Shown: positions 1-34,910 of the stretch, piece after piece
How positions within the stretch are numbered: position 1 is the first letter of the stretch
Layout of the letters: each line of letters starts with the position of its first letter
Source: a virus
IMG/VR virus record: IMGVR_UViG_3300009509_000063
Coordinates: 1 to 34,910 of that record
DNA length: 34,910 nt
Reading direction: 5' to 3' (one strand)
Notes under the pieces: model-generated
Database searches by the model: none
Told to the model about the DNA's origin: nothing
The model's input: only the letters and a program-made list of their open reading frames with translations
Position numbers and translations under genes: made by a program

Positions 1-220
1 TTTGGCTACTAAGAAAGTGCTTAACCAACTCCAGGTCGGTCACACGGATATCAAAAGAGTCTCGTTCATCTAGAGCTGCTTCTATAGCAGCAAGAATATC
101 CTCTTGGTCATCCAATGTTTCTTTAGTAGTGACTATAGGAAGACCCCATCTTTTTAGCTCCGTGATGACATCATCTGGTAGCAATCCTGAAGCAACCATC
201 ACTTGGGAGAGCTTGCTCAT
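1..220 (-). CDS. Hypothetical phage protein, 3' end cut by window edge
   Basis: Reading from the ATG at 220 gives 73 residues with no stop before the window edge, beginning MSKLSQVMVASGLLPDDVI, so the C-terminus is missing. A strong GGAGGA Shine-Dalgarno lies just upstream, and the start overlaps the stop of the preceding gene as ATGA, indicating coupled translation. The visible part is soluble, acidic and mostly helical in appearance (DDQEDILAAIEAALDE). I do not recognise a family and no function is proposed. That it is a real gene is supported by the ribosome binding site, the overlap and its place in the minus-strand series. Confidence 0.7.
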   Translation of the reverse strand, partial: MSKLSQVMVASGLLPDDVITELKRWGLPIVTTKETLDDQEDILAAIEAALDERDSFDIRVTDLELVKHFLSSQ

Positions 221-768
221 AGTAATCCTCCTGGTATCTGTACCTTATACGTCTTGCGGGTATCTACTAACTCCGCCTTTCTGCTATACCCAGTGCACAT
301 CAAGAGGGATTCATCAGGGATGTGACGGTCATGATAGAAAGGAAGCCCGTAGGCCTCTTCTCTATCTGGTAGAAGCTCAACACCCGTAGATACCTTTTGC
401 CATTCCCAGAACCGGGTATCAGCTCCACTAACAAGGGCTATGGGGTTGAGCTGGTCGAAGCTAGCAGCTCTAAATAAGTGGCACATCACCAGAGCAGTAG
501 AGAGCTTCTCTGGAAGGATTACCTCCTGTACCTGACCGTTGCGAATAACAGCATGTGGCATGAGATGCTTGAAGTCAATCTGCACCTCATCCATAGAGGG
601 TTCACCAGCTAAAAGGACTCTGCTGAAGGTAACCTGCCCCCGGTTATTAATAGAGATACTTTGTACTCTGGGCCGTTTTAGTATCTCTCTAATAGTGTGA
701 AGAAATCCTTCAGCACCGCTACCAGCAGGTACCTCTATAACTCTAGACACCTCTTGGTTATCTGGCAT
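217..768 (-). CDS. Hypothetical phage protein, 183 aa
   Basis: A 183-residue protein with no recognised domain. It starts at ATG 768 behind GGGGAG at good spacing. The start shares one base with the stop of the small ribbon-helix-helix gene (TAATG), and its own stop overlaps the next start (ATGA), so it is translated within a coupled series. The sequence mixes beta-like stretches (VQSISINNRGQVTFSRVLL) with a central helix. It has no signal peptide or membrane segment, and only isolated cysteines rather than a zinc motif. A soluble accessory protein is likely; the function is unknown. Confidence 0.75.
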   Translation of the reverse strand: MPDNQEVSRVIEVPAGSGAEGFLHTIREILKRPRVQSISINNRGQVTFSRVLLAGEPSMDEVQIDFKHLMPHAVIRNGQVQEVILPEKLSTALVMCHLFRAASFDQLNPIALVSGADTRFWEWQKVSTGVELLPDREEAYGLPFYHDRHIPDESLLMCTGYSRKAELVDTRKTYKVQIPGGLL

Positions 769-944
769 TATATTTGCTCCCCTGGTTCTATATCTACTTC
801 ACGCTGCTTCTCATGCTCCAGGAGTTTGTAGAGAAACCTTTCAACAAGGGAGGCTACAGTTACATGATGTCTCTGGGCATACGCCTTGATGTCCTCAACT
901 AACTTCTGGTCCAGCCTGAGGTGTAGCCTCCCTTCCTTCATCAT
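768..944 (-). CDS. Small ribbon-helix-helix protein (probable DNA-binding regulator), 58 aa
   Basis: A 58-residue protein beginning MMKEGRLHLRLDQKLVEDIK. The pattern is a short beta-strand (RLHLRLD), then a helix (QKLVEDIKAYAQRHH), a turn (VTVAS) and a second helix (LVERFLYKLLEHEKQ). This is the layout of ribbon-helix-helix (CopG/Arc-type) proteins, which bind DNA as dimers through the strand. An AGAGGAG ribosome binding site lies just before the ATGATG start. The gene overlaps the end of the upstream gene by 50 bases and its stop forms TAATG with the next start. A self-regulating repressor is a reasonable inference, but the operator is unknown. No toxin partner is obvious next door. Confidence 0.8.
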   Translation of the reverse strand: MMKEGRLHLRLDQKLVEDIKAYAQRHHVTVASLVERFLYKLLEHEKQREVDIEPGEQI

Positions 945-1197
945 TAGGCTCCTCTAGAAACTTCAAACCATCTAGGTAGTGGTAAAGGCCATCAACAGGA
1001 ATTTTCTCGGCTAGAAAGTCTAGAACCTTATCATTGATAGCATCAAGCGACTCTTCAGTTAAAGGTTGCCCTTCAATTTCAAGGGCAAGCTCCCTCTGCA
1101 TCTCTGTCATCAACTTGTTGTTGCAGCCAATGCAGGTGGGTAACCATAGAAAGTTCAGTTCGATGACACCCGGGGCTGTCTGGATAATTGCACGCAT
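895..1197 (-). CDS. Hypothetical protein with one CxxC knuckle, 100 aa
   Basis: A 100-residue protein starting at ATG 1197 behind AAGGAAGA. It has a CIGC motif at residues 22-25 following a hydrophobic stretch, then an acidic helical region (residues 30-90). One CxxC alone cannot complete a zinc site, so a dimeric or redox site is possible. The C-terminus (GREATPQAGPEVS) looks disordered, and its last 50 bases also encode the start of the ribbon-helix-helix gene in another frame. The start lies inside the preceding gene by 43 bases. Function unknown. Confidence 0.7.
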   Translation of the reverse strand: MRAIIQTAPGVIELNFLWLPTCIGCNNKLMTEMQRELALEIEGQPLTEESLDAINDKVLDFLAEKIPVDGLYHYLDGLKFLEEPNDEGREATPQAGPEVS

Positions 1198-1445
1198 TCT
1201 TCCTTAACCTCTTTTTGGTCCATCCACTTCTTACAGAAGTCCTGAAGCTCTTCCACACCTACTCGAAGAGAACACTTCCTACCATCCTGTAAAGTGAAGG
1301 TAACATACCCAGTAGTGTCCTTATCAGGTATGAACCGTTTGATGTTACCGTCCATATCCTCTACGGTTTTAAACCCGCGCTTAAAATCGATTGAGAATGC
1401 TCGAAGACCCAAGAACATCTTTTTAGCCTTCTCTGCAAAGCTCAT
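1155..1445 (-). CDS. Hypothetical phage protein, 96 aa
   Basis: A 96-residue basic protein. The N-terminus is helical and lysine-rich (MSFAEKAKKMFLGLRAF). The middle looks like a small beta-barrel or sheet (DTTGYVTFTLQDGRKCSLRV), followed by a helix (VEELQDFCKKWMDQKE). It overlaps the stop of the GroES-like gene by 4 bases (ATGA) and runs 43 bases into the next gene. No family is recognised. Its place directly behind the co-chaperonin gene suggests co-expression, but that does not show a shared job. Confidence 0.7.
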   Translation of the reverse strand: MSFAEKAKKMFLGLRAFSIDFKRGFKTVEDMDGNIKRFIPDKDTTGYVTFTLQDGRKCSLRVGVEELQDFCKKWMDQKEVKEECVQLSRQPRVSSN

Positions 1446-1771
1446 AGGTCTACCCTTAACTCTTCCCCTAGAACCATAAAGATATCGCTCTCCTGAATCA
1501 TCCCCTGTTTATCATCTAAGGTCTGGAGAAGAGCCCTACCTTGCTTGTGCTCAAGGTTGGCTGTGTGAAAGCACACTCTATCACCTACCTTAACTTGGGT
1601 AGGTACAAGAACATCCGTTTTTTTGTTACGACGACCGGGCCCCACAGCCAGAACCTTAGCGGTCCTAATAGGATTAGCTAACCAAACATCTGGAACAAGA
1701 ATGCTGCCTATTTGCTTGGCGACAGGCTCCACTTCTACTACGAGCCAGTCATGTAAGGGCCTAACTCTCAT
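1442..1771 (-). CDS. GroES/Cpn10-like co-chaperonin
   Basis: A 109-residue protein matching the GroES fold in order: an N-terminal strand (VRPLHDWLVVEVEP, residues 3-16), a mobile-loop region with the hydrophobic tripeptide ILV at 24-26 (GSILVPD), the core AKVLAVGPGRR (about 38-48), the VKVGDRVCF strand (61-69) and the C-terminal ESDIFMVLGE. In GroES the mobile-loop tripeptide contacts GroEL. No chaperonin subunit is encoded here, so this protein probably caps the host GroEL, as T4 gp31 does to fold its capsid protein. It is slightly longer than bacterial GroES (about 97 residues), mainly around residues 48-60. The start is ATG 1771 behind GAGAGGCGG, coupled to the upstream gene by a 4-base overlap. 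Confidence 0.88.
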   Translation of the reverse strand: MRVRPLHDWLVVEVEPVAKQIGSILVPDVWLANPIRTAKVLAVGPGRRNKKTDVLVPTQVKVGDRVCFHTANLEHKQGRALLQTLDDKQGMIQESDIFMVLGEELRVDL

Positions 1772-2160
1772 CCGCCTCTCTCCTTGGCTTCTTGAATGAT
1801 GCGCTGCTGCACTGGGTTAGTAGTGGGCATGATATCCACCACATCCTCCTTGGGGATATCAACTTTCTCTTGCTTTATACGCTCTTCTAACTGCTCAGAT
1901 AACCAGGAGGCGATTGGTCGTAGTTGAGATGCCCACTGGTCCGAGTTAGGAGGCATATACCAGACATTACCAATCTTAACGATTACTGTGACTATCTTAC
2001 GACCGGTAACATCTATGTACTCCACCCCATGAAACTCAGCTCGGGCCAAGTTTATAAGCGTCTGAGGCTGACCAGAAGCTGCAGCATTAGATGCCCCGGA
2101 GTAATCTGTGGTAACTTGTACACCTAGCTGTCGTCGCCCTGTGGGTTGTCCTGTTGGCAT
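1768..2160 (-). CDS. Hypothetical phage protein, 130 aa
   Basis: A 130-residue protein with a low-complexity N-terminus (MPTGQPTGRRQLG, then a Ser/Ala/Gly stretch). A compact centre carries an alternating beta pattern (VEYIDVTGRKIVTVIVKIG), and the C-terminal half is helical and charged (LSEQLEERIKQEK). It sits immediately upstream of the GroES-like gene with a 4-base overlap and starts inside the previous gene by 37 bases. No domain is recognised. A small virion-assembly or accessory protein is possible, but nothing in the sequence shows a role. Confidence 0.7.
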   Translation of the reverse strand: MPTGQPTGRRQLGVQVTTDYSGASNAAASGQPQTLINLARAEFHGVEYIDVTGRKIVTVIVKIGNVWYMPPNSDQWASQLRPIASWLSEQLEERIKQEKVDIPKEDVVDIMPTTNPVQQRIIQEAKERGG

Positions 2161-2876
2161 TTCTTTCCATCCTTACACTGTTTATTGAGCTCTATAAGAC
2201 GCTCGGTTCTCACCCAAGGACCACCTTTATTCCATGGTCTTGGGATGTAAAATTCTTTGATTCCAGCCTCTTTAGCCGCGGCTAAAAGAACGTTTACGTC
2301 CACAACAAACCAACCTCCTGTTTTAGTAGGAATGGCTTTACCAGTTATATCTAGCTGGCAATTCCTGCAGACCATTCTGTCCAAGTTATTGCAACCAGCA
2401 AACTTAGATGCTGTAGCTAGCCACCTACCACACCCTGGGCACTCTACAGCTCCACCACGTTTCATGCTGCAGTAAATAGAACCATCATGACAAATGCACG
2501 GTGGCTCTAATCTCACAGCTGTAACCGTACCTACGGGAACCCTGTCATCTACAACCACCTTGATGGGTGGGGGGCTAAGAACCTTAATAGCCTCTTGGGG
2601 ATTCTCATAAAGTAGCTCTTGAAGCCCACCTACAATTTCTGTTGGCTCCAACCCATTCTTATCTGTTCTCTGAAAGAAGATGGACGGTATAACCTCCCAA
2701 GCTGCTTCAAGTCGGGTAAGGGTTTGATGGAGAGTCATAATCATCTCTTCAAAAGAGAGGTTGTTGAACTCGACCTCAACTACTGAGGAGGGCCCATCCA
2801 TACCCGTCTCTATGACACCACTACATTGAGTTTTCTCAACTCTTTTGTACTTGAGTGTTACTCTCTCCGGCTTCAT
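2124..2876 (-). CDS. Cysteine-rich, zinc-ribbon-like phage protein, 250 aa
   Basis: A 250-residue protein with an N-terminal alpha/beta half (residues 1-120) and a cysteine-rich half. The cysteines include CIC at 127-129, C136, CPGC at 146-149, C162, CRNC at 170-173 and two more near the C-terminus (234, 240). The paired CxxC motifs resemble zinc ribbons, so up to two structural zinc sites are likely. Between them is a WLATASKFAGCNNL segment, and afterwards a helix (VVDVNVLLAAAKEAG) and a basic Trp/Pro patch. Nucleic-acid or protein binding is plausible but not shown. It overlaps its upstream neighbour by 41 bases; an AAGGT-type ribosome binding site precedes ATG 2876. Confidence 0.7.
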   Translation of the reverse strand: MKPERVTLKYKRVEKTQCSGVIETGMDGPSSVVEVEFNNLSFEEMIMTLHQTLTRLEAAWEVIPSIFFQRTDKNGLEPTEIVGGLQELLYENPQEAIKVLSPPPIKVVVDDRVPVGTVTAVRLEPPCICHDGSIYCSMKRGGAVECPGCGRWLATASKFAGCNNLDRMVCRNCQLDITGKAIPTKTGGWFVVDVNVLLAAAKEAGIKEFYIPRPWNKGGPWVRTERLIELNKQCKDGKKCQQDNPQGDDS

Positions 2877-3339
2877 CTAAAACCTTCTCCGTATATGCAC
2901 GTGGAGGTGTTATTCGATACACAGCTGCACCGAAGCTACTGGCACAAAAGTGCATGATAGTCCCATCTTTAAAGATTATCTTATCTATACAATACCTCTT
3001 CCTTCCAACAATGGTACGGCCTATGACAGATTTAATCTTTTTTCTTTGAAGTATATCTATCACAGTCTCTTCACTACACTGCCTCTCACTAGGAAAGCCT
3101 AGACCATGAAGAGCTGCTACCGCTTCCTGGGCTGTTACCTCTATAAGCTCCAAGACATGCAGAACGTCTGGGTCTACATTCTGTTCAAATAGATGAGCTG
3201 CTCGAGCTCCACAACGAGGACAGTTATAACCACTGGCTCTAAAGTCGCTCTCTTCACCAATGAGAAAACGCCCTTCAGCTTCATTCTTCTCTATGATGCG
3301 TAGTCCCAACTTGCAGTTGGTACAAATTACCATCCTCAT
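2836..3339 (-). CDS. N-terminal zinc-ribbon protein, 167 aa
   Basis: A 167-residue protein with a four-cysteine ribbon at the N-terminus: CTNC at 6-9 and CPRC at 40-43, the usual spacing for one zinc ion. A helical segment follows (VLHVLELIEVTAQEAVAAL). A basic C-terminal domain has alternating strands (RTIVGRKRYCIDKIIFKDG) and resembles a small sheet. The start is only 4 bases inside the upstream stop (ATGA). It is one of several two-CxxC proteins between 900 and 7080. Function unknown; binding of nucleic acid or a protein partner is the usual role of such ribbons. Confidence 0.72.
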   Translation of the reverse strand: MRMVICTNCKLGLRIIEKNEAEGRFLIGEESDFRASGYNCPRCGARAAHLFEQNVDPDVLHVLELIEVTAQEAVAALHGLGFPSERQCSEETVIDILQRKKIKSVIGRTIVGRKRYCIDKIIFKDGTIMHFCASSFGAAVYRITPPRAYTEKVLDEAGESNTQVQKS

Positions 3340-3821
3340 ATCGAACCTACTCCATCCTCATCTAGGTCAGCATCTTGGTCTACTATCTCACCACGGTCGA
3401 CACCACCCAATCCATGTACTACTGGGTAGCCAGCCTCATTTTTCATAACCCTTAGTTTAGGTTTAGCGGGGGTTACAGGTTCAGCTATTCTATTGTAAGG
3501 CTTCTGGTCTGGAACCATGGTTTGAGCGTTACCTACTGGGTTATCCATAGAGAAAACTTGTGTTTCTCCTGGACCGTCAAACTTCATACTGTTTTGCCAA
3601 GCAACTTGCTGCTTAGCCTCTTCTGGTGGAGCTTGGTAGTCTTCATCTGTACCAGATAAGACTTCGGTAAAGTGGGCTATTACAGCCTGAGTATCCTCAT
3701 CTGAAATGGCTGCCCTTATAAACCTGTCTTCATCCAGGGCTATAACTAGATAGTTGACTATCTCCCCATCAACAAAGGAGTACTCTTGGTTTAGACCTAC
3801 TATCTCTACAGGAATGGTCAT
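3336..3821 (-). CDS. Hypothetical phage protein, 161 aa
   Basis: A 161-residue acidic protein. Residues 1-55 form a beta-rich stretch (EIVGLNQEYSFVDGEIVNYL) ending in a helix, and the remainder looks largely disordered, with Pro, Gln and Asp-rich segments and an acidic tail (DQDADLDEDGVGSI). It has no cysteine motif, signal or membrane helix. It is coupled on both sides by ATGA overlaps with 115-residue and 167-residue genes. A folded small N-terminal domain with a flexible tail would suit an adaptor, but no family is recognised. Confidence 0.68.
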   Translation of the reverse strand: MTIPVEIVGLNQEYSFVDGEIVNYLVIALDEDRFIRAAISDEDTQAVIAHFTEVLSGTDEDYQAPPEEAKQQVAWQNSMKFDGPGETQVFSMDNPVGNAQTMVPDQKPYNRIAEPVTPAKPKLRVMKNEAGYPVVHGLGGVDRGEIVDQDADLDEDGVGSI

Positions 3822-4165
3822 GCTTTATCTCCAGTAACTGGTACTGGTGGTGCTGTAGGCATAGTCACCACTGGAGCCTGCTGCTTTCGTTGCCTGTCCT
3901 GTACCTCCTTCTTCATAGCTCTAGCCGTCTCTCCCAAAGACGCTGTCAAGATAGCTATGTGTTTGCTAGCACGGAAGACATCCACTAACAGACGACACAT
4001 AGCCCATTGTTGGTTGAAGTAATCCTTGCCTTCTGGTTGTACACAGAAGCACATACAGTCTGGACCACAGGGTCGGTCCATATTCAGAAAACAAATCAAC
4101 CCATTACGTGGGTGGTCATCTATCATGTCTGGCTTATGTAGGAATGGTGCATCAATGCCGGCCAT
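3818..4165 (-). CDS. Small cysteine-cluster protein, 115 aa
   Basis: A 115-residue protein with five cysteines in the N-terminal third (C25, C33, C37, C39, C41; the core is CGPDCMCFC). This could hold a metal ion or cluster. It is followed by a helix (WAMCRLLVDVFRASKHIAIL), a charged helix, and a Pro/Thr-rich tail. AAGGAA precedes ATG 4165 at good spacing, and the start lies 14 bases inside the upstream gene. The dense CxCxC pattern differs from the paired CxxC ribbons of its neighbours. I do not recognise the family. Confidence 0.65.
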   Translation of the reverse strand: MAGIDAPFLHKPDMIDDHPRNGLICFLNMDRPCGPDCMCFCVQPEGKDYFNQQWAMCRLLVDVFRASKHIAILTASLGETARAMKKEVQDRQRKQQAPVVTMPTAPPVPVTGDKA

Positions 4166-4544
4166 GGCGTTCCTTTATTATCTCTTCCCTCGTCTGTGTG
4201 ATGGCTTCGAAGATAGCCTTGACGGAAGCTTTGATGTAGCGAACGAGCTCATCTCTATTAATAGGGTGTTCAATGAACCCCCATTTAAGTAGGAACCTAC
4301 CCAGATGAACAGCGAACTCATTGGAGGTAAGGGTATTACGAAGGTCAGTAGTGATAGCTACCACCATATCTTCAGGGGAGCTAAAATGATGCTTGATTGG
4401 AGAGCAGGCCAATTGACCTTTAGTGCCCTCCCAGTCGCAGCTCCTGCAACTAGCTTCACCACCAACTAAAATGGAGAAGTCTAGCGCAGGGCTGCCGCAC
4501 TGGGGGCAAAAATATGCAACATCATCTGTGTAACTTTTGTCCAT
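4152..4544 (-). CDS. Zinc-ribbon protein, 130 aa
   Basis: A 130-residue protein with a clear four-cysteine ribbon at the N-terminus: CPQC at 13-16 and CRSC at 33-36, the latter followed by DWEG. The rest is helical (LRNTLTSNEFAVHLGRFLLK and IKASVKAIFEAITQTREEI). The ribbon resembles those of small nucleic-acid-associated proteins. The helical part has no recognised match. It overlaps the upstream gene by 23 bases and the downstream one by 14. A second zinc-ribbon protein in a row suggests recurrent use of this module in this gene block rather than one defined complex. Confidence 0.7.
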   Translation of the reverse strand: MDKSYTDDVAYFCPQCGSPALDFSILVGGEASCRSCDWEGTKGQLACSPIKHHFSSPEDMVVAITTDLRNTLTSNEFAVHLGRFLLKWGFIEHPINRDELVRYIKASVKAIFEAITQTREEIIKERHGRH

Positions 4545-4929
4545 GAACTGCTGCCTGTCCTAATTTTTCATAGAATTTGGATTGCTCTTTAGCTGACCTA
4601 ACTTCCGAACGTTCTATCAACCGTGACTTGAGCCTACTCCTCATCTTCTCTTCTTGAATTGGCTTTACAGCGAGAACACCACGTTTGAGCTCCTTCATTA
4701 ATGTCTCAATATGCTGCTGCTTGTCCTTCTTCCTGGTAGCCTCGATGTATGGGAAAGCCTCTCCCGTAAAGTCGTTGAATGCCTTTAGACCTTCTTCTTT
4801 GTCTACCACTGCTTGAATTAAGAGCTTGAGCCTTGTGAACTCTCGTAGGTCTTCTTGAAGAACGAAAAGTATGAGTGCTGACTCCTGAAGGGAACCCGGT
4901 TCGGGTGGCTCATTAAGGGTAGAGAGCAT
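4522..4929 (-). CDS. Hypothetical helical protein, 135 aa
   Basis: A 135-residue, almost entirely helical and highly charged protein (LREFTRLKLLIQAVVDKEEG, RLKSRLIERSEVRSAKEQ) with a basic C-terminal half. There is no cysteine motif or membrane segment. It follows the 401-residue gene after a 32-base gap that has no clear terminator. It could be a coiled-coil assembly factor; placement after a possible tail-assembly factor is the only hint. Not recognised. Confidence 0.68.
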   Translation of the reverse strand: MLSTLNEPPEPGSLQESALILFVLQEDLREFTRLKLLIQAVVDKEEGLKAFNDFTGEAFPYIEATRKKDKQQHIETLMKELKRGVLAVKPIQEEKMRSRLKSRLIERSEVRSAKEQSKFYEKLGQAAVHGQKLHR

Positions 4930-4961
4930 TATCTTAGCTCTCGCCCACCCCTCAGGAGTCT

Positions 4962-6167
4962 TTAACCATTTCCCACTGTCTCAGCCACAAACAGTTTCCG
5001 CACTCGTATATCAAACCAGAAGTGGTTTACACCTAGGCTGGCTAACATATGGAACGGAAGCTTGATGACCTTATTGAACTTCTTCCAAAAGAGCTCTTCA
5101 TCAAAGGCCCCATCACTGTTTCTATGAGAGGGCAGTGGATGACCATTAATAGACTTAAGACCAATCGTCGTTGCCATCAAAGCGAACTTATCTAGAAGAT
5201 ATCTATCTTCTATCTCACCAGCTATAGTTCTAGCCTCTTCCATAATAAGCCGCTTGAGTGCAAGGTCATCTTCAGCAGAGTACGATTGGTACTCAGGTTC
5301 GAATACACCTGGGAGTACTGGAACGACCTGACAGATTACACCCTTGGTAATGACCTCTCCTACATCCAAGGGGCGACATCTCTCTTCAATAATCTCCCGC
5401 TGCTTGTCATTATTGATGATGTCCTTCATCATCATTTCGCGGAAGGTATTGAAGTCGAACTCATCCATGTTCGACAAAGCCTTTTTGGCCTCTTCTCTCT
5501 GCTTGTCTGTAGTAGGTTTTGCAGACCCAGATTCAAGCTTGGCAGAGGCTCCACCTAAGCCAGACTCGGCCTCCTTCTCGGCTCTAGTCTCTCCAGCTGC
5601 AGTACCAGACTCAACTCTGGCTCTTTGTTGGTTGAATTCAGCTACCTTCTGAAGCCCCTCAACAGTTTCCCTTCTAAGGACACCAGGCTTGGATGAACCC
5701 TGTTCCAGCTCATGTGGAGGTACACGTCTGCTACCACGTATTACTCCATACTTCTTAGCTAAAGCTGGCTGTGCAGCAGCGTACATTCCTCCCATACCTT
5801 CCCTGAAAGCTGGGTCCTGTCTGGCCTCAGCAGGAAGAAGGTCCATGGGGAGGATACCGTGTTGAGCTGGTGAAGCGGGCTGACCCATGGGAGCCACAAT
5901 AGACCCTGGGGGAGCTCCCATCCTTTCAGCGACAGCTTGGTCAGCCATCGTCATGTGTTGTTGAGCTTCACCAGTTAGCAGAGGAATTGGAGGACCTTGA
6001 CCACCGCCTACAGGTTCTCCACCTTTGTTTAACTGCTGTTTTCTCGCCCTCATCCTGTTGGCGTAGTCAAGAGCGGTTGCGTTAGTAACTCTCGGGTCGA
6101 CATGAGGCCCGAGGGACACAACATCTTTCTGTCTTTTCACATCTCCACCTTTCAAGGAGGCGTACAA
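4962..6167 (-). CDS. Large-phage conserved protein, possible tail/baseplate assembly factor, 401 aa
   Basis: Residues 1-230 are low-complexity (Gly, Pro, Gln, Ala-rich) and probably disordered. Residues 235-401 form a conserved-looking helical domain, including FDFNTFREMM, KRLIMEEARTI, LKSINGHPLPSHR and LPFHMLASLGVNHFWFDIRV. The C-terminal layout recalls small chaperones or baseplate factors of T4-like phages and related unknowns of large phages. I infer an assembly role from this impression and from the position downstream of the tail genes. The start is uncertain: TTG 6167 has only TAGG upstream, while GTG 6140 has AAGGTGGAG. A 17-base palindrome straddles TTG 6167. Confidence 0.6.
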   Translation of the reverse strand: MYASLKGGDVKRQKDVVSLGPHVDPRVTNATALDYANRMRARKQQLNKGGEPVGGGQGPPIPLLTGEAQQHMTMADQAVAERMGAPPGSIVAPMGQPASPAQHGILPMDLLPAEARQDPAFREGMGGMYAAAQPALAKKYGVIRGSRRVPPHELEQGSSKPGVLRRETVEGLQKVAEFNQQRARVESGTAAGETRAEKEAESGLGGASAKLESGSAKPTTDKQREEAKKALSNMDEFDFNTFREMMMKDIINNDKQREIIEERCRPLDVGEVITKGVICQVVPVLPGVFEPEYQSYSAEDDLALKRLIMEEARTIAGEIEDRYLLDKFALMATTIGLKSINGHPLPSHRNSDGAFDEELFWKKFNKVIKLPFHMLASLGVNHFWFDIRVRKLFVAETVGNG

Positions 6168-6175
6168 TGTACGCC
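6159..6175. promoter_or_regulatory. 17-base inverted repeat at gene start
   Basis: GGCGTACA-A-TGTACGCC on the plus strand has perfect 8-base arms around one central base. It covers the putative TTG start of the 401-residue gene and the end of the short gap to the 153-residue gene. It could be an operator for a dimeric regulator, or an RNA hairpin masking a start. Only the repeat itself is seen; function is inferred. Confidence 0.5.
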
Positions 6176-6185
6176 TACATAAATA

Positions 6186-6638
6186 CTACTTAGGTGGAGA
6201 TACGTCAACCCTCTTCTGGATTACTTCCTGCACCAGCCCACCTAAGAGCTCCTCTTGCTTAAGCGTTTTAGGAGCAGATAGTATCCTAGCAAACACAACT
6301 TTTTGAGCTTGTATAGGGGGATGATAAAAGGGAGTAATTACTACACCAAGCAGGATGAAATCCTTGGGTGCTCTTAAGTACCCAGATAATGGAATTCCTT
6401 GAAGAAAGAGAAGCGAGGCACTGTGATTAAAACTGATGCAACCTACATCAATTCTTATCCATTCAACAGTGCCTTTAGGTGTATAGAGAGACTTGGGGTG
6501 TACTACCAAATCTTCTATTGTTCCAAGCCCACTCAGGAATCCTCTTGTTACTCTGAGGGTATCCTCCAAAATCCTTGAGGAGGGGGTGGCGGCGGGTCTA
6601 GGGGAGTTCTCACCACTCTCATCGTGTACACCTGACAT
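6186..6638 (-). CDS. Hypothetical phage protein, about 150 aa
   Basis: A protein of 150 residues if begun at ATG 6638 (AGGTG upstream); GTG 6647 is an alternative in the same frame. The N-terminal 30 residues are Ser/Pro/Arg-rich and overlap the 79-residue zinc-ribbon gene by about 90 bases in another frame, so the true start could be further in. The remainder is beta-rich and hydrophobic (VEWIRIDVGCISFNHSASLL, DFILLGVVITPFYHPP) with a helical C-terminus (EELLGGLVQEVIQKR). A single-domain beta protein is likely. No family recognised. Confidence 0.62.
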   Translation of the reverse strand: MSGVHDESGENSPRPAATPSSRILEDTLRVTRGFLSGLGTIEDLVVHPKSLYTPKGTVEWIRIDVGCISFNHSASLLFLQGIPLSGYLRAPKDFILLGVVITPFYHPPIQAQKVVFARILSAPKTLKQEELLGGLVQEVIQKRVDVSPPK

Positions 6639-6787
6639 CTTGGGCACCTATACTTCAACGGGTACTCAGTATCTCTAGGGACTAGGTCACCCGGACGTAG
6701 CCCCATGGCTTGAGATACTTGTACTATTCCTTCCCAACCACAACCTGAGCACTCTACGTGGTAGTCGGATTCGAGGGGGGGCGACAT
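6548..6787 (-). CDS. Small zinc-ribbon protein, 79 aa
   Basis: A 79-residue protein with CSGC at 13-16 (followed by GWEG) and CPRC at 48-51, a typical zinc ribbon. The C-terminus has a run of six prolines before a short tail. The CGWEG core resembles CDWEG in the 130-residue gene at 4152-4544, suggesting related modules. It overlaps neighbours on both sides, 34 bases upstream and about 90 downstream. The overlap downstream is unusually long, which makes one of the two starts doubtful. Function unknown. Confidence 0.68.
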   Translation of the reverse strand: MSPPLESDYHVECSGCGWEGIVQVSQAMGLRPGDLVPRDTEYPLKYRCPRCQVYTMRVVRTPLDPPPPPPQGFWRIPSE

Positions 6788-7080
6788 GGCTTCTTACTCT
6801 CCAGTTGTACTATGGTTGTCATAACCTTTTGGAGAGAAGCATTCTCAATCTCTCCATCTTCAAGATGAAGGCGCCCCTCAGTTAGTGCTATACGTATGGT
6901 TTCGTGTAGAAGAGCTTGGAGTTTCTTCAACTCCTTGTTACCTCTACGGAATAAAGCATCTGCTAACTTATAGCAAGATGGGCAGACAAAGGTAGCACCA
7001 AAGAACTTAGCTGTATCGGGGCTAACTGATGCATGACAATTCATGCATCTAAGTTCCACCATTCCCTTGGGTTCACCCAT
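6754..7080 (-). CDS. Zinc-ribbon protein, 108 aa
   Basis: A 108-residue protein with CMNC at 12-15 and CPSC at 33-36, forming a four-cysteine ribbon, then a long charged helix (LFRRGNKELKKLQALLHETI) and a second helix near 80-98. The C-terminus ends in a Pro/Thr tail. AAGAGA lies before ATG 7080. The start is 40 bases inside the preceding gene. It resembles the 130-residue ribbon protein in layout (ribbon then helices). No function can be named. Confidence 0.7.
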   Translation of the reverse strand: MGEPKGMVELRCMNCHASVSPDTAKFFGATFVCPSCYKLADALFRRGNKELKKLQALLHETIRIALTEGRLHLEDGEIENASLQKVMTTIVQLESKKPCRPPSNPTTT

Positions 7081-7289
7081 ATCTCTTGGTCGTCCATGTA
7101 TAATTTTTTGACTATTTGTTTAGGCACTACGAGGGCAGCACCACTTATATTAGCTAGAGTTATAGTGGAACCTTCCCGCTCCATCTCTAAGATTAAGTTG
7201 GCTACCTCCTGACTTCTTAGGTCTGGAAAGACATAGCGGGCACCAAGAAAGGTCTCGATGCCCACTACCTTAAAGGTTTCGTCTGACAT
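7041..7289 (-). CDS. Hypothetical small protein, 82 aa
   Basis: An 82-residue alpha/beta protein (FKVVGIETFLGARYVFPDL, helix LRSQEVANLILEMEREG, strand STITLANISGAALVVP) ending in a Trp-rich segment (WVNPREWWNLDA). It begins at the upstream stop as TAATG. The fold looks compact and single-domain. It is not recognised. Possible uses include a small structural or accessory protein; the sequence does not decide. Confidence 0.68.
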   Translation of the reverse strand: MSDETFKVVGIETFLGARYVFPDLRSQEVANLILEMEREGSTITLANISGAALVVPKQIVKKLYMDDQEIWVNPREWWNLDA

Positions 7290-7666
7290 TAGGTCACAAA
7301 GTAATCATCCAGCTTTGTCCAACCAACTTCGGCCCCTACATCTGGGGTTACCATGACCTCCACGGGTTGACGGGCATGGTTTTCTAAAACAGCCTCTACA
7401 TCTGACTTGGCTATTGGTCTAGTAACAAGTTGGATGAAATACCGTTGCTCAGGTGGCCAGACGTCTGGAAAGACTGTTCCTGGAGGAAGGTCTGCCCCAG
7501 CCTCTTGCCACTGTACCCAAAGAGAGTAACGGACAACTCCATTCCTCTCCTCAGGTATCTTCAGAAAGGCATCAAGACGCCTTTCATCATCAGGAGTAGT
7601 TGAAGCCCTACGAGCTAGGGCCACTAAAGCCTCGTACTCTTCCTTGGTTAACGAGATGGGGAACAT
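7289..7666 (-). CDS. Hypothetical protein, 125 aa
   Basis: A 125-residue protein. The N-terminal helix resembles a small predicted-fold start (MFPISLTKEEYEALVALARR), followed by an alternating strand region (YSLWVQWQEAG, FIQLVTRPIAKSDVEAVL) typical of a small alpha/beta domain. It begins one base after the stop of the nucleotide kinase gene. No catalytic motif is seen. Its 3' end shares a base with the next start (TAATG). Confidence 0.68.
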   Translation of the reverse strand: MFPISLTKEEYEALVALARRASTTPDDERRLDAFLKIPEERNGVVRYSLWVQWQEAGADLPPGTVFPDVWPPEQRYFIQLVTRPIAKSDVEAVLENHARQPVEVMVTPDVGAEVGWTKLDDYFVT

Positions 7667-7667
7667 G

Positions 7668-8375
7668 TTAGGATTTTACTACGGACATGAGGAAAAGCAT
7701 CGTCTCAATATCCTTAACTGCCCGTTGAAGGTCATCCAGACATCCGTCATTCTGAATAGTTACGTCAAAGAAGGTGTCATCCAACTCCTGCTGTTCTGTT
7801 TCAGAAAGGTGTTGACCAGCAGCTCCTTGTAGACCTTCTCCTCTTACTACCTTGATGACCTTACCACCTGCTCTTTTGATGGCTGCTATCTCATTCTTGA
7901 AGCGGACGTCTGAGATGACTACACCTTTAGGTGTTATTCCACGAAGGTCCATTTTTGGTTGTACAGAATACCATTCCTCTGGACGATAGAGAGCCCCACC
8001 TTTCAGAAGTTCCCTGGCTACTCGGATTGCATACTCTGCCCATACATCTGAGTAGCACCCTCTACCCCACTCTGTACCTAGAGTTTGAAGAGCATGACGA
8101 GGAGTTAGATATAAGGGCTCACGGTGACGAGCCATTTTCCCAAATGAATCTACTTGAAAAAGTTGCTCTTCGTGCGTACGGACGTATCTCTTATCTGGAG
8201 CATTCCTGGCGTCACTAGAACCCCACAGCTGCTCATCGGAGAAGTCAAACATCTCCTTGCAGAACCTCTTCATGGGGTCAGCGAAGGCTATCTTCACGAA
8301 GCCATGATTCTTAACGAGGATGTCAGCTACTGTGTCCTTCCCCGAACCAGCTAATCCACAAACACCTATTATCAC
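7668..8375 (-). CDS. Deoxynucleoside monophosphate kinase (T4 gp1-like)
   Basis: A 235-residue P-loop kinase. Residues 7-15, GLAGSGKDT, form the Walker A loop of nucleotide kinases. Next come FADPMKRFCKEMF (about 31-43), the conserved TPRHALQTLGTEWGR segment, and GVVISDVRFKNE (Walker B-type strand and acidic residue). This is the layout of the phage dNMP kinase family, which phosphorylates dNMPs to dNDPs with ATP in the cytosol for phage DNA synthesis. Length is usual for the family. The start (ATG 8375) overlaps a 67-residue gene as ATGA. With the MazG-like gene just upstream it forms a nucleotide-pool pair. Which bases it accepts cannot be read from sequence. Confidence 0.88.
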   Translation of the reverse strand: MIIGVCGLAGSGKDTVADILVKNHGFVKIAFADPMKRFCKEMFDFSDEQLWGSSDARNAPDKRYVRTHEEQLFQVDSFGKMARHREPLYLTPRHALQTLGTEWGRGCYSDVWAEYAIRVARELLKGGALYRPEEWYSVQPKMDLRGITPKGVVISDVRFKNEIAAIKRAGGKVIKVVRGEGLQGAAGQHLSETEQQELDDTFFDVTIQNDGCLDDLQRAVKDIETMLFLMSVVKS

Positions 8376-8575
8376 CTGAAGGCTCCTTGCTGCTTTTCGT
8401 TTGTATGTGCGAGTAACTCAATAAGAGCCTCTTTAACTAAGCTGTTATCGTTGGGGGAAATCTTTCCCTCAACAGCAGCCTTGGCTAGATTAATGAGGTG
8501 TAAACCTACAATGTCTGGTCCTAGCTCTGAAACCAAATTCTCAAAGAGAGCCTCAACCATTCCTTCATCGAGCAT
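8372..8575 (-). CDS. Hypothetical small helical protein, 67 aa
   Basis: A 67-residue all-helical acidic protein (MVEALFENLVSELGPDIVGL, SLVKEALIELLAH). It sits between the MazG-like and kinase genes, joined to them by TAATG and ATGA overlaps, so it is made together with both enzymes. Small size and helical character would suit a partner or regulator of one of them, which is inference only. Confidence 0.68.
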   Translation of the reverse strand: MLDEGMVEALFENLVSELGPDIVGLHLINLAKAAVEGKISPNDNSLVKEALIELLAHTNEKQQGAFR

Positions 8576-9003
8576 TATAACTTCTTGCCTCCATGTCTAT
8601 ACGCCCTTGCTTTGTTGTACTTCATCTTGATACGAATCATCTCTGCGATGTCTATGCCTAGAAATTCACAGAGGTCGAACACCCGTATAACAATATCAGC
8701 AAGCTCAGCACCGAGACCTTCAGGCTTAGCAGGAGGACAGCGAATTTCATCGCCCGGGGGGATGGGCTGACGTATTTTTACTCCACCCTCTTCATGCTCA
8801 ATAGAGAAGTAGGAATAAGAGGTACCAGCCCTTAACTCTTCAAGTGCCTCAGATACTTCGCTTACAATGAGCATGAGCTTAGCAGATAGATAATAGGGGT
8901 CCTCACTCCTATTCCTATCCCACCAACCATGCTCCACGGCTGTTGCGTAACAATCCTCTGCTACATATTTGATGAACTTCCAACCGTCGCTATTGAGTTC
9001 CAC
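8575..9003 (-). CDS. MazG-like nucleotide pyrophosphohydrolase
   Basis: A 142-residue protein of the MazG/all-alpha NTP pyrophosphohydrolase type. It has SEVSEALEELR (residues 48-58), carrying the metal-binding ExxE glutamates, then GAELADIVIRVFDL (98-111) with the second ExxD pair, and the C-terminal KMKYNKARAYRHGGKK signature. These enzymes cleave NTPs to NMP and pyrophosphate. In phages they are thought to adjust nucleotide or alarmone pools. An insert (about 60-95) separates the two helical halves. The start is GTG 9003 behind AGGAGG. It is co-encoded with the dNMP kinase. The preferred substrate is not readable here. Confidence 0.88.
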   Translation of the reverse strand: MELNSDGWKFIKYVAEDCYATAVEHGWWDRNRSEDPYYLSAKLMLIVSEVSEALEELRAGTSYSYFSIEHEEGGVKIRQPIPPGDEIRCPPAKPEGLGAELADIVIRVFDLCEFLGIDIAEMIRIKMKYNKARAYRHGGKKL

Positions 9004-9259
9004 GTTTCCTCCTCATGATTTCCTTTGAAATGTCACGCACATAGTCACAGGTTCTCTTACCTCTGACTATAGTCCTACTAGTAAATACCTTCTTGATAAC
9101 ATGTCTTGTAGCCCCCTCCTCCCATCTCACCATGATGCCGAACCCTCCATCCACAGAATAGAAAGTTACAGCTGATGCACCAGTTGCTCTCTTCAGATGG
9201 TCCAACCATGTGCTAAGCTGCTTCTTCAGAGCGTGTAATTCTTCCGTTGGGTGTTTCAT
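8990..9259 (-). CDS. Hypothetical basic protein, 89 aa
   Basis: An 89-residue basic protein: an N-terminal helix (ELHALKKQLSTWLDHLKRAT), two strands (SAVTFYSVDGGFGIMVRWEE), then a lysine/arginine-rich helical end (RDISKEIMRRKRGTQ). It overlaps the MazG-like start by 14 bases. Its ATG uses the same CATG palindrome as the divergent plus-strand gene, so neither has room for a normal leader. No clear Shine-Dalgarno is seen. Function unknown. Confidence 0.65.
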   Translation of the reverse strand: MKHPTEELHALKKQLSTWLDHLKRATGASAVTFYSVDGGFGIMVRWEEGATRHVIKKVFTSRTIVRGKRTCDYVRDISKEIMRRKRGTQ

Positions 9260-9740
9260 GGCAGAGCTCTACAACAAACTAAGAAGGATGGGTCGTAACG
9301 AGTTTAGGAGGTATGTCCAAGACGAAGGTCATCTATGGGACAGAATTCTAGACCAGGCTCAGGCTATAGTTGATACTGAGAAAAAGAGACGAATGGCCGA
9401 GGAGCCTGCAGTAACTCTAGCCTTCTTCTGGCCAGCTGATAATGAGCTTATAGCAGCTGGGGAGTTTCTGGATGTCGTACCAGAAGTAGTACCAGACTAT
9501 GATGAGGAGAGAACCATTCAACTCCTCAAGGATAGAGTGGTGGAGCTAGAAGCTTACGCTTTGTTACTACTGATGCCATCCGGCAATGCAGTCAATATCA
9601 CTGTTGAATCACATCATGGTAGTAGGTGGTGGTCCCTAAGAAAGGAACGCCACGGTGATATAGATGTTGTTGTAGTAACCCCCAAAGATAACCAGAATTG
9701 TATAGGTATCCTCTGGAAACCAAAAAAGGCCCAGGCATAA
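9258..9740 (+). CDS. Hypothetical protein on opposite strand, 160 aa
   Basis: A 160-residue protein starting at ATG 9258 (MAELYNKLRRMGRNEFRRY). A longer frame from GTG 9210 adds a Cys/Phe-rich antisense-like segment and was not preferred. It is helical and basic at the N-terminus, followed by a long central helix (EERTIQLLKDRVVELEAYA), then alternating strands (NAVNITVESHHGSRWWSLRK, DIDVVVVTPKDNQNCIGIL). No Shine-Dalgarno is visible, so the message may be leaderless or transcribed through. Its last codons contain a terminator that acts on the opposite strand. Not recognised; the different strand suggests its own regulation. Confidence 0.68.
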   Translation: MAELYNKLRRMGRNEFRRYVQDEGHLWDRILDQAQAIVDTEKKRRMAEEPAVTLAFFWPADNELIAAGEFLDVVPEVVPDYDEERTIQLLKDRVVELEAYALLLLMPSGNAVNITVESHHGSRWWSLRKERHGDIDVVVVTPKDNQNCIGILWKPKKAQA

Positions 9741-9750
9741 CGCCTGAGCC
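9722..9750 (-). terminator. Rho-independent terminator (minus strand)
   Basis: On the minus strand a 9-base-pair stem GGCTCAGGC / GCCTGGGCC (one U-G wobble) with a 5-base loop is followed directly by six T residues. This is a textbook terminator for the lysine-rich 218-residue gene upstream. It lies over the stop codon of the opposed gene 9258-9740. In the plus direction the stem has a C-A mismatch and a poor U-tract. Confidence 0.82.
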
Positions 9751-9775
9751 TCCTTTGAAAACCTCCACTTACTGC

Positions 9776-10432
9776 CTATGTAGCAGCATAGTCACCATCA
9801 TCATCAGGGTCATCATACCCTGAGCTTGCTACTGGTGGACTGAAGCTGCTAACAGCAGTGGGTGTGCTCACCGCTTTGGTGGCGGGCTTGTTGTTTCCTC
9901 CATTCAAGAGTGGCGTGACACCTCTATCGTCAATCACCTTGACAATCTTGCTCATGATGTCCGCACAGTGCTCCATCCCACTCTTGACGTCTATGGAAGG
10001 GTCCACTTGCTTCACCAACTGCAGGGCGCCGATGGCATCGCTAATGGTTCCAGCGTACTTAGCAGCGTTTACTAACGCTTGCTCTTCCGAGATTACACTC
10101 CTCCCACGCTTTTTACCCTCTTTCCGCTGCGCATTGTCTGCAATACGCTTTGCAATGGGGCTATCCTTCTTTGGCTTCCGTCCTGGCTTTTTCTTCTCTG
10201 CTTTTGGTTTCGATGCTGCCTTTTTACCAGTCTTCTGCTTCTTTACTGGTGCAGGCTCATCCTCAGCACCAAAGTGCTTGTTGATGGCTGCATGACACTT
10301 TTTCTTATCCGGTTCAGACCACTTGGAACGACCAACAGCTCTGCGGGCACCAGAGATAGTGGGGTACCCGTCTTCACCAAGCTTGCTGATGAAACGGTCT
10401 GGGGTTAGCTTCTCGTAGGCTGATTGAGCCAT
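9776..10432 (-). CDS. Lysine-rich, nucleoid-type basic protein, 218 aa
   Basis: A 218-residue protein read from ATG 10432 with AAGAGGTG five bases away; GTG 10438 in the same frame lies over the ribosome site. It has three parts. Residues 1-55 are a small basic domain (FISKLGEDGYPTISGARRAV). Residues about 58-110 are a disordered Lys/Pro-rich stretch with AT-hook-like KKPGRKPKK and KKRGRS. A helical segment (about 115-170) and an acidic tail (DDPDDDGD) follow. The basic core suits DNA or RNA compaction or binding. It looks like a single-gene unit with a promoter-like site before it and a terminator behind. A histone-like role is inference; a virion-internal protein is an alternative. Confidence 0.7.
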   Translation of the reverse strand: MAQSAYEKLTPDRFISKLGEDGYPTISGARRAVGRSKWSEPDKKKCHAAINKHFGAEDEPAPVKKQKTGKKAASKPKAEKKKPGRKPKKDSPIAKRIADNAQRKEGKKRGRSVISEEQALVNAAKYAGTISDAIGALQLVKQVDPSIDVKSGMEHCADIMSKIVKVIDDRGVTPLLNGGNNKPATKAVSTPTAVSSFSPPVASSGYDDPDDDGDYAAT

Positions 10433-10445
10433 GTTCACCTCTTTT

Positions 10446-10455
10446 GTACTAGTAC
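10446..10455. promoter_or_regulatory. GTACTAGTAC palindrome in leader
   Basis: A perfect 10-base palindrome lies just upstream of the Shine-Dalgarno of the lysine-rich gene, and a TTCTC-5-GAGAA inverted repeat sits beside it (10459-10473). Either could be an operator or a small RNA hairpin controlling that gene. Only the symmetry is observed. Confidence 0.35.
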
Positions 10456-10469
10456 GTTTCTCTGAACGA

Positions 10470-10505
10470 GAATTAAGTTTTACCCTACTAAACCTTCTAG
10501 TTCAA
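10470..10505 (-). promoter_or_regulatory. Putative sigma70-like promoter
   Basis: On the minus strand, TTGAAC (10505-10500) and TAAAAC (10482-10477) are separated by 17 bases. Each matches four of six consensus positions. The predicted start near 10470 gives a short leader to ATG 10432. The downstream terminator at 9722-9750 supports a separate transcript. Half of the -35 box overlaps the end of the upstream gene. Confidence 0.4.
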
Positions 10506-10751
10506 GAGAATATCTTCGTTAGATACATTTTTACAGATGGGGGCGTCCCCATCCAAGTTAACTATCGTGTCCTTCTCTAGGTCTACACAGATTCCTAGGA
10601 GTTGGATGCCTTCTGCCCTCTCGAGGGCTAGAGCAAAACGTTGCTGGCCGTTGAAGTAAACAGGCATGAGGCCAAATTCCCCCTCGGCTAAGTTAGCAGC
10701 CACCAAGATAGAGGTTTCTTCTTCTGATGGCTCTCTGAAGTCGTCACTCAT
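10497..10751 (-). CDS. Hypothetical acidic protein, 84 aa
   Basis: An 84-residue acidic protein with a compact beta-rich core (GLMPVYFNGQQRFALALERA, IQLLGICVDLEKDTIVNL). GGAGGA lies before ATG 10751, which overlaps the upstream stop (ATGA). It ends just before the promoter-like element of the lysine-rich gene, and may close the endolysin transcript. Not recognised. Confidence 0.68.
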   Translation of the reverse strand: MSDDFREPSEEETSILVAANLAEGEFGLMPVYFNGQQRFALALERAEGIQLLGICVDLEKDTIVNLDGDAPICKNVSNEDILLN

Positions 10752-11197
10752 ACCTGTCCTCCAAAGATAGCCTCACATACTTTCTGTTGAGTAAGGCGTA
10801 TCCAAGTGTAGTGCAACCACCCAAGAGGTTTACCAGCAGTTATATGGCTGAAATAGTCCAACATCCACTTCTTGACTAGAAACTTGGGGAGGTGCGTAGA
10901 TTCAAAAGGATACCATCTCTTCCATGGGAATCTACAGGCATGAGCAGAATGGAACCACACTTCCTTTCTGTCCCTACTCTCATCCAACTGAACAAGTGAG
11001 ACCCTGGCGTACCCCAGCACAATACCATCTAGTATGAACCAGATAAAGTCCCCCAAGGTAACTCTAAAACCTAGGTCTACGGGTACAAAAACCGGCTCTT
11101 CTGTATTCCACTTGTAGTAGTAGAACCAGCTCTTGGTGTCTCCACCAGCTTGTGGAGCCGGGTCATCCCCCTTCATTCTGTATATAACGTGTGACAT
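10748..11197 (-). CDS. Hypothetical aromatic-rich protein, 149 aa
   Basis: A 149-residue protein rich in Trp, Tyr and Phe. The strand pattern GFRVTLGDFIWFILDGIVLG followed by YARVSLVQLD recalls PUA/EVE/ASCH-type small barrels, in which a GD-I turn leads a hydrophobic strand, but this is a weak visual resemblance. The C-terminal half is helical (LVKKWMLDYFSHITAG). It starts at the endolysin stop (TAATG), so it is coupled to it. Association with lysis is only positional. Confidence 0.66.
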   Translation of the reverse strand: MSHVIYRMKGDDPAPQAGGDTKSWFYYYKWNTEEPVFVPVDLGFRVTLGDFIWFILDGIVLGYARVSLVQLDESRDRKEVWFHSAHACRFPWKRWYPFESTHLPKFLVKKWMLDYFSHITAGKPLGWLHYTWIRLTQQKVCEAIFGGQV

Positions 11198-12039
11198 TAG
11201 AAAAGCAGCTTGACTACCTCAAAGTGCATTCCATCTTTTCTGCTTGAGTAGTGACCACCCCACCAGAACCCTAGCTTGTTAGCTGTCTTCACGAGCTCCC
11301 TAACGCAACCCTTCTTACCAACTAAAGCAGGCTCATGCCCAAGATAGTTCCACTTCATGTTGATGTCAAAAGCGGTGCCGTAAGAGTGGTTGGAGAGTCC
11401 GTTGACATTCTTGGACTGTAAAACGGAACCGCTCTTAACCTTGACACCACGAATGAATCTTGCACAGTAGGAACCATGCCAAGTGAGAATAACTTCACCC
11501 GCTGGATTCACTAGTAGCCCTTTGTCCTGCCAAGCCTTGAAGAGCTTCTGTACTTGCTCAGCTACTCTCTTGTGGAAGGGGAAGGAGCTGTGCTTCCCCG
11601 TGCCCTTAATTCCCTTGAGTTGAGGGATGGGTACCATTACGATGTTCTCTTGGTACCAGTTGTCTAAAACTTGGATAGCTTCCGGGTTGTCCTCTGTTCC
11701 AACCGCTTTAAACCTGAAGGAACCAAAGAGGTCTGTTCTTCCAGTTCTCTCTAGATACATCAAGTCAGGGGGAGGCTCTGGCCATCCTGGACCATACTGG
11801 TCACCAGTCTTATCTTTGACTAGTGGTAATCCTAGGGAGCCAGCCTGGAGGTAGGTTTGTGTACCTACTACCCCGTCAGCCTTCAGATTATACTTACTCT
11901 GAAAGGCCTTGGTGGCTTCAAAGGTTCTCTTACCAAAGTCTCCATCTACGTAGAAGAGATAAAGGTCTCTACCACGTAAAAAGTTCTGCCAGTCTTTAAC
12001 TCTCTCTCCTTTGTCTCCGAGACGTAAAGTAGGTAGCAT
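11197..12039 (-). CDS. Endolysin: peptidoglycan-binding domain plus M15 peptidase
   Basis: A 280-residue lytic enzyme. Residues about 4-67 form a PG_binding_1 domain (LRLGDKGERVKDWQNFL, then DGDFGKRTFEATKAFQ and ADGVVGTQTY). After a linker, residues about 150-275 are an M15 (VanY/D-Ala-D-Ala carboxypeptidase-type) zinc peptidase: LSNHSYGTAFDIN at 215-227 with the ligands H218 and D225, and GMHFE near 270-274 with H272. Such enzymes cut peptidoglycan cross-links at lysis. No signal peptide is seen, so export needs a holin. AGGAG precedes ATG 12039. It heads a minus-strand group separated from the holin-like genes by a large gene and a plus-strand island. Confidence 0.9.
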   Translation of the reverse strand: MLPTLRLGDKGERVKDWQNFLRGRDLYLFYVDGDFGKRTFEATKAFQSKYNLKADGVVGTQTYLQAGSLGLPLVKDKTGDQYGPGWPEPPPDLMYLERTGRTDLFGSFRFKAVGTEDNPEAIQVLDNWYQENIVMVPIPQLKGIKGTGKHSSFPFHKRVAEQVQKLFKAWQDKGLLVNPAGEVILTWHGSYCARFIRGVKVKSGSVLQSKNVNGLSNHSYGTAFDINMKWNYLGHEPALVGKKGCVRELVKTANKLGFWWGGHYSSRKDGMHFEVVKLLF

Positions 12040-12124
12040 CTTCTTCTCCTGAGGCTAGTAATATCCTCAAGTACCTTATACCCTTAACGACAAATTTTAA
12101 ACACTGCAAGATATAAAAGTTTAG
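12040..12124. promoter_or_regulatory. AT-rich divergent intergenic region, putative promoters
   Basis: This 85-base, AT-rich gap separates the divergent endolysin gene and plus-strand island. Plus strand: TATAAA at 12112-12117 lies 7 bases before ATG 12125 without a ribosome site, as in a leaderless message. Minus strand: TATAAG (12080-12075) with a weak upstream box could drive the endolysin. The position argues for promoters; the individual boxes are weak. Confidence 0.4.
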
Positions 12125-12988
12125 ATGTACTACGAGGACGCAGATAGGCTCTTAGTTGGAAGATGTAGACATAACAGGAAGTTAGCCCATGAAACGTACC
12201 TGTGGAGAGTAGGTGATGAGAGGACACCCTACTTTCAGTTTGAGATAAGGTACCCAGGTAGAGGAGCTACTCCCATCGTTACCTTCTTTAAGGATGGGAG
12301 AATCAGACTCACACATGATGGGTTCTGCTCTAACACCTTCATGAGAAGAATATATGATTTTACCCCATTCAGACCATGGGTAGAACGAGGGTACTGCTAT
12401 GTCACCACACCAACTGGAGTTAGACCACTACCAGAAAGAATCACACTTACACCCACAGGGCATGTAGCAGAGTTGGGGGAGCTAAATAAAAGAGATGCAT
12501 CAGATGTAAGAAGAGGCGTACACAGATATACAGTGAAGTATGTGAATGCCCTTCTAGCAGGGAGAATTGCAGAAGCAGATAAGTGCGTCGACTGTAAAGC
12601 AATATTAAGAGGGGAGTGGATTTCTATACCGTATAAGGTAGCAGAGGCAAGAACACATCTACTAAATCATATAGAAGACGGATTCTTCCCATCAGATATC
12701 GCTCTACAATCAGTTAAAGAATCAGCAGTTGGAACTTCAATTCTTAGAGGGGAACCAATAGCACACGAAGTGGCAGGTACTCCCCTCACAGATTTAATAT
12801 TCTGTTGGAAGGAAAACCATACCCTTCTTAAGAAGCCAAGGTCCCGAGCAGAGGAGTGTAGAAGAACAGAGAGAATGCTATTCCTACAGAAGAACCCCAA
12901 AGCTCATCCTAGAAGATGGAGAGCTATTTACAAGGTGGATATTGAATCAACACTTCTAGGTCTACTGGGGTTCTTTCATAGGGGCTGA
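12125..12988 (+). CDS. Phage protein of unknown function, 287 aa
   Basis: A 287-residue protein, first gene of the plus-strand island. Residues 1-115 are beta-rich: ETYLWRVGDERTPYFQFEIR, PIVTFFKDGRIRLTHDGF, then YDFTPFRPWV and YCYVTTPTG. This reading resembles a common phage protein of unknown function in which a TFxxDGxIxL strand is followed by a Thr/Arg turn. The second half is helical, with CVDC at about 154-157. No catalytic site is evident. The start is ATG 12125 with no Shine-Dalgarno but a TATAAA just upstream, so the message may be leaderless. Its stop overlaps the next ATG (TGATG). The role is unknown. Confidence 0.7.
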   Translation: MYYEDADRLLVGRCRHNRKLAHETYLWRVGDERTPYFQFEIRYPGRGATPIVTFFKDGRIRLTHDGFCSNTFMRRIYDFTPFRPWVERGYCYVTTPTGVRPLPERITLTPTGHVAELGELNKRDASDVRRGVHRYTVKYVNALLAGRIAEADKCVDCKAILRGEWISIPYKVAEARTHLLNHIEDGFFPSDIALQSVKESAVGTSILRGEPIAHEVAGTPLTDLIFCWKENHTLLKKPRSRAEECRRTERMLFLQKNPKAHPRRWRAIYKVDIESTLLGLLGFFHRG

Positions 12989-13305
12989 TGAAGAAGAAAA
13001 AGATAACGTATCAAATACACATGTTCCCAGCCATCTGGGAGCTTTTCGACAAGTACGTTGAGGTGATAAACTGGAAGTTGAAGGAGAGAGGGCTACCAAA
13101 GAAATTGAAGGGAGAGATACTGGGAGCAGTTCTCTCAGAAGCCCTACTGAGTCATGAGCGAGAAATCCTTGAAGGTCACCGGGCAGCCCAACTTGGGCGT
13201 ATTGGAAGGAGTCTTGCCAAGAGTGGAGGACTTTACCCCGAAATTTCCAAGTCTCTGGGAATTGGTGATGGAAGAGGCGACGGGAGCTCCTCCACCAAAA
13301 AGTGA
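12988..13305 (+). CDS. Putative ribbon-helix-helix-like regulator, 105 aa
   Basis: A 105-residue basic protein. The N-terminus KKKKITYQIHMFPAIWELF reads as a short strand followed by a helix, then a turn (ERGLPKKLKG) and a second helix (EILGAVLSEALLSHEREI). This suits a ribbon-helix-helix-like DNA-binding domain, but the loop is longer than usual. The C-terminus (GIGDGRGDGSSSTKK) is disordered. The last 152 bases also encode the start of the next gene in another frame. It begins at the upstream stop (TGATG). Confidence 0.55.
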   Translation: MKKKKITYQIHMFPAIWELFDKYVEVINWKLKERGLPKKLKGEILGAVLSEALLSHEREILEGHRAAQLGRIGRSLAKSGGLYPEISKSLGIGDGRGDGSSSTKK

Positions 13306-13651
13306 GAAGGGTATCTTCGAGACCTACCTTGGAAGGCTCGACCTCCTTCATCAGGACATGCTGGACCACCCTGAGAAGTATGAGGGCTCACCAACAGTGG
13401 CCCTGGTAGAGAGCCTGGTTCAACGAGGATTCCACAACTTGCCGGACGTCTATGCCGCTGTCAACCCTGAGGAGAAGAGACTCCTGGACCAGGCTACCCT
13501 ATTATGGGCAGCGAAGGCCCCAGAGAAGCCTCCAGAGCCTGTTTCTACAACACCAACGTTGTACAACTCGTCTGTTGTACAACAGCCTTCAGAACCCGTT
13601 CCTACCCCTATGGAGCTTCCAGAGGGTGCAGAGCCCTACTGGTGGCTCTAG
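13154..13651 (+). CDS. Hypothetical protein, 165 aa, start uncertain
   Basis: A 165-residue frame from ATG 13154 that overlaps the preceding gene by 152 bases. An internal ATG at 13268 (residue 39) would reduce the overlap to 38 bases, but neither start has a strong ribosome site. The centre is helical (GRLDLLHQDMLDHPEKYEG, TVALVESLVQRGFHN, PDVYAAVNPEEKRLLDQATL). The C-terminus is Pro-rich and ends PYWWL. Its stop shares the CTAG palindrome with the stop of the convergent 769-residue gene. Not recognised. Confidence 0.58.
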   Translation: MSEKSLKVTGQPNLGVLEGVLPRVEDFTPKFPSLWELVMEEATGAPPPKSEKGIFETYLGRLDLLHQDMLDHPEKYEGSPTVALVESLVQRGFHNLPDVYAAVNPEEKRLLDQATLLWAAKAPEKPPEPVSTTPTLYNSSVVQQPSEPVPTPMELPEGAEPYWWL

Positions 13652-15957
13652 TACATCGGAGCTCCATAGGGGGAGAAGGCTACTGGTGGTTGAGGACCAG
13701 CATAATATCCCTGTTGAGAGGGCATCATGGCTGAGCTACCAACTTGTCCAGCTGCTTGTAAGCCGGACTGCACTACACCCATGGCTCCTCTAGTTAGCCC
13801 ATAAGCACCAAGACCCATTGCACCTACTCCACCAACTAGAAGAGTCTTCCAGTGCTTTCTGAAGAAGCCTGGGTCCTTCGTCTTAATTTCTTCTATATCC
13901 TTCTCACCCAGTGGAGTACCAAGCTCTAACTTCTTTCGGAGCTTTTCCCCTACTTCCTTATTAGGTGCTGGAAGAGATTTTCTAGCTGCAGCCGCTTGCT
14001 CTGGAGATGCCACTGTTCCACTTACTGGTGGAGCTTTAGCCGCACCACCTACTGCAGGAGCTCTAGCAGCTTGTTCTACGATGCCACCAGCTGGTAATCC
14101 AGATGGTACACCGGCTTGTGCTCTTCTTCTAATCTCGGACACTGGTGCGGGTTTACGTACTGGTGCTTTTACAGTAGCTCGTGCTGCTCCTGGTCTGGCT
14201 GGAGTAGCAGCAGAACCTTCGAAGGTCCCTAACCCTTGAAGGTATTTTGGAGGCTCAACAACACTAGGGGGTGGAGCTGTCTTCACACCAGGAGCTTTAG
14301 GAGCGGCTGATGGTGGTGCTATACGGGGTGGTAATCCTGCCCGTCCAGCTGCTTGTACTCTACCACCACGGTACATTTGCTTGGCGCGCTCTCTGGCTAC
14401 TATACCCAAGCCTTCTGCAACATCTTTAGCTGCTTGTACCTTACCCTTTTTCCCAGCAAGCTCACCAACGGCTCTTCTGAGGCCAGCCTCACCACCAATA
14501 TCACCTAGGAACTGAGCTCTGGCTGCTTCATCAGCTGATGGTACAGCTGCTCTTACATTGCCACCACGAAGCAATTCCCCAGCTCGCTCCTTAGCCCGTG
14601 TAACTACACCTGGAGCAGTTGGTCTTGGAACTACCTGAGAAGGCTGTGCAACAGAAGGAGTTGCAGCTGCTCCACCTACTGGAGGAGCTACTTGACCCCT
14701 TACAGAGGGTCTAGCAGGGGCCATAGCCTGAGTTCTGGCCGGCGACATAGGTTGAGTACTAGCTAGGTCAGGAGTACGTCTGGGCTCAATACGGGTTACT
14801 CCTCCGCCAGGGGGTGCTACTCTTCCAATTTGACGAGTAGGTGCACCTCCAGGTACAACAGTAGCCGCAGAAGTGTCTATTGGAACAGGAGGCTTTACCC
14901 CCCTAGGTAGAGGAAATACTTCTTTACCACTACCAGCCGCCATCCGACTAGAGGGTATTGGGGCCTCTGCTCGTGAAGAAGACCTCCACTTCTGTATAGA
15001 CCCACCTGTCATCCTCTTGAATTCAGACATTGGGTCTGTGCCATGCAATGCAGCAGACCTCTGTGCTAGGTCCCACATGCCTGCTTGGTCACTCGGAGTA
15101 AGGGCTCTACCTACTTCTCCCCTACCAGCTACAGATGAAGCCTCTGGTGGGGGGACAACCTGACCCCTTGGGGAGATAGGTTGCATAGGAGGAGCTTCTA
15201 CTCGTGGAGTTGGTCTACCCTCTGCACGTGTAAGGGTACTAACGCCACCCGATGATGGTGGAGCGGCAACCCCAGGGGACATTAAAGTCCCACCAGGAGC
15301 CCTACGTCGTGCTTGAGTGCCTGCCAAACTCTCAGGAGAGGGGGCAATGGCTTGTGTAGCCATTCTGGAAGAGGGAGGAGCACCAGCACGTGTAGCCTCC
15401 AACACCCCAGGTGGTAAAGAGGGCATTGCCTGGGTTTGACCAGGAAGGCTAGGAGGAGGAGATGGTAACTTAACAGAAGAAACCGGACCACCTCTTCTAC
15501 CAGAAACACCAAAAGGCATAGAGGGCGATGGCGGCTTTGGTCTAAGTGGAGGAGCTATTCGTCTTGGAGTTCCTCTCCTTACTTTTCTAGTTAGACCACC
15601 AAGTGCTTTTTCAGCTAACCCTGCAAGTCTTCCTCTAATAGTTAGAGCGCTTTTTTCTAGCCCCTCTGCCATATCCTGACCTACCTCTGAGGCTATAGAG
15701 GCTAGGCGTACCATACCATGCTCTGGACCCATACTCTGCTGCATCATCTGCATGGCTCTGAGCTGAGCAAAATTATCGTTCATGGTTCTGGCCTGGGACT
15801 TTAGAGCTGCTATACGATGAGCCTCCTGAGCTCCAGGATTCAAACCCATCATCTGAACACCCATACGTACTGCTATGGGGCTCATATCAGCCTGCTTCTC
15901 TAGGTAGATTTTTTCGTTACCATAGAGCTCAGTTAGAACTGGGTCTGGACAACTCAC
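13648..15957 (-). CDS. Large disordered Pro/Ala-rich protein with C-terminal membrane helix, 769 aa
   Basis: A 769-residue protein read from GTG 15957, overlapping the upstream stop. Residues 1-125 are helical (VQMMGLNPGAQEAHRIAALK; LEKQAD and LEKSAL). Residues 125-690 are low-complexity Pro/Ala/Arg/Val sequence with short islands, for example a Trp-containing helix near 293-325. Two similar helical units occur at 453-471 and 521-538 (AKERAGELLRGGNVRAA; ARERAKQMYRGGRVQAA). TQ motifs recur (GQTQAMPSL, ARTQAMAPA). Near the C-terminus KHWKTLLVGGVGAMGLGAYG is a hydrophobic, glycine-zipper helix (about 704-731). A structural, scaffold or injected protein is plausible. The function is unknown and no tape-measure pattern is seen. 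Confidence 0.68.
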   Translation of the reverse strand: MSCPDPVLTELYGNEKIYLEKQADMSPIAVRMGVQMMGLNPGAQEAHRIAALKSQARTMNDNFAQLRAMQMMQQSMGPEHGMVRLASIASEVGQDMAEGLEKSALTIRGRLAGLAEKALGGLTRKVRRGTPRRIAPPLRPKPPSPSMPFGVSGRRGGPVSSVKLPSPPPSLPGQTQAMPSLPPGVLEATRAGAPPSSRMATQAIAPSPESLAGTQARRRAPGGTLMSPGVAAPPSSGGVSTLTRAEGRPTPRVEAPPMQPISPRGQVVPPPEASSVAGRGEVGRALTPSDQAGMWDLAQRSAALHGTDPMSEFKRMTGGSIQKWRSSSRAEAPIPSSRMAAGSGKEVFPLPRGVKPPVPIDTSAATVVPGGAPTRQIGRVAPPGGGVTRIEPRRTPDLASTQPMSPARTQAMAPARPSVRGQVAPPVGGAAATPSVAQPSQVVPRPTAPGVVTRAKERAGELLRGGNVRAAVPSADEAARAQFLGDIGGEAGLRRAVGELAGKKGKVQAAKDVAEGLGIVARERAKQMYRGGRVQAAGRAGLPPRIAPPSAAPKAPGVKTAPPPSVVEPPKYLQGLGTFEGSAATPARPGAARATVKAPVRKPAPVSEIRRRAQAGVPSGLPAGGIVEQAARAPAVGGAAKAPPVSGTVASPEQAAAARKSLPAPNKEVGEKLRKKLELGTPLGEKDIEEIKTKDPGFFRKHWKTLLVGGVGAMGLGAYGLTRGAMGVVQSGLQAAGQVGSSAMMPSQQGYYAGPQPPVAFSPYGAPMY

Positions 15958-16490
15958 TTCTTCTCTTCCTTGTTTTCTACCTTGATGCCCTTAGGCTCAG
16001 GTAACTTTACAGGAATTTCTACTTTAACTCTAGTCTTTGCGGTAGGAGGGCTCTTATCAGCACCAGCTTTATGTTCAGACTGCGGGTGTGGATTTGGTGC
16101 CTCGATGACTATAACGGCATTATCCCCTGCATCTGAGACACCCGCATCACTAGGAAGAAGAGTAATAGAAGGCTTGTCCTTTTCTTTACTAGTATCCTTC
16201 TTAACCTCATCTACTGTATTTTGAGTATCCTTAGCTATAGTAGATACCTGAGTAAGAATTGCAGTAGCTGCTTCTATATCTTTCTTCTGCTCAACCAAGT
16301 CCATAGTTAATCTTAGTTGCCAGTATCCACTCATCAAGATAAGAAGCACGATGATAATCATCGCTATAAGTAGACACTTGAAGAAACTGGTAAACTTAGA
16401 GAGAAGGGTGAGGATTTCATTGAGGGGCTCAATGAGGTCATCTAATACGGCAACTATTTTCTTACTGCCGTTCTTCTTGCTGTCCATCAT
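15954..16490 (-). CDS. Single-pass membrane protein with coiled coil (possible spanin-like), 178 aa
   Basis: A 178-residue protein with one strong membrane helix (FFKCLLIAMIIIVLLILMSG, 37-56), a predicted coiled coil (LVEQKKDIEAATAILTQ and on, 65-105), and a Pro/Lys-rich tail. With the N-terminus inside and a periplasmic coiled tail, this matches the layout of phage inner-membrane spanins. Evidence is topological only, and no outer-membrane lipoprotein partner is seen. GGAGGG precedes ATG 16490. It lies directly behind two other small membrane/coiled-coil genes and before the 769-residue gene. A host-interaction or tail-linked protein is an alternative. Confidence 0.55.
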   Translation of the reverse strand: MMDSKKNGSKKIVAVLDDLIEPLNEILTLLSKFTSFFKCLLIAMIIIVLLILMSGYWQLRLTMDLVEQKKDIEAATAILTQVSTIAKDTQNTVDEVKKDTSKEKDKPSITLLPSDAGVSDAGDNAVIVIEAPNPHPQSEHKAGADKSPPTAKTRVKVEIPVKLPEPKGIKVENKEEKK

Positions 16491-16770
16491 GTCCCTCCTC
16501 CTCTTCCTCTAAGTCAGGTGGGAGTGACTCCCTCACCGGAATTGAGTCAAGGGGGTCTCGAATGGTGAGCGCTTGGTCCACACCCTGCCTGGCCCCTGGT
16601 GGGATGCTTTCTGCAATACTCTCGTGGGCCCTAACCTGTATCTCCCGCAGCCTCTCCTGTAAAGAGCGCACATCCCTCTGAGCTTTGTCTAAGGCTACGA
16701 AAGCCATGGCCTTTGCTTCCTCGGCCTTACCATTCTGTCCGTGCTTGCCAAAAGGCCACCACCACTTCAT
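16462..16770 (-). CDS. Small Trp-anchored coiled-coil protein, 102 aa
   Basis: A 102-residue protein beginning MKWWWPFGKHG, an aromatic/basic N-terminus that could sit at a membrane surface. A long charged helix (ALDKAQRDVRSLQERLREIQ) and an acidic tail (DLEEEEEGHDG) follow. It overlaps the gene on each side (ATGA upstream, 29 bases downstream), suggesting a joint transcript with the holin- and spanin-like genes. No homologue recognised. Confidence 0.6.
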   Translation of the reverse strand: MKWWWPFGKHGQNGKAEEAKAMAFVALDKAQRDVRSLQERLREIQVRAHESIAESIPPGARQGVDQALTIRDPLDSIPVRESLPPDLEEEEEGHDGQQEERQ

Positions 16771-17084
16771 GGTTTACCCCGTCGTTCTTCCTTCAAATCA
16801 TCCCTCATCTCCCTCAGTCCATCCTTGAGCACAGTTGTTGCAGCATCAACCGAACCCTTTAGGCCATCCATGGACCGGGTCATCTCCATCAGGACTGTTC
16901 TAAACCCATCTGTGAACTCTAAGATTCTATCACTGACTGCCTTCATTTCAGAAATCCTTGCTTCCTGAACTTGGCAGTACTTCCGATACAAAATAAACGC
17001 AAAAACGCCTACCATTATTAGTAGGGCCCCAGGTACCCCCCACTGTTTTAGAATGGTATCGGCAGCAGAAGTTACTGGTTCCAT
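16767..17084 (-). CDS. Possible holin-like single-helix membrane protein, 105 aa
   Basis: A 105-residue protein with one N-terminal hydrophobic helix (VPGALLIMVGVFAFILY, about 17-34), then an amphipathic, charged coiled coil to the end (SDRILEFTDGFRTVLMEMTR). The layout (one membrane helix, basic short loop, long cytoplasmic helix) resembles BhlA/UviB-type holins, and the size fits. It starts at ATG 17084 behind AAGGT and overlaps the next gene (ATGA). Role is inferred from topology and neighbours; the endolysin itself is several kilobases away. Confidence 0.5.
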   Translation of the reverse strand: MEPVTSAADTILKQWGVPGALLIMVGVFAFILYRKYCQVQEARISEMKAVSDRILEFTDGFRTVLMEMTRSMDGLKGSVDAATTVLKDGLREMRDDLKEERRGKP

Positions 17085-17092
17085 TAGTTACC

Positions 17093-17704
17093 TTAGCTAG
17101 AGGTTACTTCAATACTGGCCCGCTTAATTGTGACTGTTCCTGTACTTGCTTTTATCCTCACCTCGTAAAGTTTCTCAGTTGATGGAAAATCTGTGTCTTC
17201 AGTTAAAGCGGCAGACACCTTTTCTGGGGTTGTACTAGTGGAGGAGAGCTCAGACTGGGTTACCTCAGTACTATCAGTGAGATTGTAGAGAAGAGCGTAG
17301 GCTGAACCTGAATCTACCTCTAGTATTGCAAAGAATTTGATTGTAAACCCATCAGGTACTTTAGATGGGTCAAAGGAGAGTACTCCACCCTTCCGGGCAT
17401 AACTTGTAGAAGCAGTGCTCTCTTCTGTACAAATGAGGGGATATTCCCTAGAACTCTGCCATTGATGAAGCTTTACTAAGGATGCCTCCTCCGCTTCTAC
17501 TACATCCTGTAGTGCTTCCCGGTCTGCAGTGAATTGGGCACTCTCACTGATGAGGCTGACTTTGATGTACTCGTCATTGGCTGCGTTTTGGATACAACAC
17601 CAAACGCCATCAGCATCATCAACATGCCACCGCTCAGGCTTTTGACTGATGTCCGCTACAAAGACAGGTGCTGGGCTAATACAGTCACAGGCTACAATAC
17701 TCAT
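17093..17704 (-). CDS. Beta-sandwich virion protein, carbohydrate-binding-like, 203 aa
   Basis: A 203-residue protein. Residues 1-70 are unusual and Cys/Asp-containing (ACDCISPAPVFVADIS). Residues about 110-200 form alternating strands (FTIKFFAILEVDSGSAYALLYNL, LSSTSTTPEKVSAAL, KLYEVRIKASTGTVTIKRAS). This strand set resembles CBM-type beta-sandwich domains seen in phage structural proteins, which bind glycans or pack against fibres. It directly follows three paralogous adhesin genes. A host-surface or virion-decoration role is inferred. Confidence 0.6.
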   Translation of the reverse strand: MSIVACDCISPAPVFVADISQKPERWHVDDADGVWCCIQNAANDEYIKVSLISESAQFTADREALQDVVEAEEASLVKLHQWQSSREYPLICTEESTASTSYARKGGVLSFDPSKVPDGFTIKFFAILEVDSGSAYALLYNLTDSTEVTQSELSSTSTTPEKVSAALTEDTDFPSTEKLYEVRIKASTGTVTIKRASIEVTSS

Positions 17705-17705
17705 G

Positions 17706-18488
17706 TTAAATATTCACTTTCCACAGGCGAAAGCTGGAGCCTGCTTGCATTGCCCATGTCGCGTTGAAAGACATGTTTGTGATGTTTGATGTTGTCTCAT
17801 ACCAGCACCCACCACAGACCATAGCATTGGTTGTTGCTGTAGTAGTACTGCCACTCCCACAGATAGAAGCGTAGGACCGGAAAACTGTGGTGCTGGAAAC
17901 ACTATAACGAGGGTGAAAGATGACAACAATTGTTGTAGCGGAGTATAAACCAGAATCCCCATACCCCGTGCCTACAATTAACCTAGTAGTCTGAGTACCA
18001 CTCCCTTGGGTACCACCATAACTGCGCATGTATACCATGACCTGATTGGAGGTAAGTCCTAACGGTCTAATGGTATAGGTAACCCCAGCTCCCGAATATC
18101 CCTTAATGCGAGCTATGAGTACGTATAGGTCATCAGCAGCACCATTAAGACCTGTCATACTAACAGCTGATGATGCGCTAGTTAGGTCTGTGGAATATTT
18201 AAGCGTCCACAAACCACCTTCCTGTAGGTGTAACAACTCTCTAACAGCACTATCTACATAAACTTTGGGACGACCATTAGTGGTATTCATCCCAATGGAG
18301 TCTGGGTCTGTAGGAGTACCATCAGAGGTCCACTGGACCAGATTATTTTGCAGATAGAGAGTATTAGAACCAGCTTGTAGTTTATTAAGACGACCACAAA
18401 GTAAACAGCTCTTTGTAGTGTGCCACGGAGGCCACCAAAGGTGCTTCCCCTCTTTGCAAGGCTTGTGAACAAGGTCGAGAAGGCTCAT
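17706..18488 (-). CDS. Adhesin-like paralogue 1 with N-terminal Cys/His knuckle, 260 aa
   Basis: A 260-residue protein in a tandem family of three. The N-terminus has C11, H16, H23 and CLLC (28-31) around the shared core WPPWH, a probable single zinc knuckle. A beta-sandwich follows: a WTLKYSTDLTSAS strand, MTGLNG turn, DDLYVLIARIKGY, IRPLG, and the end TNMSFNATWAMQAGSSFRLW. The C-terminal ending is common in phage tail tips. It overlaps the preceding copy by 4 bases (ATGA). The knuckle may fold or dock the protein on a fibre or particle, and the sandwich may bind host surface. Function is inferred from layout and context. Confidence 0.72.
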   Translation of the reverse strand: MSLLDLVHKPCKEGKHLWWPPWHTTKSCLLCGRLNKLQAGSNTLYLQNNLVQWTSDGTPTDPDSIGMNTTNGRPKVYVDSAVRELLHLQEGGLWTLKYSTDLTSASSAVSMTGLNGAADDLYVLIARIKGYSGAGVTYTIRPLGLTSNQVMVYMRSYGGTQGSGTQTTRLIVGTGYGDSGLYSATTIVVIFHPRYSVSSTTVFRSYASICGSGSTTTATTNAMVCGGCWYETTSNITNMSFNATWAMQAGSSFRLWKVNI

Positions 18489-19285
18489 GTCCCATTCTCA
18501 ACTTTCCACAAGCGAAAGCTTGTACCAGCCTGCATTGCCCAGGTTGAGACAAATAGGAAACTAGTGATATTTGTAGATGTCTCCGCCCAAGCTCCACCAC
18601 TGATGATAGCGTAAGTGCCCGTAACATCACTAGGAGCTCCACCAGCTACTGATACATACGACCTATAGACTGTGTTACCTCCAATACTATAACTGGGGTG
18701 GAAGACCACCATGATAGTTTCAGTAACATTTTGACCAGCTACAGCAAAGCTGGCGCCAACAACCATGCCACCAGCCGCAGCAGAACCTACTGAACCATTA
18801 GCTGACACTAGATAAGTGCAGGTCTGGTTTGTAGCTATACTATTGGGTCGTATATAGTATGTTGTTGTTTGTCCAGGGTATCCTTTGATTCGGGCAATCA
18901 GTACGTATAGGTCATCAGTGTTTCCACTACAACCTGTAATATTCTGGGTAGTAGAAGCACTTGTAAGGTCTGTGGAGAAGACTTGTCTCCACAACCCATT
19001 CTCTTCTGTATGAGCTAAAGGACGGGACATCCAACTGGAATTATGCTCTATGTAGGCATGAGCATACCCAGTAGAAGTATCCATACCCAGCCGACCAGCG
19101 CTGGTTGCAGATGCGGTAGTACTCCACTTAAGTAGATTACTATCTATAGTAAGTGTCTTATCACCAACGGGTAGCCTATTATAACACCCACATAGAACAC
19201 ATCGCTTAGCAGTATGCCAAGGAGGCCAGAAAACGTGGCGCCCCTTGTCACAGTTGCTATGGATTATGCTAGATAGGCTTTTCAT
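18485..19285 (-). CDS. Adhesin-like paralogue 2 with N-terminal Cys/His knuckle, 266 aa
   Basis: The second of three tandem copies, 266 residues. The knuckle reads C12, H17, H24, C29, C32 and C34, around RHVFWPPWHTAKRCVLCG. The body keeps WRQVFSTDLTSAS, DDLYVLIARIKGYPG, YIRPNSIATNQTCTYL and the ending FVSTWAMQAGTSFRLWKV. It differs from the others mainly in residues 60-90 (a longer insert) and in the loop region 160-200. Such variation between stable ends is what is expected of paralogues with different binding surfaces. Coupled to both neighbours by 4-base overlaps. Confidence 0.72.
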   Translation of the reverse strand: MKSLSSIIHSNCDKGRHVFWPPWHTAKRCVLCGCYNRLPVGDKTLTIDSNLLKWSTTASATSAGRLGMDTSTGYAHAYIEHNSSWMSRPLAHTEENGLWRQVFSTDLTSASTTQNITGCSGNTDDLYVLIARIKGYPGQTTTYYIRPNSIATNQTCTYLVSANGSVGSAAAGGMVVGASFAVAGQNVTETIMVVFHPSYSIGGNTVYRSYVSVAGGAPSDVTGTYAIISGGAWAETSTNITSFLFVSTWAMQAGTSFRLWKVENGT

Positions 19286-20064
19286 CCGTTCTCTATCCTA
19301 TACATACGGAAGCTTGACCCTATCTGCATAGACCAGGTGCTATAAAAGGTGATGGAGGTCATGTTAGTGCTGGGGTCTGCCCATGCTCCTCCATACAAAG
19401 ATACGTAGGTTCCTGTCACTGATTGAGAGCTACCACCACAAAACGAGAAGTACGAACGGAATACTGTCGTTCCCCCCGTACTATAGCTGCTATGTAACAC
19501 GATGAAGAATGTGAGTGTTACATTCTCTCCTGCAACAGCTTGAGCTCTTCCTACTTCAAGAATAGTTGCAGTTCCTGACCCCCAAACATTGTTAGCATTC
19601 CTTACATAGGTGCACCGCTGATTGGCAACGAATCCATTTGGCCGGAGTGAGTATGTAGCAGCACCACCAGCATAGCCCTTCACTCGTGCTATAATTACGT
19701 ACAACTCATCGGAGTTACCGTTTAACCCCGACATGTTAACGGACATGGTAGCACTAGTTAAATCGGTGGAGTAGATAAGGGTCCAGATGCCACTCTCACC
19801 TAAGTATGCCAAGGGGTGTACACCTCCGTTGACATATACGCGGGGTCTCCCTAGAGACCTATCTAATCCTAGTTCACCTTCAACAGTGGGAGAGCTGCTA
19901 GTACTCCATGTAAGCAGTTGATTAGCAAGTGTTACTGATTGTGGACCAACATGAAGTTGGTCAAAACAACCACAAAGTAAACATCGCTTACTACGATGCC
20001 ATGGAGGCCAGAAGACGTGCTTGCCTTGGTGGCAGCCTTTATGAAGGACGCCTAGAAGACTCAC
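19282..20064 (-). CDS. Adhesin-like paralogue 3 with N-terminal Cys/His knuckle, 260 aa
   Basis: The third copy, 260 residues, and the first transcribed after the 784-residue fibre. Knuckle: C11, H16, H23, C28, C31 (GKHVFWPPWHRSKRCLLCG). It is closest in its first residues and MSGLNG turn to copy 1 (both begin MSLL). The body has WTLIYSTDLTSAT, DELYVIIARVKGY, LRPNGFVANQRCTY and the end FYSTWSMQIGSSFRMYRI. The start is GTG 20064 behind GGGGGTG, two bases from the fibre stop, so it is translated with the fibre. Three intact copies argue for use rather than decay. Confidence 0.72.
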   Translation of the reverse strand: MSLLGVLHKGCHQGKHVFWPPWHRSKRCLLCGCFDQLHVGPQSVTLANQLLTWSTSSSPTVEGELGLDRSLGRPRVYVNGGVHPLAYLGESGIWTLIYSTDLTSATMSVNMSGLNGNSDELYVIIARVKGYAGGAATYSLRPNGFVANQRCTYVRNANNVWGSGTATILEVGRAQAVAGENVTLTFFIVLHSSYSTGGTTVFRSYFSFCGGSSQSVTGTYVSLYGGAWADPSTNMTSITFYSTWSMQIGSSFRMYRIENG

Positions 20065-20066
20065 GA

Positions 20067-22421
20067 TTACACCCCCAGCTTCTGCTCGAGGGCTTCTAAT
20101 CGTAGCCTTAACTTAGCGTTCTCTTGCTTTAGCTCTTCTAATTGGTTGAACTCTCCACAATTAGTGTGAGCTGGAACTGTTCGTAGGATTTGAACACCAT
20201 TCTCATCAGCTCCATGCTTGTGGACATAGAGTTCCAAGGAGTCACCAAGAGCTAGCGCTTTCCCACACTTGGGGCAGTGGGTATCAGTGAAGGCAGTGTC
20301 ATCCTGCACCAAGGTATGAGCATACACCGTATTGAAGTACCCACGGAACCATCTGGTAGCATTAAGTCCGATGTACCCCTCATCATCCGCTCTAGGCACA
20401 ACATCAGGAGAATTATTGTTAGCTGCATTTCGAAAGACTACACGGCCCATATTGCCGTCGTTCACTTTGTCCCCTAAAATGAAGGTGACATCACCACCAT
20501 TCCCTGGGGCGGTGGCTGACCCACCTTCAGCAGCGCTACCTGTAGTAATTGTTACGTATGCCCCGTTAGAAACACCTGTTCCCTCTGCAGCTGAGGAACC
20601 ACAAGTTAACAGAATATTTCCTCCACCAGCAGCTGAAGGCCCAGTTGCCTGGGCGTCACCATCACCAGAGGTAATTCGGACAGTTCCACCATCACTACCA
20701 TAAATACCGGAACCGGAAACAGACCCACTTCCAGAGTACAACCATAACTCTCCCCCGATGGTTTGAGTCGTACTAGTAGGCCCTGCCCATCCAGCCCAAA
20801 TTGTTAGCCTATAACCGTTTGTATTAGCTGCTGCTGCTGCAACAACATGGGAACAGTTTTGGCCAACTCCAGCTACATCATTGACCCAACACTCATCCCA
20901 AACATGGGTGCTATCTCCAAGTGTGCCGGTGTTAGTCACTACTGGAAGAATGTTACAGGCAGCTGTAGACCCTCCATTAGAGATAATGATATCCCCATCT
21001 GAGCCACCACTACCTGTACCCGTCTTCAGGTAGATGTTTCCACCGTTATTGGTACCGTCACCACCCTCTAGGATAAGACTACCACCATTAGAAGCAGCAT
21101 CCGATGTATCCTGTGCTGAGATATAGAAGTTTTCTCCGGCACCACTACTGGTACTAGCCTGGTAGATAGATGGGGAAGAGACCGCGTCATCGAAAGAGAA
21201 AGAGGTTCCATTGATATAGGCGATACCTGACCCACCTACAGCAAAGATAATGGAGCCATCTGTTGAGTTACCGTCTCCACCAGCTAATACCAGCGCACCA
21301 CCAGTACCTGTTACGTGCGAACTATCCTGAGCTTTGATAGTCAGATTTTCGGCTGTGGCTGCTGTAGTACTAGCCTGGTAAATCTGTGGAGCAGCTACAG
21401 AGTCATCAAAGGAGAAAGAGTCATCGTTAATATATGCAATTGCGTTCGCGCCAGAGGCAAAAACAACTGAACCAGCTAAAGCAGCAGTTGGACCAGCACC
21501 AGAAGCTAAAACCAGATTGCCACCAGTTTGACCAGCGTCCGAAGTAGTTTGAGCAGATATACCTAGATTCTCACCACTACCTGAGCTCGTGCTGAATTGG
21601 TAAATGCGTGGTGCAGATATACTGGGGTAGAAGTAAAGTGATGTGTCGTCAACGACGGCTGTTGGATTTCCAGCTGGAGCAAAGTAGATAAGACCATCAG
21701 TCGTACTACCAGAACCAGACTTTAACCAGACACCACCACCTGTACCAGAGGAGCCATCACCCCCTTGTAGAGTGGCATGACCACCAGCTCCGACTGTACT
21801 ACTCTGCGCCTTTACAGTGAGGCTCTCTCCAGCCCCACTATCGGTCTCGTCTGCTTGGGTTATTAGGGGAGTTGCAACTGCAGTGTCGAAGTAGAGGGAG
21901 TCACCGTCCATCCATAGGACAGCAGTTGACCCTGATAGAAGACCAACTCTTCCGTCAGTACCTCCACCACCACCAGAAGCTAGCAGAAGGTCTCCACCTG
22001 TCCCAGAAGAGGATGCGCCTCCATGTAACTCTAGAACTCCACCATCAGAGGCAGTACTTCCTTGGGCGTAGATGATAAGGGTAGCTCCAGCACCAGCATG
22101 TTCATCTTGGTAGATATACGGGCCAGTATGGGCCTCATTGAAGATGATGTTGTTGCCACTCCCCGCGATGGTCAGGTCCCCACCACTTATATCTAGACCT
22201 GCACCGGCATCTACGTTACCACCAAAAGTAACTTGGGCTGAACCCAGCTGCGTCAGTGTTTTGCCGGATGCTATTACAACCCCAGCCCCGTCTGGCGTTA
22301 GAGTTAAGCTGTTACTACTACCAGACGGGGTGAGGATTCCATCTCCAACAATGAGGGCGTCAGCATCCGCTAGTTGCTTAACTGACCCGCCTTGAATTGT
22401 CAGTGGCTTTGCGTCCGACAT
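20067..22421 (-). CDS. Tail fibre with five tandem repeats and C-terminal Cys/His plus coiled coil, 784 aa
   Basis: A 784-residue Gly/Ser-rich beta fibre. N-terminus PLTIQGGSVKQLADADALI is shared in pattern with the other fibre. Residues 101-492 are five repeats of about 72-86 residues with the core IYQ-GAGENL-IxAQ-GGDG-SFSFDD. A turn motif follows (NTGTLGDSTHVWDECWV, then DDEGYIGLNATRWFRGYF), typical of fibre tails before an S74-type domain. In place of that domain there is a Cys/His cluster (CPKC at 716-719, H734, H736, C755) and a leucine coiled coil (757-784). The fibre probably trimerises. Its tip would face the three adhesin-like proteins encoded next. Confidence 0.8.
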   Translation of the reverse strand: MSDAKPLTIQGGSVKQLADADALIVGDGILTPSGSSNSLTLTPDGAGVVIASGKTLTQLGSAQVTFGGNVDAGAGLDISGGDLTIAGSGNNIIFNEAHTGPYIYQDEHAGAGATLIIYAQGSTASDGGVLELHGGASSSGTGGDLLLASGGGGGTDGRVGLLSGSTAVLWMDGDSLYFDTAVATPLITQADETDSGAGESLTVKAQSSTVGAGGHATLQGGDGSSGTGGGVWLKSGSGSTTDGLIYFAPAGNPTAVVDDTSLYFYPSISAPRIYQFSTSSGSGENLGISAQTTSDAGQTGGNLVLASGAGPTAALAGSVVFASGANAIAYINDDSFSFDDSVAAPQIYQASTTAATAENLTIKAQDSSHVTGTGGALVLAGGDGNSTDGSIIFAVGGSGIAYINGTSFSFDDAVSSPSIYQASTSSGAGENFYISAQDTSDAASNGGSLILEGGDGTNNGGNIYLKTGTGSGGSDGDIIISNGGSTAACNILPVVTNTGTLGDSTHVWDECWVNDVAGVGQNCSHVVAAAAANTNGYRLTIWAGWAGPTSTTQTIGGELWLYSGSGSVSGSGIYGSDGGTVRITSGDGDAQATGPSAAGGGNILLTCGSSAAEGTGVSNGAYVTITTGSAAEGGSATAPGNGGDVTFILGDKVNDGNMGRVVFRNAANNNSPDVVPRADDEGYIGLNATRWFRGYFNTVYAHTLVQDDTAFTDTHCPKCGKALALGDSLELYVHKHGADENGVQILRTVPAHTNCGEFNQLEELKQENAKLRLRLEALEQKLGV
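20946..22121 (-). repeat. Five in-frame tandem repeats in fibre gene
   Basis: Protein-level repeats at residues 101-184, 185-270, 271-344, 345-416 and 417-492 of the 784-residue fibre. Each starts near P-x-IYQ, has AQ and GG(D/A)G blocks and ends near SFSFDD or SLYFD. They are diverged in sequence, so they are best seen in translation. They presumably form beta-roll units along the fibre shaft, with length variable by recombination. Confidence 0.75.
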
Positions 22422-22447
22422 GTTGTTCCCATGCGGTTAGCATCGAC

Positions 22448-22819
22448 TTAGTTCGTTTTGGAGAGTTCCTTCTTAGCCAAGTCGATATTCCACCTGCCGC
22501 CCAGGTTGTCAGGGTCAAGTCCATGAGCTCTAGCGGTGGTACGCATGGTCTCAGACATTGCTTCAGAACGAGCCCCTATCAACTGAACGAGCTGGGCCTT
22601 CCTAAGAGTTAGGTTGGCCAATTCCAGCTTCATCTGAGTGATTTCTCTATCCTGCTTCATGAGCAAGTCACACTCAGTGTCAGCCAACTGAATTACAGCT
22701 GGGTTCTCCTTCTTTACTTCTGCTGGAGCTGTAAGTTCCGGCTGTGCAACTGGGGCAGTTGGTTGGTCTGACATGGTGCCCTGGCTGTTGCCCTTACCTT
22801 TTCTGTTACGTCTACTCAT
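22448..22819 (-). CDS. Hypothetical coiled-coil protein, 123 aa
   Basis: A 123-residue protein from ATG 22819 (MSRRNRKGKGNSQG). This start has AGAGGTGG at good spacing; the longer frame from TTG 22861 would translate the ribosome-site repeat itself. The N-terminal 50 residues are basic then Pro/Ala-rich. A central coiled coil follows (LMKQDREITQMKLELANLTL), and the end carries GLDPDNLGGRWNIDLAKKE. It lies between the two fibre genes with a structured leader upstream, so it may be highly expressed. A virion assembly or fibre-related chaperone is possible, but not shown. Confidence 0.66.
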   Translation of the reverse strand: MSRRNRKGKGNSQGTMSDQPTAPVAQPELTAPAEVKKENPAVIQLADTECDLLMKQDREITQMKLELANLTLRKAQLVQLIGARSEAMSETMRTTARAHGLDPDNLGGRWNIDLAKKELSKTN

Positions 22820-22822
22820 GAT

Positions 22823-22847
22823 TCCACCTCTTTTGTCCACCTCTTTT
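22823..22847 (-). promoter_or_regulatory. Duplicated Shine-Dalgarno sequence
   Basis: Two exact 12-base copies of AAAAGAGGTGGA (minus strand), 13 bases apart (22834-22823 and 22847-22836), precede ATG 22819. Only the inner copy is at proper spacing. The shared ACAAAAGAGGTG also precedes the lysine-rich protein gene at 10432. It could be a strong late-type leader with a standby ribosome site. Confidence 0.55.
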
Positions 22848-22867
22848 ATGTATGTGGTCAAACGACC

Positions 22868-22922
22868 GCACGGCAGGGAGGTAAGAGGTGGGACACCTCA
22901 CCTACCGTGCAGTCATCTTATA
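22868..22922 (-). promoter_or_regulatory. Imperfect hairpin in gap, with possible promoter upstream
   Basis: Bases 22868-22910 form an imperfect inverted repeat: outer arms GCACGG/CCGTGC, then AGG-type inner pairs, and an AGGTG-GGA-CACCT core. On the minus strand TATAAG (22922-22917) lies about seven bases upstream of the hairpin, so a transcript starting there would begin with it, as a 5' stem-loop. Alternatively it is a weak terminator or processing site for the 947-residue fibre, since no U-tract follows. Confidence 0.4.
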
Positions 22923-22932
22923 CCGCTAGGGC

Positions 22933-25776
22933 TCAGAGCTCAATCGGTCTGTAAGGCCGGAAGAGCATTTTAACTGTGCCACCAGCTCCGGTACCGGCAG
23001 CCATCGCGATTCCCACCTCAGCTACGACATCACCAGCCGAGGACGGGGCAACGTTGGTTACCGTACCAGCAGTTGTCTTGGACAGATACAATCTGTCTAG
23101 AGCTGCAATTGTGATGCTTGCTTCAATGTTGGCAGCAGCAATTACACCAACAATTGTTGCCTCGTCTTCACTAGCATCTTCAGCAACACCAAAGACCCAA
23201 GCTGTGGAGATAGCAGTTGCTATAGCCTGGTCGAGTCTGTTGGCTGCATCTAGATAACCAAGGTCACCATCGAGGAGAACATTGGTAGTAGTATCAACTG
23301 CAACGGTTGTAGCAGAAGAAGCGTGGGTGTGAAGAGCATCTGCATTGCTACCGTTTAGAAGGGTATCAATGTTAGTTGCTGTGAAGTTGGCTGTGGTTAG
23401 AGCGGTACCATTGATGTAGAAGTCGGTTCCGTCAGGAACATCCAACTGACCATCACTAGCGTCCACCATAAGGCTGGCACCACCAAGGGTCATGGTGTTC
23501 GTGCTGGTATTTACAGTAATCCAGCTAGCCCCACCAGTGTCATCTAGAGTGAAGGCTGTAGCATAAGCATCAGCCATCGATATGTTGATGGCCTGGCTTG
23601 CATTCATCTCTAGGTCGAAGGTGCCTGTTGGGTCCAAGTCGATGTTGGTACCAGAGAAGGTAAGTGCTCCACCTGTTACTGTAAGAGCAGCAGATGCTGT
23701 CAGTGCTGCACCCGTAACGTCTAGACCGGCTTCTGCATCGAAGTTTACAGCAGAGCTAACAGAGGTAGCACCGGTACCAATTACCAGGTCATCATTTACC
23801 CCATCGAACCAGATGCTGGTTTGCTCTGCAACACCACTACCAGAGTTGAAGTATAGATAAGCATCTATACCACTGGAATCCTGTCCTGTGGTTCCAATGG
23901 CAACCTTGGCATCATCGGCAGAGCCAGCAGTTGTAACACTGTACTCCAGAATTGGGTCGCCTACTGTATCACAGTTAAGTGTCCAGTACCCCTTGATGAG
24001 GTTGGTGCCATCACCACCCCAAACACTCATGTAGACTGTAGAGGCTGTATCTGTAGTGTCAGCATCGTTGTTGACAGTCCAGCTCAGTTCTGGAGTACCA
24101 CTACCAGGACTACCACTCACCCCAATGGCACCCCATGTGCTATTGGAGTACATCTGCATCTGAGAGGTGCTGGTGTTGTAGATAATCATACCGTTGGTGG
24201 CGGTAAGAGCATCTCTTTGAGCAGTGGTTAATTGGGCCATCTGCGGAGCGTAGGCAGTTCCTGTTCCAAGAACTAATGAGCTCGTAGATGTTGCAATAGC
24301 TGCACCACCAACAGTCAGTGTACCCGTAACGTCTAAGCCGGCATTTGCATCTACGTTACCGGCGAAGGTAACCTGACCACCCGTGGTTTGCGTAATAGCC
24401 TGGTTTGCAATAGTTAGAGCACCACCAGTGATATCCACACCACCAGATGCATCGAGATTGACTGGGACACTTACAGATGTGGCGCCTGTACCGACTGTTA
24501 GTACATCTGTTCCGCCTGCATAGAATATAGAGGCATAGGTAGCGTTACCTGAACCATCAGTACCTGTGAGGCGTATCTGAGCTGTAAGGTTTCCCGTCTC
24601 AGCAGAAGCATCAGATTTACCAACGGAGATAATGGCGCTATCTAATGCAGCATCATCTGTTACGTAGTACTCAAGAGTAGGTGGGTCAGCAGTGCAATTT
24701 AACTTCCAATGCCCAATAAATTGCGACGTGCCATCACCCGCATAGAGCACTAACTGAGTATCATAATCTGTAGTGCTGTTATCTGTATTAACATGCCAGT
24801 CATTTCCAGTGGTGCCAGTTGAGCTCTTGCTCATATACTCTTGCCAGCCACCGTCCGCATAGAACCTGAAGACATCACCTTGGGAGTCATAGTTAATCAT
24901 CCCATTGGTGGCATAGTCTATATATGCAGGGTCTAGAGGGGCAACTACTAGACAGCTACCAGTACCAGAGCCTGTACCCTCATGACCAATTACAACAGCC
25001 TCACCATCAGTTAGGCTCTTGATAACACCATTAGTAGTAAGGTCACCGGTTGTACCATCAACTAACCAGTCAGCACCTACAGCTAGGTCAACAGCTGCAG
25101 CAACAGTTAGATTGGCGCCAGAGACATCCAGACCCGCGTTGGCATCTAGATTTCCACCGAAGTCAGCCTGACCTGTTCCAAAGTTCCAGGTTGGGTTACC
25201 TGTAGCAGTTATAGCTCCAGTACCCTTGAAGTCTGTAGTGGAGGTCTCGGCACTGTTACCAAGCTCAATAGCACTGGTATGGGCAGCACCAATCTTGACG
25301 ATACCTTCTTCAGTACCATCACCAGCATCGAGCTCGAGGTTACCACCAGCAGCGCCATTACCTAGACCAGCTGCGATTGTGAGGTTACCACCAGCTGTTG
25401 CAGCTGTTGTGGAATCTCCCACATCCATCCGATGGTTGGCCTCTTTCTTGAACTCGAAGTCATAGGTGCTGGCATCCCAAGCAGCCTGCATGGTCACGAT
25501 ATCAGTTCTGGCATCACCGAACTGGATGGTGTCGCCAACAAACTGAGTCGTACCGCTTACGAGCTCGTTACCATCAACTGTTAGGTTACCCTTGACAGTT
25601 GTGTGAATACTTGCAGAGCCAAGCTCTACAGAGGTAGCAGTACCTCCAGAGGGAGCTAGGATTAGTGCTCCTGCTGCGGCTAGGTCTAGACCACCTGATT
25701 GCAGTAGGAGAACATCGCCGGATTGAAGTTGTTTGGTTGAACCAGATTGAATTACTAGGGGCAGTGAACTTGCCAT
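22933..25776 (-). CDS. Long tail fibre, 947 aa
   Basis: A 947-residue Gly/Ala/Thr/Asp-rich beta fibre. N-terminus PLVIQSGSTKQLQSGDVLL; shaft repeats of GNLTVDGN and NVDANAGLDVTG type. Two long duplicated modules lie at residues 288-452 and 525-690, each beginning TNGMI(N/I)Y and ending with GTGATSV and (V/I)TG, as in sequences seen in many tail fibres. The C-terminal part holds a helix (LDQAIATAISTAWV) and a common ending (LYLSKTTAGTVTNVAP ... LFRPYRPI). It likely assembles as a trimer on the tail or baseplate and contacts the host surface. TAGGAG precedes ATG 25776. No S74 chaperone domain is seen. Confidence 0.85.
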   Translation of the reverse strand: MASSLPLVIQSGSTKQLQSGDVLLLQSGGLDLAAAGALILAPSGGTATSVELGSASIHTTVKGNLTVDGNELVSGTTQFVGDTIQFGDARTDIVTMQAAWDASTYDFEFKKEANHRMDVGDSTTAATAGGNLTIAAGLGNGAAGGNLELDAGDGTEEGIVKIGAAHTSAIELGNSAETSTTDFKGTGAITATGNPTWNFGTGQADFGGNLDANAGLDVSGANLTVAAAVDLAVGADWLVDGTTGDLTTNGVIKSLTDGEAVVIGHEGTGSGTGSCLVVAPLDPAYIDYATNGMINYDSQGDVFRFYADGGWQEYMSKSSTGTTGNDWHVNTDNSTTDYDTQLVLYAGDGTSQFIGHWKLNCTADPPTLEYYVTDDAALDSAIISVGKSDASAETGNLTAQIRLTGTDGSGNATYASIFYAGGTDVLTVGTGATSVSVPVNLDASGGVDITGGALTIANQAITQTTGGQVTFAGNVDANAGLDVTGTLTVGGAAIATSTSSLVLGTGTAYAPQMAQLTTAQRDALTATNGMIIYNTSTSQMQMYSNSTWGAIGVSGSPGSGTPELSWTVNNDADTTDTASTVYMSVWGGDGTNLIKGYWTLNCDTVGDPILEYSVTTAGSADDAKVAIGTTGQDSSGIDAYLYFNSGSGVAEQTSIWFDGVNDDLVIGTGATSVSSAVNFDAEAGLDVTGAALTASAALTVTGGALTFSGTNIDLDPTGTFDLEMNASQAINISMADAYATAFTLDDTGGASWITVNTSTNTMTLGGASLMVDASDGQLDVPDGTDFYINGTALTTANFTATNIDTLLNGSNADALHTHASSATTVAVDTTTNVLLDGDLGYLDAANRLDQAIATAISTAWVFGVAEDASEDEATIVGVIAAANIEASITIAALDRLYLSKTTAGTVTNVAPSSAGDVVAEVGIAMAAGTGAGGTVKMLFRPYRPIEL
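23707..24915 (-). repeat. Two duplicated modules in fibre gene
   Basis: Residues 288-452 (24915-24421) and 525-690 (24204-23707) of the 947-residue fibre share a series: TNGMI, a WxVN block, GDGT followed by a WxLNC block, LEYxVT, then GTGATSV and a VNxDA-type end. They are diverged copies visible in translation, spaced 237 residues apart. This is internal duplication within a tail fibre. Confidence 0.6.
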
Positions 25777-25797
25777 TTTACTCTCCTAAGAACTAAC

Positions 25798-26031
25798 TCA
25801 GGTGGTTAGTTTTGAATCATTGGCACAGTGACGGTTTTCTCTGGTTTCAGTAATGTCACCGATGCTCTCATTTAGTGCAAACCCATTTTCTTGGTCTGCA
25901 GCATCAACGGTTTGCACCGTACCATCCTTCTTGTGAAGTTTGATACGTTTGATGGGAACAGTTATTTTGGAACCGTTAATTCTAATCGGTACCTCTATTC
26001 CCCCATCAGTGGCCCATTTATATACGGTCAT
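25798..26031 (-). CDS. Hypothetical small protein, 77 aa
   Basis: A 77-residue protein with a beta-rich first half (GGIEVPIRINGSKITVPIKR, IKLHKKDG) and a flexible acidic C-terminus. AAGGAAGG precedes ATG 26031. It is the last small gene before the fibre, following two small structural proteins, and may be a minor virion component. No family recognised. Confidence 0.62.
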   Translation of the reverse strand: MTVYKWATDGGIEVPIRINGSKITVPIKRIKLHKKDGTVQTVDAADQENGFALNESIGDITETRENRHCANDSKLTT

Positions 26032-26041
26032 AGTGCCTTCC

Positions 26042-26524
26042 TTACATGACGACGAAGTCTCGGTCTACCATCACAACCAAGACGCTTGAGCTCTTGGCAA
26101 ATCCCACCCTTTGTTGAATCTCACCGGGTGCCGTAGGAGGAGTAGGTGTTATAGTCGTTCCCGATACACCCGTAATACTAAGATAGTAGGTCTGTCCCGC
26201 AGTTAAACCAGAGAACCCACCTAACTCTCCATAGAACTGTACTTCTGCATTCCCCGCAGCTGGGTAAGGTGGGTTAACTGATTTAACTAAACCTATTACT
26301 GGTTGTGTGCCTGAGCCATTAGCATCTGCTAAAGCAACAGTACTGTCAGCAGAGAGATAAACGGCATCTCCTGCGTTAATCCCACCAGCGTGAAGAAAGG
26401 TTCCAGTGGGATTAATTCCAGAGCTACCAGAAGGAGGGGCTGCTATCCAGTTTCGTCCGTCATACTGGACAATATCACCGACACTGGGGGTGCCATCGTG
26501 AGTTAGCTGCTTTAGCTTCGGCAT
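26042..26524 (-). CDS. Small structural protein, 160 aa
   Basis: A 160-residue beta-rich protein (INAGDAVYLSADSTVALADA, PVIGLVKSV, AEVQFYGELGG, GQTYYLSITG, ITPTPPTAPGEIQQRVGFAK). This pattern, a set of short strands with a GFAKSS ending, is common in phage virion or decoration proteins. N-terminal residues VGDIVQYDGRNWIAAP form an extra motif also found in fibre-type proteins. Position directly behind the tube gene group supports a structural role. Which part of the virion it belongs to is unknown. Confidence 0.66.
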   Translation of the reverse strand: MPKLKQLTHDGTPSVGDIVQYDGRNWIAAPPSGSSGINPTGTFLHAGGINAGDAVYLSADSTVALADANGSGTQPVIGLVKSVNPPYPAAGNAEVQFYGELGGFSGLTAGQTYYLSITGVSGTTITPTPPTAPGEIQQRVGFAKSSSVLVVMVDRDFVVM

Positions 26525-26544
26525 CCTCTAACACCCCTTACTCC

Positions 26545-26937
26545 TCAGCCTAGTGCCCAAACTCTGACATTTCCGTCTTGTGTATGAACGATATCCAGTT
26601 GGGTAATTCCCGCTGTTGGGTTTGGAGAGCCCAGTAAGAAGAAACCTGCGGCAGATACCTCCAACTGACCTGAAACACCTCCTGCATTTATCTGTACGTT
26701 GATGGGAGCAGCAGCTCCAGCATCGTACTTAAGCAGGATGAGCTTACATCCAGCAGCTGGAATGTTGGCTAAGGTTTGTAGATTAAGAGAAACCGTTCCC
26801 GCACCAGTGAGAGGTATCTCTCCTACAAGCTTGGCGTTGAAAGACCCAGAAAGAGGAAAACTCTTATCTGAATCAACTGCACCTGCATCCGGTGGAAAGG
26901 TGAGGGTACCCGCAACAGAGAAGGGAGTGGCCGGCAT
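26545..26937 (-). CDS. Small structural-type protein, 130 aa
   Basis: A 130-residue protein of repeated beta-strands (FSVAGTLTFPPDAG, SFPLSGSFNAKLVGEIPL, TVSLNLQTL, KLILLKYDAG, INVQINAGGVSGQLEVSA, LDIVHTQDGNVRVWA). It resembles a beta-sandwich decoration or tail-associated protein. GAGG lies 8 bases before ATG 26937. It sits between the probable tube gene and the 160-residue structural protein. Function is inferred from composition and place. Confidence 0.62.
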   Translation of the reverse strand: MPATPFSVAGTLTFPPDAGAVDSDKSFPLSGSFNAKLVGEIPLTGAGTVSLNLQTLANIPAAGCKLILLKYDAGAAAPINVQINAGGVSGQLEVSAAGFFLLGSPNPTAGITQLDIVHTQDGNVRVWALG

Positions 26938-26946
26938 TGTCTAACC

Positions 26947-27696
26947 TCAGCTACCAGGAATACCCGGGAAGGTTCCGGCAACGTTGGCTCCACCAGCATT
27001 GCTGCTAGTTAGAAGCGTGATGGACCGGACATTAACTGGGACAGCTCTCTCGAACTGAATAGCCACGGATTCTTGGATGAGCACACCCTGAGCATCCGTT
27101 GCCCAAGTGTGGTTGGGAACGTAGCAGGCCTCGAAGTACATCGCTCCCAGTGTCTCCTCGTTAACATCTCGGATGTATAGAAGGATACCCACTGGCTGCG
27201 TGAACATATCCGAAGCCAGATTGATGTAGATATTCTCGTACCCAGGTGGGATGAGAACATCATGCGGGTTAGACATCACAGCTGCACCCATATTTGGGAA
27301 CATAGCTGGGACAACCGTAGGACTTATTGGGTCCTGGTAGTAGGCATACAGAACCCTAAGAAGCGAGGCTCCGTGGTAGTAAATTCTACCGAGCCCCAAC
27401 TGCCCTACAGTACGACCACCAATGAAGTAACTCCGCTCAGAGCCAATCTCGAAGATACGGGAGTACTGTCTGGTGTGACTCAGGTTAAAGTTCTGGACGA
27501 TGCCTACTGGATATACAATCTGCCCAGCCTGACCCGCGTTCATAGAGCCAGCCAGGGCAGAAGCACCTCCGATGTTTGCTAGTCTTGGCGGACCAGCTGC
27601 AAGCAGCGTAAAGCCCGCGTTGACGTAGGCACCATCAACTAGACCCCCTTGGACATAGTTGGTGTATGGAGCCCACTCTGAAAATGTTCCGGCCAC
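26947..27696 (-). CDS. Probable tail tube protein
   Basis: A 249-residue protein transcribed directly after the sheath. It has the strand and helix series SHTRQYSRIFEIGSERSYFI, GRTVGQLGLGRIYYHGASLL and RVLYAYY, then ENIYINLASDMFTQPVGILL, LGAMYFEACYVPN and QGVLIQESVAIQFERAVPV. These recall tube-type proteins of large phages. The order sheath then tube is common in contractile phages, so identity is inferred from this and from sequence pattern, not catalysis. The start is GTG 27696 behind a strong AGGAGGT. Tube rings would line the channel for DNA. Confidence 0.72.
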   Translation of the reverse strand: MAGTFSEWAPYTNYVQGGLVDGAYVNAGFTLLAAGPPRLANIGGASALAGSMNAGQAGQIVYPVGIVQNFNLSHTRQYSRIFEIGSERSYFIGGRTVGQLGLGRIYYHGASLLRVLYAYYQDPISPTVVPAMFPNMGAAVMSNPHDVLIPPGYENIYINLASDMFTQPVGILLYIRDVNEETLGAMYFEACYVPNHTWATDAQGVLIQESVAIQFERAVPVNVRSITLLTSSNAGGANVAGTFPGIPGS

Positions 27697-27736
27697 GTTT
27701 ACCTCCTACAGGTATTCTACACCACCTAGCTTATCA

Positions 27737-30700
27737 TCAGATGACGAGGGTCACCCGGATGTAATTACAGGGGTACGGTACGTCTAGGGTGATATCCACT
27801 AAGACGGTGTCTGGTGCATCCTCATCTTGGATGATGTTGTTCAAGTCCGAGCCCAAGAGCACTCCCAGATTTTCTAGGAAGCCTAGAACACCCTGGATAA
27901 CATTACCCAAGGTATCCATGAAACCAGCAGTGATGTTAAATCTACCGATGAAGTTACGCAGACTTCTCCGCATGAGCTTCGAGGTATAGTCAACCACCTT
28001 GGTGATGGAGTCTGTTCTCGTTTCGATAGAGGTAACGTTGGTGGTTAGAGCATGTCTAGAGAAGAGTGGTGTATCCTGCCCCTCCTGAATAACTAACCAG
28101 TTACCACCGCCAGCGATGACATTCATCTGACGCTCAGAGAAGTAGTCGTTGGACCCCATCACCTGAGTGAATCCAGTCATCGGCAGATTTGTGAAGCTCT
28201 GCTGAGGTGGGTATTGACCAATCATTCCAGAGATGGCTGCACACATGTAGAAGCCATCAATAACTTGCTCGATTCCACCTACTGTAGAAACGCACTGGTC
28301 TGGAATAATCTGCCAGACACGACGGTCACCGTAACCTGCACCCATTTGGTTGTAAGTTTCAGCAACCGCTGTCTTATCGGGTGTACCATCTGTGTTTTCT
28401 AGAACTGCTCCTCTTATCTTAATAGAGAAGGTCTCGCTGATAAGAGTAGATGGCAGAGGTGGGTCGTTTAGAGCACTGGTTGCGTAGTAGTTGTCGTCAT
28501 TCTCTCCAGGAGCAAAATCAGACGAGCTTGTTCTAACCGTCACAACCGAGCCAGTAACACTCTTCACACTGTAGCTCTTGCCATCACTAGCGATGTCTAA
28601 GAAGACACCATCATCTACTGGAAGAGTACCGGTTGGGTCGATATCTTCTAGTAGAAGCAGAGCTCCCAGATTTGCTACCTTGGTATCGAACTGGGTACCA
28701 GTAACACCAGAACTATCTCCGTCTGTACCAGAAGCTACAAGGCTGTCTACAGCTCTAGAGGGCATCTCCGGGTTGATGAGAACAATGCGCTCACCTCTAT
28801 ACTCAGGCTCGCTCATGACACCAACGTGTGCCTGGAAGACCTGGAACACTTCCACATCATGAGTGAGAAGGGCGATGGCATAAACCTCATATGCTTCTAG
28901 GAACTCAGCAGCCCGTGTGAAGGCTTCAGTTGTTCCGTTGGGCTGGTCAGCACTCACTGCATCCACACCCAGGCCAGTAACCTGTACACCTGGGGCGTTG
29001 ATGAGTGCAAAGTACATACCCAGAGCTAGAGGGTTATCCGTAGAGATGGGGCTCAGCTGGTCAGTAAGCTGGGTAGTGTCATCTAATGTTAGAAGACCAG
29101 CATCAGCTGCCAAAGGAGACACATCCTGTCTGATGGCGTTGTAGGCCATATAGATGGGTCTATCTGCCACGATGACAGCACCCCGAGTATCCCTGATGAG
29201 GTTAGCCTTGATGTTAACCACACCCTCATTGTCCACAACCAATTCAGGAGCTGGACGGTTGGTGTCAGGTAGGTCTTTGGCGATGATGAAGAAGCTCTCA
29301 CCCAGAGATGCGTCAATTGGTATTTGAGAGTCAATCTTCAGCACATCCGTCTGACCACCTGGGGCCACCTCGGTAATTAACCCCAGAAGAACCCCATCTA
29401 TCCAAAGAGCATCACCAGCAAGGGCACCACCCAAGGAACCAACGTACAATCCCTCGGTGAGACCAAGGTCGGCTACAGCTGTTCCACCCACAATTCTGAT
29501 GGAAGCATCAGAGCCCACAACTGGTGCTGTGGAGAGGATGAGCTCGTTATTACCACCGAATGAAGCAGAGATAAGACCAGCAGGAGCACCAACAATAGCC
29601 TCAATCTGGTCGATGATATCTGTGTTTGTGGCTGGATTCTGTGGGGCAGCAAACGTGATTGTCTGAGGGAGACCACCATCACTAAGAATTAGTGTCTTTC
29701 CGTCAAGAGTTCCGCCTGCACCTGGAGTAAGTGTGTCTAAATCAACAGTACCAGTTACTTCAGCTGCAACAGCTGCTGCAGTAAAGTCCTCGTTAACTGC
29801 CTTGACCAAAGGTGTAACAGCATCTCCATTTCCATCATCGATGGCTGCGAGTACTGCCTCACCATATGTAGTAGTAGCGGTTAACCCCAGGGCTGTAAGA
29901 ACAGTGCTGGTTGGGTCTAGCTCAATGGAGGCTGCATCACCAAGTGTGGGGGTAGTTAACACTAGGTAGTTACTACCCATGACTGTTGCTACAAGGTCAT
30001 ACCCAATAGCGGAAGCCTGAATCTTGGTGTTAATCTCCGCTATGATTGCACCTACTGTAGCCAGTGGGCCTACTAGAGTTAGCGAAAGTGGAGTAGCTCC
30101 ATTCACGCCTACAACTAGAGTGCCACCACCCCAGGGAAGGAGAGTGGCAAGGTCTACTGTGCCTACTACCTGTGCAGGAGTTTCTGGTCCACCAACTGCA
30201 AACTCTGGGACTCCAGTAACTATCTCCAGACCGAGGTCTGCAATAGCTCCACCAGTGTCACCCACAATTTGTACAGAAGAGCCTGGACCTTGAGTGATGG
30301 AGGTTAATACCAGCTGATTGCTGATATCCATCGAGGCAATCAGACCAGTTGTCTGGTCGTTAATCCGGTCCAGGACATCTGATGCTGATGTAGGAGCTAC
30401 AGGGGTAGAGAAGGTAACTGTCTGTGGAGCAGCTGCGTCTGTGGAGATAACAAGTGTATCTCCATCCACTGTTCCACCACCACCATAGGTCAGTGTGGTG
30501 AGGTCTACAGTTCCTACAATTTGAGCCGCATAGTCATCTGCACTTCTGCGAAGGAAGGCTTCATCTCGCAGAGCCTCCTTCATAGCCGTCCCACCTAGAG
30601 CCATGAAGATTCTTATTGTTCCATTCTCAGGAACAATTTCATCTAGATTTCCCCGTGGGTCTGGGAAGCTGCTAGGTGTAATCTGCAAACCATACTGCTG

Positions 30701-31231
30701 GTAAGAACCAACACCGGTATAGGTGTAACCAGCATTCAGGTCGAAGGCGCTTAGTACAGCTGGGTCTGTAGAAGCATCGATATAAATAGTCTGGAACTCA
30801 CCGACACCAATACTTCTCATGCGCCAGCGGGTGTCCCCTACAGTTTCTGCAGTGGCTGCAGTAACCCCAGCAGCAGTGAATGCATCCCTAATCTGAGAGA
30901 CTACGGAGGATGGAGGTAGTCCTGCAAGCGTTGGGTCGCTGAATGGGATGGTCACAAGAGGACCATTATTTAACGACACAACTAGGGACTTACCCTCCAA
31001 ACCGGAGTACACACCACCAGGAGCATCTGGAGCTTCGAAGAGGGCCGGAAGAGTGATAAGTGCATCAGGGTTTAGGATGGTATTACCAGCACTATCGGTC
31101 TCGTAAACCTCAATGATTTCACGAGCTACACCCACGATGTTAGGAACAAGTGTAGGTGTAATAATCGTCGGGGAAACAGACCGAAAAACCTGGACTACCT
31201 GTACTCCAGGGCGCGGAATCTCAGTTGCCAT
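27737..31231 (-). CDS. Tail sheath protein with inserted repeat domains, 1164 aa
   Basis: A 1164-residue protein, nearly twice the size of the T4 sheath (about 660). The N-terminus PRPGVQVVQVFRSVSPTI resembles the sheath start, and residues 860-1164 hold the sheath C-terminus (VVDYTSKLMRRSLRNFIGRF, then LDVPYPCNYIRVTL). The sheath sits outside the tube and contracts to inject DNA. Between the ends are four related domains: about 77-168 (least similar), 238-335, 355-450 and 491-591. Each runs VGTVDL..GGTL..TLVIS..PQTVTF..I..IN..LVLT..GSSV.I..LGL. These resemble flagellar hook-IN type or Ig-like units. AAGGAG precedes ATG 31231. Confidence 0.87.
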   Translation of the reverse strand: MATEIPRPGVQVVQVFRSVSPTIITPTLVPNIVGVAREIIEVYETDSAGNTILNPDALITLPALFEAPDAPGGVYSGLEGKSLVVSLNNGPLVTIPFSDPTLAGLPPSSVVSQIRDAFTAAGVTAATAETVGDTRWRMRSIGVGEFQTIYIDASTDPAVLSAFDLNAGYTYTGVGSYQQYGLQITPSSFPDPRGNLDEIVPENGTIRIFMALGGTAMKEALRDEAFLRRSADDYAAQIVGTVDLTTLTYGGGGTVDGDTLVISTDAAAPQTVTFSTPVAPTSASDVLDRINDQTTGLIASMDISNQLVLTSITQGPGSSVQIVGDTGGAIADLGLEIVTGVPEFAVGGPETPAQVVGTVDLATLLPWGGGTLVVGVNGATPLSLTLVGPLATVGAIIAEINTKIQASAIGYDLVATVMGSNYLVLTTPTLGDAASIELDPTSTVLTALGLTATTTYGEAVLAAIDDGNGDAVTPLVKAVNEDFTAAAVAAEVTGTVDLDTLTPGAGGTLDGKTLILSDGGLPQTITFAAPQNPATNTDIIDQIEAIVGAPAGLISASFGGNNELILSTAPVVGSDASIRIVGGTAVADLGLTEGLYVGSLGGALAGDALWIDGVLLGLITEVAPGGQTDVLKIDSQIPIDASLGESFFIIAKDLPDTNRPAPELVVDNEGVVNIKANLIRDTRGAVIVADRPIYMAYNAIRQDVSPLAADAGLLTLDDTTQLTDQLSPISTDNPLALGMYFALINAPGVQVTGLGVDAVSADQPNGTTEAFTRAAEFLEAYEVYAIALLTHDVEVFQVFQAHVGVMSEPEYRGERIVLINPEMPSRAVDSLVASGTDGDSSGVTGTQFDTKVANLGALLLLEDIDPTGTLPVDDGVFLDIASDGKSYSVKSVTGSVVTVRTSSSDFAPGENDDNYYATSALNDPPLPSTLISETFSIKIRGAVLENTDGTPDKTAVAETYNQMGAGYGDRRVWQIIPDQCVSTVGGIEQVIDGFYMCAAISGMIGQYPPQQSFTNLPMTGFTQVMGSNDYFSERQMNVIAGGGNWLVIQEGQDTPLFSRHALTTNVTSIETRTDSITKVVDYTSKLMRRSLRNFIGRFNITAGFMDTLGNVIQGVLGFLENLGVLLGSDLNNIIQDEDAPDTVLVDITLDVPYPCNYIRVTLVI
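29459..31003 (-). repeat. Four domain-sized repeats within the sheath gene
   Basis: Residues 77-168 (31003-30728) and, more clearly, 238-335, 355-450 and 491-591 of the sheath. The clear copies share VGTVDL-xTL-GGGTL, then a QT(V/I)TF-type strand, IxxIN, LxLT and LGL. They differ in sequence, so they are old duplications. Likely surface-exposed decorations on the sheath. Confidence 0.7.
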
Positions 31232-31261
31232 CTTTGGCTCCTTCTTTCATTCTAGTATCCG

Positions 31262-32209
31262 CTAGGTTGACTCCGATTCTTCCACAGAGGGGGGTGCTAT
31301 GGGAATAGTTTGACCTCGTATGGAAGCAGGGCGTAACCCAGGTGTATGCGGTTTAGAGACTTTGATAATTACGTTTCTCGCCGGGTTAAGTGGGTGGGGA
31401 ACTAAATGAGGTTTATTCTGAGGTAAACCTGCGGGGTTAGGAGTACTACTTGCATCAGAAGCATATGGCGCAAAGGCTTCTGGTCGATAGGTGGTTATGT
31501 TAAAGGGCAGCTCATGCCCGTAGGCGCCAGCATTTGTATCTGCAACAGGCCCCATTTCTCCATAAGTTCTTAGTCCCCCAATTTGGAGTGAGGCTTCTAT
31601 ACTCTGTATTATCTGTTTCCCTAGAGGAGTTACTTGACCCGTGCGCGGGAAGTGGAATGGAGAGGTTACAGTAGTACAATAGGTCTCATCCTCACCTGCT
31701 CCAGAAACTAGAGAGCCAGCTGGAGATGGAGCTCCTATGGCTAACTGCTGACCAATTTGGAAGAAACCCTGCTTTAGTAAATGACCTCTCAGCAACCAGA
31801 GATGGTCAGAAATTATGAAGGCCAGTTGGTCACATTCTATATCTACCCGGGAGCAACAATTGATGCTCATTGTACCGGGGATAAGAACGGTCTTTTTCTT
31901 AGCACCCGTTCTAAAGTTGTACCCCATTAAGTCATCCAGACAAAATGAGTAGAACTGAATAGGCCCACGAGTTAGAGAGATGGCAGGACGCTGCCCCACT
32001 ACATCTAGGTTGATGGGGTTCTCATCCGTGATGACAATCTCTGTGTCTTCTAGAGCTGGCTCCCAGTGATAACTGCCTCTTGGAGCTGCAGCGAATAGCC
32101 CTTGCAGAAAACGAGCATAGAGTACCCTCACCTGTCGTAGAGGTGTGTTCTTGAAGCTGCTCCCGCCAAACTCAACTGCGGGACTTGTTGTCTCTACCCC
32201 TGAGGGCAC
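31262..32209 (-). CDS. Probable tail-terminator or neck protein, 315 aa
   Basis: A 315-residue protein just before the sheath. Core: YHWEPALEDTEIVITDENPI, GQRPAISLTRGPIQFYSF, VLIPGTMSINCCSRVDIECD, a helix (LAFIISDHLWLLRGHLLKQG), GSLVSGAGEDETYCTTVTSP and LGKQIIQSIEASL. I recall this block from large phages as a virion protein near the sheath gene. Terminator/neck (connecting head and tail) is an inference from position and likeness. The C-terminal 100 residues are Pro/Ala-rich and disordered. The start is GTG 32209 with AGGGAG at spacing 7, overlapping the upstream gene by 38 bases. Confidence 0.66.
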   Translation of the reverse strand: MPSGVETTSPAVEFGGSSFKNTPLRQVRVLYARFLQGLFAAAPRGSYHWEPALEDTEIVITDENPINLDVVGQRPAISLTRGPIQFYSFCLDDLMGYNFRTGAKKKTVLIPGTMSINCCSRVDIECDQLAFIISDHLWLLRGHLLKQGFFQIGQQLAIGAPSPAGSLVSGAGEDETYCTTVTSPFHFPRTGQVTPLGKQIIQSIEASLQIGGLRTYGEMGPVADTNAGAYGHELPFNITTYRPEAFAPYASDASSTPNPAGLPQNKPHLVPHPLNPARNVIIKVSKPHTPGLRPASIRGQTIPIAPPSVEESEST

Positions 32210-32510
32210 GCTGTATCTCCCTTTGCTCCTTCAGCTTCATCGTGATGTAAGCTGGAGCCAGTAGTGCACCTGCAAGGGGTACACCAATTCGTAGAACTTT
32301 ATGGGCAGGAATAGGTCTTCCCTTTACACTCTTATAAAGTTTGTTGGCTAGGTAAGCTGAAGTACCACCAGCTAACGTTCCAGCGGCACCTGCTAATAAT
32401 CCACCTCCCACAACCTTAGCTACTGCCTTTGCCCTGCTAGGCTTTTCTTCTTTCTCAGCGGCGGTCTTCTCTATAGCCTCCACGAGATGAGGGAAAACAT
32501 TAGGAAGCAT
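32172..32510 (-). CDS. Small two-helix membrane protein, 112 aa
   Basis: A 112-residue protein with a basic/charged segment (IEKTAAEKEEKPSRAKAVAK, 13-32), a Gly/Ala-rich hydrophobic helix (VVGGGLLAGAAGTLAGGTSA, 33-52) and a second hydrophobic region (LRIGVPLAGALLAPAYI, 73-89). The helices have glycine-zipper spacing. It overlaps the 301-residue gene by TAATG. Possible roles are a virion-bound membrane protein or an ejected protein; neither is shown. Confidence 0.6.
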   Translation of the reverse strand: MLPNVFPHLVEAIEKTAAEKEEKPSRAKAVAKVVGGGLLAGAAGTLAGGTSAYLANKLYKSVKGRPIPAHKVLRIGVPLAGALLAPAYITMKLKEQREIQRALRGRDNKSRS

Positions 32511-33415
32511 TAGGATACCTTCGCAGGGTAAGTCGTGGGATGTAGGTTGAATATGTTGGGAATCTCCTCTCTTTCAAATGTAGCTAGATTGTGAGGATTT
32601 GTATACGCTCTAGAAGGGGAGAGCCACAAGTCTCTTAAGGCCTGATTTAGGAGGAGTGGAACTGAATACTCTATATCCGTTGGGGGTATCTCATGGAGTT
32701 GACCCTCTTGATGAACAAGGGCCCTAAGGTGTTCAGTCCCAGCGACGTTGATTACTCTCCATCTCCTATTCTCTGGTTCAATTATCAAATCCTGCGGCTT
32801 GATAGCTGGGTAGTAACCAAAGCGAACGGTGGTGTTGCTCTGTTGCTGCTTGCCTATATTGGTATGCTGCTCAGATTTCCCAGATGGGTCCATCTGAATC
32901 CACATCTCAATAGGGTGCATATATCCACGAATAAACCCCGTATCATAACAGGTACGACAACCAGACCTGGTTCTCTTCTGTAAAGTGGAGTCGTAACAGG
33001 AGCAGCGTTGCCCAAAGGTTCTACGTGGAAGGACCCAACATCTGCGACCAGCATATTCTCTAAAGAGAATCTGCATATGACGTCTTATCTCTAGAGCTAT
33101 TAAGTCCGGTTCTGGTTCCTTTGAAATTGGACCATAATCTTTTGTGTCCCCAGAAGGTTTATGGGTAACGCGAATCTTGTAATAGTACTTGCGCCACTTA
33201 TGAGCTATCTGAAGAATGTTATCTATATAAAGATAACGGTCCTCAAATGGCTGAGACAACTCAGTATAGGGGCCATTGGGAGATTCAGAACGTAGTATCT
33301 GAAAAGTGTAATCCAACACATCCTGGGTGGTATTAGCTACTTCCCAAGAGAGCTCATGAAAGTCCACATCAAGGGAACGAACCTTCAAGTGCTGGAGTAC
33401 TAGGGGGACAGACAT
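32510..33415 (-). CDS. Neck/baseplate-type virion protein with FnIII-like N-terminus, 301 aa
   Basis: A 301-residue protein. Residues about 12-90 resemble a fibronectin type III domain (HELSWEVANTTQDVLDYTFQ and a YYYKIRVTHK end). The middle has CSC at 138-140 and CRTC at 153-156 followed by YDTGFIRGYMHPIEMWIQ, a four-cysteine zinc-like site also seen in large-phage virion proteins. Then come strands QDLIIEPENRRWRVINVAGTE and EIPPTDIEYSVPL. Neck or head-tail joining is likely from position before the sheath. It is joined to its neighbours by TAATG overlaps. Confidence 0.7.
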   Translation of the reverse strand: MSVPLVLQHLKVRSLDVDFHELSWEVANTTQDVLDYTFQILRSESPNGPYTELSQPFEDRYLYIDNILQIAHKWRKYYYKIRVTHKPSGDTKDYGPISKEPEPDLIALEIRRHMQILFREYAGRRCWVLPRRTFGQRCSCYDSTLQKRTRSGCRTCYDTGFIRGYMHPIEMWIQMDPSGKSEQHTNIGKQQQSNTTVRFGYYPAIKPQDLIIEPENRRWRVINVAGTEHLRALVHQEGQLHEIPPTDIEYSVPLLLNQALRDLWLSPSRAYTNPHNLATFEREEIPNIFNLHPTTYPAKVS

Positions 33416-34910
33416 TACGTCTCAATTCTCAAATTAGTGGGCGCTGGCTTCTTCTTAGTAGCCTTAGTTACCAATCCAGCCTTCCATGCTTTTCCAGCCT
33501 TAAGGGCTTTACTAAAGGGCTTTCCGTACTGGAGTCGTCTATGTACACCCATTCCGTAACGACCACCGGCATAGCCCAAGCCAGCTCCGGTCAAACCACC
33601 TAGTAGAGCTCCACCTGCTCCACCTCTTTCAGCACCAGCTGCTGCTCCTCCTGCAGCCCCCATACCCATAGTTGCTGCAACGACGGGGTTCTTCTTAGCG
33701 AACCCCAGTAGCGCTTTTCCCAATCCGGCCCTTTTCTGTAAAGCTGCTCCTAGCTTCTGCTTGGCTTTCTCCATTTTCTGGGATTCTTCACCCTTCTCTA
33801 ATCCAAGTCTCTTCTCAGCAGAGCGTTGTTTACTCTCAGGAACTACATCAGAGCGGGTAGCCAAAGCTGGGTACTTCTTAGTTACAGCCGCATAGACCTT
33901 CGCCTTCTCAGCTGGAGTACCAAATTGACGGACACGAACTAGGGCGTTACGAGCATGGGCTAAGTCATGAATGGGGTATTTGTCTTCACCACCTTTTTTG
34001 GGCACAGCGAAGAGCTTCTCTTTTATCTTCTCTCGCTGTCCAGCCTGTAACTCAGCAGCAGCTTTAGCCATATTTTTTCTAGCTAAGGCATAAGCTGTAG
34101 CCTCACCAAGAGGAACCTTCACTCCCCTTTCCTCCAAGAACTCATGGTAGTCCTCATCCTTAAGTCCTGGATGACTACTAATGAAATTCCTTATGGCCTT
34201 CTTATCCTCTGGTGTGGGAGCACGACCAGACATCTCATCTCCATCACCATTGGCCTTTTTTATCTTGCCTTTACACGGACCTAACCCAAGACCAGTGCCG
34301 GGCCCCTTACCTTCTGGACCTGTGGCATCGGGTTTACCCCTCATACGTCCTCTTGGTCCAAAAGGTGGTCCTTTGGCTGACCCCTCCTTCGCCTTGTCTT
34401 CCATCTTCTTGAGGCGAGTATAGTAGTCAGGTATCTCAGTAAGATGGTCTCGTGCTATTTCTTCAGCTAGAGCTGGAGTGTGTGTATGCTCCATCTCTAC
34501 CTTCTTACCCATAGCCATCTGCTTGGGACTAAAGTTAGAAGAGCCCTTATCTTCAGCTTTTCCACCAGCTAGAGTGTCGGCACCAATTTTGGAAAGCCTA
34601 GAGAGATTATTTCTCGCTAGGACCTCCTCTCTTTCTGCTTGTGCTGTTTTAAGTTGTCCGAGCTCAAGGTCAAGAAGACGCTTCTGTAAACGAAGCTTGT
34701 CCTCAGCCGTCTTGGAGAGCCCTGGTTGTAGAAAAGCTTGCTCTAAAAGAACAGCGCTCTTAAGAAGCGGTGTACCATCAAACTTCTCTACCCAGCTTAT
34801 AGGGCAACCAGAAAGGTTGACTTGACCAGTAGCAATCTTGAAGAGCTCTTCATTTGGAAGCCTCTTGAATAGCTCAGTTAACTCTCTACGGTCATCGAGC
34901 TTCTTCTGCT
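33415..34910 (-). CDS. DUF5661-like virion protein, 5' end cut by window edge
   Basis: The frame is open from stop 33415 to the window edge, giving 497 visible residues; the true start lies beyond. The ATG at 34518 is internal and has no good ribosome site. About 130 residues precede it, including SGCPISWVEKFDGTPLLKSA and coiled-coil sequence. Next come KQMAMGKKVEMEHTHTP and IARDHLTEIPDYYTRLKKME, which match the DUF5661 pattern (DHL-E-DYY-RL). Then a Pro/Gly stretch, YPIHDLAHARNALVRVRQFG (a DUF6582-like segment), and a glycine-zipper region (VAATMGMGAAGGAAAGAERG) near the C-terminus. A prohead or virion-internal role is possible; the N-terminal domain is missing here. Confidence 0.7.
   Translation of the reverse strand, partial: QKKLDDRRELTELFKRLPNEELFKIATGQVNLSGCPISWVEKFDGTPLLKSAVLLEQAFLQPGLSKTAEDKLRLQKRLLDLELGQLKTAQAEREEVLARNNLSRLSKIGADTLAGGKAEDKGSSNFSPKQMAMGKKVEMEHTHTPALAEEIARDHLTEIPDYYTRLKKMEDKAKEGSAKGPPFGPRGRMRGKPDATGPEGKGPGTGLGLGPCKGKIKKANGDGDEMSGRAPTPEDKKAIRNFISSHPGLKDEDYHEFLEERGVKVPLGEATAYALARKNMAKAAAELQAGQREKIKEKLFAVPKKGGEDKYPIHDLAHARNALVRVRQFGTPAEKAKVYAAVTKKYPALATRSDVVPESKQRSAEKRLGLEKGEESQKMEKAKQKLGAALQKRAGLGKALLGFAKKNPVVAATMGMGAAGGAAAGAERGGAGGALLGGLTGAGLGYAGGRYGMGVHRRLQYGKPFSKALKAGKAWKAGLVTKATKKKPAPTNLRIET

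Follow-up and report, generated by a model that had tools for sequence, protein, structure and literature searches.

Ribbon-helix-helix (RHH) regulators such as CopG, Arc and the N-terminal domains of TraM and MazE6 (PF01402, RHH_1) are small, basic proteins with a strand-helix-helix build. The late-transcription proteins gp33 and gp55 of phage T4 carry a short hydrophobic terminal motif after a divergent linker (PMC2988020). Overprinted viral genes give two proteins from one stretch of DNA read in different frames. The locus set beside these systems here is a block of three genes, P1, P2 and P3, on a virus record of 34.9 kb that IMG/VR lists as linear; "the window" denotes the whole stretch analysed, at its full length of 34,910 nucleotides. 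Its relevant features are the following.

9258-9740, plus strand: P0, a gene conserved in relatives upstream of the P1-P3 block
11197-12039, minus strand: endolysin (M15), 280 aa, with PF13539 and PF01471 above cut-off
12040-12124: AT-rich gap separating P1 from the divergent endolysin, the presumed promoter region
12125-12988, plus strand: P1, 287 aa, with a beta-rich N-terminal domain, a zinc-type motif and a helical C-terminus; the gene of a variable slot
12988-13305, plus strand: P2, 105 aa, a probable RHH DNA-binding protein whose C-terminal tail overlaps P3
13154-13651, plus strand: P3, 165 aa, pI 4.6, with a conserved core and a C-terminal YWWL; +1 frame relative to P2
13154-13305, plus strand: P2/P3 overlap, 152 bases, out of frame, probably dual-coding
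13542-13551: a third, degenerate copy of GTTGTACAAC beside the exact palindrome pair
within 13558-13583: palindrome pair GTTGTACAAC, two exact copies 16 bases apart, a stem-loop or possible operator
13602-13675: inverted repeat with 16-base arms, 94% complementary, over the convergent stops of P3 and the 769-aa gene
13648-15957, minus strand: 769-aa gene, bordering the P3 side of the block

A sequence-only reading had described three plus-strand genes lying between the endolysin and the 769-residue gene, and the three open reading frames were recovered at exactly those positions. The AT-rich divergent gap that it placed on one side has 29/85 G+C by hand count (34%, against 48.3% window-wide), and the shared stop on the far side is the tail-to-tail overlap of P3 and the 769-aa gene in CTAG. 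P1 and P2 have one common base at their junction (TGATG); the 152-base overlap of P2 and P3 was missing from that reading. AT and GC skew change sign across the block, as expected from plus-strand coding, and P1-P3 show no foreign codon usage, their log-likelihoods (-4.02 to -4.05) lying within the span of the window genes (-3.86 to -4.10). Elsewhere the minus strand of the window encodes a GroES-like co-chaperonin (1442-1771, PHROG_3188), a deoxynucleoside monophosphate kinase (7668-8375, PHROG_139) and, at 17706-20064, three adjacent genes of 260, 266 and 260 aa resembling tandem paralogues.

The 6 kb around P1-P3 gave zero nucleotide matches in 50,697 deposited phage records, among which this phage group has no close isolate. 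Distant tail-gene relatives were found in Salmonella phage Arash, Tunturiibacter phage Tunturi_5, Bacillus phage G and Vibrio phages D69, D148 and D181. Scans of viral contigs with single proteins (P1, the 301-aa tail protein and the endolysin) yielded no matches, a scan with the P1 alignment returned already-known records only, and a genome contig scan returned one bacterial MAG contig. Relatives were obtained with a profile of the 301-aa tail protein, from which the best 80 of 353 confirmed IMG/VR loci were taken (37-66% identity, on contigs of up to 210 kb). P1 as a single query matched 6 of 50 tail-gene records at 28-37% identity, and a P3 homologue lay near those matches, with strand and gene order unchanged. 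A first P3 profile matched 30/50 and 4/34 records, and a broader one (E up to 0.01) matched 11/43 further records in a round that left out 7 records without a match to the first. P3 was thereby found in 45 of the 80 IMG/VR records and in 0/4 named phages; the weak matches are G025, G026, G034 and G073 (E 1.3e-6 to 1.3e-5), the last lying in a 480-aa frame and being doubtful. Since some records are only short fragments, a missing P3 means little there. By reading of the strands, P3 is opposite to the 301-aa tail gene in 45/45 records. Several long plus-strand ORFs in GC-rich relatives run antisense to known genes (one of them, of 1230 aa, lies across the sheath gene) and were ignored.

Synteny was followed by tblastn of the window proteins on the loci of 25 relatives. 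The shared skeleton begins with a plus-strand gene like 9258-9740 and minus-strand genes like 9776-10438 and 10748-11197, and is then interrupted by a slot; P2-P3 follow on the plus strand, succeeded by a minus-strand counterpart of the 769-aa gene, genes like those at 26545 and 26947, the sheath gene and the gene at 31262. Not every member was detected at every locus, and L154 gave zero tblastn matches. P2-P3 is a conserved gene pair with a fixed place and strand in this phage group. At the most distant loci (L154, L155, L186, L187, L189 and L190), P3 is preceded by a non-P2-like protein of about 200 aa; several of these share W-rich and RWARTLGMW-like segments, and a Pfam search with those of L154 and L155 found no match.

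P2 sequences have little in common outside a core, and P2 is basic in 22/22 loci. In the structure model of P2, residues 1-80 are confidently predicted (pLDDT blocks 84-98), and helices span 14-33, 41-55 and 57-78. Foldseek returned nothing significant with this model. A second structure comparison brought 14 of 36 chains to Z >= 2 and none to Z 5, and the weak matches, all below Z 5, include entries for TraM, MazE6, CopG, Arc and VapBC, which we take to be RHH proteins. No RHH family exceeded the Pfam cut-off for the window P2, none was matched by any of 20 aligned P2 members, and a P2 profile found no relative by sequence among solved structures (best E 0.58). The short P2 of L048, a positional homologue, matched RHH_1 with 25.6 bits (cut-off 20.5), the single such match in ten proteins searched; profiles of short-type and long-type P2 aligned weakly, with a probability of 24%. 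The confident model, the weak fold matches and the L048 homologue point to P2 as a probable RHH protein, and the suggestion of the sequence-only reading that the second gene is RHH-like is upheld in these terms.

The conserved core of P3 extends approximately from LF..LL to ER.LLD.A and is followed by a variable linker, the protein being of low complexity outside the core. By our own count, WW stands at or near the C-terminus in 17 of 25 aligned sequences. P3 is acidic in 19/22 loci and basic or neutral in the other three (L132, L133 and L137). The outgroup P3 proteins (L048, L050, L051, L059, L060 and L083) begin with a CxxC(x3-4)HxxxxC segment, presumably zinc-knuckle-like, have no WW tail and accompany a short P2. 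P3 gave no meaningful E-value with any Pfam or PHROG family, and three P3 queries had no matches in the collection of 50,697 phage records. The WW tail was considered as a clamp-binding motif, and the one clamp test, confined to the bacterial-type family, was negative: PF00712 was found in 0/15 long relatives, all 15 of which carry an A-family DNA polymerase. Sigma70_r2 was detected in just 3 of these 15, so sigma factors of their own do not look general.

An immediately preceding P2 ORF, always in the +1 frame, accompanies 28 of the 38 distinct P3 sequences, overlapping P3 by at least 95 bases in 22 of them and by 8 bases in 6; by row reading, the remaining 10 P3 sequences are truncated, doubtful or behind another gene. 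The overlap ranges from 8 to 533 bases on the tail-protein tree, in which the 8-base rows (the outgroup) stand on one side and the long overlaps fall in a 23-row clade with a support of 96, its fork being drawn open.

To interrogate coding in this overlap, the length over which the P2 frame remains open in P3 was compared with that obtained after shuffling P3 synonymously. It exceeds the expected length at 8/18 loci with p<=0.05 and at 6/18 with p<=0.01, against 0/18 loci (p<=0.05) when the third frame of these P3 genes is read, and 13/88 (p<=0.05) and 5/88 (p<=0.01) for the same frame in the 301-aa gene as a control. Third-position changes between L092 and L094 are also scarcer inside the overlap (16/59) than outside it (68/112); the scarcity is smaller for L092/L095 and L094/L095, and there is none for L132/L133. 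It is unlikely, though a serious alternative, that the overlap is a chance run-on of the P2 frame and its tail functionless. Such a run-on would suit the 13/88 control readings, by which the shuffle test is mildly anticonservative, the ordinary open length in the four closest P1-bearing relatives (L092, L094, L095 and L097, p 0.29-0.59), the borderline value of the window itself (p 0.036 and 0.042 in two runs) and the low complexity of the P2 tails; it does not readily accommodate the excess of open loci over the third frame or the rarity of third-position changes in L092/L094. A combined p of 4e-10 from an all-row shuffle test was set aside and is not relied on, because the test is anticonservative, the related sequences are not independent and the rows behind it include truncated or doubtful P3, with L010 and L017 entered with the longest, not likely, P3 start. 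The excess of frame openness over the controls, together with the fewer third-position changes in L092/L094, makes dual coding likely in several lineages, with the window a borderline case, so that the overlap is probably dual-coding and, where long, probably a case of overprinting.

At the upstream end of the block, TATAAA occupies 12112-12117, seven bases from its end to the P1 ATG, and P1 has no Shine-Dalgarno match, both as the sequence-only reading had noted. Its description of P1 as leaderless-like can be kept only as a possibility, since 16 of the 48 window genes, P1, P2 and P3 included, likewise lack a match of more than 3 bases, and a sigma-70 scan of the window, which found sites below the chance number, placed none in the gap. 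At the opposite end, positions 13540-13690 form a fold far stronger than that of shuffled sequences (z -6.5). The inverted repeat at 13602-13675 may be a bidirectional terminator and the GTTGTACAAC palindromes may form an operator; in the window both palindromes sit inside coding sequence near the end of P3. With the AT-rich gap upstream and these strong stem-loops at the convergent end, the view of the block as a counter-strand unit of its own is supported. A stem-loop at the end of P3 was rejected as a group feature, being strong in the window and reaching z <= -2.5 in just 4/24 loci (the window, L094, L136 and L139); P3 overlaps the stop codon of its convergent neighbour in the same few bases in 7/24 loci. 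A hairpin inside P2 that at first seemed conserved in five loci was dropped after an 18-locus test, in which it was among the strongest 2.5% of blocks in 5/18 loci (L095, L097, L137, L139 and L150) and not in the window, where it ranked at 15%.

A basic RHH-like protein, an acidic partner and a stem-loop-bounded counter-strand unit among late and lysis genes lead us to read P1-P2-P3 as a self-contained counter-strand regulatory operon of a large contractile-tailed phage, with a probability of about 0.42; it is from this anatomy that we infer regulation. P2 would act as an RHH dimer on DNA, at its own promoter and perhaps at neighbouring late promoters. Translated from the same message, P3 would be the usually acidic partner carrying the effector function, its core docking on P2 or on another protein and its C-terminal WW tail touching a further partner. 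The pair would time transcription hereabouts, including that of the endolysin and other late genes running in the opposite direction, and the long overlap would keep the output of P2 and P3 in ratio, with P1 as an accessory gene. The proposed operon is uncharacterised, and not categorically new.

It is fairly unlikely that P3, and with it P1, is an assembly, virion or lysis-control protein and that P2 merely regulates its own expression. The block does stand amid late genes, with the endolysin on one side and, past the 769-aa gene, a weak match to an Rz-like spanin (15954-16490, minus strand, PHROG_214, E 0.0083), which suggests lysis genes on both flanks of the counter-strand unit, and in L136 an M15 endolysin occupies the slot on the P2 strand, just upstream of P2. 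This reading would nevertheless have to explain why P3 always runs against the late genes, an arrangement that speaks for separate timing, and why no structural family is matched.

The slot in front of P2 bears on a further alternative, a cargo (moron) cassette that would target the host early or counter its defence. P1 fills the slot in the window and in 9/34 fetched neighbourhoods (L092-L097, L132, L133 and L137, with L092/L093 and L095/L096 as near-identical pairs), and its presence, labelled by hand on the 27 labelled rows of the tail-protein tree, requires at least 3 changes. Other contents are an endolysin on the opposite strand in L143, an HNH gene besides P1 in L132, a papain-like protease in L138 and, in L134, an NT5C nucleotidase fused to P2, the same gene being found in L012. 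This L012 gene (19679-20605, minus strand) encodes an NT5C-type nucleotidase with a C-terminal P2-like domain and overlaps P3. P1 is therefore one occupant of a variable slot in front of the P2-P3 pair. Its patchiness, the differing contents of the slot and the location of weakly matching Caulobacter phage genes (E 0.01-0.03) in terminal repeats would all suit cargo, but with P2-P3 at one place group-wide and ordinary composition and codon usage we consider a cargo cassette improbable. The island inserted into the late region that the sequence-only reading had envisaged is accordingly not supported as such, because position and strand of P2-P3 are conserved; what survives is the varying slot before P2. 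The comparison with relatives that it had proposed found P3 in the same strand relation wherever detected, and P1 alone patchy; the conservation of P2-P3 supplies one half of what that reading had named as its refutation.

P1 itself carries a zinc-type motif, CxxC...HxxxH (C154, C157, H178 and H182), whose four residues are invariant in five close P1 sequences and absent from L132, L133 and L137. PHROG_554 was matched by 4 of 5 P1 homologues at E 3.3e-6 to 0.0054 (L133, the best at E 3.3e-6, L092, L095 and L097; not L094) and was not reached by the window P1 in the profile search. The structure model of P1, of moderate confidence (pLDDT 72.7), matches unannotated viral proteins, the best being K4K7L5 of Caulobacter phage CcrSwift. 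No relative was found among solved structures (best E 0.57), so no function can be read from the fold; none of 985 chains counted at Z >= 5 over the whole model, the top listed chain having Z 5.0 over 103 residues at 4.8 A. A literature search found no paper naming the PHROGs matched by P1 homologues.

Toxin-antitoxin pairs typically overlap by a few bases, and a pairing of an RHH antitoxin P2 with a toxin P3 is very improbable: an RHH-like first gene does overlap the second here, but the overlap is long and out of frame, atypical of such pairs, and P3 is highly variable, of low complexity beyond its core and without a meaningful match in Pfam or PHROG. The preferred regulatory operon can be carried one step further, to an undescribed transcription switch born of overprinting, in which the lengthening tail of the RHH protein came to be read over the gene of its acidic partner and the WW tail of P3 bridges P2 to RNA polymerase, governing late and lysis transcription. 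We hold this extension to be quite improbable; if true, it would represent the control of late and lysis transcription in a large group of uncultured phages with genomes of about 170-200 kb. In any case P2-P3 is a small conserved candidate for control in a phage group without a close isolate, its series of overlaps on one tree offers a stepwise view of how overlapping genes grow, and the slot before P2 is a place to seek accessory genes.

Compared with the known systems, P2 resembles the RHH regulators in being small, basic and probably of strand-helix-helix order, and differs from them in a longer first helix, an extra third helix and a long tail over the next gene. P3 has the same type of ending as T4 gp33 and gp55 (PMC2988020), and is usually acidic; there is no sequence match to them and the likeness is an analogy only. 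The likeness of P1 to PHROG_554 lies in the N-terminal domain of the P1 homologues, to which the window P1 adds the zinc-type motif and the helical C-terminus. As with overprinted viral genes, P2 and P3 would be two proteins from one stretch in different frames, the long overlap belonging to a derived clade and the outgroup having 8 bases; what distinguishes the pair is its setting in a large dsDNA phage group, where the overlap joins a probable DNA-binding protein to the gene of its presumed partner.

Follow-up and report, generated by a model that had tools for sequence, protein, structure and literature searches.

Three tandem putative receptor-binding tips with a common N-terminal Cys/His module in a fibre cassette of a contractile-tailed phage

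Phages often encode receptor-binding tips behind the fibre gene, an example being gp38 of T-even phages, whose specificity resides in glycine-rich motifs. In marine phages, genes for C1q-domain proteins found beside tail fibres are considered likely to encode receptor-binding proteins; their N-terminus is conserved, while the C1q domain is hypervariable and much less effective than the N-terminal part at recruiting reads from metagenomes (Mizuno et al. 2014, PMC3909814). C1q-like putative receptor-binding proteins are also recurrent in the variable islands of cryoconite phages (PMC7468147), and in the myocyanophage Pam3 the fibre protein gp24 forms a trimer and recognises its receptor through a TNF-like domain (PMC9608196, PDB 7YPX). 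Because these C1q/TNF-like phage proteins are receptor binders encoded near fibres (PMC3909814, PMC7468147, PMC9608196), the role proposed below for a set of three phage proteins, here called tips, is precedented.

The window analysed (34,910 bases) spans the whole of one IMG/VR virus record, and the tips are encoded by three consecutive genes on its minus strand, arranged in the order tipA, tipB, tipC; their number, coordinates and lengths (260, 266 and 260 aa) are exactly those given in a preliminary description of this DNA. TipA (19282..20064, minus strand, 260 aa, GTG start) consists of a Cys/His module (residues 1-32), a fibre-like linker (33-93) and a predicted jelly-roll head (94-260), an architecture shared by tipB (18485..19285, minus strand, 266 aa) and tipC (17706..18488, minus strand, 260 aa). 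The proteins are 45-51% identical in pairs, and with BLASTP E values of 1e-83 to 1e-101 their similarity is not due to chance; the common C-terminal SFRLW/SFRMY ending remarked upon earlier is real in the translations. Whole-protein dN among the three lies at 0.44-0.51 while dS is saturated or above 2, and all three copies are therefore kept under purifying selection. TipA starts 2 nt past the stop of a 784-residue fibre-like gene, tipB overlaps tipA and tipC overlaps tipB by 4 nt (ATGA) each, and a further gene, for a protein of 203 aa (p203), begins 1 nt beyond tipC. Because of these overlaps and short gaps, the block running from the fibre through the tips to p203 looks translationally coupled. 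The 3' ends of tipA (19282-19300) and tipB (18485-18505) encode ENG or ENGT through the DNA motif GAGAAYGG, which could double as a ribosome-binding site for the tip gene that follows; the end of tipC is without it. Promoter-like sites were fewer than in shuffled sequences, and no promoter is inferred.

The reading we consider likely is that the three proteins are receptor-binding tips that can be swapped, sharing one N-terminal Cys/His dock and differing in their jelly-roll heads, and that they are carried in an exchangeable fibre cassette of a large contractile-tailed phage. The part most peculiar to them is the N-terminal module, which in tipA occupies 19969..20043 on the minus strand (residues 8-32: C11, H16, WPPWH23, C28 and C31) and has equivalents in tipB and tipC, following the common pattern C-x4-H-x2-WPPWH-x4-C-x2-CG. 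The preliminary description had all three proteins begin with Cys...GKH, WPPWH and CxxCG, which holds apart from the GKH, since tipB has GRH instead. In the alignment, C11, H16, W19, P20, P21, W22, H23, C28, C31 and G32 (numbering of tipA and tipC) are invariant in three of three tips, whereas cysteines outside the module differ between copies. When this 25-residue knuckle is compared with the rest of the protein, it comes out ahead as the most conserved region: 56% of its columns are invariant, whereas the linker 33-93 reaches 17% (Fisher, p=0.0005) and the beta-sandwich 35% (p=0.049), in a comparison of three sequences. The CxxCG spacing is typical of zinc ribbons and knuckles, and with all five candidate ligands (C11, H16, H23, C28 and C31) invariant among three paralogues, for which the databases searched gave no sequence-level homologue, folding of the module around zinc is plausible and stands slightly better than an even chance. 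The N-termini gave no zinc-family match in Pfam, and AlphaFold predicted no fold for the module, either within the full-length protein or alone, where it also folded poorly (pLDDT 32-45 in these models). CxxC pairs occur in other proteins of the window as well (2124-2876, 2836-3339, 4152-4544, 6754-7080 and p301, within 32510-33415), and zinc-type modules seem to be common in this phage.

Relatives of the tips were sought widely. Neither Pfam nor PHROGs gave a match, and tblastn against INPHARED phages returned none for tipA at E 1, for tipC at E 10 or for the 784-aa protein at E 0.1; a search for related loci seeded with the three aligned tips brought up none in either IMG/VR or GTDB genomes. 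The search of viral genomes for the WPPWH knuckle that the preliminary description had proposed was run with DNA patterns and gave zero viral matches. The viral matches listed for a looser WPPW-CxxCG pattern appear, once translated, to be reading frames that arose by chance, none showing the C-x4-H start, and 49 genome matches to a WPPWH-CxxCG pattern likewise look like chance and lack that start; a sequence search of solved structures with the tips gave chance hits only. Among related virus records, several of them fragments, the tips match 0 of 21, a set that contains no positive control, and the 784-aa fibre matches 0 of 20. Neither the Cys/His dock nor the triplet was thus found elsewhere in the databases searched, while both the heads and their position are precedented. 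The earlier statement that no described system resembles this one stands, as far as was searched, for the knuckle and the triplet but not in general, C1q/TNF-like receptor-binding proteins beside phage tail fibres being well described.

The C-terminal beta-sandwich reported earlier is borne out by structure prediction. TipA and tipC were modelled with AlphaFold2 from the three-sequence alignment, and although the full tip model reached a mean pLDDT of 54, the head (94-260) was modelled clearly better, all-beta with 10-residue blocks at pLDDT 43-88. Foldseek searches of BFVD with the C-terminal ~165 residues gave 125 matches at E<=1e-3, the best at 8e-12 with probability 1.00, mostly to uncharacterised phage proteins, several of which have 170-200 aa and comprise little beyond the jelly-roll domain. 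In the models, the C-terminal ~150-170 residues thus form a two-sheet jelly-roll domain held in common with other phage proteins. The same search against the PDB gave no head match at E<=1e-3. In VIA-align, the C-terminal domain of Pgp3 ranked near the top (Z 9.4, rmsd 3.0 over 107 residues), along with the lectins PLTL (Z 7.5) and BC2L-C (7.4) and EDA-A1 (7.3), at rmsd 2.5-3.0, and galectins and legume lectins came next at Z 6.9-7.8; Z values of 7-9 are near the usual background of this method, so that a TNF-like and a galectin- or legume-lectin-like jelly roll are not firmly separated. The domains concerned in Pgp3, BC2L-C, PLTL and EDA are TNF-like. The safest statement is that the predicted tip head is a phage jelly roll, and it is probably TNF/C1q-like. 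The variable loops of the preliminary description were not recovered, invariant residues being found at 40 of 105 predicted-strand and 19 of 61 predicted-loop positions, which shows no clear contrast with only three sequences.

Judged by length and place, the BFVD match O80217 of the phage psiM2 (206 aa) is ORF27, whose gene closes the tail block and immediately precedes the lysin gene peiP. The ORF27 proteins of psiM2 and psiM100 are nearly identical over their N-terminal ~34 residues and have diverged in their heads, which suggests, by analogy, the same logic of fixed dock and variable head as in the tips. A profile alignment places tip residues 91-155 in register with the psiM2 and psiM100 heads at 27% identity, a weak match (probability 1%, E 0.05) based on tiny alignments. 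The ORF27 proteins thus resemble the tips in head fold (through psiM2 in BFVD) and in combining a near-identical N-terminus with a divergent head, but differ in being single copies with another N-terminal dock that lacks the Cys/His module, and their annotated function is unknown.

The other known systems share different features with the tips. The marine-phage C1q proteins have, by fold, a jelly roll of the TNF/C1q kind, a conserved N-terminus with a variable head, and a fibre-adjacent gene in a variable genomic island, although the part of that account available reports neither a Cys/His N-terminal module nor a tandem triplet, and the likeness drawn here is one of fold and position (PMC3909814). 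Pam3 gp24 is also a short protein of a fibre, in which the N-terminus docks and a TNF-like domain binds the receptor, yet its dock is an alpha-helical bundle, its tip is rich in glycine, a Tfa-like chaperone goes with it, and it is not described as part of a triplet; it was absent among the fold matches listed for the tip head. Like the tips, gp38 of T-even phages and S16 is a small protein encoded directly after the fibre gene, and it caps the fibre, but the tips carry a jelly-roll head in place of the glycine-rich motifs. Membership of the tips in the gp38-type family of glycine-rich adhesins was rejected, since none of the three translations shows such motifs in a run, and of the analogy drawn earlier with gp38, position and role remain while the family does not.

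The tip genes belong to a fibre/tip cassette of ~9.4 kb (17093..26524, minus strand), which contains two small genes, two genes for fibre-like proteins of 947 and 784 aa, a 137-aa protein, the three tips and p203. The 947-aa protein (22933..25776, minus strand) is a repetitive, fibre-like structural protein, and between the two fibre genes lies that of the coiled-coil-rich 137-aa protein (22448..22861, minus strand), possibly an assembly factor. The 784-aa protein (20067..22421, minus strand) is likewise repetitive, and it is from this repetitiveness rather than from homology that we infer a tail fibre, with its position making it the probable carrier of the tips. Its end (20067-20378), for which no relative was found by sequence, bears a zinc-ribbon-like CPKCG...HTNC with cysteines 716, 719 and 755, sub-threshold zinc-ribbon matches and a leucine-rich coiled coil, so that the presumed joint between fibre and tip has Cys/His-rich termini on either side. 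P203 (17093..17704, minus strand, 203 aa), directly after tipC, has a Cys-rich N-terminus (CDC...WCC), a helical stretch and a beta-rich C-terminus, and may be a fourth, different tip. Weak Pfam matches among the neighbours (CBM_5_12, Phage_cement_2 and Replitron_C) fell below the cut-off and were disregarded.

The phage is contractile-tailed, as it encodes a tail sheath of 1164 aa (27737..31231, minus strand), which has relatives in Arash, D181 and phage G and a C-terminus that matches phrog_279. A search with the sheath alignment recovered 25 IMG/VR loci on contigs of up to 192 kb, 13 of the 25 being 51-68% identical in the C-terminal domain. The best-matching relative, L130, conserves the gene order on both sides of the cassette, with p301, p315, the sheath, p249 (76%) and p130 followed, 8 bp on, by counterparts of p105 and p769 (weak similarity), and synteny continues beyond the p769 counterpart through a downstream block up to a dNMP kinase and a 401-aa protein. 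The 9.4 kb of the window thus correspond to 8 bp between the flanking tail genes of L130, and L131, L133 and further relatives likewise show no such cassette at the corresponding place. The cassette is extra relative to its syntenic relatives, whether by gain in the lineage of the window or by loss in the others, both of which are possible, and the tip genes are, as are those of C1q-like receptor-binding proteins, fibre-adjacent in a variable region.

Fold match, synteny and published precedent (PMC3909814 and PMC9608196) together support two proposals of the preliminary description, namely that receptor-binding tips are encoded after a fibre gene and that their divergent heads share one N-terminal dock. 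In the proposed mechanism, the Cys/His module (8-32), probably folded around a zinc ion, would be the common virion dock of the three tips, and its most likely target would be the end of the upstream 784-aa fibre, with its own Cys/His ribbon and coiled coil; docking onto this fibre has roughly even odds. Residues 33-93 would form a short, fibre-like beta linker between dock and head, and the heads (94-260), which are probably trimeric, would by their divergence confer several host-surface specificities on each particle, the whole set being part of an exchangeable fibre cassette.

Other readings of the triplet concern the way in which the chains are used. Chains A, B and C might build one heterotrimeric head resembling complement C1q instead of three homotrimers, with a 1:1:1 ratio set by the dock they have in common and by coupled translation at equal rates. 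The ATGA overlaps, purifying selection on all three genes and the TNF/C1q-like head agree with such a heterotrimer, which nonetheless appears quite improbable, as Pam3 gp24, a tip of TNF-like fold, is a homotrimer (PMC9608196) and separate specificities predict tandem paralogy equally well. A variant in which zinc-coordinated docking between Cys/His modules on the fibre end and on three interchangeable tips yields mixed or heterotrimeric C1q-like heads, and with them combinatorial host recognition on each particle, is a long shot of much the same order. That a single copy is in use and the others form a recombination reservoir for changes of specificity seems very unlikely; although short DNA blocks are repeated among the copies (105 nt at 64-70% and 44 nt at 64-84% identity), the three genes are complete, overlap, show no frame damage and are under purifying selection, and frequent homologous exchange would call for a higher DNA identity than they have.

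The dock itself can also be read differently. The Cys/His module might bind no metal, forming disulphides or merely a hydrophobic WPPW plug, a somewhat unlikely reading that draws on the missing predicted fold and zinc-finger family match and on the variation of cysteines outside the module, against which stand the five C/H residues invariant in all three paralogues, their knuckle-typical CxxCG spacing and the CxxC pairs in other proteins of the window. Attachment elsewhere on the virion is possible because the cassette, which follows the sheath gene, adjoins the putative gene for the tail tube, and the probable tape-measure gene of L130, together with other large structural genes, is found ~10-35 kb further on. 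The tips could thus decorate head, neck or sheath as surface fibres holding the phage to surfaces or glycans, instead of sitting at the ends of baseplate tail fibres; this is unlikely, given that they directly follow a long fibre-like gene and that the published C1q/TNF-like relatives with data are receptor binders associated with tail fibres.

If the favoured reading of three swappable tips is true, three receptor-binding heads are displayed through one shared, possibly metal-dependent dock, which would be a simple, naturally modular way of achieving multivalent host recognition and would offer a clean test of whether phage tips swap at a metal-organised joint. The cassette is at the same time a concrete case of host-recognition genes being gained or lost as a block in uncultured phages with contigs of up to ~190 kb. 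Elsewhere in the window, the gene at 11197-12039 encodes an endolysin with a peptidoglycan-binding domain and an M15 peptidase, to which none of the L130 genes examined between syntenic neighbours corresponds, and a small group of plus-strand genes (12125-13651) interrupts an otherwise minus-strand block; for two of them, L130 and L133 have counterparts that keep this relative orientation.
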